The position numbers and the translations under genes were made by a program. The notes below the pieces were generated by a model. It ran no database searches and was not told where the DNA came from. It was given only the letters and a program-made list of their open reading frames with translations. Positions 1 through 64,000 of a DNA stretch of 64,000 bases are shown here, one piece after another (positions within the stretch are counted from its first letter, which is position 1; each line of letters starts with the position of its first letter). This DNA comes from Stappia sp. ES.058 (GTDB taxonomy: Bacteria > Pseudomonadota > Alphaproteobacteria > Rhizobiales > Stappiaceae): positions 1-64,000 of the forward strand of contig NZ_LT629784.1 of the NCBI RefSeq assembly GCF_900105595.1, written 5' to 3'.

Positions 1-1
1 T

Positions 2-1025
2 TTTCCAGGCAGCAAAAATCAGAATCCGGAAACGCGCAAGCGCACTGGCGCGATCATCGCCAGCTATGTGCTCGAGCATGTGCGGACAGGCAGGCTACCG
101 ATCTACCAGCTCGAGCCGCATTTCAAGGAAACGCAGAATATCTTCGAGGAGAACGCGAAGTATTTTGCGAATCTGGAGCGCGCACGTCCGCGGATCACCG
201 AAGCCGTCGACCGGGAGCGGGTGCGCCGGGCGGCCGCACTCCTGAACCACCAATTGAAAGCCGGAGGGCACGGTGCCGGGCTCCTTGCATCGCTCCTGCA
301 GATGCTTAATGCGCTTAAACCGTTCAACTTTCCGGAAAACAAAAGCGCGGAACGGCTTGAGGCGTGGGACCGCTTCGTGAAGTTGAACACGCGCACGGGC
401 GGGATCTACCCTGCGTCGCGCGCAAGCAGACACTTGTGCCAGATAGGCGAGGACGAGATCGCGACCGTATTGGACGTCTTCGACGAAACCGATGGTTCGT
501 TGAGCGATGAGGAGAAGGGTTTTGTTTCGCGGATCGCGACCGTGATGAAAACGCGGATTGAGTACTTTTCATCGGAGAAACAAAAAGAGTCGGGCAATAT
601 TTCCCGAGATGCCGAAGCGATCGCGCGGCTTTATCTGGTGAATGCGCGGCTTGCCGCCGCCGCGAAGGGCCGGCCCGATACCGCCTGGCGGGCGGTTTTT
701 GTGACGGGCTCCAAGGCTGTCACGGAGGCCTGTTATGAAGACCCGGTCGCAAGCCGGGAAAAGCTTCCGACGCTAACGAGGATTCACGGTATCGAACCAG
801 CGATTGCCGAGGGATTTTCCGGAAAATTCGTCAGGCATGTTTGGGCCTATACCACGGAAGCGCTCCTGGAAACCGATGGCCAGGCGAAATTCCTCGGCTG
901 GCTCGACGGTTTGCTGGGTGCGGAAGCGCACCCGACGCACTTCACCGAGCAGCGGCTGACGGAGATCGTACGCAGATCCCATGGCAGGCCATCGGACAAG
1001 CGCTCCGGCAACGAAGAGGGGGGCA
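2..1025 (+). pseudogene. 5'-truncated, frameshifted large protein of unknown function, first part
   Basis: The reading frame is already open at base 2 and runs on past an internal ATG at 68, so the true start lies outside the window. Coding sense is lost around a run of six G at 1018-1023, where the same protein appears to continue in another frame (1024 onward). The visible part is alpha-helical and charged, without a motif I recognise. The break may be a real mutation or a homopolymer sequencing error. Function is unknown. The missing N-terminus could hold the catalytic domain, so no family is assigned. It lies in the accessory zone, upstream of and convergent with the leuD end of the transporter locus. 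Confidence 0.5.
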
Positions 1026-2438
1026 CACCGAAATCACCCGGGACGATATCGTCGAGTGGGAACGGGTCGTTACAGATGCGGTCACCCGCGAACGCTTCAA
1101 TCATCTTGGCATCGATCAAGCCGCCGCGAAGAAAATCCAGGACCGTATTGCAGACAAATTGAGTTTTGGATCGTTGGATGACCTGGTCGCCAGGGTCGAC
1201 GAGCAGTTCCAGCGGGCAAAGGACCGGGCGTTCGTCGAACTTTCGGAATCCGGCGCGCTCGCCGTCGTTGCCGGGCAGGATTTCGGGGAACGGAATCCGC
1301 CCGACCTCGCCTTCGGCTCGCTTGAACACACCAACAGGATCTTCCAGCGGCTTTGCGACCGCGAGGACTACAATGCGGAGGCTTTTCACGCCGATTTGCA
1401 GGCGGTTGGGCGCGATTGTCATGTCCCGGATCTTGACGATCCTGACGATGATGGCGACGACCGGCAGCGCAATCATCTCAAGTTTCTGGTCATCGGGGCC
1501 GCATTCGCTGCCGCGAACAAATGGGGTGTGGCGCTGAGCCAGGGAGAGCGCGCCGTCGCCATCGTGGAGCGGATCAAGGGGACGTACCCGCCGCCGATCC
1601 GGGTCAGGGAAGAAAACGGTCGTCCCCTTACGCATATCTCCGGCCGGGAGGCCTATTTTCTCTGTGCGTCCGCGCAGCGGATATCCGCGTCGAAACCCTG
1701 GGAACTGCAGCGCGCCCGGCAGTTGCTCGACAAGGCGAAAGAAGCACTTGAGATCGATCGGGAGAAGGGCTTCGCTAAAAAGACCACCAAGGTGAGATTT
1801 TGGAGCGAAAGCCTGGCGATCTCGCTAAGCGAATACTATCTCTTGCGATGGATAAACGAAAAATTGCAAGATAGTAATAACGAAGAAGAGCGTTATTGCG
1901 ATAAAAAGGCCAACCGAACATACGATCATTTGGACCATCTTCTTTCGCATATAGAGACGGAAGCCCGCCTTGGAGCGAGATTCAGCGACCCGTCCGCGGA
2001 CTTCCGCCGCTTGGGTCGCATTACGATCGTCAGCATTGCGGTGAACATCATTCAATGTTGCGTCATCCGGGCTTTCCGTGTCAGCAAGGAGCGACCCGAC
2101 AGTGCGGTGTTTGCCGCAGGCGCCGACGATCTCAAACAGGCGATGTCGTTGCTCGACGATTTGCTTGATCCTCAACAGACACGGCACATCGAGACAGACA
2201 GCCGCGTTGGAAACCGGTTCGTGAGACGGCGCTGATCAACGCCTATCGCAAGGCCGGCGCCCTGCTACTCAATAACCCGTTGCCCGAAACGTCTTTCGAC
2301 GGCGCTGGTCGCGCCTATGGCAAGCGGGTGGCGGTCTACGATGTCTGGCGGTTCGAACAACTGGAACTCTTCTTCAAGGAAATGGAAGAAATCGATCCCG
2401 AAAAGCGCCTTCCTCTGCTGAACGGCGAGAGGCCGTAG
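1024..2438 (+). pseudogene. continuation of the frameshifted unknown protein (helical, TPR-like)
   Basis: After the G6 tract the protein continues in frame 1 from about GHTEITRDDIVEWERVV to a stop at 2235. The last ~70 codons make sense only in a third frame, from about 2214 to a TAG at 2436-2438 (reading ...RETALINAYRKAGALLLNN... and ending NGERP). A second frameshift therefore lies near 2200-2215, around GGAAACC. The region has leucine- and alanine-rich helices resembling tetratricopeptide-type repeats, for example around the AREL-like helices near 1700-1760. No enzymatic motif is visible. Two frameshifts in one gene favour a decaying gene, though sequencing error is not excluded. The stretch 2439-2668 shows no gene of its own. 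Confidence 0.45.
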
Positions 2439-2668
2439 CGGAATGTCCGGCCGCTTTTGGTGACGTTGCGGATCCTTGTTGTTGCTTCTCGATAACCGTC
2501 CTGACGTGCCGCGCTTTCTTGTTTGAAGGACGCTCGGCATCTGGCAGACGGGCGTTATTTTGTTTCCTCTAGGGAAGGTCGTTGCGCAGGCCGGCGCGCC
2601 GCATCGGGGAGGCGACGCCTGCCTTGCGGCAATTTTTCCGCCGGCGGCCGGCAGACGCCATGTTCCAG

Positions 2669-3250
2669 GCGATAGGTGCGTCTTCTCGAAAGCGGTGATC
2701 CGGTCCTGGTGTTCAAGGGTCGCGGAGAGTTCATCGAGGCCCCGCTCCAGCCGGTACTTCAATCGCGGGGCGATCTCGAACGTTCCTGAGAGAGATCCGA
2801 TGCGCCAACTCTGGGCCGGCAGGTCGACCTCTCCCTTCGTCCCCGCTTTTCTCTCAGGAGGGCGAGGAGTTTCTCAACCTGTTCCGCCGGCTGTTCCAAG
2901 GTCAAAAGACCGTTCTTCCCGGCGTTCGATTGAAATATGTCGGCAAAGCTCGGCGCGATGACCACCTGCACGCCGTAGTCCATAAGCGCATAAACCGCCG
3001 CCTCGCGCGAAGACCCGCAGCCGAAGTTGTCAGCCGCAACGAGTATTCCGGGCGGCGACTTGAGGTGGTTCAGCGGGAAATCCCGGGCGGGCGTGCCGTG
3101 CTCGTTGAAACGCAAGTCATGGAAGCACTGGTCGCCGTAGCCCTCGGAACGGGACCGACTCATGAAGCGCGCCGGAATGATCTGATCGGTGTCCACATTG
3201 GCACGTGGTAGAGCGGCGGCCTCGGCCATGATCGTCTGAATGGGCTTCAT
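2669..3250 (-). pseudogene. leuD: LeuD-type dehydratase small subunit, frameshifted near the C-terminus
   Basis: The intact part (start 3250) has the LeuD/aconitase swivel-domain signature: NVDTDQIIPARF near the N-terminus and FGCGSSREAAVYAL in the middle. LeuD normally has about 200 residues. Here the frame breaks at about 2829-2845 and ends at 2759 with a basic nonsense tail (163 codons). In another frame the conserved C-terminus resumes (about EVDLPAQSW, then LERGLDELSATLEH and ITAFEK, to about 2669) and then runs on without the expected stop to 2265. The small subunit closes the active site of LeuC, so this break would probably inactivate the enzyme. It overlaps leuC by 4 bp (ATGA type), so translation was coupled. 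Either a real mutation or a sequencing indel is possible. Confidence 0.75.
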
Positions 3251-4620
3251 GTGTCTTCTCCAGCGGTGAGGAGAGTTCGCGCGTCACAGATCTGACCAGT
3301 GACAGCTGCGGCGGCGGCCATTTGCGGGCTCATCAGGTGGGTGCGTGCCCCCGGACCCTGCCGTCCGCGGAAATTCCGGTTCGAGGTCGAGGCGCAGCGC
3401 TCCCCCGCCGCGACCATGTCTCCGTTCATGCTGACGCAGAGCGAACAGCCGCTTGCGCCCCATTCGGCCCCGGCGGCGCGGAAGACCCCGGCGATCCCTT
3501 CGGCTTCGGCCTGCCGCGCAACATCGTCCGAACCTGGCGAGACAAGCAGCGGTACCGCCACCTTGCGCCCCTTCAGCACCGCAGCCGCCGCACGAAGATC
3601 GCTCAGCCGGCCATTGGTGCAGCTTCCGATGAAAGCGCGATCCACGTCGATCCTGGTCATGGGCGCTCCGGCGCTGAGCCCCATGTAGGTCAACGCGTCT
3701 GGATCGGCGTCAGGGGGAACGGCGGCGTCCACAGGAGCGACCTGCTCGGGGCTCGTACCCCAGGTCACCATCGGCGCGACGTCGGCGGCGTCCAGCTCAA
3801 GCTCCCGGTCGTAGGCCGCTCCCTCATCGGGCCACAGCGCGCGCCAGTCGGCGACCGCGTTCTCCCAGGCGTCACCCTTCGGCGCCATTGGCCGGTCCTT
3901 CAGCCAGGCAAAGGTCGTCTCATCCGGCGGTATCAATCCCGACCGGGCTCCCATCTCGATCGTCATGTTGCAGAGCGTCATACGCTCTTCCATCGTCAGC
4001 GCCTCGATCGCCTCGCCGTGGTACTCAACGGCATGTCCGGTCGCGCCGCCGGTTCCGATCCGCCAGATGATGAAAAGCGCGAGGTCCTTGGCGGTGACAC
4101 CTCTTGGCAGGCGTCCCGTCACCCGAACCCGCATCACCAGCACCGGCGTCTGCCATAGGGTCTGCGTCGCCAGCACATGCGCCACCTCTGAGGCCCCTAT
4201 GCCGAAGGCGAAGGCTCCGAACGCACCATGGGTCGCGGTGTGGCTGTCACCGCATACGATCGTGGTGCCCGGCAGGCTCAGTCCCTGCTCAGGCATTGCG
4301 ACGTGGACGATCCCGCGCCGCGGGTCGCCCAGTCCGAAGCTGTCGATCCCGAACTCGCGGGCGTTGCGGTCGAGCCGCTCGACCATCGTTGCGCTCACGT
4401 CTGCAGCGCGTGCGGGGTTCGACGGGACGTAATGATCAGCCACACCAAACGTCAGTTCCGGATGCCGAATCGTTCTCCCCGCCTCGCGCAGCCTGGCGAA
4501 AGCGTGATGCGAGCCTTCGTGCAGATAATGTCGGTCGACAAAAAGCAGGTCGCTGCCGTCCTGGGTCATCACGCGATGCGAGTCCCAGATCTTTGCGACG
4601 GTGCCACGGGGATCTGTCAT
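3247..4620 (-). CDS. leuC: 3-isopropylmalate dehydratase large subunit-like protein (aconitase family)
   Basis: 457 residues, close to the usual LeuC length. The [4Fe-4S] ligands are visible: one Cys in GSCTNGR and two in GCSLC. CGDSHTATHGAFGA and the C-terminal SNRNFRGRQG motif are also typical. The family isomerises or hydrates hydroxy-tri/dicarboxylates (isopropylmalate, homocitrate, dimethylmaleate, citraconate). The gene lies 9 bp downstream of a tctA-type permease gene and overlaps leuD. With the linked isocitrate-lyase-family enzyme, a catabolic hydratase role for an imported organic acid is more likely than leucine synthesis. This is inference: motifs alone do not separate LeuC from dimethylmaleate or citraconate hydratases. 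Confidence 0.85.
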   Translation of the reverse strand: MTDPRGTVAKIWDSHRVMTQDGSDLLFVDRHYLHEGSHHAFARLREAGRTIRHPELTFGVADHYVPSNPARAADVSATMVERLDRNAREFGIDSFGLGDPRRGIVHVAMPEQGLSLPGTTIVCGDSHTATHGAFGAFAFGIGASEVAHVLATQTLWQTPVLVMRVRVTGRLPRGVTAKDLALFIIWRIGTGGATGHAVEYHGEAIEALTMEERMTLCNMTIEMGARSGLIPPDETTFAWLKDRPMAPKGDAWENAVADWRALWPDEGAAYDRELELDAADVAPMVTWGTSPEQVAPVDAAVPPDADPDALTYMGLSAGAPMTRIDVDRAFIGSCTNGRLSDLRAAAAVLKGRKVAVPLLVSPGSDDVARQAEAEGIAGVFRAAGAEWGASGCSLCVSMNGDMVAAGERCASTSNRNFRGRQGPGARTHLMSPQMAAAAAVTGQICDARTLLTAGEDT

Positions 4621-4629
4621 TTTGCCTCC

Positions 4630-6141
4630 TCAGCCTTCGCCGCCAGGATGCGAGCGGGCGTTGCGCCGACCGACGAGCACGACGATCACGGTCAGCGCCA
4701 GAAGAACCAGCATGGCGATCGTGACCGGACGCTCCAGCAGGAAAGACGGATCTCCGCCCGAAATCTGCCAGCTCCGCGTCAGTTCGCCCTCGGCCATCGG
4801 ACCGATCAGCAGCCCCACGACCGTCGCCGTCACCGGGTATCCATAGCGCCGCATCACCCAGCCAAGCGCCCCGGCCCCGGCCACGGTCAACGGCCCGACC
4901 ATCGAACCGGTTATCGCAAATGCGCCCATCATCGAGACCGCCAGCACGAAGGGGATCAGGTAGCTCAAGCGCACCTTGACGATAGAACTTGCAAGAAAGA
5001 CGAAGATGATCCCGACGGCGATCAGCAGGATCGCCTGGACGATGTTGCCGAGGATCAGCGCATAGACGACGTCGGTGCTCTCGGAGATGAAGCGCGGACC
5101 GCCGGTCACGTTGTGCATCGCGAAGGCACCAAGCAGGATCGCCGTGCCCGCTCCGCCCGGCAGCCCGAGCGCGAGAAGTGTCACCATTCCCCCGCCCTCG
5201 GACGAGGAGTTGGCTGCCTCCGACGCGATAACGCCGTCCGGGTTGCCCTTGCCGAAACCCTCGGTGTCGGTCGAAAGCCGTTTGGCAGCAGCATAAGAAG
5301 CGAGGTTCGCAACGCTGGCGCCGACGCCCGGGATGATGCCGATGGCCGTTCCGATCGTCGAGCCGCGCAACACCTGTGGCCAGGCTCGTATCGTATAGAG
5401 CGCCCCCTTCAGGATCGGCTTGAGGCGCATTTTCCGCAGTTCCCGGTCGGCAACGAGGTAATCCCCCTTTCCGGCCATGTTGATCAGTTCCGAGGCAGCA
5501 AAGAGCCCGATCAATGCGGGGATCGCGGGGATGCCGTCGAGAAGGTACATGCTGCCGAACGTGCCGCGCATCAGGCCGGTGTTGGAATAGCCTATGGTGC
5601 TGACGAGGATGCCAAGCAGTCCTGCCGCGATGCCCTTGGCGACGCTGGAATCGTTCAGCACCGCAATCAGCAGCAATCCCCAGAGCGCGACCGAAAGCAT
5701 CTCGGTCGGGCCCAGCATCAAAACAAGGCTTGCCACGGGGCTCACGATAAAGAGCAGGATCAGGTACCCAAAGAGCGTTCCGATTGCCGAGGCGACGAGC
5801 CCGATACCGAGCGCCTCGCCATGCTGGCCTGCACGGGACATCGGGTAACCGTCGAACGCGGTGGCCACGGCGCTCGAGGTGCCGGGGATGTTCATGAGGA
5901 TCGCGGGCACCGCGCCGCCGAACCCGCCGCCGGTGAAGATAGCCGTCAGGAAAAGGATCGCCGGCAGGAAATCCATGTACAGCGTCGCCGGGAGAAACAC
6001 CGCCATGGCGATCGAGATGGAAAGGCCGGGGATCGCGCCGAAGATCAGCCCGATGAAAAGCCCGGGAATCACCACCAGCCATGCCATCGGGTCGCTGCCG
6101 AGCAGGGTCAAGGCCCCAAAGAATGCGGTGAAGTCGATCAT
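4630..6141 (-). CDS. tctA: tripartite tricarboxylate transporter, large permease subunit (TctA family)
   Basis: 503 residues with about 11-12 hydrophobic segments, the length and pattern of TctA. The family-typical early glycine-rich stretch is present (FGAIPGLSISIAMAVFLP, then GGGFGGAVPAILMNIPG), as is the second copy of the fold around IIPGVGASVANLASY and GLPGGAGTAILLGA. It forms the membrane channel for a carboxylate delivered by the periplasmic TctC-type protein, driven by an ion gradient. It is the third gene of a minus-strand operon tctC-tctB-tctA-leuC-leuD and lies 32 bp after tctB. The large ORF on the opposite strand here is a GC-rich shadow. Confidence 0.93.
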   Translation of the reverse strand: MIDFTAFFGALTLLGSDPMAWLVVIPGLFIGLIFGAIPGLSISIAMAVFLPATLYMDFLPAILFLTAIFTGGGFGGAVPAILMNIPGTSSAVATAFDGYPMSRAGQHGEALGIGLVASAIGTLFGYLILLFIVSPVASLVLMLGPTEMLSVALWGLLLIAVLNDSSVAKGIAAGLLGILVSTIGYSNTGLMRGTFGSMYLLDGIPAIPALIGLFAASELINMAGKGDYLVADRELRKMRLKPILKGALYTIRAWPQVLRGSTIGTAIGIIPGVGASVANLASYAAAKRLSTDTEGFGKGNPDGVIASEAANSSSEGGGMVTLLALGLPGGAGTAILLGAFAMHNVTGGPRFISESTDVVYALILGNIVQAILLIAVGIIFVFLASSIVKVRLSYLIPFVLAVSMMGAFAITGSMVGPLTVAGAGALGWVMRRYGYPVTATVVGLLIGPMAEGELTRSWQISGGDPSFLLERPVTIAMLVLLALTVIVVLVGRRNARSHPGGEG

Positions 6142-6173
6142 GATTGATTATGCTCCAGGACCATTCAGCGCCG

Positions 6174-6653
6174 TCAGACCAAAAGGACCGGCAGGCGGAC
6201 CATCAACAGGTCGACAAAGACCCATGTGATCGCAGCCGCGCCGCCAATCGACGCCAGCGCAAGTTTCCACCAGCAGCGCTCTCCCTGCACCAGCAGGCAG
6301 AGAAGGATGAAGATCACGGTGCCTACGTCGAAACCGATCCAGGGCACGGAGCAGGCGTACAGGCCGGTCAGCGCGATCAGGATGAGAGGCCGCGCCGCGT
6401 CGCCGCGTGCCGCCGCCACCAGCCGGTCGACAGTGGGTGATGTGCGGATATCGGCGATACCGGCCCAAAGCGCGGCCGCGGCGCCGATGGCCGCTCCGGG
6501 AACGATCAACAGCCAGTCGGTCGTGCGTCGCGCAACCTCGGCCACGGAAACGGCATAGAAAATCATGACTCCGGCGATGACAACGGCCAGACCGAGAGCT
6601 CCCCAGTTCCGGCGGCTTCGGGTCGGTCTTTCCTGTTTTTCCCCGTGCTGCAT
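6174..6653 (-). CDS. tctB: tripartite tricarboxylate transporter, small permease subunit (TctB family)
   Basis: 159 residues with four predicted membrane segments: about 17-36, 45-66, 88-106 and 112-155 (the last region probably two close helices). This is the usual TctB layout. A charged cytoplasmic N-terminus precedes the first helix. It sits between the tctC-type binding protein gene and the tctA-type permease gene on the same strand, the standard order. Sequence conservation in this family is weak, so the assignment rests mainly on position, size and topology. The substrate is unknown. Confidence 0.85.
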   Translation of the reverse strand: MQHGEKQERPTRSRRNWGALGLAVVIAGVMIFYAVSVAEVARRTTDWLLIVPGAAIGAAAALWAGIADIRTSPTVDRLVAAARGDAARPLILIALTGLYACSVPWIGFDVGTVIFILLCLLVQGERCWWKLALASIGGAAAITWVFVDLLMVRLPVLLV

Positions 6654-6711
6654 CTCGTGCCCCTTCGAATGGTCAATGGCGGGCGCAAAGAGTGCGCCCG
6701 CCGCGCGTCGA

Positions 6712-7719
6712 TCAGTTGATCACGCCGCTGAGTTCGGAAAGCGCCCCGTAAGCGCCATCCACCATCTCCTGGCTGGCTTCGGGGCCGATCCAATCCGAGC
6801 CTACGCCAGCTTCGCGGGCCGCAGCCTTGTATGCGTCGCTGGTGACGACCTTCTTATAGGCGTCGAGCAGTGCTTCGTAGCGGTCGGGATGCTCGTCCTT
6901 CAGGGCAGACGGCACGATCAGGCCGCTGATATTGCCGCCAATGATCGGCTGCTTTTCGGCCCCAAGCGCAACCAGCGCGTCATTCAGCAAGGGGGCCCCC
7001 ATGCTGTCCGGATCATTGTCGTTGACAATCGCGAGCACCTTGAGGCTGTCCATGATCGAAGCCGCGCCACGGGCGGCCAGGACCTCGAAATCGACCTGAT
7101 TGCCGGCAAGCGCCGTCCGCAAAGGAGCACCGCCATCATATGTGACGAAGCGGACGTTTTCCACAGGGATGTCCAGCGCGTTCATGGCAAGGATGGTCTG
7201 AAGATGCCCGCCATTGCCGTAGATGATCCCCGAAGACACGGTGCCCGGCTCTTTCATCGCCTCGACGAGTTGGTCGAAGGTCTCGTAGGGGCTGTCGTTA
7301 TGTACCGCCCAGATCGCGTAGTCGTTCCACTGCGCGTTCAGAAGGCTGAAGTCCTCCCACTTGACCGGCGCGCCGCCAACGAGAATGGCATTGGCGAGAT
7401 AGGGGGTCGCCTGCATCAACAGCAACGTGTTTCCGTCTGCAGGCTGCTGGATGAGGTAGGTCGCCCCGAGGCCGCCTGCACCGCCGGGACGGTTCTCAAC
7501 CACCACCGGAACGCCGAGCTCCTTGCTCATCGGGTCGGCCAGGGTCCGTGCCATTCGGTCTGCGGAGCCGCCGGCATTGAAGGGAACGATGATCGTGATC
7601 GGCCCTTTGGGCCAGCCTTCGGCGGCCTGAACGGTGCCGGTGCCGAGACCCAGAGTAAACAGGGCTGCGGCCGCGAGACCAAGGAAGCTGCGACGCGAGG
7701 CGTCTTTGAAACTAGGCAT
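6712..7719 (-). CDS. tctC: tripartite tricarboxylate transporter substrate-binding protein (TctC/Bug family)
   Basis: 335 residues. The N-terminus carries RRSFLGLAAAALF followed by a small-residue cleavage site near VQAAEG, a signal peptide with twin-arginine character. The mature part has Bug-family features: WPKGPITIIVPFNAGGSADRMAR at the start of domain 1 (positions about 37-58), then VVVENRPGGAGGLGA. Bug proteins bind small carboxylates through two water-mediated loops in the cleft. It is the first gene of the transporter operon and is transcribed away from the gntR gene. The next genes encode LeuC/LeuD-like proteins, so a hydroxy-di- or tricarboxylate is a reasonable but unproven ligand. 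Confidence 0.93.
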   Translation of the reverse strand: MPSFKDASRRSFLGLAAAALFTLGLGTGTVQAAEGWPKGPITIIVPFNAGGSADRMARTLADPMSKELGVPVVVENRPGGAGGLGATYLIQQPADGNTLLLMQATPYLANAILVGGAPVKWEDFSLLNAQWNDYAIWAVHNDSPYETFDQLVEAMKEPGTVSSGIIYGNGGHLQTILAMNALDIPVENVRFVTYDGGAPLRTALAGNQVDFEVLAARGAASIMDSLKVLAIVNDNDPDSMGAPLLNDALVALGAEKQPIIGGNISGLIVPSALKDEHPDRYEALLDAYKKVVTSDAYKAAAREAGVGSDWIGPEASQEMVDGAYGALSELSGVIN

Positions 7720-7778
7720 GTGATCCTCCCAGAATATTGTTTAGGCTCGATTCGCCTACCCCAAATTGCTAAATAATC

Positions 7779-7796
7779 CTATTGTTATGTCAATAG
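7779..7796. promoter_or_regulatory. perfect inverted repeat, candidate GntR operator overlapping a -35 box
   Basis: CTATTG-ttatgt-CAATAG is a perfect 6+6 bp inverted repeat in the 173-bp divergent region between tctC and gntR. On the minus strand, bases 7793-7788 read TTGACA, a consensus -35 hexamer pointing toward tctC, with a poorer AT-rich -10 candidate downstream. An operator covering the -35 element of the transporter operon fits control by the divergent GntR/UTRA regulator. Binding is inferred. Confidence 0.5.
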
Positions 7797-7849
7797 TACA
7801 TTTCACTTGGATTGGGCGTTCGAAGCGACTAATCATTGTGAAAGAGATT

Positions 7850-7884
7850 GCTCATCCTGTTGAAAGACACCGCTCATCCTGTTG
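7850..7884 (+). repeat. 13-bp direct repeat, 22-bp period, in the gntR leader
   Basis: GCTCATCCTGTTG occurs at 7850-7862 and again at 7872-7884, a centre-to-centre spacing of 22 bp, about two helical turns. The second copy abuts the GGAGGAGG ribosome-binding site of gntR. It could be a regulator-binding pair or a small duplication. It lies between the divergent promoters. Confidence 0.4.
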
Positions 7885-7892
7885 GAGGAGGC

Positions 7893-8720
7893 ATGAAGAA
7901 GACGCTTATCGAAGGATCGACGCACCCCCGCATACAAGCGGATGATACCCCGCTTCCCAAGCACCACCGCGTCTACCTCGTTCTCAGGCAAGAGATCGAG
8001 GACTGGGTCTATTCCGATACCGAGCCGATGCAGGGCGACCTCGCACTGGCAGAGCGTTTCGATGTTTCCCGGATCACGATACGCAAGGCGATGGACCGTC
8101 TGGCTGCCGAGCGCATGGTCGAACGCCAGCGTGGCCGCGGCACGTTCGCGCGCAAGCGGGACGGCCAGCCGTCCCCCGTCACGGCGAGTCTTTCGGGAAA
8201 TATCGAGAACCTGCTCGCGCTTGGCCTGCAGACCGACGTCGACCTCATCGAATTCACCTATGCGGTCGCGCCGCCACACATTTGTGCCGCCATGAACCTG
8301 CCTGCCGGAACGGTCATGCAGCGCGCGATCCGGGTGCGCAGTCTCGACGGCCTGCCCTTCAGCCATTTGACGACATGGCTGCCCGAAGAGATCGGGCGCA
8401 GCTTCGGCGCCGAGCAGATGCGGCAGACGGCGCTTCTGCGTCTGATCGAACGTGCGGGACACCCGATCGCCTCGGCACGCCAGGTCATCACGGCCAAGCT
8501 CGCCACTCCGGAGGTCGCAAATCTGTTGGAAATCGAGCCCGGCGAGGCGCTGCTGGCGGTGCGCCGCATCGTATACGACGAGGCTGGACGGGCGGTCGAG
8601 CACATCAACGGCCTCTACCGGCCCGACACATACGAACATGAAATGGAATACGTCCGCAGTCGCACCCCGGAGGCGGAATTATGGACAACCCGAGACACAC
8701 GCAACGGGGCCGACACATGA
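7893..8720 (+). CDS. GntR-family transcriptional regulator with UTRA ligand-binding domain (HutC subfamily)
   Basis: I chose the ATG at 7893, directly after GGAGGAGG, over the upstream TTG at 7848; this gives 275 residues. The N-terminal winged helix-turn-helix is visible (LALAERFDVSRITIRKAMDRLAAERMVERQRGRGTF). The remaining ~150 residues match the UTRA domain pattern: a paired LxGNIENL start, RAIRVRSLDGLPFSHLTTWLP, and a late VRRIVYDEAGRAVEHINGLYRPD. UTRA domains bind small effectors, often a pathway metabolite. The gene is divergent from the transporter operon and overlaps the downstream lyase gene by 4 bp (ATGA). It probably represses one or both transcripts until the imported acid or an intermediate is present. 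Confidence 0.92.
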   Translation: MKKTLIEGSTHPRIQADDTPLPKHHRVYLVLRQEIEDWVYSDTEPMQGDLALAERFDVSRITIRKAMDRLAAERMVERQRGRGTFARKRDGQPSPVTASLSGNIENLLALGLQTDVDLIEFTYAVAPPHICAAMNLPAGTVMQRAIRVRSLDGLPFSHLTTWLPEEIGRSFGAEQMRQTALLRLIERAGHPIASARQVITAKLATPEVANLLEIEPGEALLAVRRIVYDEAGRAVEHINGLYRPDTYEHEMEYVRSRTPEAELWTTRDTRNGADT

Positions 8721-9577
8721 GCGATTTGAAAACCATGCTGGCCGATTCGAGCCGCGGCATAGTAGCGCCGGGGGTCTACGACGCCTTGACCGCGCTTCTG
8801 GCCGAGCAGGCCGGGTTCGACTGTCTTTACCTCTCCGGCGCCTCGATCGCCTATTCAAGGCTGGGTCGGCCCGACATCGGTCTTGTGTCGGTGTCCGAAG
8901 TAATTGCGACCACCGAGCTCATCACCGATCGGGTCGACCTGCCCGTGATCGTCGATGGCGACACCGGCTTTGGCAATGCGCTGAACGTGCAGCGCACCGT
9001 ACGCGGCTTCGAACGCGCGGGCGCACAGGCGATCCAGCTTGAAGACCAGAGCTTTCCAAAGCGCTGCGGCCATCTTGCCGGGAAGAAGCTGGTCGGCAAG
9101 GAGGAGATGGTCGGCAAGATTCGCGCAGCCCTCGATGCCCGCGACAGTGATCGTCTTCAGATCATCGCGCGTACCGACGCCATTGCCGTCGAAGGGTTCG
9201 ATGCCGCCCTCGCGCGGGCCGAGGCTTATGCCGAGGCTGGTGCCGATGTCCTCTTCATCGAAGCGCCGCGCTCGCCGGAACAGCTGGGCGCGATCGCCGA
9301 GAGGTTTTCCGGACATGTCCCCCTGCTCGCCAACATGGTCGAGGGAGGGATGACCCCGATGAATTCGGCGCAGGATTTGCACGACCGCGGCTTTCGCATC
9401 GTCATATTCCCCGGCGGTGCCGCCCGTGCAATGCTGCGTCAGGGCCAAGCCTATTACGCGAGTTTGAAAGACAACGGCAGCAACGCCCCGTTTCGTGAGC
9501 GGATGGCTGATTTCGACGAACTGAATGACGTCATTGGCTTGCCCGAGATGCTGGAGTCCGCGAAAAAATACGAATGA
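8717..9577 (+). CDS. isocitrate lyase/PEP mutase-family lyase (2-methylisocitrate or dimethylmalate lyase-like)
   Basis: 286 residues from the ATG at 8717, which overlaps the gntR stop (ATGA); a longer start at 8681 is less likely. The fold signature is clear: APGVYDALTA at the start, DGDTGFGN for metal binding, EDQ, and KRCGH containing the catalytic Cys that marks the lyases (PrpB-like) within this superfamily. A late SAQDLHDRGFRIVIFPGGA stretch is also typical. The reaction is probably retro-aldol cleavage of a 2- or 2,3-substituted malate/isocitrate to pyruvate or glyoxylate plus a second acid. With a LeuCD-like hydratase and an organic-acid importer alongside, it resembles the dimethylmaleate hydratase plus dimethylmalate lyase pairing known from nicotinate degradation. 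The exact substrate is inference. Confidence 0.85.
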   Translation: MSDLKTMLADSSRGIVAPGVYDALTALLAEQAGFDCLYLSGASIAYSRLGRPDIGLVSVSEVIATTELITDRVDLPVIVDGDTGFGNALNVQRTVRGFERAGAQAIQLEDQSFPKRCGHLAGKKLVGKEEMVGKIRAALDARDSDRLQIIARTDAIAVEGFDAALARAEAYAEAGADVLFIEAPRSPEQLGAIAERFSGHVPLLANMVEGGMTPMNSAQDLHDRGFRIVIFPGGAARAMLRQGQAYYASLKDNGSNAPFRERMADFDELNDVIGLPEMLESAKKYE

Positions 9578-9875
9578 TGCAGCGCCTTGTTTCACAAATC
9601 GGCTGAGGGGCTCACCGCGTGACACGGTGCTGTCAGACCAATTCGAACCAGTCTCTGCAAGGACAGTGAGGCTGCCCCTTGTGCCGCGCTGTGAACAGCC
9701 CCTGGGGTCTTTGACGCCTTGAGCTACTCCCCGGATCGTTGGACAGATTTCGGCGTAACTCAAGCCACTCGTTGTATCTGCCGATCAGATTGGTGTTGTT
9801 GAACGCTATTGCCAATAGACCACCGCAGGCGACCTGTCGCCAGGGGCTGAATGCGGGGGCTTCCGATTGCATAAA

Positions 9876-10209
9876 TCACTCCATTTCCGGACACCGGCCT
9901 GGCCCGTTAGCCGGCTTCCCATGGATCGAGATGCGCACGCCGAGACCTGGTTCGACCGGTCCACCCTCAGTCCCTTGAGCAGATATGGCCAGATCTTGTG
10001 TCCCTTGGCCGGTCTTGAGGTGTTGGGCTTCTGGTCGATCGGCATCAGACCCATGAGCCGCATCAGCCGCATGATCCGCTTCCATGGACGGATCATGGTG
10101 GGATGAACTTCCGAAGAACTCGCCCTTCCGAGACCGGTTCCTCGCCCCCTCAGGGCTTTCAGGGCGACCTTCGCCTTGCTCCCCGCGCGCGCTGCTTGCG
10201 TTTCGACAT
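9876..10209 (-). mobile_element. IS3-family insertion sequence remnant with internal deletions
   Basis: Read on the minus strand from 10209, the start of an OrfA is recognisable (MSKRKQRARG, SKAKVALKALRG, then VHPTMIRPWKR), with frame slips. It jumps directly into the OrfB middle part (RLMRLMGLMPIDQKPNTSRPAKGHK, WPYLL.GLRVDR.NQV). At about NQV the sequence jumps again to something like the late OrfB GISISMDGK region (here GVRISIHGK) and ends. The DDE catalytic core is therefore deleted. Two internal deletions plus frameshifts mean it cannot transpose by itself. Flanks 9578-9875 and 10210-10396 show no intact gene; I could not identify terminal inverted repeats. Confidence 0.7.
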
Positions 10210-10396
10210 CTCAGACCTGCATGTTCTTGAAGACCGGCACACCACAAGCCGGAGCTTACGTCAGACCGATTTTCGGGAGGTCCTCCGCTCTCTCCCCCGA
10301 GGGCTCTGTGACACAGCCTACATCACGGCTTTCAGGAACATTATTTGATAATTTAAAAGAGGTACCGCTTCTTCGATTTCCTTCGAGGAGGCAAAA

Positions 10397-11374
10397 TTGG
10401 AACTATCGGATCTGGAAGGGGCAGCACGGCGCTTTGTGCGTGAGTGTCGCGATATCAAATCGTTGTCGGCGAATACGATTAGCGCATATGAGCAAGATCT
10501 TGCTGAGTTCGAGGTGTTTTTCGGGGCGGAGGAGGTCGGAAGCGAGATCGATGTGACTCTCGTTGGCGATTATATCCAGTGGCTGCGCGAGAGGCGGGAA
10601 CTCAAGCCGGCAACGATCCGGCGGCGCATCGCGTGCCTCAAATCCTTCTGTCGTTGGTTGAAGGAACAGGGGCTGGCTTTACAGTCGCCTTTTGACGAGA
10701 AGACTATTGTCGTCCGTATCCCCAAAAGATTGCCCCGAGCCCTGACCCGAAGCCAGGCCAGTCAGGTCGCAAAAGCGGTTTCCGAAGAGCCAAGAGTTGC
10801 GGGTGTCCCGCGACGGGGAGACGCGATGCTATCGCAACATGACCCCTTGTCGGATCCATGCGATCCAAGGGTGACGACCCATCTCGCCGTAAGCCTCATG
10901 CTCGCCTCGGGAATGCGGGTGGGTGAACTGACGGCAATCCGACTGGGCGATATCGATCCGACCTGTTCTGTGATCAACATTACCGGAAAGGGGTCGAGGG
11001 AACGAACTGTCTTCCTGACCAACGCCCGATTGGTGCATGTGCTCCGCCGTTATATCGCCGCGCTTGTGGAGCATTGCGCGGCGGATAACGTCCTCCTGCG
11101 CAATGCACGAGGCAGGGCTTTGACCCCGCAGGCGCTACGCCTTCGCCTGCGCAAGCTTGGAGACCGTCTGGCCTTTTCGCAACGCCTCACTCCGCACCGG
11201 TTCCGACATACGGCCGCGACGATCCTTCTGGAGGAAGGCGTAGACATCCGCTACGTCCAGCGCCTTCTTGGGCATTCCAGTATTTCGACAACCGAGATCT
11301 ACACACATGTGACGGATGTAAGCCTTCGTCAAGCGCTGGAACGAGCAGATGTGGTCGGGCGAGTGGGGATTTGA
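10397..11374 (+). CDS. tyrosine site-specific recombinase (XerC/D-like)
   Basis: 325 residues starting at a TTG codon preceded by GAGGAGG. The N-terminal SAM-like core-binding domain covers about residues 8-95 (SANTISAYEQDL...). All catalytic residues are present: Arg174 in SGMRVGEL, Lys198 in GKGSRER, His267/Arg270 in HRFRH, His293 in LLGHSS and nucleophile Tyr302 in IYTHV. The length suits an Xer-like or invertase-type enzyme rather than a phage integrase with an arm-binding domain. An unusual insert (about 135-160, with PRRGDAMLSQHDPLSDP) precedes the first catalytic Arg. The gene stops 16 bp before a 21-bp repeat that recurs inverted at 15027-15047, so it is the obvious candidate to invert the segment between them. 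It may instead serve an integrated island. Confidence 0.93.
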   Translation: MELSDLEGAARRFVRECRDIKSLSANTISAYEQDLAEFEVFFGAEEVGSEIDVTLVGDYIQWLRERRELKPATIRRRIACLKSFCRWLKEQGLALQSPFDEKTIVVRIPKRLPRALTRSQASQVAKAVSEEPRVAGVPRRGDAMLSQHDPLSDPCDPRVTTHLAVSLMLASGMRVGELTAIRLGDIDPTCSVINITGKGSRERTVFLTNARLVHVLRRYIAALVEHCAADNVLLRNARGRALTPQALRLRLRKLGDRLAFSQRLTPHRFRHTAATILLEEGVDIRYVQRLLGHSSISTTEIYTHVTDVSLRQALERADVVGRVGI

Positions 11375-11390
11375 GGAGGGAGATGTATCG

Positions 11391-11411
11391 ATAACTGAGA
11401 ATTATCAATGC
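11391..11411 (+). repeat. left 21-bp inverted repeat (IRL), putative recombination site
   Basis: The 20 bases ataactgagaattatcaATG plus a following c are repeated perfectly, in inverse orientation, at 15027-15047. The last ATG is the start codon of the STAND gene. With the preceding g, the site shows GATAA-ctgagaa-TTATC, two inverted arms around a 7-bp asymmetric spacer. This is the layout of a tyrosine-recombinase crossover site. Confidence 0.8.
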
Positions 11412-13921
11412 GTGAGCGGCAGCCCGATGCGCGTTTATGGACCGCCATAGGTATTCAAGATAAAGTGTCCGACATGCTGGGCAGAATACTATCCGGCGAC
11501 GTGAGTGCGGCAGTGATCACTGGGCCGCCCGGGTGCGGCAAGACCTGGTTGGCGCGCAGTATCGGCGCAAGCTTTGTCGAGGCGGGTGGCGTCGCATTTC
11601 GTGGGGTAGGAGATGATGGTGAGGCGAACCGCCGATTGTACCCCCTGCAACGTGCTCAGGCTGAAACGTCTGGCTACTTCAAGCCGGCGGTCACAGTGGG
11701 AAAAGCGTTAGCAAATGTTGCTGCCAAGGTGGCTTCGGGAGGGATGTTTGATGCAGAAGGTGCTCTCCAAGCCTTAGATGCCGAAGCTGCAAGGCGCAAG
11801 CGTGGCTCCATGTTCCTGGCGGAAGACGAGCAATCTGTGCTCTCAGATCTCGCGGTCCACGCAGGTGGAAGACCGGCGCTATTAATCGTCGAAAACCTGC
11901 ACTGGTGGGATCGGGACTCTCTTTCCCTTCTACGCACGATGCTGAAGCGGGAAGTTGTGACTGCTTTCCCGTTTCTCGGTCAGCTGCGGGTAGTAGCAAC
12001 GACGACAAATTCTGATTACCAGCAGCCGATTTGGAGGGAGGCTTACTCCAAGCACGTAGTGCCGCTGCTTCCGGTAGAGATCGAAATGGGGTACGTTGAG
12101 CGCTCCCAATTACGGACCCTACGACAGGCACTTGCCATCCCGGACGCAGTCAAGGATGAGGATTTTGAGTTTGTACATGGAATAAGCGGCGGCCATCTCG
12201 CAGTGATTGGTGAGGCCTGCCGTTACCTAAGCGATAGTGGAACCACCGTGAATGAGCTGGCGCCGGAAGACCGCGCGCGATTTGTCGAAGACCTCTTCTT
12301 GCAGCGCTTACGAAGCATTGGAACTTTAGGAGATGTCGCAAAGGAACTGCTTCACGCAGCTTCGGTCATCGGAAATACGGCCTCACGGGTGGAGCTGCTT
12401 TGTGTCTATCGACACAATGGAAGTGATCCAGAGCTAGCGATCCAGTTATGTCGAGATTTTGGATTCTTGGAGGATCGCGGTGATGTAGTGGAGTTTCGCC
12501 ACCAATACATAAAGGAGTTTTTTGCCAAGGATCTCGGGCCGGAAGAAAAGACACTACGTCGAGCCTTCTCAGAATGCTTACGCCAGCTCACCCCTCACGA
12601 TTATCAAAGGCGAGCGCGAAACATCTTGAAGTCCGGTGACCGCAAGAGTGCCGCTGATCTTTTTGTCGCAGCCGCCGCAGAAAACCTACGCTTCGGACGA
12701 CCACCGCATCACCTCATGCACTCCGAAGAGAAAGAGCTCGTTCTCGAAGAGGGACTGGGGCCGCTAGCAGATTGCCTCCAGGAGGCATATTCACTGCTAT
12801 CCAGAGGAAGATTTGACGAAGCTTGCACGCTCATGGATCAACAAAGTCCAATATACTCTCCGCTTGTACTGGCAGAAATTGAGTATGTTCGATCCCAAGG
12901 CGACCTCAACTCGCGAGATGCCGTTAGAAGGGCAAGGATGCTCGAAAGGCTAAAGGAATGGGGGCACCACATCGACGCGGAATTCGAGCAGGGATTACGT
13001 CTCGCCATGTTGTATCGCTCCGGTCTGGTGTTGGAGTTTGACAAGACCAGAGCACGCTCCATCGAAGGAGATCTGACCCGGAGGCTCAGCGAAAGGATCC
13101 GATACGACGAAATGGCCGAGTCAAAAATCCATATGCTAGGTCGTAGCGCGGAGAGCTTGTTCCTTCCAGACATAGCGCTTCATCGCGCCCAGAGGGCTGT
13201 ACAATTTCATAGGCCGGAGGTTGGGGGCACTCCAAAGGAGCCGGCTGAATACTTTCGCTGTCTGACTAATCTGACAGCACTTAATATCGGCAACGGAAAC
13301 TATAGCGCTGCGGAGTCGCTAGCGCTAGAAACGGTGGCGCTGGCTGATAGGTTTGAGGATGTTGCTTTTCCCAGAAGCGACATGGTGCGCTCCATGCTCG
13401 TCATGGCCCAATATCGTGGGGGTGCCGTATCGGCAGCGGCGGCGGCGGACGAGCTGATCGCTGTCATCCAAAACTATGGCTTGAGCGGCGATCCCTACTA
13501 TACCAAGAACCATCTGGCTGTTTATTACTGTCTTTCCAAAAAGCTAGAAGAAGGAATTGCGCTATTCTGCGAACTGAAAGCTCAGCTCGAAAAGATAGGC
13601 GATCCTGAGCCGAATCCCCTTTATTTCGTGAGTTCAAACCTGTGCTGTGCCAGGTTTCTAAACGGTGAAAGCCCTAAGACTAGCAAAGCTGAATGGGCCG
13701 CTTTGGGCGAAGTCGTTAATCGCATTCCATACGAAACTAGGCATTTGCTGAAAAGACGTCATGAGTTAATGGCGCCCCTTTTTGACAAACCGTGCGCGTT
13801 ATCCCCAGCAAGTTGGGATACTTATCCTCTCAACGAAGAGGACAATCCTTTGCATCCGTGTTGGATCGAAATTGGTCGCGGTTTCAGGATGCCAGATGTG
13901 CAATTTTGGTCTATGTATTAG
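11408..13921 (+). CDS. STAND/AAA-type NTPase with helical repeat C-terminus
   Basis: 837 residues. A P-loop GPPGCGKT (39-46) and Walker B ALLIVENLHWWD (about 157-168) identify an AAA-16/STAND ATPase module. The VENLHW form resembles that of AfsR/LuxR-type STAND regulators (ExDLHW). A winged-helix-like stretch follows to about residue 390 (EFRHQYIKEFF). The rest, about 400 residues, is alpha-helical and TPR-like (for example LMDQQSPIYSPLVLAEIEYV and FRCLTNLTALNIGNGNYSAAESLALETV), as expected for a sensor domain. I see no DNA-binding, nuclease or TIR domain, so its output is unclear. The start ATG is inside the left inverted repeat and the stop overlaps that of the convergent ATP-grasp gene. 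Codon use is less GC-biased than in core genes, fitting acquisition. Confidence 0.85.
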   Translation: MRERQPDARLWTAIGIQDKVSDMLGRILSGDVSAAVITGPPGCGKTWLARSIGASFVEAGGVAFRGVGDDGEANRRLYPLQRAQAETSGYFKPAVTVGKALANVAAKVASGGMFDAEGALQALDAEAARRKRGSMFLAEDEQSVLSDLAVHAGGRPALLIVENLHWWDRDSLSLLRTMLKREVVTAFPFLGQLRVVATTTNSDYQQPIWREAYSKHVVPLLPVEIEMGYVERSQLRTLRQALAIPDAVKDEDFEFVHGISGGHLAVIGEACRYLSDSGTTVNELAPEDRARFVEDLFLQRLRSIGTLGDVAKELLHAASVIGNTASRVELLCVYRHNGSDPELAIQLCRDFGFLEDRGDVVEFRHQYIKEFFAKDLGPEEKTLRRAFSECLRQLTPHDYQRRARNILKSGDRKSAADLFVAAAAENLRFGRPPHHLMHSEEKELVLEEGLGPLADCLQEAYSLLSRGRFDEACTLMDQQSPIYSPLVLAEIEYVRSQGDLNSRDAVRRARMLERLKEWGHHIDAEFEQGLRLAMLYRSGLVLEFDKTRARSIEGDLTRRLSERIRYDEMAESKIHMLGRSAESLFLPDIALHRAQRAVQFHRPEVGGTPKEPAEYFRCLTNLTALNIGNGNYSAAESLALETVALADRFEDVAFPRSDMVRSMLVMAQYRGGAVSAAAAADELIAVIQNYGLSGDPYYTKNHLAVYYCLSKKLEEGIALFCELKAQLEKIGDPEPNPLYFVSSNLCCARFLNGESPKTSKAEWAALGEVVNRIPYETRHLLKRRHELMAPLFDKPCALSPASWDTYPLNEEDNPLHPCWIEIGRGFRMPDVQFWSMY

Positions 13922-15030
13922 CGGCGTAGCTCTTGACTGAGGCTTGCCCCGATAAGCAGAAGAGGGGTGTTTTCAAATGCGATTCCACGCTTCTTGAGAA
14001 TGTGTGCAAGTGAACTCGCCTCAGACGTTCCAGGGTTGTCAGCGATATCAATCACGTAGGCTTTGCCAGCCGATGTCACCCTAAAGTCGACGCGACCAAC
14101 ATTTGACATCGCCATCAGCGCAAAGGTGCTTAGGGCGTTATCCGCGATCGCTGACCGTGTCTTTTCTGGTAGATCGTCGCAGTCACTGTAAACAATCCCA
14201 CCCGGACGATAATGATCATCGAATACCAGATAGCTTCCGTTTGACTTTGGACCGTTAGAAGAACTTGCTTCGGCTAGTCCAACCATCATCGGTGTGCCGT
14301 TGTCCACGACAAGCGCGTAGATTTCGCGTCCTTCAATGAATTCCTGAACGCAAACAGGCTGACCGATATCGTCGGCCAAATCTGCGATGCGACGCTCCAT
14401 CGCTTCGTCGAAAGGGCCGACCGTGCTCTCTGAGACCCCTATACTCCACGCCTCGTACGTGGACTTGCAAATCACCTTTTTCCCCGGTTTTGGTTTTCCG
14501 GTAATCCAGCCATGTTTGCTGTCATATGACCAGGTATCAGGCACCCCGATTTTTGCTTGGCGCATGAGCATCGATTGGTGATGCTTGTGTCTGGTGATCG
14601 CCGCAGAGTAGGCGTCGGCATGCCCATAGTGATAACCGAACAGCCTAGCCAGGAGAGCGCCCATTGAACGCCGTGCTGGACCAAATCCGTCGCGATGTCC
14701 TCCGCCTTCTGTTTTATCTAACACTACTGTGGTGCTTGCCCTCGCCGGAAAAGCCTTTCCCTCCAAGGCAAGCTGCATGAACCTCTCAAAACCAAAAACC
14801 GTCTGACATGCGATCCCGCAGCGCTGAAACGTCCCAGCAAGGAAGTTCAACTCGGTGTCGCTGATCATTCGTTCCTGAAATCTCACCGATTTGAGCGAAC
14901 TCATGCGGTCCGCTGCTGCAGTATCGTCAGCTATTATAAGGATCGCCGTACTGTGAGCCTGCTCAATCGTGAGGTCGATAAGCGCCTGCAACTCGGCAAC
15001 TGTAGCCCATCTTGGTACCGTCGATGGCAT
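13918..15030 (-). CDS. ATP-grasp family ligase (D-Ala-D-Ala ligase-like)
   Basis: 370 residues. The ATP-grasp fold is seen from about residue 145: KHHQSMLMRQAKIGVPDTW opens the B-subdomain, KKVICKSTYEAWSIGVSE provides the nucleotide-binding Lys and loop, and VQEFIEGREIYALVV the hinge. RVDFRV and YVIDIADNPGTSEASSL carry the metal-binding D/E and N. In canonical D-Ala ligases the last motif is EINxxPG; here it is DIADNPG. The N-terminal ~140 residues are divergent. It probably joins an amino- or hydroxy-acid to a carboxylate at ATP cost; the substrate is unknown. The ATG at 15030 lies inside the right inverted repeat, and the stop overlaps that of the convergent STAND gene by 3-4 bp. Confidence 0.82.
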   Translation of the reverse strand: MPSTVPRWATVAELQALIDLTIEQAHSTAILIIADDTAAADRMSSLKSVRFQERMISDTELNFLAGTFQRCGIACQTVFGFERFMQLALEGKAFPARASTTVVLDKTEGGGHRDGFGPARRSMGALLARLFGYHYGHADAYSAAITRHKHHQSMLMRQAKIGVPDTWSYDSKHGWITGKPKPGKKVICKSTYEAWSIGVSESTVGPFDEAMERRIADLADDIGQPVCVQEFIEGREIYALVVDNGTPMMVGLAEASSSNGPKSNGSYLVFDDHYRPGGIVYSDCDDLPEKTRSAIADNALSTFALMAMSNVGRVDFRVTSAGKAYVIDIADNPGTSEASSLAHILKKRGIAFENTPLLLIGASLSQELRR

Positions 15031-15047
15031 TGATAATTCTCAGTTAT
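15027..15047 (-). repeat. right 21-bp inverted repeat (IRR), putative recombination site
   Basis: This is the reverse complement of 11391-11411 with no mismatch across 21 bp; identity ends abruptly on both sides. It contains the ATG of the ATP-grasp gene (15030-15028). The minus-strand arms read CATAA-ctgagaa-TTATC. The 109 bp between it and the helicase stop (15157) show no convincing terminator. A weak promoter pointing toward the repeat (TTGCCA, 16 bp, TAGGGT on the minus strand) is possible. Confidence 0.8.
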
Positions 15048-15156
15048 GTGAAATTGACAATCACACTACCCTAGCGGAAGAAGCGTATCTGGCAACCGCA
15101 AACTGCTACCGCTTGTGTTCCACCGCTCGACGTCTTTGCCCGCGAAAGGAGCGCTC

Positions 15157-17391
15157 TCAATCCACCGCATCCAGAACCGCTCTCGCCATCGCTGGCAGCA
15201 TCCGCGTTAACTCAGTGTGATCCCTCGCCCAAAGTCGCCGCAGCAATGACACCGGGGCATAGTCGTCATATTTAGCGGTCTCGAAGCTCTCGATGAATTC
15301 GGCGAGTGCCTGCGATGTCGGTGGCGGCGTGGTCGCCATGTGTTTCAACAGGGATCGGGCTTCCTCCAGGCTGGTATCTTCCAGTGTGATGCCGACATCG
15401 TGCGGCCAGGCTTTGACCCCTGCGCCGAGGAAGGCGAGGGCCAGGAGCGCATTCGCCTTGCTGCCGCGCCAGGTGAAGAGGTGCAAGGCTTCGTCTTCAG
15501 GCAGAAGCCGGCAGCTTTCGAGCCTCAGCTCGAGGAAAGTCTTGCGGGCCTCGGCAAGCATCCGGCGGGCTTCGGCGTCCAGATAGGGCGGGGTTGCATT
15601 TTCCAGAAGGACGTTCCGCATTTGGGCGACGAGACGGTCGTGAACCGGTTCGGCAGCCTGATCCGCGAAAAGCGGCACCTTGCCTGCCCGGTGTTGCACG
15701 ACTTGAAGCACCTTGCCCGGCTCATCGACTGTTTCCACGCGCCAGCGGCGGCCGGCAAAAAGCAGGATCGAACCCGGGCCGACCTCGTTGAAAAGCGGGA
15801 TCGTGCCGAGAAAGCGGTCGCCGGCGACGAGCCGCCATTCCTGGTCGGTGGGAAAGATCGCGTAAAAATCGCGCGAGGTCGTCAGCCGTTCGCCTTCCGG
15901 ACCGAGCATGATGGTGCGGTCCGGTGCCTGTTCGAGAAGGGCCGGATCATGCGCTGCCATGGCCCGCAAAAGCTCCGCGTAGTCGCTTGTGCTCAGCGCG
16001 GAGAGAGGGCCGGTGCCGCAAATCGCCCGATAGAGCGTGTCGGCGCGCGCGCCACCCTGGGCTGCAATGATCGACAACGTTTGATGCAGAGCGACGGTTA
16101 CGTTGGCCGGATCTGCCTCCGGCGGCTCGATGAAACGCTCGACAAGAAGTTGTATCGAGGCGATCGCCTGGACGAGATCGAGCCGCAATCGGTCGAGCGG
16201 GCCACTTTCGGGAAACAGGTGCGGCGCGCGGCAATAGATGCGCAGGATCGCCGGCGCGCCCTTGCGCCGACCGCTGCGACCGAGCCTCTGGCGCAATGAG
16301 GCAAGCGAGCGCGGGGCGCCGACCTGGGCGACCGAGACGACGGAACCCAGATCAATGCCAAGTTCCAGCGTCGTCGTGGCAACGGCCGTGGTCGGCAGGT
16401 CGCCCTGTTTCAAGCGCGCCTCCACCTCGTGGCGTGCATGGCGCGAAAGGCTGCCGTGATGGGCGAAGAACTCGTTTGGAACATTGTGTCGCTCGGCGCG
16501 GCGCTGAAGCCGGTCGGTGATGGCCTCGACCATCTTGCGCGATCCGCCGAACACAAGGTTGTTGCTGCCGCGCAACGTGTCGAACATGTGGTCGCCGATC
16601 CCGTCAAGCGCGCGCACCGGCGGCTCGTCGCTCTCCACGATATCGAAGAAGTCCACGTCCGCAGGCTCCTCGTAGCCACGGATCTGGAGCTTCAGTTCCG
16701 GAGATCCGGTCCTGGCCTCGATGATGTGGACGTTCGCGGTGTCCTCCCAGTTCAACCAGCGCGCAGCGATGGTGAGATCACCGATCGTGGCGGACAGGCC
16801 AACCCGACGGGGCCGCTTGTCCGCAAGCGCATCGATGCGGCGAAGCAGGCTCGCCAGATGCAGGCCGCGCGGCCCCTGAAGGAAAGCGTGCAACTCGTCG
16901 ATGACGATGAATTCGAGCCCGCCGAAAAGCCGTCGGGCCGCCTCGGGCTTGCGCACCAGCAGGGCTTCGATCGATTCCGGCGTGATCAGCGCGATGCCGG
17001 CCGGATTGCCCAGCACTTTCGCCTTGGCCCCGGCCGGCGCATCCCCGTGCCAGCGCACGACCGGAATGTCGAGCCGTTCGCACAGCGGTTCCAACCGACG
17101 AAACTGATCGTTGATGAGAGCCTTCAGCGGGCCGACATAGAGCGCGGACAGTCCTCCGCCTTCGTGCTCTGCGATCCGGGTCAGGACCGGGAGAAACGCG
17201 GCTTCCGTCTTGCCTGCTGCGGTCGCCGCCGCAACGAGGACATCGCCGGTTTCTTCCAGCACGGCGCGGATCGTCTTTTCCTGCACATCGCGCAGTTCCG
17301 ACCAGTTCTGCTCCCAGATCCAGCGGCGGATCTGCGGGTGCAGCCGGTCAAAAGCCGCGATCTCAGAGGCGGAGGGAGGCAAGGTCGCCAT
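15157..17391 (-). CDS. sngC: Shango SngC-like: Lhr-type DEAD/DEAH helicase
   Basis: 744 residues from the ATG at 17391, which leaves a short overlap with the upstream ATPase gene; a start at 17445 is also possible. The superfamily 2 motifs are in order: AAATAAGKTEAA (motif I), GPLKALINDQ (Ia), TPESIEALL, IDELHAF (motif II, DELH variant), GLSATIGD (III), HHGSLSRHARHEVE (IV), TTTLELGIDLGSV (V) and QRLGRSGRRKG (VI). This is the Lhr-like helicase pattern, followed by a C-terminal winged-helix and beta-rich region. It is the last gene of a TerB protein/ATPase/helicase operon, the composition reported for the Shango antiphage system. There it presumably acts on phage nucleic acid. Confidence 0.85.
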   Translation of the reverse strand: MATLPPSASEIAAFDRLHPQIRRWIWEQNWSELRDVQEKTIRAVLEETGDVLVAAATAAGKTEAAFLPVLTRIAEHEGGGLSALYVGPLKALINDQFRRLEPLCERLDIPVVRWHGDAPAGAKAKVLGNPAGIALITPESIEALLVRKPEAARRLFGGLEFIVIDELHAFLQGPRGLHLASLLRRIDALADKRPRRVGLSATIGDLTIAARWLNWEDTANVHIIEARTGSPELKLQIRGYEEPADVDFFDIVESDEPPVRALDGIGDHMFDTLRGSNNLVFGGSRKMVEAITDRLQRRAERHNVPNEFFAHHGSLSRHARHEVEARLKQGDLPTTAVATTTLELGIDLGSVVSVAQVGAPRSLASLRQRLGRSGRRKGAPAILRIYCRAPHLFPESGPLDRLRLDLVQAIASIQLLVERFIEPPEADPANVTVALHQTLSIIAAQGGARADTLYRAICGTGPLSALSTSDYAELLRAMAAHDPALLEQAPDRTIMLGPEGERLTTSRDFYAIFPTDQEWRLVAGDRFLGTIPLFNEVGPGSILLFAGRRWRVETVDEPGKVLQVVQHRAGKVPLFADQAAEPVHDRLVAQMRNVLLENATPPYLDAEARRMLAEARKTFLELRLESCRLLPEDEALHLFTWRGSKANALLALAFLGAGVKAWPHDVGITLEDTSLEEARSLLKHMATTPPPTSQALAEFIESFETAKYDDYAPVSLLRRLWARDHTELTRMLPAMARAVLDAVD

Positions 17392-18691
17392 CGCTGCCCG
17401 GGCCTGGGTCTGAGCTTGCGTCGCCTTCGTCCTCGGCACCGTCATCAGTGTCTGCGGCGAGTTCGACGTCGCCCAGCAAGGACCGCCAGTCGGTTCCCGG
17501 GTTCTGGTCGAGAACGGCCAACAGTTGCACGAAGGCCTTGATGGTGGAGCGCGGCGTGCGGAAATAGGCCTCGCCGATGCGCTGGTTGCAATGGGCCATG
17601 AAGGCCGTCAGCGCCTCGTCCGGGACGAGATAGTGCTCCGGCTCGCCAAGCGCGAAGACCTTGCGGATGTTGCCGAGCAGGACGAGCAGTTCTTCCGGCG
17701 TCAGGCTTTGAAGCCTAATGACGGGGCCCGTGAAGTCAACGAGGCCGTTGCGGGCGAAAGCATTTTCAGCCAGGCGCGATTGCAGTGCCGGGTAGCTGTA
17801 GAGACCGCGACGGGTGTCCATCAGGAACTCAGGCGTTCCGCCGAACAGGAAGCCGAGACCCGAAACGCTTCCTTGAAGAACGTCGTTCAGCATGGCGAGT
17901 ATCTGCTCGAAATTCTGGTTCCGGGCTTGTGCGCTTTGCAGCTTGTAGAGGTTCACCATCTCGTCGAAGACGACGAGGAGCCCGGCATAGCCCGCCTGCC
18001 GTACGAAAGCTGCCAAGAGCTTGAGCCCGTCATAGACATCCGCATCGTCGATGATCGTGCGCACGCCAAGCGCCTGCCGGGCCTCGGTCTTGGTGGAGTA
18101 TTCCCCGCGCAGCCAGCGCAGCGCGGCTCCTTTGAGGATTTCGTCGTCGCTCTCGCTGCCGCGCCAGTAGGCTTTCAGCACGGTTGCGAAATCATAGCCG
18201 CCGACGAGATCCTGCAAATGAGCAAGACGTTCGTCGATGACCTGCTCGACCGGAACGCCGTTTCGTTCGCTTTCGCGGGTGCACCCGGTGACGAATTTTT
18301 CCACCACGCTTGCAAGCGCACCGCCATCCGGCTTGGTGCGGGTCGCCATGTTGCGGACGGCTTCTGCATAAAGCCCGCGCGCCTGGCCGCCTGTTGCATG
18401 GATCCGGCGATCGGGGGCGAGATCCGCATGAACCGTCACCAGTTTTCGTTCCAGCGCGATAAGGCGGGTAAGGTTGAGAAAGAAGGTCTTTCCGGCACCA
18501 TATTCGCCGATGATGAAGCGGAGTGCGGCTCCGTCGCCGGCGATACGGTCAATATCGCGCACGAGCGCGGAAACCTCTCCGGCGCGACCGACCTGAACAT
18601 GCTGCAAACCAGTGCGCGGAACGACGCCTGCCGCGAGCGCCTGAAGGATCGTGTCCTTATCCTTGCCGCGGATGGGCTTTTGCGTGCTCAT
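17363..18691 (-). CDS. sngB: Shango SngB-like: ATPase (BrxD-like, DUF2791-type)
   Basis: 442 residues from the ATG at 18691, which overlaps the TerB gene stop as ATGA; the in-frame upstream start at 18718 is less likely. Walker A is GEYGAGKT (about 62-69) and Walker B is LLVVFDEMVNL (about 233-243). FGGTPEFLMDTRRGLYSY, then RLAENAFA, follow. This set resembles the BREX-type ATP-binding proteins (BrxD). The C-terminus ends in an acidic Asp/Glu-rich tail. The gene sits between a TerB-domain gene and an Lhr-like helicase gene with overlaps on both sides, so the three products are made together and probably form one complex. Confidence 0.85.
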   Translation of the reverse strand: MSTQKPIRGKDKDTILQALAAGVVPRTGLQHVQVGRAGEVSALVRDIDRIAGDGAALRFIIGEYGAGKTFFLNLTRLIALERKLVTVHADLAPDRRIHATGGQARGLYAEAVRNMATRTKPDGGALASVVEKFVTGCTRESERNGVPVEQVIDERLAHLQDLVGGYDFATVLKAYWRGSESDDEILKGAALRWLRGEYSTKTEARQALGVRTIIDDADVYDGLKLLAAFVRQAGYAGLLVVFDEMVNLYKLQSAQARNQNFEQILAMLNDVLQGSVSGLGFLFGGTPEFLMDTRRGLYSYPALQSRLAENAFARNGLVDFTGPVIRLQSLTPEELLVLLGNIRKVFALGEPEHYLVPDEALTAFMAHCNQRIGEAYFRTPRSTIKAFVQLLAVLDQNPGTDWRSLLGDVELAADTDDGAEDEGDASSDPGPGSDGDLASLRL

Positions 18692-21021
18692 GAGCGCATT
18701 TCCTTCGTTTCCCGACATATTTCATGCAACAGCGGCCGCATGTGTTCGGCCACCGTCAGTTCATCGTCATCCTCGAGAACGGGTTCGTCGTAGAGCTCGA
18801 AGCCCCATTCGTTGATTGTCTCGATCGCGCCATCCGGCAGCACGCGAAGTTCCTTCGCGCGTCCCTCGAAGGCCGAGCGCTCGACCCGTTGTTCAGTGAG
18901 CAGGAAGAGAAGGAGATCTCCGTGTTCCGTATCCAGGCCGTCGAACGGCCGCCGGTGCGAACTTGCCTGGGGACGGTGAGGGGTGACCGAGGCTTCCTCT
19001 TCGATGAAAATTTCGGAGAGAAGACTGGAAACGGCACTGGTCTCGGAAAGGATACGGGTCAGTCGATCGTTGTCGATATCCACTTGCGCCCTTGTTGCAG
19101 ATACAGGTGCCGGTGCCGGAGGCGGCGGAATGGGATGTCCGGGCTCCGATGTTTCCGTCATGACCGTGACGGGCTCCTCGGCGACCACGTTGCCGCTGTG
19201 AAGGGCGCCATAGAGCTCTTCCTTCGGGAAGCCCAGCGTTTTCCAGAGCTTCTCGATGAAGACGACTTCCGAGTGCGAGACATGACCGTCGGCAAGGACG
19301 ACGGCCACGGTGGCCTGCGCGACGCGGCGGCGACCGGCGTCGTCCAGTTTTGCCAGTCCCTTCATGAGCGCGCGGCTGTTGGCGGTGCCGCCAAGGAGGG
19401 CGCTGGCGTACGCAAGGAGACGGACGCGCTCGACAGGACCAAGCCCGGGTACCGCACTTATTTCCTGCTGCAGGGTCGCAAGTTCGCTCGCATCCACGAC
19501 GCCGTCGGCCCAAGCGGCCAGAGCATTGATTTCCACGATGGTCCGCGCCGCGTGGAACTGCGCGCGATCCTGATCCACAGCCGCCGCATTGGCGGCCCGG
19601 AAGAAAACGACCGTACCATCGGGGGGAGGCGGAACCGCACCGTAGCGACGGTCGGGTTCATAGCCGATGTCGAGCCGGTCGAGCGCGGCGCCCAGCTTGT
19701 TGAAGAGGGAGGCGGGGACCTTCCCCTCTCCCGGCGCTCCCAATCCCACCTTTTCGCAAAGCTCGGCCAAAGCGATCTTGCCCGTTGGCCGTCCGGCAAA
19801 CGTCTCGGAGATTTTTTGCGAAAGTGCCTTGAGGGGATTGTCATCGTCGCACGACAGGAAGGCCTTTGGCAGAAGCACCGCGGCCTCGGTGCTTTGCGCA
19901 TCCTCCGGCCGCTTGCCGACAAAGCGGCTGTAGCTCTCCAGGTCGCTCGTGCAGGTCTCCGCGATGGCGGCGAAACCTTTCAGCGGGCTTGTCAGGCTCG
20001 TGATGTCAGGAATTGCTGTGGCACCGGTCAGGGTGGCCGTGAAGGTGCCGCTGGCGGCTCGGTAGCCGGTATTCTTCAAGGTGCGCTTTGGCGTGCGGAC
20101 CTTGAGGCCTTCGGGATGACGTTCCTGAAAACGGATCTTCCAAAGGGTCTGGAACAGATCAAAGCACCGTTTTGCCGGTGTTCGCAGGCGCGTCTCGGGC
20201 AATGATACGAACCAGAGCAGGCAATCTTCCGCGTCGAGGACCTGACCATCGGCAAGCCGGGCACCCAGATACAGGCGTGCGGGGAGGGGGAATTCGAAGC
20301 CGTGACTTGCCTCGGCGTCGATTTCGGGTCTCGTGCGGAGATTGCCGGAAAGCGGCGAGGCAAATTCGAGGAATTGCGTTGCGTAGTTTCGAAACGATCC
20401 GTTTCGGCCATAAATCGAAATCAGGCGCCGCACTTCATCGATGATGGCGTCATTGTCTCGAGACGCCTCATCGACGAAAAAACGTCGCTCGAGGCCATAA
20501 AAATAGAGAAAGACGTACCCGATAGAGGCATCGGGATCGTCGCGCGCGGATGCCAGCCATTCGAGATAGGATCGGCGGGCATTCGGATGGATCCGGCTAT
20601 AGGAGGGCCAATACGGCATGGACTGACCGGCGGGATCACCTCCGCGGCCGATCATGAGGCTGGGATTGACGAGGCAATTCTCCGGTTGATCGAAATCCGT
20701 CGCGCAAAGCGATTGTCCGAAATAGAAATTCCCGCCCAATATCTCCAAGCCGGCGATTGCGACCTTGTCTCCGGGAGACACCCAGCGTGCGGGAGATGCC
20801 GCTGAAGCGGTTTGCCTTGAGGATTTGTATTGTCGGGACGCACCCGCTTGTTGCCAGCGCTCCTCCGGGATCCCTGACATAGTGGCCTGCGAGGGCGAAG
20901 AACTTCCTGTGGCGCCTTCTTGTCGTCTGAAAATGTAGAAAATGACGGCAATACCGGCGAGAATCAGCAAGAGTTCCAAGTCTCTTCCTCCAAGAGCTTG
21001 GTTTGAAACAGATTGCAGCAT
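18688..21021 (-). CDS. sngA: Shango SngA-like: membrane-anchored TerB-domain protein
   Basis: 777 residues from the ATG at 21021; a longer start at 21072 exists, but the shorter one places a membrane helix at the N-terminus (LELLLILAGIAVIFYIF, about 14-30). A TerB-N domain follows, recognisable from MPYWPSYSRIHPNARRSYL, then YVFLYFYGLERR. A central TerB domain (helical, about 500-620, with VVLADGHVSHSEVVFIEKLW) comes next, then a TerB-C-like end. This N-TM, TerB-N, TerB, TerB-C layout matches the first Shango protein. Anchoring to the membrane suggests a sensing or effector role there. It is first in the operon; upstream lies only the recombinase remnant, so the promoter is within about 21022-21200. 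Confidence 0.83.
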   Translation of the reverse strand: MLQSVSNQALGGRDLELLLILAGIAVIFYIFRRQEGATGSSSPSQATMSGIPEERWQQAGASRQYKSSRQTASAASPARWVSPGDKVAIAGLEILGGNFYFGQSLCATDFDQPENCLVNPSLMIGRGGDPAGQSMPYWPSYSRIHPNARRSYLEWLASARDDPDASIGYVFLYFYGLERRFFVDEASRDNDAIIDEVRRLISIYGRNGSFRNYATQFLEFASPLSGNLRTRPEIDAEASHGFEFPLPARLYLGARLADGQVLDAEDCLLWFVSLPETRLRTPAKRCFDLFQTLWKIRFQERHPEGLKVRTPKRTLKNTGYRAASGTFTATLTGATAIPDITSLTSPLKGFAAIAETCTSDLESYSRFVGKRPEDAQSTEAAVLLPKAFLSCDDDNPLKALSQKISETFAGRPTGKIALAELCEKVGLGAPGEGKVPASLFNKLGAALDRLDIGYEPDRRYGAVPPPPDGTVVFFRAANAAAVDQDRAQFHAARTIVEINALAAWADGVVDASELATLQQEISAVPGLGPVERVRLLAYASALLGGTANSRALMKGLAKLDDAGRRRVAQATVAVVLADGHVSHSEVVFIEKLWKTLGFPKEELYGALHSGNVVAEEPVTVMTETSEPGHPIPPPPAPAPVSATRAQVDIDNDRLTRILSETSAVSSLLSEIFIEEEASVTPHRPQASSHRRPFDGLDTEHGDLLLFLLTEQRVERSAFEGRAKELRVLPDGAIETINEWGFELYDEPVLEDDDELTVAEHMRPLLHEICRETKEMRS

Positions 21022-21093
21022 GGCACAGGACCATCCCGCATGGGAAGGTTCCCGTGGCAGAGCCTGTTCCACTGAAATGCGGGGAGTAGTTCA

Positions 21094-21512
21094 AACCTCA
21101 CGACCGAACAGGAAGACGAGCTTTTGCGCGATCTCTGGGCAATCACCGAGACGCTGGTCGATCAATCGCTTTCCTTGCCATTTTACCCCCTGCAATTGTC
21201 TGTTGCATGTGAGGTATTTGATGCGCTCGAACAGGAAATTGCGGCAGAAGCCACCAAAGCCCAACTGAAGAAGGGCGACGACTTGGCATCGCAAGAAAAC
21301 AGATGCCGCGAATTCGTAGCCTGCAAGGGCTATCAGGTGGTGTAGACCTTCAGGGCGAAGGCGTCTCCTGCGGCATCGTGGATCGTCCCGCCTTCAAGCA
21401 GATGCTTGCCTGGCTTAGAAAAGCCGCGCCGAGGAGCCTGTTGTCCTGATCGATGACATCTCCCGCATGGCCAGAGGCGTTGAAGCGCATTGGAAACTGC
21501 GCGCCAGTCGGC
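21094..21512 (+). pseudogene. serine recombinase (resolvase) remnant
   Basis: Fragments in shifting frames match the N-terminal catalytic part of large serine recombinases: SQENRCREFVACKGYQVV (to a stop at 21345), then in another frame GEGVSCGIVDRPAFKQMLAWLRK, then in a third EEPVVLIDDISRMARGVEAHWKLRA to about 21512. The nucleophilic-serine N-terminus and the DNA-binding C-terminus are absent. In front, in frame with the first fragment, is a helical stretch (EDELLRDLWAITETLVDQ...) that I cannot place. It lies just upstream of the Shango operon, divergent from it, and suggests that this part of the island arrived with an integrase that later decayed. Confidence 0.65.
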
Positions 21513-22210
21513 GCGGACACGTTGCCGTAGGTTGGGTGCCTGCGGCTGAACGCTGGATCATGCCATGCCGGGTCACGGACATTTCTCCCGGTTCGTCGCC
21601 GCTGCGTGCGGCGGTCTGCGGGGCTGTCTCCATGGTTCGACCCCCTTGATGACGATCATGCACCCGCCACAGCAGGGGCAAGACGCTAATGGCGCGTGGC
21701 GCGCTGCGTGCCATATCGCTCAACAGCTAGGCGGTGATCTCTCCGTTAAATTTGCATGGCGCGAAAAGGATGCGGCAGCGTTCCCCGGCGTCACCGGCCA
21801 GATGACCGTTTGATCTTGCGCGAAATGCCATTTGTTTTTGCGCGCTACAGCACCGCCAAACCCTCTTGAAACTGGTCTTTGCGGCCCCTTTGCCCTATGC
21901 GCGGAAGCAGGGTTTTCGAACCGCGAAAACCACCAGCCCGTTCAAGGTGTTAGCGTCGATTTGTGGGAATCGAAAAGGAATGGCGGGCCGAAGCCGACGA
22001 AAAAGAGAACTACACCTACGCTATAGCCCTCCAAACTGATTGAAGTCGCTTATTGCATGAGTCGCGGCTAAAAATCGCTCGTACCAATGGAAATCGCGCA
22101 ACCGAACTCTCCCGTAATTTGTAGCGAATGGCGGCATTGAGCCAAAGCCGCCATTCAAGCCCAACAGGATCGAGCGACCGGGGCCGATCGATCCTGCTCT
22201 GCCCCTAACG
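21513..22210. other. gene-poor stretch with the first copy of a direct repeat
   Basis: No ORF here has convincing coding character or family resemblance. The stretch follows the serine recombinase remnant and contains direct repeat copy 1 (21990-22035). The AT-richer part after about 22040 is presumably the 3' flank of the convergent-side methyltransferase gene. It looks like decayed mobile DNA. Confidence 0.4.
21990..22035 (+). repeat. direct repeat copy 1 flanking a methyltransferase gene
   Basis: About 45 bp beginning gaagccgacgaaaaagagaa recur in the same orientation at 23166-23210 with only two or three differences; the first 32 bases are identical. On the plus strand it reads EADEKENYTYAIAL followed closely by a stop. 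On the minus strand it reads VGVVLFFVGF. Which strand was once coding is unclear. Confidence 0.7.
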
Positions 22211-22957
22211 CTATCGGGCCATCAGCGCGAACACGCCCCACCCCAAATACTCACGCGTGTACTCTGCGTACCGTGTGGGTTCTGACGTCAGATGTGTTCG
22301 GACTTCAGACGCGAAGTCATCATCGGGGTTTTCCTCCAGCCAATGGCGCATGGTGAGCCATTTCGCGGCCTCGTACCTATCCCAGCCTTCCCGATCCGCC
22401 AGAACCATTTCGACGACATCGTAACCAAGCTCTCCGAAGGAGCCGATCAGGTTCGGAAGCATCAGAAAATCCGAGATCGAACCGGCGCCACATCCCTTGG
22501 CGACCTCTTCGCTGGGAGGGGTCTTAAGCCAGTAGGGCTCGCCGATGAGAATGATCCCATTGGGAAGAAGGCTCTTGGCCAGAAGGTCGATAGCACCGGC
22601 AACGCCCCCGCCAATCCATGTGGCGCCGACACAGGCGGCTACACCAACCTTTTCATCGGAGACATAGCCCGTAGCGTCATCGTGGATGAAGTTGACCTGA
22701 TCGGAAACGCCGAGCGCTTCGGCGCGCGCTTTCGCCTGTTCGGAAAACACCCGGCTCATGTCAATGCTTGTGCCATTGATACCGAAATCGCGCGCCCAGG
22801 TGCACAGCATCTCTCCCGAGCCACTGCCGAGATCGAGTATGCTGGTGCCAGGCTTCATCCGCAGCACCCTGCCGAGCGTGTCGTACTTGGCGGGGGTGAA
22901 AGGGTTGTGAATGCGGTGTCTGCTTTCTGTGATGTTGAAAATGCGGGGAATATCCAT
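22211..22957 (-). CDS. SAM-dependent methyltransferase, class I
   Basis: 248 residues. Motif I ILDLGSGSGE (about 41-50) and the acidic loop end TSIDMS (about 63-68) identify the Rossmann-type S-adenosylmethionine site. VGVAACVGATWIGGGVAGAIDLLAKSLLPNGIILIGEPYW carries motifs IV to VI. The set resembles small-molecule methyltransferases of the YjhP/UbiE kind. Substrate unknown. The gene stands alone between two ~45-bp direct repeats, suggesting that the segment arrived or was duplicated as a unit. The ATG at 22957 begins MDIPRIFNITES. Confidence 0.85.
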   Translation of the reverse strand: MDIPRIFNITESRHRIHNPFTPAKYDTLGRVLRMKPGTSILDLGSGSGEMLCTWARDFGINGTSIDMSRVFSEQAKARAEALGVSDQVNFIHDDATGYVSDEKVGVAACVGATWIGGGVAGAIDLLAKSLLPNGIILIGEPYWLKTPPSEEVAKGCGAGSISDFLMLPNLIGSFGELGYDVVEMVLADREGWDRYEAAKWLTMRHWLEENPDDDFASEVRTHLTSEPTRYAEYTREYLGWGVFALMAR

Positions 22958-23165
22958 TGCTCAGTATCCATTGCTTTGGGAATTGATCGTGCCGCTACCG
23001 AGGCGCGTCAGCTGACGACGCGGCCCGGTCACATGCCTGTATTGGCTCAGCATGTTAGGCACCTTGGTTGTCGGGTTGAGCGCGAACGGAGAGCCGTCCG
23101 CGTTTCGAGATGCGATATGGACTGCCAGACCGGGACTCGATAAGGCGCTTCTTCCGCAAGCGGAT

Positions 23166-23210
23166 GAAGCCGACGAAAAAGAGAACTACACCTACGCGAT
23201 AGCCCTCTAA
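23166..23210 (+). repeat. direct repeat copy 2 flanking a methyltransferase gene
   Basis: Second copy of the ~45-bp sequence, same orientation as 21990-22035, 1176 bp apart. The surrounding 22958-23348 has no gene I can support; small ORFs on either strand lack family resemblance. Confidence 0.7.
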
Positions 23211-23348
23211 AATTGAGGCTCGAGCGAATGGTTCGAATGAGGCAGACGGTCGCGAAATTCAAACTTCTGCTCCGGCGTTTGCGGCAGAGTTCTCCTGGGA
23301 AATCAGCGCCGCCGATTTTTATGCGACGCATAGGATTTCCGCGAAATA

Positions 23349-24554
23349 TCAACTGATTATTCTCTTTACCGCGCTCAACAGAAACTCGTCCTGATAGTGG
23401 CCTGCAACGAAGGACAAGCCAACCGGACAGTTGTCCACGGTCAATAGCGGAACAGAGATTTCCGGCAAGCGTGCCACGCCGGAAAACGCGGTGATGGTCA
23501 TCGTCGGATCATAGAAGTCCATCACCGCTTCAAGCGTGTTCAGGGAGTCTTTCCGGGGAGCGATTTTCGGCGTCGTAGGGAAGCAGATCACCGTTTCCGG
23601 GGTGAAGAAGGCGTTGATCTGCCGGAAGAGGCTTTCACACCTCGCCATGTTGTCCAGCGCCGCGATGCGGTCGAACCTCTGGACATTTCCGTAGGCCATC
23701 GAGAACGTGAAGCCGAGTTCGGGCTTGCAAGCTTCGATCCAGTTGCCGACCGTGCTCTGGAATTCGGCGGTCTGCAGATCACGCAATCCATTCAGGTTGC
23801 AGACCTTCAGCTCGCACGCCTCCCCGACGATTTCGGAAAACCTTACCGGCTCAATCACAATGCCGGTGCGTTCTGCTATTCGATCCAATGCGCTGCCAAC
23901 TTCATCTCGAACGGCGGCATCCGCGATCTCCAGCGCATCCTGCAAGACGAGCATACGCCGTGGCGACGGCATCGACGATGCGGGAGCGTTCAGCAAGACG
24001 CGCATCGCCGCATCGAGCACCTCGAACCGATACGCCAACACGCCTACGGTACTGACGCTTGGCTGGAACGGCAAAACGCCAGCCTCGGAAATCCGATGAA
24101 GGGAGGGACGCATCCCCCAAAGACCGCAAAGGCTTGCCGGAACACGGACCGAACCTCCCGCGTCCGTGCAAAGAGAAAAATCCGCAAGACCATTGGCGAC
24201 GGAAGCAGCCGAGCCGCTGGACGAGCCACCGGGGACGCGATCCGGTGCTTTCGCGTTTCGGGGGGTGCCAAAATAGAAGCTCTCCCCGTCGAGGCTATAC
24301 GTGAACTCATCCGCCACGACCTTCCCGACGCAGCGCGCTCCAGAGGCAAGCAGTTGATCAACGCAGAGGGCGTTGTGAACAGGTGCGGGATGTGCGTCCC
24401 GCCAAGCGGGGCTTCCATAGGAGGTCTTATATCCCGCAAGGTCGATGTTATCTTTCACGGTGAAGTGAAGCCCATCCAGCGAACCGTTACGTACTGGTGC
24501 TAGGTCAAGCTGTTCGACCAGTCCGCCGGATGGGTCTGTTGGAGAGTGAGGCAT
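23349..24554 (-). CDS. amidase (amidase signature family)
   Basis: 401 residues. The Ser-cisSer-Lys triad is visible: Lys in FTVKDN (about residue 34), the cis-Ser in the glycine/serine motif GGSSSGSAASVANG (about 110-123), and the nucleophile in TDAGGSVRVPASLCGLWG (about 130-147). The shortened length (usual 450-500) and the motif spacing resemble AtzF/allophanate hydrolase-like or related small amidases. It hydrolyses an amide or ureido bond; substrate unknown. It is a single gene on the minus strand, the last one before the tRNA-Ser gene that borders the accessory zone. No partner gene (such as urea carboxylase) is nearby. Confidence 0.88.
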   Translation of the reverse strand: MPHSPTDPSGGLVEQLDLAPVRNGSLDGLHFTVKDNIDLAGYKTSYGSPAWRDAHPAPVHNALCVDQLLASGARCVGKVVADEFTYSLDGESFYFGTPRNAKAPDRVPGGSSSGSAASVANGLADFSLCTDAGGSVRVPASLCGLWGMRPSLHRISEAGVLPFQPSVSTVGVLAYRFEVLDAAMRVLLNAPASSMPSPRRMLVLQDALEIADAAVRDEVGSALDRIAERTGIVIEPVRFSEIVGEACELKVCNLNGLRDLQTAEFQSTVGNWIEACKPELGFTFSMAYGNVQRFDRIAALDNMARCESLFRQINAFFTPETVICFPTTPKIAPRKDSLNTLEAVMDFYDPTMTITAFSGVARLPEISVPLLTVDNCPVGLSFVAGHYQDEFLLSAVKRIIS

Positions 24555-24850
24555 ATAGTCTATTTCCTGGCACGAATCTGAACGGATTTTCGGGCAGTTC
24601 TACACCGCGGGTCGAGACGATCACGCTCGTCTGTCACAATTTCCCAAAATCTGAGACAGACTCAGCGCCTCTATCACCTGTTTCAGGGGACACCATTCTT
24701 AACGATCAACGGCCGCAAAGGGGTCAGAAGCGGGCATTCTGATTTTCAAGATTTGGCGGGCTGTAGCGTAAAAACTGCGGCTTGCTATCCCACCCGGTGG
24801 AATGCGGTGTTCGGCGGCAATATCGCACCGTAGAGGGCAATCGGCGGGAA
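24555..24850. other. non-coding stretch between amidase and tRNA-Ser
   Basis: About 300 bp without a supportable gene. It lies immediately 3' of the tRNA-Ser gene, where an integrative element would join. I looked for a duplicate of the tRNA 3' end here and elsewhere in the window and did not see one. Confidence 0.4.
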
Positions 24851-24940
24851 TGGCGGAGAGAGAGGGATTCGAACCCTCGATACGGTTTCCCGTATACACG
24901 CGTTCCAGGCGTGCGCCTTAAACCACTCGGCCACCTCTCC
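24851..24940 (-). tRNA. serT(GGA): tRNA-Ser (anticodon GGA)
   Basis: On the minus strand the sequence begins GGAGAGGTGGCCGAGTGGTT and ends GGTTCGAATCCCTCTCTCTCC-G-CCA. The acceptor stem GGAGAGG pairs with the 3' end, the D-arm has the G-GG-less class II form, the anticodon loop is CTGGAAC (GGA), and a long variable arm (TATACGGGAAACCGTAT) marks a serine tRNA. The CCA is encoded at 24853-24851. Its 3' end faces the accessory region, as expected for an attB site of integrative elements. Confidence 0.95.
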
Positions 24941-25500
24941 GCAGCCAGACCCGTCTTGCGTGCGGCGGGGAGGGCGAGGTGCCCCTGTCCCAAACACCGC
25001 ATGACGGGATCCGTGCGACTGGCATTTGCGCTTCGAAAAACGCCAAAAATGCCGTCCGCAAGTCGCGCACTATACTGAGAGCGCGGCCAAGTTCAAGCGC
25101 TGATCCGCATCCCCTCCCTCTTTTCAACATCACGGCTTCATTGCGCATTTCGGGCCCCGACCGACGGTACCGGCCGGGGCATCGGCAACGCTTTCGGGCC
25201 TGTCCGGGAGGAAGCCCGGGACCCAAGGCGCCGGTGGAGGGTGCCGGCCGGCGCACAAACGCGGTGCGACGCACCGCTCTCGCAGTGTCACGCTTTCGCG
25301 ATACGCGCGCCGTGGCGTTGCACAGAGGGCAGGGCGGGCCTATCTTTCGGGTCGAGGCAAGCGCGACAGGCAGGCGCCCGCGCCACGGAGGTCGGTTCGG
25401 CCGGCTCGAACGGCCCCCAACGGCGATTTACGGGCGATGACCTGCACCGCATGCGCGGCCCGTCGGGCGCGCATGCGTTCGACACGGCGAGAGGTTTTAC
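24941..25500. other. gene-free stretch
   Basis: About 560 bp of GC-rich DNA between tRNA-Ser and the small membrane protein gene. ORFs on both strands look like compositional shadows. It presumably holds the promoters of the tRNA (near 24945-24990, minus) and of the downstream gene. Confidence 0.4.
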
Positions 25501-25824
25501 ATGTTTCGATTTCTGGCGCGACTGGTCGGTCTCTGGTTCGTCGCGATGGCACTGGTGGCGCTTGTCATCGACGGCACCAAGACGATTGCCGCATCGGCCT
25601 GGGTGGCAACACCTCTCGGGCAATACTGGTACGATTTTGCACCGGCTTCGCTTAACACCGCGCAGGCGGCGGTGCAGCGTCATGTCGCCCCGTTTCTCTG
25701 GGACCCGGTGATCCAGACGCTGCTGACCGCACCGGTGTGGGCAAGCTTCGCGCCACTCGGCTTCATCCTGTTGTGGATGGGCGAACGGCGCTGGTTCCGC
25801 AGGCGGCGCGCAAGCCCGATCTGA
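25501..25824 (+). CDS. small conserved inner-membrane protein of unknown function
   Basis: 107 residues with an N-terminal membrane helix (about 5-24, LVGLWFVAMALVALVID) and a C-terminal one (about 78-93, WASFAPLGFILLWMG), followed by a basic tail RRRRA that should stay cytoplasmic. The middle is amphipathic (QYWYDFAPASLNTAQAAVQRHVAPFLWDPVIQ). I have no function. It lies 63 bp upstream of msrA on the same strand and may share its transcript. Coding character and two well-formed helices support a real gene. Confidence 0.75.
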   Translation: MFRFLARLVGLWFVAMALVALVIDGTKTIAASAWVATPLGQYWYDFAPASLNTAQAAVQRHVAPFLWDPVIQTLLTAPVWASFAPLGFILLWMGERRWFRRRRASPI

Positions 25825-25887
25825 CGCGGCCGCACGCCCTCGGGTGGTTGGCCGTTTCCTTTTCCTTGCCCTCGACAGGAGGCGTTC

Positions 25888-26550
25888 ATGTCGTTCATGA
25901 CCATGCTCAGCAACAAGTTTTCGCTCGTCGACCACGCCGCCGCCCTTCCCGGGCGCGATACGGCGATCATGACGCCGGGCCGCCATGCGGTGACGGACGT
26001 GCCCATCGATCTCGCACCCGGCGAGGGCCAGGAAGAGGTGCTCATCGGACTTGGCTGTTTCTGGGGCGCGGAACGGCTCTTCTGGCAGCTTCCAGGCGTT
26101 GTGGTCACGGCTGTCGGTTATGCGGGCGGCCCGACTCCTAACCCGACCTACAACGAGGTCTGCACCGGTCGCACCGGCCATACCGAAGCGGTTCGCGTGG
26201 TTTTCGACACGACAGTGGTGTCGCGGGAAGATCTCTTGCGTGCGTTCTGGGAGGGACACGATCCGACCCAGGGCATGCGGCAAGGCAATGACACGGGCAC
26301 GCAGTATCGCTCGGCGATCTATTACACCACACCTGAGATGAAGGACGCGGCGGAGGCCTCGGCCGCTGCCTACACGCAGGCCCTGCGCGAGGCCGGGCAT
26401 TCCCGCGCGATCACCACCGAAATCAGGCCGATGGAGGCCTTCTATTTCGCCGAGGAGCCGCACCAGCAGTATCTCGCTAAAAACCCCGGCGGCTATTGCG
26501 GCCTTGGAGGAACGGGTGTGGCATGCCCCGCGCCGGCACCGGCCGGATAG
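25888..26550 (+). CDS. msrA: peptide methionine sulfoxide reductase MsrA
   Basis: 220 residues. The active-site motif GCFWGAER (about 55-62) carries the catalytic Cys. [26 protein letters not shown] and the late [19 protein letters not shown] with a resolving Cys follow the family pattern. It reduces methionine-S-sulfoxide in proteins and free methionine, using thioredoxin. The extended N-terminus (about 45 residues before the reductase core) is common in proteobacterial long-form MsrA. A strong terminator follows at 26584. Confidence 0.96.
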
Positions 26551-26583
26551 GGACGGCGCCGTCCGCACACGCCGGTTTCTGAC

Positions 26584-26612
26584 AAAAGGCACGCCTTCGG
26601 GCGTGCCTTTTG
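26584..26612 (+). terminator. rho-independent terminator of msrA
   Basis: A hairpin aaaggcacgcc-ttcg-ggcgtgccttt is followed by T-rich sequence 33 bp after the msrA stop. UUCG-type tetraloop. Confidence 0.85.
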
Positions 26613-26777
26613 GTTTGTCCGGTTCGCGGCCTTTTCACTGCCTGAAGGATTTGCAGAGCCTTCGGCACACCTTTCTTCGCTTCATCGCATGTTAAAGAAT
26701 CATGGGCATTCTCGTCACCATACGGAAGGTTCAATGCCGTATCTGCACCAATAGTCCGTCTGGCTCCGAGAAACGAG

Positions 26778-27068
26778 ATGACCCGTACGTGGCGAATTCT
26801 CCTGACGGTGTACTTCACCTTTGTCACGTGTGCGATGGCGATGGCGATGTTTGCGCCCGGTGCCAGCAGCCGGGTCGCCGTGATCGTATGGCCGGGCTCT
26901 GGCTCGGCAGCCGCCATCGTTGCGGCGGCCGAGGGTGATCTGCTCCAGCTCGGCTCGGGAAACTGGATTGCCATCGCCAATGGCGAAGGCGGGGATTTTG
27001 CGGAGCGTCTCTATCGCGCGGGTGCATTTCTGGTGACGTCGCCGAGTGTGGCGGAAGCATGTCTTTAA
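26778..27068 (+). CDS. small secreted or membrane-anchored protein of unknown function
   Basis: 96 residues starting MTRTWRILLTVYFTFVTCAMAMAMFAPGA, an N-terminal hydrophobic segment that could be a signal peptide or anchor. The remainder (VAVIVWPGSGSAAAIVAAAEGDLLQLGSGNWIAIAN...) is alanine/glycine-rich without known motifs. It ends 33 bp before the chemoreceptor gene on the same strand, so it could be its operon partner. Weak evidence beyond coding bias and position. Confidence 0.6.
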   Translation: MTRTWRILLTVYFTFVTCAMAMAMFAPGASSRVAVIVWPGSGSAAAIVAAAEGDLLQLGSGNWIAIANGEGGDFAERLYRAGAFLVTSPSVAEACL

Positions 27069-27101
27069 CGCCAAAACGGCGGGAACTGGGGCTGAAAAGC
27101 G

Positions 27102-28592
27102 ATGAATGAAGCAGTGGAAACCAGGTCGAGCGGCCTTGACGGGATGCGCCAGCGCTTCGCCAAGGTGTACGTGATTTTCACCTGGCTGAATGTTCTGGTC
27201 GTCATGGCGGTCGCCTGGGGCAGCGAGAATGTCTCGGCCGTTGTCGTCTCTGCCGCCGCGCTCCTGATGGGCGCCGCCACCACCGCGGCGTGGCTCAAGG
27301 AGGGCACGGGCGTGCCGGCGCGCATCGTGAGCGCCATGTCGATGGCCGGCCTTGTCAGCCTTCTCGTCGCCGCGATGGGAGGAGGCGATCCGGCGCATTC
27401 CTTCCAGATCGACGGCCACATGTATTTCTTCGCGGCTCTTGCGATTCTTGCCGGCTGGGTCGACTGGCGGGCATTGGTCGCTTTCAGCGCCGTGGTGGCG
27501 GTGCATCATCTCGTGTTCAACCTGATGATGCCGGCAATGGTCTTTCCCGATGGTGCCAACTTCCTGCGTGTCGTCATGCACGCCGTGGTCATTGTGCTGG
27601 AAACCGGTGCGTTGATCTGGCTGACCGCTCAGGTTCAGGCCACCTTTGCGTCCGCAATGCATGCCGTCGACGAAGCCAACGCGGCGCGTCACGAAAGCGA
27701 GAACCTCAAGGTCGCCGATGACGCGCGCCGCGAGGCTGACCTGGCGCGCCAGGCCGATATCGAGACGGGGATCGTCGAGTTCCGCAAGGACATCGAGACT
27801 AAGCTCGATGATGTGACGGCTCGTGCAAACGCGATGCTGACGGCGGCGCGGTCGCTGGAAGACATCGCAGGCGATGCCTCCGGCAAGTCGCAGGCCGCCG
27901 GCTCGGCCTCGGAGACCGCGAGTGCCAATGTCCGGTCCGTCGCCGCCGCGGCGGAGGAGCTTTCCTCTTCCATCGCCGAAATCGCGCGCCAGATCGCCCA
28001 GACCAACAACATCGTCGAACAGGCGACACAGGGTGCGCAGGGGACCAACGAACGCGTCGCGCGGCTTGCGGAATCCGCCAGCAAGATCGGTGAAGTCGTG
28101 ACGCTCATCCAGGCGATCGCCGAACAGACCAACCTTCTGGCGCTGAACGCCACCATCGAGGCTGCGCGCGCCGGCGAGTCCGGCAAGGGCTTTGCCGTCG
28201 TGGCCGCCGAAGTCAAGGAACTGGCCACCCAGACCTCCAAGGCGACCGAGGAGATCGGGGCCCAGATCACCGCGATCCAGAACGAAACCGGGCACGCGGT
28301 GTCCGCCATTTCGCAGATCGCCGAGACGATGCAGGAGGTCAACAGCTACACGTCGTCGATCGCCGCCGCCGTCGAGGAACAGGGCGCCGCCACCGGCGAG
28401 ATCTCGCGCAACGTCGCGGAAGCCGCAGCGGGTACGGGTCTTGTGTCCAGCAACATCGTCGGGCTTGGCGAGTCGGTTGCGCGTACGGCCTCTGCAGCGA
28501 CCGAGATGGAAGACACCATCGAGGAAGTGACCCGGCAGACCGATGCGGTGCGCCATTCCGTCGACCGGTTCCTGGAGCGTGTCGCCTCGTGA
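27102..28592 (+). CDS. methyl-accepting chemotaxis protein with integral-membrane sensor
   Basis: 496 residues. The first ~190 residues hold about six hydrophobic segments (for example 24-40, 44-65, 73-92, 103-122, 125-145 and 160-180) and no periplasmic loop domain, so sensing is within or at the membrane. No clear HAMP domain is seen; a charged coiled-coil leads straight into the signalling domain. The tip hairpin is well conserved ([46 protein letters not shown]), which contacts CheA/CheW. There is no C-terminal NWETF-type tether. The signalling region is nearly the same as in the partial receptor at 63338. A terminator follows at 28635. Confidence 0.92.
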
Positions 28593-28634
28593 GGTGATGC
28601 CTCCGGCGCATTCCGCTCCGGTTTCAGATCTTCC

Positions 28635-28665
28635 AGACCGCGCAGGACCGCCTCCTGCGCGGTCT
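28635..28665 (+). terminator. rho-independent terminator after chemoreceptor gene
   Basis: A 13-bp stem agaccgcgcagga / tcctgcgcggtct with loop ccgcc is followed by a short pyrimidine tract, 42 bp after the chemoreceptor stop. Confidence 0.7.
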
Positions 28666-28699
28666 TCGCTTTCCCGACCGCCTCCTGTATGAAGGCGGG

Positions 28700-29674
28700 A
28701 TGCTGCCTGTTTCGATCAACGCCGAAACCCGTGACCGCTACCGCCGCCGCAACCGCGTTCACACGCTGTTCCTGGCGTTTGGCGCGATCGTGCTGCTTGG
28801 TCTTTGCGCCTGGACGCTGGCCGGGCCGACAGGTGTCGTTTGGGCGGCGTTCGGCGGCGGCGCGTCGCTCGTCATGGCCACGCACATGTCGCCGCACATG
28901 GTGCTCGGGCTCTATGGTGCCCGCAAGCTGTCCCCCCACGATTATCCCCAGGTCCACCGGATCGTGCGACTGTTGTCGGAACGCGCGGGCCTGGCGGAGC
29001 CGCCGCGGCTCTATCGGGTGCCGAGCCGGATGATGAATGCCTTTTCCACCGGTCGGCGCGACGAGGCGGTGATCTGCATGACCGATGCGCTGATCGCCCG
29101 GCTGGACGCGCGCGAATTCGTCGGCGTCATGGCGCATGAGCTCGCCCATATCGTGCATGAGGACATCACCGTGATGGCGCTGGCCGACATCGTGAGCCGC
29201 ATGACCGCGGTGATGTCGGCGCTCGGGCTGTTTCTCGTGATCTTCAACCTGCCCGCCCTTTTGACAGGCGGCGGCGATGTTCCCTATGCGGCGATCGTCG
29301 TCCTGATCGTTGCACCGACGCTTGGAACGGCGCTTCAGCTTGGCCTGTCGCGCACGCGCGAGTATGAGGCGGATCTCGGCGCCGCCGCGCTCACCGGCGA
29401 TCCGGATGGTCTGGCGAAGGCCCTCTTGAAGCTTGAGCGTGTCCAGGGACGCATGTGGGAAGCGATGCTGCCGCAGGGCGCGCGTATTCCCGATCCGTCC
29501 GTGTTGCGCACGCACCCGGTCACGGACGAGCGGGTGCGCCGACTGGAGGCGCTGAAGGCGCAGCCCGATCGCTGGGTCGACATTGGTGAGCGCACCCATG
29601 TGCGCGGGCACTCTCCAGTGCCCGACACAGGCCCTCCGCGCCGGCGGTTGCGCGGGCTGGGTGCCTGGTACTGA
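28700..29674 (+). CDS. M48 family metalloprotease (HtpX-like)
   Basis: 324 residues. The zinc motif HELAH (in VGVMAHELAHIVHED) and the downstream metal ligand in REYEADLGAAALTGD mark peptidase family M48B. Four hydrophobic segments: two near the N-terminus (about 22-40 and 45-62) and two after the zinc motif (about 165-190 and 200-220). They place the active site at the cytoplasmic face, as in HtpX. The family degrades damaged membrane proteins under stress. LRTHPVTDERVRRLEAL near the end is the usual HtpX C-terminal motif. Whether this is the main HtpX of the organism cannot be told from the window. Confidence 0.88.
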   Translation: MLPVSINAETRDRYRRRNRVHTLFLAFGAIVLLGLCAWTLAGPTGVVWAAFGGGASLVMATHMSPHMVLGLYGARKLSPHDYPQVHRIVRLLSERAGLAEPPRLYRVPSRMMNAFSTGRRDEAVICMTDALIARLDAREFVGVMAHELAHIVHEDITVMALADIVSRMTAVMSALGLFLVIFNLPALLTGGGDVPYAAIVVLIVAPTLGTALQLGLSRTREYEADLGAAALTGDPDGLAKALLKLERVQGRMWEAMLPQGARIPDPSVLRTHPVTDERVRRLEALKAQPDRWVDIGERTHVRGHSPVPDTGPPRRRLRGLGAWY

Positions 29675-29714
29675 GTACCTGGTACAGAGTAGGTGACACG
29701 ATCCGGGGAGGGGC

Positions 29715-30773
29715 TCAGCTCATCCAGCGCAGGGTGCGACCCTTGACCGGATTGGCGAACGGTCGGTCTTCCGCGCCCGAGCGGGTCCATTCGTCCTTGA
29801 GCTGCATCCACCAGCGCCCCTGCGTGTCGGCATCGTTGATCAGCATCAGCCGGGGATTGTGCTTCAGACCCTCGCGCTGCTGGATGACGACGCGCCGGTC
29901 CTGGTCGAGAAACACCTTCATCAGGTGTCGGATCAGCGGCTTGAACGGGCCGACCCAGCCCATGCTGGCCCAGAACATCTGTCGCACTTCCGTGTGCGAC
30001 CGGTCGACGGGCGTGATGGTCGTCAGCCCGACGACGCTGTGGCGGCTGCCCTGGATGTGCTCGACCCTGAGGCCCGGAAGCGCATAACGGATCTCGGTGG
30101 TGACATTGTCGCCAAGCACCTTGTAGGCGATGTTCTGCGGCGGCAGCTTGTGCCGTGCCATGGCCCAGCCAAGCTCGGCCGGCTCGAACAGCTTTTCCTT
30201 CGCCCTGAGCTTCGCGGCGTTCTTCTTGAACCACCATGAGGTGTGCACGAAGGCCGCATGCGTCGGATCCATCAGCCCAAGGGCCGCGTGATCGACCGAG
30301 CACACGAAGGGCAGCATGATGTGAAGGCGCGGACCCGCGTCCGCGGGAAAATCCGGCAGCAGGGGCGGGGCGGGCTGGCGTCCGTCTTCCGGCGCCTCGC
30401 CCTCTTGCGCGAAATAGATCCAGATCAGTCCGTTTTGCTCGCGCACCGGATAGGCACCGCAACTGATCCTGGAATAGTCGATGGTCTGGGTTTCATGGGT
30501 GGAAGGAATGTCGACGCAGCGCCCGTCGGTGTCGAACTTCCAGCCGTGATAGCAGCATTGCACGGTCTCGCCGTCGAACCAGCCGTGGCGGAGCGGAATG
30601 CCGCGGTGCGGGCAGATGTCGCGCAGGCAGAACACGTCACCACTTGCGGCGCGCGCGATCAGCAAGGGCTCGCCCATCAGCGTTTTGCCGAGCATCTTGC
30701 CGGGTTTGATCTCCGATGAGGGGCACGCCACGTACCACAGGCCGCGCAACAGGTCGGCTTCGAGATTGTGCAT
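29715..30773 (-). CDS. Rieske [2Fe-2S] aromatic-ring-hydroxylating oxygenase, alpha subunit type
   Basis: 352 residues. The Rieske cluster ligands are CPHRGIPLRHG and CCYHGWKF (about 54-90). The catalytic non-haem iron site is plausible in SVDHAALGLMDPTHAAFVHTSW (about 160-180), with the usual D-x2-H-x4-H-type spacing approximated by Asp/His here. The size matches the single-component type (VanA, PAO-like) rather than biphenyl-type alpha subunits. No reductase or ferredoxin gene is adjacent. The substrate is unknown. The gene is convergent with the protease gene, 40 bp apart. Confidence 0.88.
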   Translation of the reverse strand: MHNLEADLLRGLWYVACPSSEIKPGKMLGKTLMGEPLLIARAASGDVFCLRDICPHRGIPLRHGWFDGETVQCCYHGWKFDTDGRCVDIPSTHETQTIDYSRISCGAYPVREQNGLIWIYFAQEGEAPEDGRQPAPPLLPDFPADAGPRLHIMLPFVCSVDHAALGLMDPTHAAFVHTSWWFKKNAAKLRAKEKLFEPAELGWAMARHKLPPQNIAYKVLGDNVTTEIRYALPGLRVEHIQGSRHSVVGLTTITPVDRSHTEVRQMFWASMGWVGPFKPLIRHLMKVFLDQDRRVVIQQREGLKHNPRLMLINDADTQGRWWMQLKDEWTRSGAEDRPFANPVKGRTLRWMS

Positions 30774-30830
30774 CCGAAATGACTCCAGAGGGCGAAATGT
30801 CGCCCCATCACCTACCCGGTCGCGACCGCG

Positions 30831-30914
30831 CGCTCAAGACGCGCGTGGTGAAAAGCGGCGCTCAAGACGCGCGTGGTGAAAAGCGGCGCTCAAGATGCGC
30901 GTCGGGAAAAGCGG
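30831..30914 (+). repeat. 28-bp tandem repeat, three copies
   Basis: Three contiguous 28-bp units begin cgctcaagacgcgcgtggtg. Copies at 30831 and 30859 are identical; the copy at 30887 has three substitutions. The array lies between the Rieske gene start and the rplT terminator, upstream of the Rieske gene on its strand. Confidence 0.85.
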
Positions 30915-30951
30915 CGTCCCGGGGCGCCGCGAAGCAGCGGCGCGCCCATGC

Positions 30952-30984
30952 AAAAGGGGCGTGCCCGCAGGACACGCCCCTTGT
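30952..30984 (-). terminator. rho-independent terminator of the rpmI-rplT transcript
   Basis: On the minus strand, AAGGGGCGTG and CACGCCCCTT pair around a 9-base loop and are followed by TTTGC. It is 25 bp after the rplT stop. Confidence 0.85.
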
Positions 30985-31008
30985 TCGTCAGGCTCGGTCG
31001 ACCTCGGC

Positions 31009-31368
31009 TCAGGCCGACAGCGCGCCCTTCGCCTTCTCGGTCAGTGCCTTGAAGGCTTCCGGCTCGCGGATCGCGAGATCGGAGAGAACCTTGCGGTCGA
31101 CCTCGATGCCGGCCTTGTTCAGGCCGTTGATGAAGCGGCCGTAGGTGAGGCCTTCTTCACGCACGGCGGCGTTGATGCGCTGGATCCACAGGGCGCGGAA
31201 ATTGCGCTTGCGGGCCTTGCGGTCGCGGTAGGCGTATTGCGCTGCGCGCTCCACGGCCTGCTTGGCGACACGGATGGTGTTCTTGCGACGGCCATAATAG
31301 CCCTTGGCGGCTTTGATGACCTTCTTGTGCTTTGCGTGGGCGGCGACGCCCCTTTTGACACGCGACAT
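31009..31368 (-). CDS. rplT: 50S ribosomal protein L20
   Basis: 119 residues, the usual length. [20 protein letters not shown] at the start and [50 protein letters not shown] sequence in the C-terminal half are diagnostic. L20 binds 23S rRNA early in large-subunit assembly; in several bacteria it represses its own operon. It lies 38 bp after rpmI on the same strand, downstream of infC. Confidence 0.98.
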
Positions 31369-31406
31369 GGGTTTCTAACTCCAGGAATATGGGGAACGTC
31401 GTCAGT

Positions 31407-31604
31407 TCAGCCGTAAGGCAGGAACTGCTTGACGACGCGGGCATCGGGCTCCGACAGGGTCGTCGTGCCGCGGGCATTGCGGATGAACTTGTTCGACCGC
31501 TTGATCATGCCGTGCCGCTTTCCCGCCTGGGCGGTCTTGACCTTTCCGGTCGCGGTCAGCTTGAAGCGCTTTTTGGCGCCGGATTTCGTCTTCAGCTTGG
31601 GCAT
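31407..31604 (-). CDS. rpmI: 50S ribosomal protein L35
   Basis: 65 residues from the ATG at 31604, preceded by AAAGGATGC; an upstream in-frame ATG at 31676 adds 24 residues absent from the family and is rejected. The sequence is [20 protein letters not shown] and, near the end, [20 protein letters not shown], typical of L35. It is followed at once by rplT. Confidence 0.97.
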
Positions 31605-31853
31605 TTTGCATCCTTTCTTTCCCGGCGGAGGCTGAAGTCCACCGGTTGTTGTTGGAAGCCGTTTTCGAACCGCCACGGCATGCCCGTATGTCGTGAGACC
31701 GAGGCAAAACCAATCGTCCCGCGAAGCCGGGCGGCTCGGGACACGGGCTTATAGGCGCGAGTGGCTCAAAACACAAGGGTCTTGTGGCCTGAGCGCTCGC
31801 CACACCGTGGCCCGGTTGGATGCGCCGCGGAAAACCGGGACGCAAATACGCGA

Positions 31854-31877
31854 AAGGCCCGGCCGGAGCCGGACCTT
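31854..31877 (-). terminator. hairpin between infC and rpmI, possible attenuator
   Basis: On the minus strand, AAGGTCCGGC-tccg-GCCGGGCCTT forms a 10-bp stem with one G-U-type pair, 27 bp after the infC stop. The T-tract is short. The 300-bp gap to rpmI (31605-31903) holds no gene, so this may be a terminator or an attenuator separating infC from rpmI-rplT. Confidence 0.6.
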
Positions 31878-31903
31878 GTGCTTGAAAAAACGCGTGAAGA
31901 TGA

Positions 31904-32446
31904 TCAGCGCGCGATCGGCGCCATGACCATGACCATCTGCCGGCCCTCGAGACGCGGGTGCGATTCCACCTTGGCGAACTCGGAGGTCTCGTCGCGCACC
32001 TTGTTCAGGAGCGCGATGCCAAGATCCTGATGCGCCATCTCGCGGCCACGGAAGCGCAGGGTCACCTTGACCTTGTCGCCTTCGTCGAAGAACCGCTTCA
32101 TGTTCCGCATCTTCACCTCGTAGTCGTGGGTGTCGATGTTCGGGCGCATCTTGATTTCCTTGACCTCGACGACCTTCTGCTTCTTGCGGGCTTCGGCCGC
32201 CTTCTTCTGACTCTGGTACTTGTAGCGACCATAGTCGAGAATCTTGCAGACGGGGGGCGAGGAATTCGGCGAAATCTCAACGAGGTCGAGACCGGCTTCC
32301 TCAGCCATTCTCATCGCTTCTTCAGTGAGCGTTACGCCTAGGTTGTTCCCGTCCTGGTCAATGAGCTGGACGTCGCGGACACGGATCTCTTGGTTCGTGC
32401 GCGGGCCTTCCTTGGTCGGCGGCGGTGCGCGGTATGGACGGCGAAT
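31904..32446 (-). CDS. infC: translation initiation factor IF-3, ATT start
   Basis: 180 residues. I place the start at the ATT at 32446-32444: GAGGAG lies 9 bases before it, and the product then begins (M)[21 protein letters not shown], as in other alphaproteobacterial IF-3 proteins. The nearest standard start is a TTG at 32476, upstream of the Shine-Dalgarno itself. The N-domain runs to about 85 ([16 protein letters not shown]), then the lysine-rich linker and the C-domain ([21 protein letters not shown]). IF-3 rejects non-standard start codons, so an ATT start gives autoregulation, as established in E. coli. Confidence 0.93.
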
Positions 32447-32948
32447 GGTCGCGATCTCCTCTAACTGTTGCAACAACTTGCGGCAAACTGCGTCTCGTCA
32501 GGCGGACATTTGCGCAGGCACGCTAAGCGCCATATGCGCCTTCACGTTCCAACGCGCAACCCCGGTGGGGGTCTTGTTCCACGTTTCACAACCAACAAGC
32601 CCTGTCCCGAATGCAGTGCACCGGGGAGCCTTGATCCGTCCGCAGGTTTGCCTGCGAAGAAAATCCAGCGAATCCGCGCCAAAGTCAACCGGCCATTGAA
32701 TTCCGGATCGATGCGCGGCGAAGGGCCCGAGTGAATCGCGTGCGCGCTTCAAGGACCCGCAGTCCGGCGGGCGCCATTTGATCAAAAGAAGATAAAATCC
32801 CGGGGAGTGTATCCATATATTCGCAATAGAATTAATAAGGGTGAATATTTTCTGTGCAGCCGGCGCAATTGCAGGTTTTTGTTTACCCGATGCAAATATG
32901 ACTTTTGCTCTCGTCATTGACGCTAAAGAAAAACAACAGGAGCCTGCC
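32447..32948. other. divergent intergenic region between infC and a chemoreceptor gene
   Basis: About 500 bp. The half next to infC is GC-rich and must hold the infC promoter. The half next to the chemoreceptor (about 32790-32945) is AT-rich. I see no gene or strong structured element. Confidence 0.4.
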
Positions 32949-34934
32949 ATGGCTTTGCCCTCGATCTCCCGTGCGAAAGTCTCCGGACTGCCCATCTCCC
33001 TGAGGATCGGCGTGGTTGCGCTCGTCGCCATGCTGGCCGTGGTGGCCCTGTCGGTCGCCTATTTCCAGGGTGCCAGCATGGTCGGCTCGGCTCTGCAGTC
33101 GCGCGCCGACAATGCGGCGCTGCAGTCCGCGGCCAAGGATATCCAGGCACGCAGCCTGAGAATGCGTTCCGAGGCGATCGAATTCCTGACGCAACTCGAT
33201 ATGGCTGACGTTGAGGCCTATCGCGTCGAAGGCGAGAAGATCCACGCGGACCTGAGCGCCGTGCGGGCCATGCCGGCCGCCTCAGAGCTCGGGGCGCTTG
33301 TCGATCAGCTTCAAGACAAGGTGTCGGCCCATGAAGCCGGATTTGCCAGGCTCGTTGCGCTGAACGAGCGCATGGGGCTGGACGAAACGTCCGGTCTTCA
33401 GGGTGCGTTGCGCACCTCCGTCCATGCCGTTGAGGAAAAACTCTCGACCGCAAACCTGGATGCCCTGACCGTCAAGATGCTGATGATGCGCCGGCACGAG
33501 AAGGACTTCATGCTGCGCGGCGCGGAAAAATATATTGGCCGCATTGCCGAGCGGCGTGCCGAGTTCGATGCCCTGCTTGCAGAAAGCGATCTGCCGGCGG
33601 CCGACAAGGCCGAGATCGGCAAGCTGATGGATGTCTATGTCGACGGCTTCAATGCCTATGCCGAAAACGCCCTGCAGATCGACGGCGAGGTCGCCCGTCT
33701 CGAGCAGGCGTACGCCGATGTCGTGCCGCTGGTGAACGAAATGGCCGAGGCCGCAGAAGCCGGCATGTTGCGCGCCGAGGAAAGTCTCGACCGGTCGCGG
33801 ACCTCGGTCGATCGCTTCTTCCTGATCGCCGCCGGTGCCACGCTGGTGCTGACGCTGGGGCTGGTGGCCCTGATCGGCCGCAGCATCTCCCGTCCCGTGC
33901 TCGGGCTGACCGACGCGATGCAGCGCCTGGCGGATGGCGATACGTCTGTCGAGATCCCGGCCGCCGCCTCCCATCGCGAGATCGGCGCCATGGCAAAGGC
34001 TGTCGTGACCTTCCGCGAGAACGCCATTCGCACCCGCGAACTGGAAGCCAATCAGGCCCGCCAGAAGGAAATCGCCGAAGCCGAGAAGAAGGCGGCGATG
34101 GAAGAGCTGGCGAAAAGCTTCGACGCGACCGTCGGCCAGATCGTGTCCTCGATCGCGGCGGCATCGAGCGAGCTCAACGGAACGGCGCAGCGCATGTCGG
34201 AGGTTTCGGAGGATGCGGACGCCCGCTCCACCAGCGCCGCCGCCGCCTCCGAGCAGACCGCCGCCAACGTCCAGACCGTCGCCGCAGCAACGGAGGAAAT
34301 GAGCGCCTCGATCAGCGAGATCAACGAACAGGTGCTGCGGGCTTCCCAGGCGTCGGACCGGGCCACCCAGGACGTGCAGAAGACCGCACACCAGATGGAG
34401 ACCCTGTCCAGCATGGCGGACCGGATCGGCCAGGTGGTGTCGATGATCTCCGAGATCGCGGCCCAGACCAACCTGCTGGCACTGAATGCGACGATCGAAT
34501 CGGCGCGCGCGGGCGAGGCCGGCAAGGGCTTCGCCGTCGTCGCCGGCGAGGTCAAGGCGCTTGCGAGCGAAACCGCCAAGGCGACCGACGGCATCTCGCG
34601 GCTTGTCGCCGAGATCCAGAACGAGACCCGCGAAGCGGTTGGCTCCATCGACGGCGTCGGCAAGATCATGGCCGATCTGGCCGGCATTTCCTCGGCCATC
34701 GCAGCGGCGATGGAAGAGCAGGGGGCAACCACCCAGGAAGTGTCGCGTAATGTCGGCGAGGCGGCATCTGGCAGCCGCAGCGTCTCGACGGATATCGTCG
34801 GTGTGAGTGCCGCGTCGAAGGAAACGCGCGCCTCGGCGGAAACCGTGAAGTCCTCCGCGCAGGATCTGATGCAGCAGTCGGACCAGATGCGCAGCGAGGT
34901 CGAGCGTTTCCTGCAGACGATCCGCGCGGCCTGA
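32949..34934 (+). CDS. methyl-accepting chemotaxis protein with periplasmic helical sensor, HAMP and signalling domains
   Basis: 661 residues from the ATG at 32949 (GGAG seven bases upstream); a start at 32841 is less likely. TM1 is at about 16-38 ([20 protein letters not shown]) and TM2 at about 293-313 ([21 protein letters not shown]). Between them is a ~250-residue helical ligand-binding domain with [13 protein letters not shown], typical of HBM/4-helix-bundle receptors. HAMP ([21 protein letters not shown]) follows, then the signalling domain with tip [37 protein letters not shown]. There is no pentapeptide tether. The ligand is unknown. The gene stands alone and is followed by a terminator. 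Confidence 0.94.
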
Positions 34935-34964
34935 GGCCACAGCGAGCAGAAATGAACCGAAGAG

Positions 34965-34995
34965 ACGCGGGCTGCGAAAGCGGCCCGCGTTTTTC
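34965..34995 (+). terminator. rho-independent terminator after chemoreceptor gene
   Basis: The stem acgcgggc / gcccgcgt around tgcgaaagcg is followed by TTTTT, 30 bp after the receptor stop and just before the convergent glycosyltransferase stop. Confidence 0.8.
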
Positions 34996-34998
34996 ATG

Positions 34999-36165
34999 TC
35001 ACGCCTCAGCAAGCAGCCTGTCGTAGACGGCCAGCGTGCGCGCGCACATCGCCTCCAGCGAATAAAGCTCCGTTACATGCGCCGCGGCGCGCGCCGTCAG
35101 CGCCTCTCGCGCGCTTTGCTCGAGCGCCAGCGCACTGCCGATGGCGTGCGCCATCGCGTCCGTATCGCCCGGAAGAACGCGCCAGCCGGTACGCCTATCC
35201 TCCGCGACTTCCGGCGGCGTCAGCACGGTTTCCGGCGCCGCCCCGAGATCGGTCGCGATCACCGGAACGCGCGCCGCCTGCGCTTCCACCGCCGCGCGCC
35301 CGAAGGCCTCGGGCTCGATGGAGGCGACGACCGCAAGATCGGCAAGCGCAAGGGCGGCCGGCACGTCGTCGCAATGGCCGACGATGCGGATGCGCCCTTC
35401 AAGCCCGACCCCGGCAATCCGCGCACGAAGCTTTTGCGTGTAGTCGCCGCGTCCCTGGTCGTCTCCGGCGAGGATGGCGGTCCAGCGCGCGTCCGAGGTT
35501 TCGGCAAGCCGGGCGAGCGCATCGACCAGGCCCATCTGACCCTTCCAGCCGGTCAGCCGTGCGAGATTGAGGATCACCGGCGCGTCGCCCGCAAGGCCCC
35601 AGCGCTCGGCGAGCGCCCGTCTGCGCTCCGCCGACACAGCTTCCGGCGCAAGTGCGGCAAGGTCGGAGCCGCGCGGGATGACGGTTGTGCGGTCCCTTGC
35701 GAAAGGATGCCGCCGGGCGATCAGATCGGCGGTATAGCGGGAATTGGCGATCACCGCATCGCCACGCGCCATCACGGAATTGTAGAAGGCCTTCGCCGCG
35801 TTCGTCTGGCCGTAGATGCCATGATAGGTGGTGACGAAGGGTACGTCGCAGGTGCTTGCCGCCCAGAGCGCCGACCAGGCTGGCGCGCGCGAGCGCGCAT
35901 GCACCAGATCGACGCCCTGGCTGCGGATGAGCGCCTTCAGTGCGCACGCATTGCGCCACATTGCGAACGGCGACTTGGCCGCAAGCGGAAGCGTGACATG
36001 GCGCGCGCCTGTCGCCGTCAGTTCGCTGACCAACCGCCCGCCGGCGGAGGCGACGAGGGCGCGATCTCCAGACGCAACCAGAGCGGATGCGATATCGACC
36101 GTGGTGCGCTCCGCGCCGCCGGTCTGGAGTTCCGGGATAACCTGCAAGATGGTGTGGCGTGTCAC
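34999..36165 (-). CDS. glycosyltransferase family 4
   Basis: 388 residues from a GTG at 36165 (VTRHTILQVIPELQTGGAE); the open frame extends further upstream, but that part is not family-like. The GT-B fold is seen from ELQTGGAERTTVDIASAL (acceptor-side glycine loop) to the donor-binding half: ILNLARLTGWKGQ, IVGHCDDVPAALALADLAVVAS and EAFGRAAVEAQAARVPVIATDLGAAPETV, containing the E-x7-E motif. It transfers a sugar from a nucleotide donor to a polysaccharide or lipid-linked acceptor. It is a single gene, divergent from an alpha/beta hydrolase gene. Confidence 0.9.
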   Translation of the reverse strand: MTRHTILQVIPELQTGGAERTTVDIASALVASGDRALVASAGGRLVSELTATGARHVTLPLAAKSPFAMWRNACALKALIRSQGVDLVHARSRAPAWSALWAASTCDVPFVTTYHGIYGQTNAAKAFYNSVMARGDAVIANSRYTADLIARRHPFARDRTTVIPRGSDLAALAPEAVSAERRRALAERWGLAGDAPVILNLARLTGWKGQMGLVDALARLAETSDARWTAILAGDDQGRGDYTQKLRARIAGVGLEGRIRIVGHCDDVPAALALADLAVVASIEPEAFGRAAVEAQAARVPVIATDLGAAPETVLTPPEVAEDRRTGWRVLPGDTDAMAHAIGSALALEQSAREALTARAAAHVTELYSLEAMCARTLAVYDRLLAEA

Positions 36166-36292
36166 GGCGGTTCCTGTCGGCGCGCGTCCGGTCGTCGCAA
36201 CGGTTTCGAGACGGTGCGGCGGGCGATGGCTTCTCAAAGCCCGTGCTGTGTGCCACATCGGTCGCAACATCGGCAAGCGGAGGACGAACGGG

Positions 36293-37102
36293 ATGCAAGA
36301 GGGCAACGCGCAGACGATCACCGTGGGAACGGGCAGCGACGCGCGCGACATCGCGGTGTTGCGCGAGGACGGGGCGCCCGGATGCTGCGGCATTCTCTGG
36401 CTGTCGGGCTTCAAGTCGGACATGTCCGGCACCAAGGCGGAAGAGATTGCGGCTTTTGCCCGAAAGACCGGCCGGGCGGTGACCCGGCTCGACTATTCCG
36501 GCCACGGCCTCTCCGGCGGGGATTTCGAGGACGGCACGATTTCCAGGTGGGCGGAGGAGGCGGTCGCCGTCTTCGAACGCGTCTGCCGCGAACCGACCAT
36601 CGTCGTCGGCTCGTCCATGGGCGGCTGGATCGCGCTGCTGCTCGCGCGCGCTCTCAAGGGGAAAAGCGATCTCGCAGCGAGGCTTGCCGGCATGGTGCTG
36701 ATCGCGCCGGCCCCCGATTTCACCGAGGAACTGATGTGGAAGCACGAGTTCACCGACGAGATCCGCGCCACGATCCTGCGCGAGGGCCGCTTCGAACGGC
36801 CGTCGGAGTATGACGACAGCCCCTATGTCATCACCCGCGCGCTGATCGAGGACGGCCGAAACAATCTCTTGCTTGGCGGTCCCATCGAGACCGGCTGCCC
36901 GGTCACCATCCTGCAGGGGCAGCGCGACGATGCCGTGCCCTGGCGCCATGCCCTGCGTCTGGTCGACTGTCTGGCGCTCGACGACGTCGTGCTGACGCTG
37001 ATCAAGGACGGCGATCACCGCCTGTCCCGACCCGCCGACATCGCGCGTCTGATCGCTGCCATTGACCGCCAGGCCGAGGCGCTGGAAGCTGGGCCGACCT
37101 GA
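36293..37102 (+). CDS. alpha/beta hydrolase
   Basis: 269 residues from the ATG at 36293 (MQEGNAQTITVG); the open frame upstream is antisense to the glycosyltransferase. The nucleophile elbow is GSSMGGW, the acid is likely in GQRDDAVPW, and the His is in DGDHRLS near the end, giving the full triad. SGFKSDMSGTKAEEIAAFA and LDYSGHGLSGG are typical of the small esterase/acylpeptide-like family in alphaproteobacteria. Substrate unknown, probably cytoplasmic. Confidence 0.88.
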   Translation: MQEGNAQTITVGTGSDARDIAVLREDGAPGCCGILWLSGFKSDMSGTKAEEIAAFARKTGRAVTRLDYSGHGLSGGDFEDGTISRWAEEAVAVFERVCREPTIVVGSSMGGWIALLLARALKGKSDLAARLAGMVLIAPAPDFTEELMWKHEFTDEIRATILREGRFERPSEYDDSPYVITRALIEDGRNNLLLGGPIETGCPVTILQGQRDDAVPWRHALRLVDCLALDDVVLTLIKDGDHRLSRPADIARLIAAIDRQAEALEAGPT

Positions 37103-37228
37103 ATCGCTCCAGCCGCGCGATTTTTGTCGGGCGGGTCATCGCTTCGTCGTATTTCCTGCCAAGGCTTGGCGCGGCAAGTTCAATGACCGGGCGCGGCCGG
37201 CGCGCCGGTTCGGCAACGCGAGGTTTAC

Positions 37229-38266
37229 ATGGCACGGCGCAAGCATTTCATTCTGGCGATCGACGGCGGCGGGATCCGGGGGCTGCTCCCCTTGCGCATC
37301 CTTGAGACGCTGGAGGCGCGCTTGCGCACCCAGGGCAAGACAGCGCCGTTTCATCGCTATTTCGATCTTGTGGCCGGCACCTCGACCGGCGCGTTGATCG
37401 CGGCGGGCATGGCCGCGCCGAAGCCTGACGACCGCAACGGTGCGCCGGCCGCCACAATCGAGGATCTTCGGCGTTTTTTCGAAGTCGACGCGCGCGAGGC
37501 GTTTCGCCGCCGCGGTCTTCTGGCGCGGCTTGTCGCCAATCCCTCAGCGCCCTTTGACGAGCGCTATGACGCCCGCCCGCTGGAACGCCTGCTGAAGGAG
37601 CGTTTCGGCTGGACCTCCATCGCCTCCGCGCTCACCCGGCTGGTGATGCCGGCCTATGACATCGAGGCGCGCACGCCCGTGATCATGAGCAACGGCCGCG
37701 AGAGCGACGGCGGGCGGCCGGAGGACTTCTATGTCTGGCAGGCGGTGCGCGCCGCCATGGCGACGCCGACCCTGTTCGAGCCGGTGCGGGCCGAACGCAT
37801 CGGCGGTGCGGGCGGCGAGCGCGTGCTCGTCGACGGTGGCCTCTTCATGAACAATCCCGTGATCGCCGCCTATCTGGAGGCGCGCAAGCTCGGCTGGGAA
37901 GCCGAGGACATGGTGATCGTCTCGCTCGGAGCGGGCAGCGAGCTTGCGCCGCGCTTCACCTATCCCCAGGCCGCAGCCTGGGGTCCGCTCGGCTGGCTGT
38001 CCGCCAAGAACGGCGTGCCGCTGGTGGCGATGGCGAGCCACGGGCAGTCGGCGACGACCGCCTATGCGGCGGAACGCGTGCTGGCGGAGGCGGGGGTTGC
38101 AAGCGTGCTGCGCCTCGACGGCGCGCTTCCCGAAGGCGCCGACGATCTCGACAACACGCGGCCCGGCAACATCATCGAGCTGAACGGGGCCGCCGACCGG
38201 ATCATCCGCGACAACACCTCCGCGCTCGACCGGCTGGCCGAGGGGATGAGCGAGCGCGAGGACTGA
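37229..38266 (+). CDS. patatin-like phospholipase/acyl hydrolase
   Basis: 345 residues. The oxyanion motif DGGGIRG (about 11-17), nucleophile elbow GTSTG (about 50-54) and catalytic DGG (LVDGGLFMNNP, about 200-210) are complete. It probably releases fatty acids from phospholipids or lysophospholipids. Patatins of this type also serve as CBASS effectors, but no nucleotide cyclase or other defence gene is adjacent, so a housekeeping lipase role is more likely here. It lies 126 bp after the hydrolase gene on the same strand. Confidence 0.9.
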   Translation: MARRKHFILAIDGGGIRGLLPLRILETLEARLRTQGKTAPFHRYFDLVAGTSTGALIAAGMAAPKPDDRNGAPAATIEDLRRFFEVDAREAFRRRGLLARLVANPSAPFDERYDARPLERLLKERFGWTSIASALTRLVMPAYDIEARTPVIMSNGRESDGGRPEDFYVWQAVRAAMATPTLFEPVRAERIGGAGGERVLVDGGLFMNNPVIAAYLEARKLGWEAEDMVIVSLGAGSELAPRFTYPQAAAWGPLGWLSAKNGVPLVAMASHGQSATTAYAAERVLAEAGVASVLRLDGALPEGADDLDNTRPGNIIELNGAADRIIRDNTSALDRLAEGMSERED

Positions 38267-38391
38267 CAGGCGGTTATGGTTAACGAGAGGTTTATGGTTA
38301 ACCGAACGTAAACGCTCTGGCTGCGACACTGTCGGGAACGGGCGCCGTGCGGCGTTCGTTTCGGCAGGCCAGGCTTTCGGGAGTGGCAAGG

Positions 38392-39516
38392 ATGGCAAGG
38401 GCGATTTCACACAATCTCGGCCGGGCGATGCGGGTCGCGGGCCTTGGCGCTGCGCTGGGTCTTGCAACGCTCACGGCCGCCGATGCAGCACCCCGGCCAA
38501 AGCAAAAGCCGCCGGTCGATATCGGGCGCATCGTTTCCACTGTTCCCGCGACCGTGCCCGACGGCGCGCCCGTCGTGACGGCCTCCGCACCGCTTCCGGT
38601 GCCCGCGCCTGAAAACCGGGGCGCGCTGGCGGAAAAGGCAAATGCGCCGCTGGCGCTGATGCCGTCCCGCAGCGCCATTCGCCCGAATGCCGTCGCCAAG
38701 ACGCTGTTCGGCGCGCACAGCGAGCCCGCTCCGCTCGCCGCGCGCTCCATCGGCTCCTATGCGCGCGGCTGTCTGGCGGGCGCCACCGCGCTTGCCGTCA
38801 ACGGCCCGAGCTGGCAGGTGATGCGCCTGTCGCGCAACCGCAACTGGGGCCACCCGGAGCTGATCGACCTGCTCCAGCGGCTTGCCATGGACGCGCCCAA
38901 CCTCGGCTGGAACGGGCTGCTCGTCGGCGATCTCGCCCAGCCGCGCGGCGGGCCGATGACCTCCGGCCACGCCAGCCACCAGATCGGGCTGGACGCCGAC
39001 ATCTGGCTGACGGAAATGCCCGACCGCCGCCTGACGCGCGACGAACGCGAATCGATGTCGGCGATCTCCATGCTGAAGGGCCGGCTGGACGTTAAGGGCG
39101 CCGACCGCAGCGTCGATCCGGCCAAATGGACCGACACCCGCGCCCGGCTGATCCGTCGCGCGGCACAGGACCCGCGCACCGCGCGCATCTTCGTCAATCC
39201 GGCGATCAAGAAGGCCTTGTGCGAGTTCGAGACCGGCAAGCGCGGGTGGCTGCGCAAGGTCCGGCCCTGGTGGGGGCACCACTATCATTTCCACGTGCGC
39301 ATCAAATGCCCGTCGGGAAGCGCCGGCTGCAAGGACCAGGCCCCGCCGCCGCCGGGCGACGGCTGCGGCAAGGCATTGTCCTGGTGGCTCTCCGACGAAC
39401 CCTGGGTGCCGAAAAAGCCGAAAGACCCGGCGAAGAAAAAAGCCCCTTCGAAGAAGAAGGAAATCCGCCTGTCCGGCCTGCCGAACGCCTGCACGCAGGT
39501 GCTGGTCGCACGATAG
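38392..39516 (+). CDS. mepA: penicillin-insensitive murein endopeptidase MepA
   Basis: 374 residues from the ATG at 38392; the frame is open from a GTG at 38347. A signal peptide is likely (AMRVAGLGAALGLATLTAADAA). After a Pro/Ala-rich linker the peptidase M74 core follows: GGPMTSGHASHQIGLDADIWL gives the metal ligands (His, Asp), and the late WWGHHYHFHVRIKCP gives the others. Cys residues in KCPSGSAGC and GDGC are the conserved disulfides. It cleaves D-Ala-mDAP cross-links in periplasmic peptidoglycan. The Lys/Pro-rich tail is longer than in E. coli. Confidence 0.93.
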   Translation: MARAISHNLGRAMRVAGLGAALGLATLTAADAAPRPKQKPPVDIGRIVSTVPATVPDGAPVVTASAPLPVPAPENRGALAEKANAPLALMPSRSAIRPNAVAKTLFGAHSEPAPLAARSIGSYARGCLAGATALAVNGPSWQVMRLSRNRNWGHPELIDLLQRLAMDAPNLGWNGLLVGDLAQPRGGPMTSGHASHQIGLDADIWLTEMPDRRLTRDERESMSAISMLKGRLDVKGADRSVDPAKWTDTRARLIRRAAQDPRTARIFVNPAIKKALCEFETGKRGWLRKVRPWWGHHYHFHVRIKCPSGSAGCKDQAPPPPGDGCGKALSWWLSDEPWVPKKPKDPAKKKAPSKKKEIRLSGLPNACTQVLVAR

Positions 39517-39674
39517 GGACATAATCGGCGAGGATATGGGCGGCGAGGGGCGGACGTCCGCCGCCGGCGAAGCGCCTTTGGAAGCGCACCCTGTGCTTGC
39601 GCAGGCGGTGGTCTATATGAGATCTCTCACGCACAAGGCCTCCTCACACGAAATCCAGGAAGAACGGTGTTGCG

Positions 39675-40460
39675 ATGCTGTCTGTGATGACGGAACTGGG
39701 ATCCGAGTATGTGCTGTATTTCCTGGTCGTCTATGGCGCGACGGTGGCGGTCTATTTCGCGACCGGATTTGCCGTCACCGCGATCAACCGGCGCAATCCC
39801 GAACGCCGGATCCAGAAGGACCGCAACGGCGAGAAGCGCATGTGGGTGGAAATCCGCTCGTCCCTGTCGGCGCTGGGCGTGTCGGCGGCGATGCTCGCCT
39901 TCGGCTGGTTCGCGCAGATGCGCGGCTGGACGATCACCCCGCTCGAGGTCTCCTGGTGGTCGCTTCCGCTGATGTTCGCGGTCTCGATGGTGCTCTACGA
40001 CGCCTGGTTCTATTGGGGCCACCGGCTGCTGCACCTGAAGATGTTCTACCGCTGGCACGCGCCGCATCATCGCTCGGTCGCGCCCACCGTGTGGAGCAAT
40101 GATTCCTCCACCGCCGTCGATACGATCATCGAGCACGGCTATTATCTCGTCGTGTGGTTCGTGCTGCCGATCCCCGCGCTTGCGCTGTTCGCGCAGCGGC
40201 TGTTCGACCAGGTCTCCGGCATGATCGGCCACTCGGGCTTCGAGTATTTCGCCTCGCCAAGCTCGCGCTGGCCCTCGCCGATGATCTGCACCTCGTTCCA
40301 CGACCTGCATCATTCGACGTTTCGCTACAATTACGGCAACTTCTTCTCGCTGTGGGACCGGATGATGGGCACCGTGCACCCGGGCTACGACGCCATGGTG
40401 CGCGAGTTTGAGGGGCAGGGCGAACCGGCGCAGGGCGACAAGACGGCGGCGGGAGGGTGA
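39675..40460 (+). CDS. sterol desaturase/fatty acid hydroxylase superfamily protein
   Basis: 261 residues. The di-iron histidine boxes are present: HRLLH (about 116-120), HAPHH (about 130-134) and HDLHH (about 215-219). Hydrophobic segments lie near 10-32, 60-82, 92-115 and 150-175. It is an integral membrane non-haem di-iron oxygenase that hydroxylates or desaturates a lipid or sterol-like substrate; the exact one is unknown. Monocistronic. Confidence 0.9.
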   Translation: MLSVMTELGSEYVLYFLVVYGATVAVYFATGFAVTAINRRNPERRIQKDRNGEKRMWVEIRSSLSALGVSAAMLAFGWFAQMRGWTITPLEVSWWSLPLMFAVSMVLYDAWFYWGHRLLHLKMFYRWHAPHHRSVAPTVWSNDSSTAVDTIIEHGYYLVVWFVLPIPALALFAQRLFDQVSGMIGHSGFEYFASPSSRWPSPMICTSFHDLHHSTFRYNYGNFFSLWDRMMGTVHPGYDAMVREFEGQGEPAQGDKTAAGG

Positions 40461-40517
40461 GGGGTGGGGGGCGAGGACGCGTGCCCGCAGGGGCGCCGGT
40501 GCGACGAAGTGGGAATG

Positions 40518-40859
40518 CTACCTGCAGCCGATCAGTTTCGCTTCCTCACGGGCGCGTGCCAGAGCGTATGACTGTTCATTCTTGTCACGCTCGGCTTGGG
40601 CCATTCTCCGGCGAAGCTCTTCCTTGCGGTGTCTGAGTGCTTCATCGTCTGGTGAGGGCAGGACGCGAACGACACCATTCTCAATGCGTGCGCGTATCCG
40701 TTCATTGCCGATCCCGTTGAATTCCGCCTGATCGCTCCGGATTTCTGATGAAAGGCGCTCGATCAATCGCTCCGCGAGCGAGATCCTCAGCGATAGCTGA
40801 ATGCATCTCTCACGCTGGTTTGAGGTTTGGTTGCTTTCTTCGTCTTGCCGCAACGCCAT
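40518..40859 (-). CDS. small coiled-coil protein of unknown function
   Basis: 113 residues, rich in Arg, Glu and Gln, almost entirely helical (RISLAERLIERLSSEIRSDQAEF..., then DEALRHRKEELRRRMAQAERDKNEQSYALARAREEAKLIG), consistent with a coiled coil. An AGGACG motif precedes the ATG. It lies in a somewhat AT-richer gap between two plus-strand genes and has no recognisable relatives to me. Confidence 0.5.
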   Translation of the reverse strand: MALRQDEESNQTSNQRERCIQLSLRISLAERLIERLSSEIRSDQAEFNGIGNERIRARIENGVVRVLPSPDDEALRHRKEELRRRMAQAERDKNEQSYALARAREEAKLIGCR

Positions 40860-41045
40860 GTTGTTCGTCCTGCTGGTTGTATTCTCAAGCAGGTGGATTA
40901 TGAGGGGCGTTGACGCACCGAGGATTAGTCCTCCGCGGTGCGTCTTTCGGGCTAGTGCCGTATCGGCCTCGTTTGCCTTAACTGGCGCACCGCTGGATTC
41001 CCGCTATAATTGCACTTGGTTGAGCCTTGGCCGGGAGGATGGGGT

Positions 41046-41909
41046 ATGCGGAGTCGCTTGCGAAACTGCGGGCGTGCGGCGTGTGTCGTGCTTGGTATGT
41101 GGCTCAATGCCGCGTTTGCCATGGCCGAGGTGGGAGGAAAGGCCCCGCCCGACGCCCCGATGACCGCTGAATCGCGAGCCTTTCTCGACGCCTACGAGAC
41201 CTGGGTCCTTCGCTCCGGAAGGGAGCTTGATGTCGCGCATCCCGAGAGCCCGTTTCGCCCTTATCTCGACTGGCGGCTCCACACGGGCCTGAGGGGCATG
41301 GATCTGCGTGTCTTTTTCGACCTTCAGGAAGGAGGCTGGTGTTGGGAAATGGCGATGCTCGCGGAGCGCGCCTTTCTTCATGCACATGCGGATCTGCGCG
41401 CGGCGTTCGAGGATGTCTGGGTGTCCATCGGGTTCACCCTGCATTTCGTCGAAAAACACACCCGCGCGGGTCTGCGCTGTAAAGCGAAGGAGAAGCTCTC
41501 CGACGTGATGGTCAAGGCGCCCGCCGGGACAGGCTCCTGGGAGCCGGTCGAACTGCCGGGCACCGCCGATGCGGACTGGCACGCGGCTGAAAGCGCAAGG
41601 CTCGGGCAACCGGTGGATCTCCTGCGCAAGCGCCGCGATGCGTATCGTACGCTTCACCGTCTGGCCTTTTGCGAGGACTATCCGCCGGCGCTGCGCGACA
41701 TGGAGACCTATCTGGCGGTTCACGAGATCGCGCTGTCGGAGCGCGACCGCGCGCATGTTCGCGCCCGTATGGCGGCGCTGGGCCTGACGGGCAAGGCCTA
41801 TGAAGACCTGCTTTTCGTCATGAAGGCGCGCGCCGACGATCCGCCGCAAGCCGCCCCCTCGGGCGCCGCCGTCATCCGCCCATCCCGCGCCTGTGTCACG
41901 GGCCCCTGA
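41046..41909 (+). CDS. secreted protein of unknown function
   Basis: 287 residues from the ATG at 41046 (GGGAGG eight bases upstream). The N-terminus RSRLRNCGRAACVVLGMWLNAAFAMA is a signal peptide with a plausible AMA-E cleavage. The mature protein is helical, with LDAYETWVLRSGRELDVAHPESPFRPYLDWRLHTGLRGMDLRVFF, and four Cys that could pair. I do not recognise a family. It ends about 120 bp before lepA on the same strand. Confidence 0.72.
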   Translation: MRSRLRNCGRAACVVLGMWLNAAFAMAEVGGKAPPDAPMTAESRAFLDAYETWVLRSGRELDVAHPESPFRPYLDWRLHTGLRGMDLRVFFDLQEGGWCWEMAMLAERAFLHAHADLRAAFEDVWVSIGFTLHFVEKHTRAGLRCKAKEKLSDVMVKAPAGTGSWEPVELPGTADADWHAAESARLGQPVDLLRKRRDAYRTLHRLAFCEDYPPALRDMETYLAVHEIALSERDRAHVRARMAALGLTGKAYEDLLFVMKARADDPPQAAPSGAAVIRPSRACVTGP

Positions 41910-42029
41910 CGGCGCAGACGTCCTTCGCCGACACTTTCCTGCCCACGGCTTGAATGTTCCCGCGTTTTTCCGGCTCGCCCGCGCGCATTCCCCTTTGCGG
42001 GCGCGGGCGGCGATGGTAAACGAGCGCGC

Positions 42030-43835
42030 ATGAGCACAAAGACCCTGTCCGACATCCGCAATTTCTCCATCGTGGCCCACATCGACCACGGCAAGTCCAC
42101 GCTGGCCGACCGTCTGATCCAGATGACCGGCACGCTGACCAGCCGGGAGATGAAGGAGCAGGTGCTCGATTCCATGGACATCGAGCGGGAGCGCGGGATC
42201 ACCATCAAGGCGCAGACCGTGCGCCTGATCTACACGGCCAAGGACGGCAAGCAGTACAAGCTGAACCTGATCGACACGCCGGGCCACGTCGACTTCGCCT
42301 ATGAGGTGTCGCGCTCGCTCGCCGCCTGCGAGGGGTCGCTCCTCGTCGTCGACGCAAGCCAGGGCGTGGAGGCGCAGACGCTCGCCAACGTCTATCAGGC
42401 GATCGACAACAATCACGAGATCGTCCCCGTCCTCAACAAGGTCGACCTGCCGGCGGCGGAACCCGACCGGGTGAAGGAGCAGATCGAGGACGTGATCGGG
42501 CTGGATGCTTCCGATGCGGTGATGATTTCGGCGAAGACCGGCCTTGGCGTGGAAAACGTGCTGGAAGCTATCGTCAAGCGACTGCCGGCGCCCGAAGGCG
42601 ACCCGGACGCGCCGTTGAAGGCGCTGCTCGTCGACAGCTGGTACGACCAGTATCTGGGCGTCATGGTGCTGGTGCGCATCATCGACGGGCGGATGAAGAA
42701 GGGCCAGAAGATCAAGATGCTCGGCACCGACGCGACCCATGAGATCGACCGCGTCGGCGTCATGACCCCGAAGTTCCTGATGACCGACGACCTTGGCCCA
42801 GGCGAGATCGGCGTCATCACCGGCTCCATCAAGGAAGTGGCCGACACCCGCGTCGGCGACACGATCACCGACGACAGGAAGCCTTGCGCCGAAGCGCTGC
42901 CCGGCTTCAAGCCGGCGCAGCCGGTGGTGTTTTGCGGGCTGTTTCCGGTCGATGCCAACGACTTCGACGACCTGCGCGCCGCCATGGGCAAGCTGCGCCT
43001 CAACGATGCGTCGTTCTCGTTCGAGATGGAAACCTCGGCGGCGCTGGGCTTCGGCTTCCGATGCGGCTTTCTCGGCCTGCTGCATCTGGAAATCGTGCAG
43101 GAGCGGCTGGAGCGCGAGTTCGATCTCGACCTGATCGCCACCGCGCCCTCGGTCGTCTACCGCATGCAGCTGACCGACGGCGAGGTCGTGGAGCTGCACA
43201 ATCCCGCCGACATGCCCGATCCGGTGAAGATCGACACGATCGAGGAGCCGTGGATCCGCGCCACCATCATGACGCCGGACGACTATCTCGGCGCCATCCT
43301 GACGCTGTGCCAGGAGCGGCGCGGCATTCAGGTGGATCTGAATTATGTCGGCACGCGCGCCATGGTCACCTACGACCTGCCGCTCAACGAGGTGGTGTTC
43401 GATTTCTACGACCGGCTGAAGTCGATCTCCAAGGGCTACGCCTCCTTCGACTACCAGATCTCCGACTACCGCGAGGGCGACCTCGTGCGCATGTCGATCC
43501 TGGTCAATGCCGAGCCGGTCGACGCGCTGTCGACGCTTGTCCACCGCTCGCAGGCCGAACGGCGCGGACGCGCGATGTGCGAGAAGCTCAAGGACCTGAT
43601 CCCGCGCCACATGTTCAAGATCCCGATCCAGGCCGCCATCGGCGCCCGGGTGATCGCGCGCGAGACCATTGCCGCCCTGCGCAAGGACGTCACCGCCAAA
43701 TGTTATGGCGGCGACGCGACCAGAAAGCGCAAGCTTCTGGAAAAGCAGAAGGAAGGCAAGAAGAAGATGCGGCAGTTCGGCAAGGTCGAAATCCCGCAGG
43801 AAGCCTTTATCAAGGCCCTCAAGATGGACGAATAG
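42030..43835 (+). CDS. lepA: elongation factor 4 (LepA), back-translocating GTPase
   Basis: 601 residues, standard length. The G-motifs are present: AHIDHGKST (G1), RGITI (G2), DTPGH (G3), NKVD (G4) and SAKTG (G5). Domains II, III and V follow, and the LepA-specific C-terminal domain ends with [36 protein letters not shown]. It acts on ribosomes, affecting translocation and small-subunit biogenesis. The long opposite-strand ORF is a codon-bias shadow. Confidence 0.98.
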
Positions 43836-43853
43836 GCAGGCAGGCGGCGGGGT

Positions 43854-45455
43854 CTACTCCGCCGCGACCAGGGCCGGTTGTTGCCAGGTGCCGGCCTCGA
43901 TCTGCGCGATCTGCGCGTCGATGTGATCGAGCACCGTGCGCGAGAACGGCCCGAGGTGGACATAGAGCGCCACCATCTGCAGCATCGGATTGAGCGCGCG
44001 CGGATTGGTGCGCAGCGTGTAGGCGATCATCCGCCACAGGTGGCCGCGGTGCTCCGGGTGGTGGCGGGTGATCGACCAGACGAGCTTGCCCAGTTTCTTC
44101 AGATCGCTGCCAAGGCGCGCATGGAAGGCGTCGCCGTTCGGACCCGACATGTCCAGCCGCGCGACCACATCCTTGAGCCGCGCGAAATAGGCGTCAGGCG
44201 CATAGACGCGGGCGATCACCTTCTTGAAGTCCGACAGGATCTGCGCGCGCGGGCGCAGCGTCTCGAAGTTGAGGCCGGAGGTGCAATGGTCGCCTCCATC
44301 GGCCGGATCGGCGATGTCGAATTCCGCGTGCAGACGTCCCTGGGCTTCAAGCCGGCGGGTCAATTGCGTGGTCGGCAGAGCATAAAGCAGGCCGGTCATG
44401 GCGACGGGGATCGCCGCCTCCTCGATCAGCCCGGCGATTTCATCCGCCACCTGGTCGCTTTCCTCGTCGAACCCGACGATGAAGCCGCCGATCACCATGA
44501 TGCCGGCCTCATAGACCTTGTGAACGCTCGCCGCGATGTCGCGCCGGGTGTTCTGCTTCTTGCGGGTGGCGTTCAGCACGTCCGGGTCGGGGCTTTCGAT
44601 GCCGATGAAGACGATGAAGAAACCCGCCTGCTGCATCATCGTCAGCAGCGCGGTGTCGTCGGCGAGGTTGAGCGAGGCTTCGGTGGACAGCTCGAAGGGC
44701 CGCCCATGCGCTTTTTGCCAGGCGATCAGCTCCGGGAGAAACTGTTTTACCGCCTTCTTGTTGCCGATCAGGTTGTCGTCGACGAAATCGACATGGCCGC
44801 GATAGCCAAGGTCGTAGAGCGCCTGCAGCTCGGCCAGGATCTGCTCGTTGGTCTTGGTGCGCGGCTTGCGCCCGTAGAGCTCGATGATGTCGCAGAACTC
44901 GCAGGTGAAGGGACAGCCGCGCGAATACTGGACGTTGACCTGGACGTAGTCGTTGAAGTTCAGCAGGTCGAAACGCGGCACCGGCGTTGTCGTGACGTCC
45001 GCCTTGAATTTCTCGGCCTCGAAGGTGCCGGAGCGCTCGCCGCGCTCGAAGGCCTCGACAAAGCGTTCCAGAATCCCTTCCGCCTCGCCGATCACGCGGA
45101 AATCGGCATGGGCATAATGCCAGGGGCTGGAAGTCACGTCCGGTCCGCCGACGACCGCCGGTTTGCCAGCCGCGCGGCAGATCTCGAGGATCTCTAGGGT
45201 GTCGGGTTGCTGCGGCAGCATCCCGCCGGTGAAGACGACATCCGCCCACGCGAGATCCTCGGGGGACAACTCGCCGGTGTTGCGGTCGACCAGTCGCGAC
45301 GTCCAATGCTCCGGCAGCATGGCCGCGACCGTGATCAGCCCCAGTGGCGGGGCGGGATATTTCGCGCCGACCAGCTTGCACGTCTCCTTGTAGTTCCAGA
45401 AGGATCCTGCCTGGAACCGGGGGTAGAGAAGCAAGACGTTTATACGGGCGACCAT
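43854..45455 (-). CDS. B12-binding domain radical SAM protein
   Basis: 533 residues from the ATG at 45455 (MVARINVLLLYPRF). The upstream extension to 45620 is not family-like. The N-terminal ~150 residues resemble a cobalamin-binding domain (PAPPLGLITVAAMLP..., VVGGPDVTSSP). The radical SAM motif is CPFTCEFC (CxxxCxxC), followed by FVDDNLIGNKKAVKQFL and FIGIESPD. A C-terminal DUF4070-like helical region completes it. Proteins of this type methylate or rearrange lipids, hopanoids or antibiotics; the substrate here is unknown. It is convergent with lepA, 18 bp apart. Confidence 0.9.
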   Translation of the reverse strand: MVARINVLLLYPRFQAGSFWNYKETCKLVGAKYPAPPLGLITVAAMLPEHWTSRLVDRNTGELSPEDLAWADVVFTGGMLPQQPDTLEILEICRAAGKPAVVGGPDVTSSPWHYAHADFRVIGEAEGILERFVEAFERGERSGTFEAEKFKADVTTTPVPRFDLLNFNDYVQVNVQYSRGCPFTCEFCDIIELYGRKPRTKTNEQILAELQALYDLGYRGHVDFVDDNLIGNKKAVKQFLPELIAWQKAHGRPFELSTEASLNLADDTALLTMMQQAGFFIVFIGIESPDPDVLNATRKKQNTRRDIAASVHKVYEAGIMVIGGFIVGFDEESDQVADEIAGLIEEAAIPVAMTGLLYALPTTQLTRRLEAQGRLHAEFDIADPADGGDHCTSGLNFETLRPRAQILSDFKKVIARVYAPDAYFARLKDVVARLDMSGPNGDAFHARLGSDLKKLGKLVWSITRHHPEHRGHLWRMIAYTLRTNPRALNPMLQMVALYVHLGPFSRTVLDHIDAQIAQIEAGTWQQPALVAAE

Positions 45456-45948
45456 CAAGATGTCCTGTTTGTCGTGTCCTGTCGTGTCATTGCGCTGCAG
45501 GCGTGGGCGGGTCGCAAGATGCCTTCGACGGGCGGCCCGGACCGCGACAATGATCGTGACGCAACGCGAGCATAACATGCGAGGGCGCTGCGACAAGACG
45601 CCCACACAACATGCGCACAATGGCGTTCACCCGGTGCCGTGACGCTCGTCAAGCTCCTGATAAAAAACACAAGACTTGCAATTTGCAGAATAGTCACCAA
45701 TTCTTAACAGTGATTGTTCATTATTCGCTGACGCTGTTGGATCCCTGAGGGTTCTGCGGCCACGGTTCGGCAGCCCATGTCCCAATTGTTTGCGGGCGGG
45801 TTGCATCCCGAATGTCACGCCTGTCCAGAGCATTCGGAGCGGCCAGAAGCCTGCACCGAAGCGATCGGGATTTGCGGCCGGATGGTCCGGCGACTGGAAC
45901 AGTCGCGAACTTCAAAAGCAAGCAAGAAAAAGACGAAAGAGAACTGAA
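45456..45948. other. intergenic region upstream of a cold-shock-type gene
   Basis: About 490 bp between divergent genes. The middle (about 45655-45725) is AT-rich and probably holds promoters. A long untranslated leader toward 45949 is likely, common for cold-shock genes, but I could not define a specific structure. Confidence 0.35.
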
Positions 45949-46149
45949 ATGGAACTTGGAAACGTAAAGTGGTTCGACCTGCGCAGTGGCGTCGGTCAGA
46001 TCCAGGCCGACGAAGGCGACTTCGTCCACGTAGATATCAAAGCCGTGCGCAAGGCCGGCCAGGCGACGCTGCGCGAAGGCCAGCTTGTCGCCTATGACCT
46101 GGAATACGCACGCGGCACGTCCGTCGCGGACAATCTGCGCGTCCTTTGA
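45949..46149 (+). CDS. cold-shock domain-like protein with degenerate RNP motifs
   Basis: 66 residues: MELGNVKWFDLRSGVGQIQ..., then DFVHVDIKAVRKAGQATLREGQLVAYDLE. The overall CspA layout and length are clear, including the GxVKWF opening. RNP1, normally KGFGFI, is SGVGQI, and RNP2, normally VFVHFS, is DFVHVD, so the aromatic residues that stack on nucleic acid are mostly lost. It may bind RNA weakly or have another role. A longer ORF upstream is not supported. Confidence 0.85.
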   Translation: MELGNVKWFDLRSGVGQIQADEGDFVHVDIKAVRKAGQATLREGQLVAYDLEYARGTSVADNLRVL

Positions 46150-46319
46150 CGCGCTGACACCCTGACGCGTGCCTCGCTCGCGAGGCGACGTCCGCGAAGG
46201 GGTCCAGGACATGAGCATCGATACGACGCGAACGGCGTGGCGCAGGGTGCGATCACGCCGTTCCTGTATCTGTCACGCGCGATATTGCCGTCTCACGTCC
46301 CCAGCCACATCCCCCGGTC

Positions 46320-47276
46320 TCAACCGGCGTAATAGGCCGGGTCGAGATCCGGCATGTGGTTCCGGAACAGCGCGGCGTTGTCGCTTGCGCAGATCGCAAG
46401 GATTTCCGCGCGTTGCGTCTCCGACAGGAGGATGGCTCGTGGATACTGGCGAGACGAGAAGCGATTGAAGAGGTTGAGGCGCCAGGCCCGGAAATCTTCC
46501 TCCGACAGCCGGCCGCGCAGGAGCGGGTAGGTTGCCAGCGCCACCTCGACCCCAAGGCCGGAAATCGCGGTATTGGTCGCAACGCGCGTGCTTGCCTCGA
46601 CAAGCTCCGGGATCGGAGCGCCGGTGAGGAAGGTGGCAAGCGGATCGAAGATGTAGTCAGGCCCCTTTCGGATTTCCTCGAAAGGAAGAACGAGGGTATC
46701 TGCTGCACCGAACAGGTCCGCTGCGGTATCCGCAATCACCTTCCATGACAGTTTTTCCGTGTCGATCGCATGGGTGTGCAGGAAGTCGTGGAAGGTCACC
46801 GTGCGCCCCGCCTTGAGTTGCTGCAGGTAGCAGGATTCGATGAACGTATCCTGTCGCCGCACGATCATAACGACGCGCGTGGCATGCTCCCGGGTCACCT
46901 CGCGCAGCGCCTGCAGCATTCGCGGTGCGTGCGGGTAAATTCCGCCGTATTTGTCGAGCGAGCAATGGCCCAGAAGGCCTTCCGCCGAAATCAAGAGCGT
47001 CTCGCCGTCTGGCATCCCGTCCCCGAGCCGGTCGAGGTCGGCCCGCAGTTCGTCCAGGATTTCCTGCGGCAAGGGGCCTGGCGCGAGGTCGAGATACTTC
47101 CGCTCGTAGAAGAAGGTGTAGAACGCCCCCGTGTGGAAGTCCGGCGCAAAGGCGAAACGCAGTCCGCAGGAAAGGGCGAGATGGTCGCGTACTTTCGCGA
47201 AAGATTGCTGGACGACGGTCGAGGCGGCCTTGTGGGCGCCGAAATGAATACAAAGCTGCATGTCGGTTTCTTTCAT
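46320..47276 (-). CDS. sulfotransferase-like P-loop protein
   Basis: 318 residues. The N-terminal IHFGAHKAASTVVQQSF matches the 5'-phosphosulfate-binding loop seen in PAPS-dependent sulfotransferases (GxxKxxST). VVMIVRRQDTFIESCYLQQLK (about 145-165) corresponds to the 3'-phosphate-binding region with Arg and Ser. The set is typical of bacterial sulfotransferase-family proteins near surface glycan genes. Acceptor unknown; no other glycan gene is adjacent. Some of these proteins are annotated only as hypothetical. Confidence 0.7.
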   Translation of the reverse strand: MKETDMQLCIHFGAHKAASTVVQQSFAKVRDHLALSCGLRFAFAPDFHTGAFYTFFYERKYLDLAPGPLPQEILDELRADLDRLGDGMPDGETLLISAEGLLGHCSLDKYGGIYPHAPRMLQALREVTREHATRVVMIVRRQDTFIESCYLQQLKAGRTVTFHDFLHTHAIDTEKLSWKVIADTAADLFGAADTLVLPFEEIRKGPDYIFDPLATFLTGAPIPELVEASTRVATNTAISGLGVEVALATYPLLRGRLSEEDFRAWRLNLFNRFSSRQYPRAILLSETQRAEILAICASDNAALFRNHMPDLDPAYYAG

Positions 47277-47343
47277 GTTCCTGCTGGTCCGGCAATCCCG
47301 AGCCAGAGAAAACGCACCGCGCCCTTGCGCGGCGCTTTGCGTT

Positions 47344-48603
47344 TCAGCGTCGGCCCATGTGGTGCAGCCTGATCATGGCGACGAGGCCGAAGGCGGGGCC
47401 GAGAGCAAGAAGTGCCAGAACCGGCGGCCAGCCGGTCGAGGCGGCGATGACCGGGGTGGCCTGGACCGTGACGAAGGTGAGGGCGAAGCCGAGCGCGGTT
47501 TGCAGCGTCATCAGGCTTCCCGCTTGCTCCGGCGGCGCGAAGTCGGCGACCAGTGCCGAAAACTGCGCCGAATCCGGAATGACCGAAAATCCCCAAAGAA
47601 CGAACACCGCAACGACGATCCACACCGGTCCGCCAAAGGTGAGCGCGGCGGCGAGCGCGCAGGTTCCGCTGACGGCCAGTGCGAGGATCGCGACCTGCGC
47701 CTTGCCGATGCGGTCGGCGATCCATCTGGCGGCGATGCAGGCGATGCCGCCGGCGGCCACGGCGCAAAATGTGGCGATGCGCGCCAGCGGAAGCGCGTCT
47801 TCCGGCGCCATGCGCAGGGCGAAACTCGCAGCCATCGCAGCCCCCGCCCAGCTCCACACCGCGTAAAGCTCCCACATGTGGCCGAGATAGCCGGCATAGG
47901 CGAGCCGGATGCGCCGGTCGGTCCAGGCGCGGGTCACCGCGCGGATATCGAAGCGCGCGGCCTGCGCATGATACGGCCCGAGCTGCACGCCGAGCATCAG
48001 GAAAGCGGCGGAAAGTCCGGCAAGCGACGTGATGCTCACGGTGACCCGCCAGTTCGCACCGCCTGAAAGCGCGATCAGGTGCGGGGAGGCGGAGCCGAGC
48101 GTAAGCGCGCCGACAAGAAGCCCCACCAGAAAGCCGCGATCGCGGGTGCCCCAGCCGACCGCGATCTTCATGCCGACGGGATAGACCCCGGCCAGCAGCG
48201 CACCGGTCACGACGCGCGCGGCAATCGCCGCGTTGCCGCCGATGGGCGTTACGAGCAGTGCGGCGTTGACGAGGGCGGCGGTGGCGGCACAGGCGGCGAA
48301 CAGCCGGGCCGGATGGATCCGGTCCGGCAGGCCGAGCACGGCAAACCCGAGCGCTCCGACGACAAACCCGATCTGTACGCCGCTGGTCAGAAAGGCCTGG
48401 CGTGTCGGCGTGATCGATGCCTCCGCAAGCATTTCCGGCAAGACCGCGGCGGAGGAAAACCACAGGGAAAGGGCTGCCACACAAGCTGCAGCCAGCAGGG
48501 AAACGGAAAGCGTTTTTATGGTCGTGCCCCAAGGTGCAGCGGGAAGACGTCGAACGGGATGCCGGTCTGCCTGTTTGCAGGCTGGGCGAGCGCAGGCCGG
48601 CAC
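47344..48603 (-). CDS. major facilitator superfamily transporter
   Basis: About 419 residues if started at the GTG at 48603; the frame is open to an ATG at 48786, and no good start lies nearer the first helix (about 48515), so the start is uncertain. Twelve hydrophobic segments are visible. [25 protein letters not shown] sits in the first half, and the second half ends in [17 protein letters not shown]. The MFS loop motif is weak. Substrate unknown. It is divergent from glpK, but there is no functional reason to link them. Confidence 0.82.
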
Positions 48604-48819
48604 TCGCCATCCATAGCACCGCCGGGCAGCAAAGGTCGATTCCCGGCGCGGCCCGGTCCATGGCGACGTCGGCTGTACAAACAGGGAGCTTTTCGATTGA
48701 CCCTGTTTTGGTTTCGTTTGATTGTCGTTTCGAGCAATAAGGAAAGAAAACGAACCTCGGCCATGACCTTGGAAATGCGGTCGCATTCATGGGGGCATGG
48801 CCCGGTCTGGGAGGACCTC

Positions 48820-50334
<1,515 letters not shown>

Positions 50335-50480
50335 GCGACGCCTGCGGACAGGCGAAAGGGCGGGCCGGGGAGCACATCGGCGCAATCGCCACGCGGTTTT
50401 TCCCGCGCACACGGTGGTCGGCGGCGAAAACCTCCCGCAAGGTAAGGGCGCCCATCCCGCCCGCATGTCCGGAGGTCGCC

Positions 50481-51251
50481 GTGTCCGCGTTCTTGAGCAA
50501 AAACCGCAGCCGCCTTGCCGCTCGCCTCGCCTGCGCCGCGATTGCCGCGGTTTTCGCCATGGCGCTGCCGCTTTGCGAAGCGCGCGCCCAGGAGACCTAT
50601 CTCGATCTGGAACTGGTGTTGCTGGCCGATGCCACCGGCTCCATCGACGACGCGGAAATCCGCTTCCAGCGCGAGGGCTATGCGCAGGCGATCACCGATC
50701 CCCAGGTGCTGTCGGCAATTGCCGGCAATGCCTATGGCAAGATCGTCGTGACGTACGTGGAATGGGCCGATGCCGGGTCGCAGGACGTTGTCGTCGACTG
50801 GACGGTGATCGACGGCGCGGCCTCGGCGCAAGCCTTCGCGGCAGCGCTTCTGGTGCCGCCGCGCCGCGCCTTCGGGCGCAACGCCATCGGCGCGGCGCTG
50901 CTCAAGGGCAAGCGCATGATCGAGGAAAACCAGTATCAGGGCATCCGCCGGGTGATCGACCTCTCCGCCGACAGCGCCAACAACTGGAACGGCCCGCCGC
51001 TGGAAACGGCCCGCGCCGAGGTCGTCGCCTCGGGCATCGTCATCAACGGGCTCGCCGTGCTCTGCCGCCACTGCTCGGGCCGCCCGGCCTCCTACGTTCT
51101 GGAAGACGCCTTCGCCGAGCGCATCATCGGCGGCCCCGGCTCTTTCGTCGTCACCGCCGACAGCACCGCCACCTTCGCCGACGCGGTGCGCAAGAAGCTG
51201 ATCCTGGAGATTGCCGGGAAGGTGCCGGAAAGGGAGTTTGCGGGGCGGTGA
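50481..51251 (+). CDS. secreted DUF1194 protein (VWA-like)
   Basis: 256 residues from a GTG at 50481 preceded by GGAGG. Signal peptide LACAAIAAVFAMALPLCEARAQ. The mature part begins with a von Willebrand A-like metal site LVLLADATGSIDDAEIRFQREGYAQA (DxxGS) and contains RRVIDLSADSANN, typical of DUF1194. Periplasmic; function unknown. Confidence 0.85.
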   Translation: MSAFLSKNRSRLAARLACAAIAAVFAMALPLCEARAQETYLDLELVLLADATGSIDDAEIRFQREGYAQAITDPQVLSAIAGNAYGKIVVTYVEWADAGSQDVVVDWTVIDGAASAQAFAAALLVPPRRAFGRNAIGAALLKGKRMIEENQYQGIRRVIDLSADSANNWNGPPLETARAEVVASGIVINGLAVLCRHCSGRPASYVLEDAFAERIIGGPGSFVVTADSTATFADAVRKKLILEIAGKVPEREFAGR

Positions 51252-51497
51252 GGGGAGAGTTGCGGAATATAGCCCCGCCGCAAGAGTTCCGCAGGCGATT
51301 TCGGCAATAGCGTTCAAATTCGTGAAAGAGCTTCAGATGCAACTCTGCATTGATGAAATGGATTAGTGATAGGCAAGTGAGTCTGGTTCGAATGAGTTTT
51401 AAATTCTGGCGATCAGATCAAGAACCCGAATTTTGCAAAATGGATGGTTTTTGCGACAGACTGGAAGTTGAATGAAAATCAAATTTTGTGAGGCTAC

Positions 51498-52130
51498 ATG
51501 GCTACGTGGACTGTTAAATTGAAAGACGGAAAAACGGAAACCGTCACCGATGAACGATTATATGATTTTCGCGATATGTATGTATCGGACAACAATCTGA
51601 AATCACGAATGAGCAGGCTATTTTTGCTCGACCTTTACATCATGGATTTCGAGTTCGGCATAAGTCCCCACGAAATCCTTGAGTCAGTAAAAGAGCTTGA
51701 AAATGGCGAGCAACCTAAAGGTGTCAAGCCTGCTGCACCATTCCGAAACCCTCCTTTAAAAGGGTTGTGGCACAAACATTTCTTTGCTGCCCGTTTTCTC
51801 GTCCATAACATGCTGCTTGGTCTTGGAAAAAATGGACTGTCACAAATCGTTGAGTCAGCAATGCATCCTGACAAAGGAGATATTGTAACAAAAGAGATGA
51901 TCGATGAGGTCGCTAGGCGTGTGACTCACGAGCCGTTAGAGCAGAGGAATGCTGACAACCGACTAACAGGTGAGTGGATCGTTTTCCTCCCTCACGACGG
52001 CAGGAATTACTACCTATCAATCGCTGCTCATCATTTTGGTGATCAGCTAATTTTTGACCGTATCATCGCGGAAACAACAAGGGACTTTCCTGACATTGGT
52101 CAATGGATCAATCATGCTGCAACGTCATAA
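51498..52130 (+). CDS. orphan protein of unknown function, AT-rich
   Basis: 210 residues (MATWTVKLKDGKTETVTDERLYDF...), with HHFGDQLIFDRIIAETTRDFPDIGQWI near the C-terminus. Base composition is clearly more AT-rich than the neighbours, and codon use differs, suggesting acquisition. No signal peptide or membrane helix. I do not recognise a family. Flanks 51252-51497 and 52131-52323 are also AT-rich and show no other gene. Confidence 0.65.
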   Translation: MATWTVKLKDGKTETVTDERLYDFRDMYVSDNNLKSRMSRLFLLDLYIMDFEFGISPHEILESVKELENGEQPKGVKPAAPFRNPPLKGLWHKHFFAARFLVHNMLLGLGKNGLSQIVESAMHPDKGDIVTKEMIDEVARRVTHEPLEQRNADNRLTGEWIVFLPHDGRNYYLSIAAHHFGDQLIFDRIIAETTRDFPDIGQWINHAATS

Positions 52131-52323
52131 AATCAAAGATCGTTTTGCGACAAAATTTTGCTACACCTAAGTCGTTGAAATAGCAGGGCGTGATAAACCG
52201 TTGCAAAAACCTTCGGATTTGCGACTTAGTCAGCAACTTGAACAAACCGGCTTATAGACAATTTTGTGTGACCGGTCAGCGCCACTCTGCCGCAATTGTC
52301 ACATGGAAGTTGTAGGGTCGGTT

Positions 52324-52665
52324 CTACGCACCCAGCGTCTGCGCGCCGCTGAACGTCACATGCCCCGTGCCCGTCTCCGTGTCGCGGCGTTTCACCACGA
52401 TCTCGACATCGCGGTTGAACAGCGTGAGGAAGCCCATCAGGCGTTCCACCGAGTATTCGCGGAACCGACCGTTCAGCATCCGTGACACTTCCGGCTGGGA
52501 AATGCCCATCACCGCGCCAGCGGCCTTTTGGGTCAGTTTGCGATCGCTGATGATGTCCTCGATCTCGCTGACGATCTGCGCCTTGAGGTGATGCGTTTGC
52601 GGATCGGGATAGCCGAGATCCGCAAAGACATTGCGGCTGCCGGTTTTCACGTGTTCGTTGTTCAT
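52324..52665 (-). CDS. XRE-type antitoxin (HigA-like)
   Basis: 113 residues. The helix-turn-helix is visible in RKLTQKAAGAVMGISQPEVSRMLNGRF (about 42-68), followed by a short strand (DVEIVVKRR). This is the HigA2/XRE DUF-type pattern of antitoxins paired with Gp49-like toxins. It overlaps the upstream toxin gene by 4 bp (ATGA), so the toxin gene comes first, as in higBA. It probably represses the operon. Confidence 0.85.
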   Translation of the reverse strand: MNNEHVKTGSRNVFADLGYPDPQTHHLKAQIVSEIEDIISDRKLTQKAAGAVMGISQPEVSRMLNGRFREYSVERLMGFLTLFNRDVEIVVKRRDTETGTGHVTFSGAQTLGA

Positions 52666-53048
52666 GTCCGAGATTCCTGTCCGGGCCCGTTTTGCCTGTA
52701 GTCCTCTTCCGCAAGCCGCAGTCGCTGCTTGATGAGGTCCAGATCCTTTTTGGGCGTTGCAATGCCCTTCTTCGATTTCTTCTGGAAGGCGTGCAGGATG
52801 TAGACCACCTCCGCGAATTTCACCGTGTAAACAGCGCGAAAGGTATCGCCGTCATGGTCTGCGATCACTTCTACAGCACCACTTTGCGCGCCTTTCAGTT
52901 TCTTGGCGTTCCGGGGTGCCTTGCCTTCCTGCGCTCGATGCAGGGCATATCCGACAGTGTCGTGCACCGGCTCGGGGAACTCCATGAAGTCATTGTAACT
53001 GGAACCGACCCAGCGGAGTTGCTTCAGCAAGCGGCGCTTGTTGTTCAT
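52662..53048 (-). CDS. RelE/Gp49-like toxin (HigB-like)
   Basis: 128 residues. KKLKGAQSGAVEVIADHDGDTFRAVYTVKF, then VVYILHAFQKKSKKGIATPKKDLDLIKQRL, are the phage-derived Gp49-like/HigB2 toxin signatures, with the basic and aromatic residues needed for mRNA cleavage on ribosomes. It is co-transcribed with the XRE antitoxin gene downstream. A toxin-antitoxin module in a small AT-rich patch is likely acquired. Confidence 0.87.
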   Translation of the reverse strand: MNNKRRLLKQLRWVGSSYNDFMEFPEPVHDTVGYALHRAQEGKAPRNAKKLKGAQSGAVEVIADHDGDTFRAVYTVKFAEVVYILHAFQKKSKKGIATPKKDLDLIKQRLRLAEEDYRQNGPGQESRT

Positions 53049-53109
53049 AAAAGAATTATGAGTAATTACTCATGAAAAATCAACTGAATTCGGGGAGTTG
53101 GGAAACCGT

Positions 53110-53976
53110 TCACTTCCACCCCTCCCGATACAGCGCGTCGAGGGCCTCGCGGTAGGTCGGATACTGGAACGTGTAGCCGAGTTCCTGTTTGACGCGGGCG
53201 TTGGAGACGCGTTTGTTTTCGCCGTAGAAGGAGCGGGCCATGGGGGAGAGGTCGGCGGTTTCGAAATCCTGCTCCGGCGGGGGCGGGACGTCCATCAGCT
53301 TTGCCGCATGGGCGACGACATCCTGCGGCGGGGCCGGTTCGTCGTCGGTGACATTGTAGATGCGGCTGACGGGCGGCTTTGACAGGGCGGCGTGAAGCGC
53401 GCCGGCGATATCGGCGACATGGATGCGGTTGAACACCTGCCCCGGCTTGACCAGCCGCCGGCCCTTGCCTTTTTCCAGGGTCGCCAGCGCATTGCGCCCC
53501 GGTCCGTAAATGCCGGAAAGGCGGAAGATCTGCACCGGGATGTCGGCCTTCTCGCCCAGCGTCGTCCATCCGGTTTCCGCCGCCACCCTTTGCACGGAGC
53601 GTCGTGAGACCGGCTTGCAGGGCGTGTTCTCGTCGACCCAGTCGCCATCGTGGTTGCCGTAGACGCCGACGGTGGAGAGATAGCCGATCCATGCCGGCGG
53701 ATGCGCCGCGATATCCGCGCCGTGATGGGTCAGCACCGGATCGCCGTCCGCATCGGGCGCGATGGAGACCAGCACATGGGTCGCGCCTGCAAGAGCTTCG
53801 GCGATGCCCGCGCCCGGGCCGGTGCCGTCGAACAGGAAGGGCGTGATGCCGCGCGCGCGCATCCGCTCCGCTTTTTCCGGGCTGCGGGTCGTGGCTCCGA
53901 TCCAGTCGCAGTCGGGGGCGATCCGCTCGACGAAGGCTTGGGCCGAAAATCCGAGACCGAAAACAAACAGGCGCAT
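53110..53976 (-). CDS. NAD-dependent epimerase/dehydratase family protein (SDR)
   Basis: 288 residues. The Rossmann start is MRLFVFGLGFSAQAFVERI (GxGxxxxA). IGYLSTVGVYGNHDGDWVDE carries the catalytic Ser/Thr and Tyr positions, and FRLSGIYGPGRNALATL and YNVTDDEPAPPQDVVAHAAKL follow the extended-SDR pattern. Many proteins of this type near YeeZ are annotated as epimerases. Substrate unknown. It is preceded by its own intergenic region of about 145 bp. Confidence 0.88.
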   Translation of the reverse strand: MRLFVFGLGFSAQAFVERIAPDCDWIGATTRSPEKAERMRARGITPFLFDGTGPGAGIAEALAGATHVLVSIAPDADGDPVLTHHGADIAAHPPAWIGYLSTVGVYGNHDGDWVDENTPCKPVSRRSVQRVAAETGWTTLGEKADIPVQIFRLSGIYGPGRNALATLEKGKGRRLVKPGQVFNRIHVADIAGALHAALSKPPVSRIYNVTDDEPAPPQDVVAHAAKLMDVPPPPEQDFETADLSPMARSFYGENKRVSNARVKQELGYTFQYPTYREALDALYREGWK

Positions 53977-54121
53977 GGGGTGACGTTCCTTTCGGATGCA
54001 AGTGTGTTAACCTAGCGTCAGGCGTGTAATTTTGCCGTTTACAGACGCGTGTCAGATTCTGTTTTTTGATATTTCTTGTCCGGCTTTCGGGTGACGAAAA
54101 CCGGCTCCCAGGGGGGTCAAT

Positions 54122-54457
54122 ATGGACATTATGCAAAAGCTTCAAGCGCAGCCGGCGTCGCAAAGCTGTCGCTTGATCGACTTCGACAAGGCCGAGCTGC
54201 AGACCGAGGACGGCGGAAAGCGCCTGTTTCTGGTCGTGAGCGGCGAGAAGCCCACCGTGTCGATGCGGGTGGAATTGCGGCCGCTTTACTATGTGATGCA
54301 GCCCGAATACTGGGGCGTCGAGGTGGTCGGCTGCGTGTCGGGCATCGTGCTGCCGGCGGTCGCGCCCTATACCGAAGCGCTCGACGTGACCCACACCATG
54401 GGCACCAAGGGGATCGAGGTGATCGGCGCCAACAAGACGCTGAGACTTGACAAGTAG
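54122..54457 (+). CDS. conserved small protein of unknown function
   Basis: 111 residues, preceded by GGGGGG seven bases upstream. All-beta-looking sequence (RLFLVVSGEKPTVSMRVELRPLYYVMQPEYWGVEVVGCVSGIVLPAVAPYTEALDV...). No signal peptide or known motif. Convergent with the RNA methyltransferase gene, 30 bp apart. Confidence 0.72.
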   Translation: MDIMQKLQAQPASQSCRLIDFDKAELQTEDGGKRLFLVVSGEKPTVSMRVELRPLYYVMQPEYWGVEVVGCVSGIVLPAVAPYTEALDVTHTMGTKGIEVIGANKTLRLDK

Positions 54458-54487
54458 GCCGCGACCCGCAACGGCGAGGCGGTTGCC

Positions 54488-55363
54488 TCAGGCGTCGAGC
54501 GTCAGATCGCCGCGGCGGATCTCGTAGAGCATGACGCCGGTCGCGACCGCGAGGTTGAGGCTGTCGGCCTCGCCGGCCTGCGGGATGCGCGCAAGCGCCG
54601 TGCAGGCGTTTGCCATGTCGTCCGGCAGGCCGGCCTGTTCGTTGCCCATCAGGAGCAGCGTCGGCCGGGCGTAGGAAATCGCCCGGTAGTCGGTCGATCC
54701 CTTGAGGTGGGTGCCGACGAGCGTGCCCGGCCAGCTTGTCGCCATCTCCTGGAAGGCGGCGCGGGTCATGCGCGCCAGCGGCACATGGAACAGCGACCCC
54801 ATGGTGGCGCGCACCGCTTCCACCGCGAAGGGGTCGGTGGTTTCGCCGACGAGAATGACGCCCTTGGCCCCCACCGCATCGGCGGTGCGCAGGATGGTGC
54901 CGAGATTTCCCGGATCGCGCACATGGTCGAGCGCGACCCACACGGCGGCGGGATCCGCCTTGAGCGCGCGCGTCAGTTCCGCGCCGTCCATGATCTTCTG
55001 TTCGTAGACGCCGACAACCATTTGCGGATTGTCGCGCCGGGTCATGGCCGCGAGGACCGGCGTGGAAACTTCAAGGATGGTGGCGCCGCGCGCTCGTGCG
55101 GTCGCCGCGATATCGCGTGCGGCCGCGCTTTCGCGCGCCTCGGGGCCGAGGACGAGCATGTCCACGCTCCAGCCGGCGGAAAGCGCGTCGGTGGCAAGCT
55201 TCAGCCCCTCGGCGACGAACAGGCCGCTGCGCTGCCGGTGCTTGCGCTGGGCGACCAGCGCCTTGATCTCCTTGACCAGCGGGTTGGAGAAGGAGGTGAT
55301 CTGCTTGACGCTGCCGGCCGCGCGCCGCGACCCGGCGCCGGTAAAAGGCGGACGTTCGCTCAT
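54488..55363 (-). CDS. TrmH/SpoU-family RNA 2'-O-methyltransferase
   Basis: 291 residues. An N-terminal substrate-binding domain (SFSNPLVKEIKALVAQRKHRQRSGLFVAEGLKLATDAL) leads into the SPOUT trefoil-knot domain: ALDHVRDPGNLGTILRTADAVGAKGVIL, PTLLLMGNEQAGL and the C-terminal LNLAVATGVMLYEI. These are the three SpoU motifs. It methylates ribose in rRNA or tRNA. It overlaps the upstream methyltransferase gene by 4 bp (ATGA), so the two are co-translated. Confidence 0.92.
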   Translation of the reverse strand: MSERPPFTGAGSRRAAGSVKQITSFSNPLVKEIKALVAQRKHRQRSGLFVAEGLKLATDALSAGWSVDMLVLGPEARESAAARDIAATARARGATILEVSTPVLAAMTRRDNPQMVVGVYEQKIMDGAELTRALKADPAAVWVALDHVRDPGNLGTILRTADAVGAKGVILVGETTDPFAVEAVRATMGSLFHVPLARMTRAAFQEMATSWPGTLVGTHLKGSTDYRAISYARPTLLLMGNEQAGLPDDMANACTALARIPQAGEADSLNLAVATGVMLYEIRRGDLTLDA

Positions 55364-56304
55364 GGCATGCTCCAGCGGCTGAACATCGAGGTCGACAGCG
55401 CGCGTTCGCCGTCGGGGGTGCGCAGCACCAGTTCGCCCGATTCCAGCAGGCCGCCGCGGGTGTCCAGCGTTTCCGCCATCACCTCGTGAAGCGCCACGAA
55501 GCTGGAGCGGATCGCATAGGCTGTGAGGATCACGAAGCGGGCGTCGGGCGCCAGGATTTTTTCGATCATCGGCAGCATTTCGGGCAGGCTGTCGAACAGC
55601 TCCCAGACTTCGCCCTTGGGGCCGCGCCCGTATTTGGGCGGGTCGAGCAGGATGCCGTCATAGGTGTTGCCGCGCTTGACCTCGCGGGCGACGAATTTCA
55701 TCGCGTCCTCGCAGATCCAGCGGATCGGCAGATCCTCCATGGCCGAAAGCTCCTGGTTCTCGCGCGCCCAGCCGATGGCCTTCTTCGAGGCGTCGATATG
55801 GGTGACCCGCGCGCCGGCGGCGGCCGGAACGAGCGATCCGAGCCCGGTGTAGCCGAAAAGGTTGAGCACCTTCAGCGGTTTTTCCGGGGGCGCAGCGGAG
55901 ACGAGATCGGCCATCCACTGCCAGTGCGCGGCCTGTTCGGGAAAGACGCCGACATGGCGAAACGACATGAAACGCCCGAGGAAGGAGGTGTCGCCGAAGC
56001 GCATTTTCCAGGTTTCCGGCAGGTCGCGGTTGAGCCGCCAGCGGCCCGGCCCGTCGTCGTCGTCCTGCCCGGTGAAGACGGCGTCGGCCGCGTCCCAGGT
56101 GGCATCGCTGAGGTGACGCCGGCCCATCGCCTGCGGTTCGGGGCGGTCGACAACGACATCGCCGTAACGTTCCAGCTTGCGACCGAGCCCGAAGTCGAGA
56201 AGTGCGTAGTCGTCCCAGCCGCGGGTTTCCAGCATGGTCGGCCAGGCGGCGCGGGGCGGAGAGCCGGCGGCGGCCGGGCGAAGCGGGGCGGGGGCATCGG
56301 TCAC
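55360..56304 (-). CDS. class I SAM-dependent methyltransferase (RlmI-like)
   Basis: 314 residues. VLNLFGYTGLGSLVPAAAGARVTHIDASKKAIGWARENQ gives motif I and the acidic loop; ILLDPPKYGRGPKGEVWEL is the DPPK motif of N/C-methyltransferases acting on nucleic acid. The PUA domain of RlmI is absent, so it belongs to the shorter family. Probable rRNA modifier, in an operon with the TrmH-like gene. Confidence 0.88.
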   Translation of the reverse strand: MTDAPAPLRPAAAGSPPRAAWPTMLETRGWDDYALLDFGLGRKLERYGDVVVDRPEPQAMGRRHLSDATWDAADAVFTGQDDDDGPGRWRLNRDLPETWKMRFGDTSFLGRFMSFRHVGVFPEQAAHWQWMADLVSAAPPEKPLKVLNLFGYTGLGSLVPAAAGARVTHIDASKKAIGWARENQELSAMEDLPIRWICEDAMKFVAREVKRGNTYDGILLDPPKYGRGPKGEVWELFDSLPEMLPMIEKILAPDARFVILTAYAIRSSFVALHEVMAETLDTRGGLLESGELVLRTPDGERALSTSMFSRWSMP

Positions 56305-56641
56305 GCGAGGGACCTCTTTTCAAGCGGCTCGGACTGTCGGGGTCTTGCAGATCGCCTTAGAGCAATTTCGGAAAAAGCGAAACCCGGTTTCGCGCGCGCG
56401 GCGGACGCCGAGCCGATGCAAACGGCGGCATAGACCGGTTGCCGGGCGGCCCGGGCTGTCATGCTGCCCTGCACCAAAGAGAACTTTGCAGCCAATTGTC
56501 TTTCAAGGACTTGCAAGCGTGCCCCGGCTTGGCCAAGCTAGCGGCCAACTATCAGAGTGGCCGCTTGCGACGGGGTCGGGGTTGTGGTGTAACGTATCGC
56601 AACCGCCCGGTGTCGCGACGGTCCAGCCGGAGGATGTTTTT

Positions 56642-57454
56642 ATGGACTTGAGTGGCGAGTATCGGATCCGCGCCTCCCGCGAGGCGGTGTGGGACGCGCT
56701 GAACGACCCCGAGGTCCTGCGCCGGTGCATTCCCGGCTGCAAGGAGCTGGAGAAGAGTTCGGACACCGAAATGTCCGCCACCGTCGTCGCCAAGATCGGC
56801 CCCGTGAAGGCAACCTTCAAGGGAACGGTGACGCTGGAAGATCTCAATCCGCCGGAGAGCTACACCATCGTCGGCGAGGGCAAGGGCGGTGTCGCGGGTT
56901 TCGCGAAGGGGGCCGCTGACGTGTCGCTCGCCGAAGAGGGCGAGGAGACGGTGCTCACCTATACGGTCAAGGCGCAGGTCGGCGGCAAGCTGGCCCAGCT
57001 CGGCAGCCGTCTGATCGTGTCCACCTCGCGCAAGATGGCGGACGAGTTCTTCTCCAACTTCAAGGATATCGTCGAGGGCGACGCCGGCACCTCCGATGCC
57101 GCGCCGTCCAATGCTGCCGGGTCCGCTGCTGCGCCGGTTGGCGTGGCGGGCGAGCCGGTGGCGGATGCCGACGAAACGGCCCCTGCACCGACGCCCGCGC
57201 CTGCACCCCAGGAACAACGCGCCGCCTCCACCAGGGAAACGCCGGAAAAGGCGGCTCCGGCCGGGGAGGAGCACTCCTTTTCGTCGTCGGTCAGCGAGGC
57301 CGCGCACGATGTCGAGGAGCGGGTCGAAAAGGCGATGCATGAGGTTGAGACGGAGGTCGAGACGGCCGCCGGTCGCGGGGCTTTCGGCGGGCCCATGGTC
57401 TGGGGCCTGATCGCGCTCGCGGCGGTGATCGTCATTCTGGCGGTGATGAGCTAG
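56642..57454 (+). CDS. coxG: CoxG-type SRPBCC protein (CO dehydrogenase accessory)
   Basis: 270 residues from the ATG at 56642. The first ~145 residues are the SRPBCC domain ([37 protein letters not shown], then [22 protein letters not shown]). A Pro/Ala/Glu-rich linker follows, then a C-terminal membrane anchor ([18 protein letters not shown]). CoxG recruits the CO dehydrogenase to the membrane in CO-oxidising bacteria. It lies 113 bp before coxS on the same strand. Confidence 0.9.
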
Positions 57455-57567
57455 CGGCTTTTTGCATTTGGGAATTGCCGGGCGGCGGCCCGGCGCTACA
57501 CTCGGTTACCGGATACCGCGAACAAGTGCCCGGCGAGCGGGTCTGACGATTGAGAGGGAGGAACAGC

Positions 57568-58056
57568 ATGGCCAACGTGACCATGACAGTGAATGGAAAG
57601 AACGTTTCGAAACCCGCGGAGGGGCGCACGTTGCTGGTGGACTTCCTGCGCGACGGCGCGGGACTGACGGGAACGCACGTCGGCTGCGACACCTCGCAGT
57701 GCGGTGCCTGTGTCGTGCATGTCAACGGCAAGGCGGTGAAGTCCTGCACGATGCTGGCCGCACAGGCGGAGGGCGCGGAGGTCACCACCATCGAGGGGCT
57801 TGCCTCCGGCGGCGAGCTGCATCCGATGCAGGCGGCCTTTCGCGAGCATCACGGGCTTCAGTGCGGTTTCTGCACGCCCGGCATGATCATGGCGGCCGTC
57901 GACATGGTGGAGCGTCTCGGCGCACCGCTCGACGAGGCGACGATCCGCGCCGAGCTTGAGGGCAACATTTGTCGCTGCACCGGCTACCACAACATCGTCA
58001 AGGCGATTGCTGCGGCGAGCGAGACCATGGCGGGGATGAAGACCGCGGCCGAATAG
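57568..58056 (+). CDS. coxS: CO dehydrogenase-type [2Fe-2S] small subunit
   Basis: 162 residues from the ATG at 57568 (MANVTMTVN), with GGGAGG upstream. The plant-type cluster uses [10 protein letters not shown] and a later Cys; the second cluster uses CGFCTPGM and NICRCTGY. This is the standard small subunit of molybdenum hydroxylases (xanthine oxidase family). It transfers electrons from the CoxL molybdenum site to the CoxM flavin. Confidence 0.95.
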
Positions 58057-58268
58057 GTCTGGCGGCGGCTCGGACCGGTTGCGCGGGGGGCGCGACGGTT
58101 CGTGCGGGGCGCGTTGCACGCGTTGTGGCGGCAGATATCAGATTGCCGCGCGAGCCGCCGATCCCCGCACCCGGGGACCAGGCAAACGGACAGCTTGAGG
58201 AATTGCACAGGTCAAGGGTCTCCACGCGCCGCCGAGCGGCCGCCCGGAGATCGCATGGGAGGATGCAC

Positions 58269-60638
58269 ATGACAGGTTCAGCAGAAGGCATTGGCGCAAG
58301 GGTCACCCGGCGCGAGGACAAGCGCTTCATCACCGGCAAGGGACGCTACACCGACGACATGAACGTGGCCGGCATGTGCCATGCCGCTTTCGTGCGCTCG
58401 CCGCACGCGCATGCAAAGGTCACCTCGCTCGACGCCGGTGCGGCACGCGCGATGCCGGGCGTGATCGCCGTTCTGACCGGCGAGGAACTGTCGGCCGACG
58501 GCGTCGGCAATCTCATTTGCGGCTGGATGATCCACTCCAAGGACGGCACGCCGATGAAGATGGGCGCCTGGCGCGCGCTGGAGCACGAAACCGTGCGCCA
58601 CGTCGGACAGGCGGTTGCCGTGGTCGTCGCGGAAACGCGTTCCCAGGCCCGCGACGCCGCCGATGCCGTGGTCGTGGACTATGAGGCGCTCGACGCGGTG
58701 GTCGACAGCCTCGACGCACTGAAGTCCGGCGCGCCGCAGATCCATCCCGAAGCCGAGGGCAACCTGATCTACGACTGGGAGATCGGCGACGAGGCGGCGA
58801 CCGAGGCGGCCTTCGCCTCCGCAGCGCATGTGACCAAGATGGAGATCCGCAACAACCGTCTGGTCCCCAACCCGATGGAGCCGCGCGCGGCCCTTGCACA
58901 TTACGAAGACGCCGACGAGCATTACACGTTGTGGACCACCTCGCAGAACCCGCATGTGGCGCGTCTGGTGCTCTCCGCCTTCTACAACATCGCGCCCGAG
59001 CACAAGCTGCGCGTGATCGCGCCGGATGTCGGCGGCGGCTTCGGCTCCAAGATCTACATCTACCCGGAAGAGATGGTCTGCCTGTGGGCCTCCAAGAAGA
59101 CCGGCGTGCCGGTCAAATGGACGTCGGACCGCACGGAAGCCTTCCTCACCGACGCCCATGGCCGCGACCACCATTCGGAAGCGGAAGTCGCGCTCGACGC
59201 CGACAACAAGATCACCGGTCTGCGCGTCAAGACGGTGGCGAACCTCGGCGCCTACATGTCGCTGTTCTCCTCCTCGGTGCCGACCTATCTCTATGCGACG
59301 CTGCTGTCGGGCCAGTACGACATCCCGGCGATCCACTGCAACGTGAAGACGGTCTACACCAACACCACGCCGGTGGACGCCTATCGCGGCGCGGGCCGCC
59401 CGGAGGCGACCTATCTGGTGGAGCGCCTGATGGAGACGACAGCGCGCGATATCGGCATGGATCCGGCCGAGTTCCGTCGCAAGAACTTCGTCCGCTCCTT
59501 CCCGCACCAGACGCCGGTGATCATGTGCTATGACGCGGGCGATTATGACGCGTCGCTCGATGCGGCGCTGAAGGCGATCGACTACGACGGCTTTGCGGCC
59601 CGCAAGGCGGAGTCCGCACGTCGCGGCAAGCTGCGCGGCATCGGCCTGTCCTGCTACATCGAGGCCTGCGGCATCGCCCCGTCCCAGGCGGTCGGGTCGC
59701 TGGGCGCCGGCGTCGGCCTTTGGGAATCGGCGGAGGTGCGGGTCAACCCGGTCGGCACCATCGAGGTCCTCACCGGGTCGCACAGCCACGGCCAGGGCCA
59801 TGAGACCACGTTTGCCCAGCTTGTGTCGGAGCGTCTCGGCGTCGGTCTCGACACGGTCGCCATCGTTCATGGCGACACCGACAAGGTGCAGTTCGGCATG
59901 GGCACCTACGGGTCGCGCTCCGGCGCGGTCGGCATGTCGGCGATCTCCAAGGCGCTCGACAAGGTGGAATCCAAGGCCAAGAAGCTCGCCGCCCATCTGA
60001 TGGAAGCCTCCGAGGGCGACATCACGCTCGAGGGCGGCACCTTCAAGGTGACCGGCACGGACAAGGAGCTTCCCTTCTTCCAGGTGGCGCTTGCCGCCTA
60101 TACCGCCCACAACATGCCTGAAGGCATGGAGCCTGGCCTCAAGGAAGGCGCCTTCTACGATCCGACCAACTTCACCTTCCCGGCCGGCACCTATGTCTGC
60201 GAGGTCGAGGTCGATCCGGAAACCGGCAAGACCGAGGTCGTGGATTTCGTCGCCGCCGACGATTTCGGCACGATCATCAATCCGATGATCGTCGAGGGCC
60301 AGGTGCATGGCGGCCTGACGCAGGGCATCGGCCAGGCGCTCCTGGAAAATGCGGCCTACGATCCGGACGGCCAGCTGCTGTCGGCGTCCTACATGGATTA
60401 CACCATGCCGCGCGCCGATGACGTGCCCTCCTACCGGCTGACGACGACAGTCACCGAATGCCCGGGCAATCCGCTCGGCATGAAGGGCTGCGGCGAGGCC
60501 GGTGCCATCGGCTCGCCGCCGGCGGTGATCAATGCGATCACCGACGCCATCGGCACCAACGCGCTGGAGATGCCGGCAACGGCTGCAAACGTCTGGCGCG
60601 CGCTCAAGAGCGCCCAGCCGGCGCAGGCGGCGGAATAG
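58269..60638 (+). CDS. coxL: CO dehydrogenase-type molybdenum large subunit, form II
   Basis: 789 residues from the ATG at 58269 (GGGAGG six bases before). The molybdopterin-binding motifs are present ([31 protein letters not shown] and the catalytic Glu in [12 protein letters not shown]). The active-site loop is AYRGAGR (371-377), the form II (BMS) version, instead of AYRCSFR found in verified CO oxidisers. CO oxidation by form II enzymes is disputed, so the physiological substrate is uncertain. Order S-L-M also fits form II. The intergenic stretch 58057-58268 contains no gene. Confidence 0.93.
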
Positions 60639-60753
60639 ACGCAAAGGACAGCCGCGCTCCGGACGATTGCCCGGGGTGCGGCCCAACGACGAGCGGGCGC
60701 GCCGGACACTGGCGCCGGCCTGACTGGACAAGACGGGTGAGGAGAAACCCAGG

Positions 60754-61551
60754 ATGTATGAAACAAATTATCACCGCGCGACAAGTGTCGCCGATGCCGC
60801 CGCCAAGCTGAGCGGCGTCGAGGACGCCAAGGTGCTGGCCGGCGGCCAGACCCTGCTTCCGACAATGAAACAGCGGCTTGCCGCGCCCTCCGACGTGATC
60901 GACGTGACCCACATCGACGACATGAAGGGCATCGCCGAGACCGGTGGCGGCCTGCGCATCGGGGCTGCGACCACTCATGCGGAGGTTGCCGGCTCCGATA
61001 TCGTCAAACGCATGCTGCCGGGCCTTGCCGCCCTTGCCGGCCATATCGGAGATCCCCATGTGCGCCACATGGGCACGATCGGCGGGTCGCTCGCCAACAA
61101 CGATCCGGCGGCGGACTATCCGTCCGCGGCGCTGGCGCTGGGCGCGACGATCCACACCAACAACCGGCAGATATCGGCCGAGGACTTCTTCACCGGCATG
61201 TTCGAGACCGCGCTGGACGAGGGCGAGATCGTGACGGCGGTGGAATTCCCCAAGGCTTCCGCCTGCGCCTATTCCAAATATCCGAACCCGGCCTCGCGCT
61301 ATGCGATGGCCGGCGTCTTCGTTGCGAAGACCGATGGCGGAGTGCGGGTTGCCGTTACGGGCGCCGGGCAGGGCGGTGTGTTTCGTCATGCAGCCCTTGA
61401 GGATGCGTTGGCGCAGAATTTTTCACCGGACGCAATTGCGGGTGTGACCACCGATCCGGACCTTTTGCTGACCGACATTCACGGGTCGGCGGAGTATCGC
61501 GCCAACCTGATCACGGTGATGGCAAAACGCGCGGTCGCCGCCTGCGGCTGA
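60754..61551 (+). CDS. coxM: CO dehydrogenase-type FAD-binding medium subunit
   Basis: 265 residues. The FAD motifs are [22 protein letters not shown] (about 30-51) and [24 protein letters not shown] (about 108-131). The C-terminal CO_deh_flav_C region follows. It passes electrons from CoxS to the quinone pool or another acceptor. It is the last gene of the coxG-S-L-M cluster and is followed by a terminator. No coxD/E/F maturation genes are in the window. Confidence 0.94.
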
Positions 61552-61600
61552 CGCGTTTGAACGGTCTCCGCCGCAACGACCGCGGTGTGACGAAGAAACG

Positions 61601-61626
61601 GCCCGGGCCTTTCGCCCGGGCTTTTT
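61601..61626 (+). terminator. rho-independent terminator after coxM
   Basis: Stem gcccgggc / gcccgggc with loop ctttc, then TTTTTC, 50 bp after the coxM stop. Confidence 0.88.
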
Positions 61627-61654
61627 CGTGGCTGGGAGAGGGAAACGGCGACGC

Positions 61655-62593
61655 TCAGGTTCCGGCGGGGACATGGGCGCGGTTGCGGCGCAAAAGGCGG
61701 GCCAGAACCGCAATGACAAGGACGGTCGCCGCGACGCGGCCGACGAGGACGATCCAGACGTCCGCGCCCACCGCCAGCATGATCGCCGTGTCCTCGATGA
61801 CCGAATGGCAGAGCGACAGGCAGCTCAGCGCCAGAAACAGGTCGCGCCGGTCGTAGGTGCGGACCATGGTTTCCTGAATGATCAACCCGCCGCCATAGGA
61901 CAGGCCAAGCAGCAGGCCGATGGTGGTCAGCGGCGCCAGATCCGGATTGAGCCCGAGGAACCGCAGGCCCGGGTTGAGTGCACGGGTCAGCCAGGCGATC
62001 ACCTTGAGCGCCTTCAGGACATCGAGCAGCAGGAACAGCGCGACGATGATCGCCAGCATGCTTAGCAGCGACTGTGCGGTGGCGCTTGCCCAGTCGCTCC
62101 AGTTTGCGGTGGCAACGCCCGTGGGCAACCAGTCCGGCATCACGACCTCCGACAGGGCGCCGGTCGTGCGGCACACCCAGGCGGCAAAGGCGGCATAGGC
62201 GAAGCCGACCCCGAGCCGCAGCGCCGTGGTGGCGAGAAGGCTGGCACCGGCGCGGCGCACGATCGCCTGTTCGACCGGCAAGGCGTGGGCAAACAGCATC
62301 AGCGAGGCCAAGATGCTGACCTGCGCGACGCTGAGCTGCATGTCGGATTGCAGCGAGACGAAGGCGCCGACCCCGCCATAAAGGCCGGTGAGAAGGGTGA
62401 TTGCCCAGATCAGTCCGGCCTCGGCCGGCAGGTCGACCAGGCCCATTGCGGGCGCAATCGCGCGACCAAGTGCGTCGGTCAGGCCGTAGAGATCCCCAAG
62501 GCGCACGAGCAGCATGACCGGCAGCATGATCTTCGCCAGCATGAAGAAGGTGCCAAGGCAGCGACGGGCGAGGGAGTGCAGGTAGGCAGGCAT
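61655..62593 (-). CDS. nucleoside-recognition (Gate) domain membrane protein
   Basis: 312 residues from the ATG at 62593 (MPAYLHSLARRCLGTFFMLAK). About eight hydrophobic segments. GLIWAITLLTGLYGGVGAFVSL and the related second copy GLLLGLSYGGGLIIQETM fit the nucleoside-recognition/Gate family, which includes YjiH and SpmA-like transporters. The open frame upstream of 62593 is antisense to the Lrp gene. Substrate unknown; regulation by the divergent Lrp-type protein is likely. Confidence 0.85.
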   Translation of the reverse strand: MPAYLHSLARRCLGTFFMLAKIMLPVMLLVRLGDLYGLTDALGRAIAPAMGLVDLPAEAGLIWAITLLTGLYGGVGAFVSLQSDMQLSVAQVSILASLMLFAHALPVEQAIVRRAGASLLATTALRLGVGFAYAAFAAWVCRTTGALSEVVMPDWLPTGVATANWSDWASATAQSLLSMLAIIVALFLLLDVLKALKVIAWLTRALNPGLRFLGLNPDLAPLTTIGLLLGLSYGGGLIIQETMVRTYDRRDLFLALSCLSLCHSVIEDTAIMLAVGADVWIVLVGRVAATVLVIAVLARLLRRNRAHVPAGT

Positions 62594-62782
62594 GAACCGG
62601 GGGCCTTGTCTTGGAAGAGGCGGCGGCAACGGGGATTGCAACCGGCCGCCGCGATGCGCGTGACCGCGTAGCATGGGTGACCGTTGCAAGCTATACCGGG
62701 TCATGCGCGCGCTGCCGGCGTTCTGCGCTACCCTGACGCGCGGATCTTGCGTTCTTTGACGCGAAAGGCAATTTTTGGGCAC

Positions 62783-63268
62783 ATGATTGAAACAGACCGT
62801 ATCGACACACAGCTCTTGAGCGAGTTGCGACGCGATGCCGACATCGGCAATGCGCGGCTGGCCGAGCGTGTCGGCCTTTCCGCGTCTGCCTGCCTGCGCC
62901 GTGTGAAGCGGCTGAAACAGGCCGGCCTCGTGCGCCAAGTCGTGGCGCTCGTCGACGCGCGCGCGTTCGGCAACGACCTTTCGGCGATCGTCACCGTATC
63001 CTTCCTGCGTCATGCGCCGGAGTATCGGGCGGCCTTCCACCGCAAGCTGCGCGAGGAGCCGGCCGTCTCGATGGCCTACAGCGTATCGGGGGACGTGAGT
63101 GCGGTGCTTCAGGTCGATGTCGCTGACATGGCTGCCTTCAACGCGCTGACCGGGCGCCTGTTCGATGACGATCCCAATGTCGCGGCCTTCACCACCCATT
63201 TCATCATGGGAACCGTGAAGCAGGAGCCGCTCGTTCCGGCGATGTCCAGGCCGCAGCCCGTATCCTGA
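62783..63268 (+). CDS. Lrp/AsnC family transcriptional regulator
   Basis: 161 residues from the ATG at 62783 (MIETDRIDTQLLSEL). N-terminal helix-turn-helix ARLAERVGLSASACLRRVKRLKQAGLV, then an asparagine-type RAM domain with GDVSAVLQVDVADMAAFNAL and a closing VAAFTTHFIMG. It senses an amino acid or related metabolite. It is divergent from the Gate-domain transporter gene with 189 bp between, the usual arrangement of a Lrp regulator and its exporter or importer target. Confidence 0.92.
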   Translation: MIETDRIDTQLLSELRRDADIGNARLAERVGLSASACLRRVKRLKQAGLVRQVVALVDARAFGNDLSAIVTVSFLRHAPEYRAAFHRKLREEPAVSMAYSVSGDVSAVLQVDVADMAAFNALTGRLFDDDPNVAAFTTHFIMGTVKQEPLVPAMSRPQPVS

Positions 63269-63274
63269 CATGCG

Positions 63275-63307
63275 AAAACGGCCCGGGCACGGGGCCCGGG
63301 CCGTTTT
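63275..63307. terminator. bidirectional rho-independent terminator
   Basis: Perfect 14-bp arms aaaacggcccgggc / gcccgggccgtttt around acggg, with T-rich ends on both strands. It serves the Lrp gene (plus) and the convergent chemoreceptor (minus). Confidence 0.9.
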
Positions 63308-63337
63308 CTTTTGGACCGCGTTGGCGGTGATGTATCG

Positions 63338-64000
63338 TCAGGCCGCCGCGACATCGTTCAGGAAGCGGTCGATCTGTCCGCGCAGGTCGCGGGTCTTGTC
63401 GCCGACGTCGCTGGAGGCGACCAGCACCATGTCCGCCGAGGCGTTGGTTTCAGCCACCGCGTTCGACAATTCGCCCATGTTGGCGGAGACCGATGTGGTG
63501 CCGGTGGCCGCATTCTGGACATTGCGCGAGATCTCGTTGGTCGCGGCACCTTGCTGTTCCACCGCAGCGGCAATGGCGGAGGTGTAATTGTCGACCTCCT
63601 GCATGGTTGCCGTGATGGCTTCGATCGCCTCCACAGCCTCCCTGGTCGACCCCTGGATCGCACCGATCTGGGCCCCGATCTCCTCGGTCGCCTTGGAGGT
63701 CTGGGTGGCCAGTTCCTTGACTTCCGCCGCCACGACGGCGAAGCCCTTGCCGGCCTCGCCGGCGCGCGCAGCCTCGATGGTGGCGTTCAGCGCCAGAAGA
63801 TTGGTCTGCTCGGCGATCGCCTGGATCAGCGTCACGACTTCGCCGATCTTGTTGGCGGCCTCGGCAAGACCCGCGACCTTTTCATTGGTGCGCCTTGTGC
63901 CTTCGGTGGCTTCACCGACGACCTGCGTCGTCTGGCCGACCTGACGCGAGATCTCCGCGATGGAGGCGGCAAGCTCTTCCGCCGCTGTCGCCACGCTTTC
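63338..64000 (-). CDS. methyl-accepting chemotaxis protein, C-terminal part (cut by window end)
   Basis: About 220 residues of a signalling domain, open at the window end. The tip is [46 protein letters not shown], nearly identical to the receptor at 27102. The C-terminus ends [14 protein letters not shown] without a pentapeptide tether. The sensor part lies beyond 64000. Confidence 0.92.

What the first reader, a model, noticed from the sequence alone, without database searches (positions are those of the whole stretch)
11391..15047. Putative invertible two-gene cassette with start codons inside the inverted repeats
Seen directly: a perfect 21-bp inverted repeat (11391-11411 and 15027-15047) bounds a segment with exactly two convergent genes, a STAND NTPase and an ATP-grasp enzyme. 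Both ATGs sit inside the repeats. Each site has arms GATAA or CATAA and TTATC around an identical, oppositely oriented 7-bp spacer. A complete tyrosine recombinase gene ends 16 bp outside the left repeat. Known: tyrosine recombinases invert DNA between inversely oriented sites of this form. Inferred: inversion swaps which gene sits behind which promoter without altering leader or start codon, giving gene-choice phase variation. I know of no described system with this gene pair and geometry.
Basis: partly seen in the sequence, partly recalled or inferred. Interest (0 to 1): 0.93.

Follow-up and report, generated by a model that had tools for sequence, protein, structure and literature searches.

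The report
Flipping two-gene cassette, both orientations seen
A stretch of bacterial DNA holding two opposed genes really does flip over, changing which gene sits in which expression position, and the same flipping design turns up in five bacterial phyla with many different gene pairs, several of them immune-like.

Summary
The inversion is real: the genome's single contig ends in a 24.7-kb overlap with its own start, and in that second copy 11391-15047 is inverted exactly between the 21-bp repeats, with no substitution in 24,691 aligned bases.

The finding is one case of a wider class. I found 21 loci, in five phyla, where an inverted pair of sites ATAA-N7-TTAT encloses two opposed genes or operons that usually start in or just behind the sites; a XerC/D-like tyrosine recombinase is adjacent at 20. 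The 7-bp spacer matches within each locus and takes ten forms overall. Cargo varies: STAND/ATP-grasp, TIR-like/glycosyltransferase, SIR2-STAND/aminotransferase-sulfotransferase, acetyltransferase/methyltransferase and others. Six further assemblies carry fork or junction signatures of both orientations. In Streptococcus and Aliarcobacter plasmids the flanks are conserved while the gene pair is replaced at the sites.

Best reading: a self-contained phase-variation device choosing between two partner genes, with sites that also allow cassette exchange. Expression and biological role are untested. Eight capped searches of open-licence papers listed no description.

The parts
10397..11374 (+). tyrosine recombinase (XerC/D-like, 325 aa from a TTG start), the presumed invertase; called R
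   Evidence: Phage_integrase 4e-36 and SAM-like N domain; Arg, HxxRH, LGH and Tyr boxes present; the genome has two further Xer-type genes, taken to be XerC and XerD, elsewhere, and R lies outside the XerC/D clade in the tree
11391..11411 (+). left recombination site: arms ATAA / TTAT, 7-bp spacer CTGAGAA (11395-11401), start codon of the STAND gene at 11408
   Evidence: perfect inverted repeat; exact inversion breakpoint in the contig-end copy; same kind of core in relatives
11408..13921 (+). STAND-type NTPase with C-terminal helical/TPR-like repeats, 837 aa; called S
   Evidence: AAA_16 8.5e-12; AlphaFold model pLDDT 84, best Foldseek PDB matches STAND-TPR 6mfv (E 2e-11), Avs3 and, fifth, the plant NLR Roq1, all at low whole-chain TM (0.23-0.24)
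13918..15030 (-). ATP-grasp enzyme with D-Ala-D-Ala-ligase-like C-terminal half, 370 aa; called A
   Evidence: Dala_Dala_lig_C 2.7e-14; model pLDDT 88, the 50 listed nearest folds are Ddl-type ligases, TM (by query) 0.56-0.71 at 13-18% identity
15027..15047 (-). right recombination site, inverted copy of the left one; start codon of the ATP-grasp gene inside
15048..15156 (.). outer flank (F side) between right site and the Shango operon; the R side leaves only 16 bp between R and the site, so this is the larger intergenic space from which a promoter could read inward
   Evidence: sequence; one weak sigma-70-like match, not above chance
15157..21072 (-). neighbouring Shango defence operon sngA-sngB-sngC, transcribed towards the cassette; not part of the cassette
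   Evidence: PADLOC SngC 1e-247, SngB 1e-177, SngA 3e-85

Best explanation
11391-15047 is an invertible gene-choice cassette. The adjacent tyrosine recombinase (inferred agent) recombines two inversely oriented sites, ATAA-N7-TTAT, which lie across the ribosome-binding region and start codons of two tail-to-tail genes. Inversion (shown) exchanges the STAND NTPase and the ATP-grasp enzyme between an R-side slot directly behind the recombinase gene and an F-side slot facing the outer flank, leaving leader and start codon intact. Because the genes overlap tail to tail, each slot gives one sense gene and antisense to the other, so a cell should favour one of the two (inferred). The locus belongs to a class of recombinase-plus-cassette modules in at least five phyla, whose gene pair can be replaced at the same sites (shown by comparison). 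Some pairs travel together across phyla, so I infer that the two genes are functional partners expressed in different cells: an intracellular sensor or effector in one state and a small-molecule, peptide or surface-modifying enzyme in the other.
For: Both orientations in one assembly, breakpoints at the repeats, 0 mismatches and 22 gap bases in 24,691 aligned bases. Relatives show either gene next to R: outside the window, A at 7 loci (L031, where no S was found, L033, G152, G151, L036, L056, L118) and S at 3 (L032 cassette 2, L037, L117). Both-orientation signatures in six further assemblies. Spacer identical within 21 of 21 site pairs but with 10 different sequences over the loci. Recombinase gene next to 20 of 21 cassettes (in L034 and L035 seen on a sister contig; in L032 cassette 1 interrupted by a stop) and distinct from the XerC/D clade. 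Tail-to-tail packing, from 70 bp overlap to 43 bp gap, at the 17 cassettes where both 3' ends were read. Cassette replacement with homology ending at the sites.
Against: No transcript, read-level or biochemical data. Promoter scans are not above chance and do not say which slot is active. Near-identical plasmids had the same orientation: three P. inhibens records and S. salivarius NU10 versus S. equinus. Of 23 plasmid loci fetched through recombinase homology (from 40 listed hits, of at least 5,000 matching records), 12 showed no site pair in the 7 kb or less that I looked at on each side, so the recombinase family is not always tied to a cassette; one of the other 11 was missed at first because its far site lay outside the stretch, so the 12 may include misses. 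Identity of spacers within a pair is partly built in, because several loci were found as exact inverted repeats or by a pattern fixing 5 of the 7 spacer bases.
Confidence: 0.85

Rival explanations
1. The sites serve mainly for cassette exchange between replicons (natural recombinase-mediated cassette exchange); inversion is a side effect of having two inverted identical sites.
For: In S. salivarius megaplasmids flanks 98.9% identical enclose unrelated gene pairs with homology ending at the sites, and Aliarcobacter shows the same. Two neighbouring cassettes in L032 have different spacers, which would keep them from recombining with each other.
Against: Start codons in or just behind the sites, Shine-Dalgarno-like spacers, tail-to-tail packing and genes that stay in pairs are not needed for mobility but suit gene choice. 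Both orientations coexist in samples.
Confidence: 0.25
2. Assembly artefact: the inverted copy at the contig end is a misassembly, or a real second copy on the chromosome.
For: The contig is not trimmed, and 15 of the 22 gap bases lie in the last 2.7 kb of the alignment.
Against: A 21-bp repeat is too short to mislead a long-read assembler at exactly the inverted-repeat ends (general knowledge); six other assemblies break or join at the same kind of site. A true 24.7-kb duplication would still show that one copy inverted.
Confidence: 0.04
3. Inversion is done by the host XerC/XerD acting on dif-like sites; the adjacent recombinase has another role.
For: The ATAA/TTAT arms resemble dif arms (recalled). 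Genes taken to be the host XerC and XerD are present.
Against: A recombinase gene sits within about 210 bp of a site at 20 of 21 loci and is phylogenetically distinct from XerC/D; spacers vary from locus to locus as expected for dedicated recombinases.
Confidence: 0.06
4. The repeated leader is a shared operator that co-regulates the two genes, without functional inversion.
For: The core is an imperfect palindrome directly at the start codons.
Against: Both orientations observed; the exact core is absent elsewhere in the genome; spacers vary between loci while matching within a locus.
Confidence: 0.03

Closest known systems
Mycoplasma agalactiae vpma locus with Xer1 (passages of PMC2268961 read)
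   Same: Locus-encoded tyrosine recombinase; recombination sites in the 5' untranslated regions (between -72 and the start codon); inversion changes which whole gene is expressed while the leader is retained.
   Different: Six vpma lipoprotein genes and one known promoter; no pairs of unrelated convergent genes, no immune-type NTPase with an enzyme; cassette replacement not mentioned in the passages I saw.
Streptococcus pneumoniae PsrA inversions (start of the abstract of PMC7096588 in the listing; that they shuffle type I restriction hsdS genes is recalled)
   Same: Tyrosine recombinase inverting DNA beside a defence locus, giving subpopulations.
   Different: Exchanges parts of specificity genes (recalled); here whole unrelated genes are exchanged and start codons sit in the sites.
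Fim-type invertible promoters and Rci shufflons (recalled; start of the abstract of PMC11852207 seen in the listing)
   Same: Inversion by a tyrosine recombinase.
   Different: Promoter or 3'-end switching, not two-slot gene choice.
PinQ, a serine recombinase whose inversion of cryptic prophage DNA blocks phage T2 adsorption (title and start of abstract of PMC12529663, listing)
   Same: A DNA inversion tied to phage resistance; the abstract notes that recombinases often lie beside anti-phage genes.
   Different: Serine recombinase, prophage segment, no opposed gene pair with start codons in the sites that I could see.
Recombinase-mediated cassette exchange with inverted lox/FRT sites (laboratory method, recalled)
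   Same: Two inverted identical sites around a payload, which can invert or be exchanged.
   Different: Here the arrangement appears natural, with spacer-typed sites and its own recombinase.
STAND-type anti-phage NTPases such as Avs (fold match only)
   Same: P-loop NTPase plus helical-repeat architecture, as predicted.
   Different: S starts at the P-loop without an N-terminal effector domain, whole-chain TM is low, and it matches no PADLOC defence model well (best mad8, 5e-4).

Membership tests
Site-specific DNA inversion by a dedicated tyrosine recombinase | two inversely oriented short sites with identical spacer | tested here: met
Site-specific DNA inversion by a dedicated tyrosine recombinase | both orientations found, junctions exactly at the sites | tested here: met
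   further assemblies
Site-specific DNA inversion by a dedicated tyrosine recombinase | adjacent recombinase with catalytic boxes | tested here: met
   HxxRH, LGH and Tyr boxes matched in 21 of 21 cassette recombinase rows examined; my strict pattern for the first Arg box matched 15 of 21, the window's included (it missed L033, L039, L053, L056, L118, L119)
Site-specific DNA inversion by a dedicated tyrosine recombinase | recombinase shown to be required | not testable with these tools
   needs a deletion or in vitro assay
Vpma-like gene-choice switch | recombination site in the leader, start codon kept after inversion | tested here: met
   window: both start codons inside the repeats. Other loci: start codons annotated or picked by ORF search lie from 2 bases inside the core to 21 nt behind it in L032, L036, L037, L086-L089, L112, L114, L116-L119; exceptions are L108 and L154, where three annotated starts lie upstream of the site or 31 nt behind it
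Vpma-like gene-choice switch | a single promoter so that only one gene is expressed | tested here: inconclusive
   no promoter match above chance
Vpma-like gene-choice switch | family of paralogous surface genes | tested here: not met
   the two genes are unrelated and lack surface-protein domains
Housekeeping XerC/XerD-dif system | recombinase falls in the XerC/XerD clade | tested here: not met
   13 XerC/XerD rows form one clade (100/99) without any cassette recombinase; XerC/XerD names are mine, from rank and tree
Known anti-phage defence system | S or A matches a known defence family | tested here: not met
   PADLOC: no match for A, only weak P-loop matches for S

The most novel reading that the evidence does not exclude
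A widespread natural platform that both phase-varies and horizontally exchanges pairs of partner genes: spacer-typed inverted sites with their own recombinase hold an immune-type NTPase or effector opposite a modifying or biosynthetic enzyme, so that a clonal population is split into two cell types (for instance enzyme makers and sensors), and the whole pair can be replaced by another in one recombination event.
Probability: 0.4. Interest if true: 0.95.

Novelty: new variant of a known kind. Interest (0 to 1): 0.87.

Why it matters
It gives a sequence-verified inversion that places two unrelated partner genes alternately in two slots, and the design extends to at least five phyla with different cargo. 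It offers an easily scanned signature (inverted ATAA-N7-TTAT beside a recombinase) for finding new, possibly immune, gene pairs, makes phase variation of immune-type NTPases testable, and adds apparent natural cassette exchange at spacer-typed sites. Orthogonal recombinase-site pairs could also be useful tools.

Tried and rejected
Considered and set aside: housekeeping Xer sites; operator-only reading; assembly artefact (see rivals). Promoter and terminator scans were uninformative. Viral collection: no relatives of A or S; the pattern GATAACTNGGAATTATC gave nine contigs with one site each and no pair, so nothing suggests a phage origin. With ATAACTNNGAATTAT, the phylum of the Desulfovibrio MAG (297 genomes) and of Solirubrobacter (246 genomes) showed matching sites twice or more only in the genome used as centre; other hits were single or, in two genomes, two unlike sites on different contigs. 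The pattern fixes the CTnnGAA spacer, so it misses the Streptococcus, Aliarcobacter, Methylobacterium and Ruegeria types. A search with A in 151 genomes matched 40; outside the window's own genome the best was G134 (1.8e-30), the rest Ddl-like at 3.8e-11 or worse. Both protein searches scored capped candidate lists. No S was found on the short contig L031. The first recombinase tree had several Xer rows read in a wrong frame and was redone; still labels Ruegeria pSD25 (L107) 'no cassette', which later corrected. Literature: searches (open-licence PMC only, no bioRxiv; listings of at most 20, so 20 of 33 papers seen and 15 of 1,410) showed no description of such cassettes; PMC5903667 was searched for six terms only, without a hit.
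Full report
OBSERVATION. The perfect 21-bp inverted repeat is at the stated coordinates and is longer than anything in 200 mononucleotide shuffles of the surrounding 10 kb (longest 17). It encloses exactly two convergent genes, an AAA_16/STAND NTPase (S) and an ATP-grasp enzyme (A), overlapping by 4 bp at their 3' ends; both ATGs are inside the repeats; a complete tyrosine recombinase gene (R) stops 16 bp outside the left repeat. The core ATAACTGAGAATTAT occurs exactly four times in the 4.63-Mb genome: these two places and two at the end of the contig.

THE SEGMENT INVERTS. The two extra copies explain themselves: the end of the only contig, from about 4,601,327 on, repeats the first 24.7 kb of the window, as expected when a circular chromosome was not trimmed (the last 154 bases of the contig were not fetched). 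The two ends agree except that window 11391-15047 matches the other end at 100% in the opposite orientation, with breakpoints at the repeats. When the segment is inverted in silico, 24,691 bases align with 0 mismatches and 22 gap bases, 15 of them in the last 2.7 kb, as for poorly polished long-read sequence (the read type is inferred). The sample therefore contained both orientations. At the contig start R is followed by S; at the contig end R is followed by A.

A WIDER CLASS. Protein relatives of A and S are few (19, itself included, and 11 hits; candidate lists capped), but those whose DNA could be fetched mostly show the same layout: R, then an inverted pair of sites around convergent A and S. 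A pattern scan for ATAACTNNGAATTAT in 385 genomes of the window's class gave 28 genomes with a match; in five, the window's included, two sites lie inverted on one contig 2-4 kb apart with the same spacer (own, G481, G162, G236, G245), and two more (G190, G441) have two contigs that end 8 to 121 bases behind the site. Recombinase relatives on plasmids added more: I fetched 23 of 40 listed hits (at least 5,000 records matched), and 11 of the 23 have a site pair. Counting near-identical plasmids once, 21 loci have a complete inverted pair: window; L032 (two cassettes); L033; L034; L035; L036; L037; L056; L086; L087; L088; L089; L108; L112; L114; L116; L117; L118; L119; L154. R is adjacent at 20 of them (for L034 and L035 on a sister contig; in L032 cassette 1 with an internal stop); the L089 contig is too short to tell. 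Named hosts are Pseudomonadota (Methylobacterium, Phaeobacter, Ruegeria), Actinomycetota (Solirubrobacter and two MAGs), Thermodesulfobacteriota (a Desulfovibrio MAG), Bacillota (Paenibacillus, Streptococcus) and Campylobacterota (Aliarcobacter).

SITE. All 21 pairs are ATAA-N7-TTAT with the same spacer on both sides, in ten forms: CTGAGAA, CTCGGAA, CTAGGAA, CTGGGAA, CTATGAA, CCGAGAA, TCGGGGA, TAAATTG, TAGGTAA, TAGGATA (CTAAGAA in the incomplete locus G190). Caveat: several loci were found by patterns or inverted-repeat searches that favour identical spacers. Identical spacers within and different spacers between loci are what strand exchange by a tyrosine recombinase predicts (established knowledge). 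Eight of the ten spacers contain a Shine-Dalgarno-like GAG, GGA or AGG a few bases before the start codon; in the other two (Streptococcus, Paenibacillus) a Shine-Dalgarno sequence lies inside the repeat just after the core. So the crossover site appears to double as the translation leader (inference from sequence). Start codons, annotated or picked by ORF search, lie from 2 bases inside the core to 21 nt behind it, except in L108 and L154, where three annotated starts fall upstream of the site or 31 nt behind it; those of L033-L035 were not pinned down. The two neighbouring cassettes of L032 have different spacers.

CARGO (Pfam/PADLOC; plasmid annotation; tblastn). STAND NTPase opposite ATP-grasp: window, L032 cassette 2, L033-L037, L056, L089, and by domain content L117 and L118. 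SIR2-STAND opposite aminotransferase plus sulfotransferase: L032 cassette 1. TIR-like protein (PADLOC 2e-6; weak HEAT match) opposite GT2 glycosyltransferase: L086. Mrr-type STAND plus HAD hydrolase opposite two GT4 glycosyltransferase pieces: L108. STAND/TPR opposite an SHMT-like PLP enzyme: L116. ATP-binding protein (apparently split from its neighbour by IS21) opposite carbamoyltransferase: L154. Methyltransferase opposite a 415-aa unknown: L088. Weak ATP-grasp match opposite a 553-aa unknown: L087. Polyprenyl synthase opposite a 330-aa unknown: L112. GNAT-like protein opposite methyltransferase: L114 and L119. In the 17 cassettes whose two 3' ends I read, the genes meet tail to tail, between 70 bp overlap and 43 bp gap. 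Some pairs persist: the GNAT-like/methyltransferase pair is shared between Streptococcus (L114) and Aliarcobacter (L119), 29% and 42% identical, and the STAND/ATP-grasp type spans five phyla. Not every pair has a recognisable immune-type side (L087, L088, L112, L114, L119).

BOTH ORIENTATIONS ELSEWHERE. Assembly breaks at the sites carry the signature of two coexisting orientations. Solirubrobacter phytolaccae KCTC 29190, an isolate: the cassette contig extends only one base beyond each 15-bp core, exactly the stretch shared by both flanks, and the two flank contigs each stop 47 bases into the cassette. G152: a flank contig ends exactly where A and S stop being identical (18 bases), and the cassette contig ends exactly where the two flanks stop being identical (9 bases). 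G190: two contigs with different flanks both end in the same site plus the same 82 bases of gene start. G441: the shorter flank contig ends 8 bases after the site, all shared with the other. G245: the cassette contig ends exactly at the shared 3 bases. L032: a scaffold gap holds flank-site-A next to R-site-A, while the other end is R-site-S. These are inferences from assemblies, not from reads. Against this, near-identical P. inhibens plasmids (3 of 3) and S. salivarius NU10 versus S. equinus show one orientation.

CASSETTE REPLACEMENT. In S. salivarius megaplasmids the same R and flanks enclose three unrelated gene pairs: L112 against L116 is 98.9% identical up to the left site (4600-4880) and again from the right site on (6892-12302), with no homology found between apart from the sites; L112 against L114 breaks at the same places (97% over the last 208 bp before the left site, 91% after the right one); Aliarcobacter L118 against L119 likewise (97.8% and 90.4%). 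In L032 the two cassettes share R (92.6% over 1,059 bp; one copy has an internal stop) and outer flank (79.6% over 216 bp) but encode unrelated cargo. Replacement at the sites, by the recombinase or by homologous recombination in the flanks, is the simplest reading.

RECOMBINASE. It is most like XerC/XerD/XerA by sequence, but each of the six genomes tested has two further Xer-type genes, which I take to be XerC and XerD from rank and tree (only 2 of 6 genomes pass the XerD family cut-off). In the tree 13 XerC/XerD rows form one clade (100/99).

HOW IT WORKS. Shown: inversion between the sites, the conserved architecture, cargo diversity, breakpoints of replacement at the sites. Inferred: R is the invertase; the leader is kept so either gene is translatable in either slot; the tail-to-tail genes are expressed unequally, because the R-side slot follows R within 16 bp in the window while the F-side slot faces an intergenic flank. 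Promoter scans cannot tell which slot is stronger; the conserved outer flank in L032 favours a promoter there, and the divergent R orientation in L108, L112, L114, L116 and L154 allows one on the R side. In the window the F-side slot also lies downstream of a Shango defence operon. S is predicted to resemble STAND sensors (best PDB match a STAND-TPR protein, then Avs3; the plant NLR Roq1 ranks fifth; whole-chain TM low, 0.23-0.24; no N-terminal effector); A resembles D-Ala-D-Ala ligases in fold at 13-18% identity, so its substrate is open.

KNOWN OR NEW. The nearest described mechanism is the vpma switch of Mycoplasma agalactiae, with recombination sites in the 5' untranslated region and locus-encoded Xer1 (passages of PMC2268961). 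The differences are unrelated partner genes in opposed pairs, immune-type cargo in many of them, spread over five phyla, and replaceable cassettes. Eight searches of open-licence papers listed no description; subscription papers and preprints were not searchable, and listings were capped.

Noticed in passing
window 1 to about 24700 and contig end from about 4601327: The genome's single contig carries an untrimmed terminal overlap of at least 24.7 kb, so genes of that part of the window are counted twice in this assembly; the inverted cassette may be why it was not closed.
   Followed up: yes
window 15157-21072 (-): Complete Shango defence operon (SngA, SngB, SngC by PADLOC) directly beside the cassette and reading towards it.
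   Followed up: partly
L032:2430-9263: Second cassette beside the first, with SIR2-STAND opposite aminotransferase plus sulfotransferase; its own recombinase copy has an internal stop.
   Followed up: partly
L111 (Agrobacterium pTiCG920), near 7001-7735: Recombinase matched in three pieces with a site (ATAACTAGGAATTAT) behind it but no inverted partner with that spacer in the 14.7 kb fetched: probably a decayed cassette.
   Followed up: no
L036 (Methylobacterium radiotolerans pMRAD01), 1-5630: The cassette lies near qatC/qatD and a TIR-domain gene, i.e. in a defence-rich neighbourhood.
   Followed up: no
window about 9580-10390: About 0.8 kb before the recombinase with only short ORFs (at most about 125 aa) that I did not search; may hold remnants of an older insertion.
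   Followed up: no
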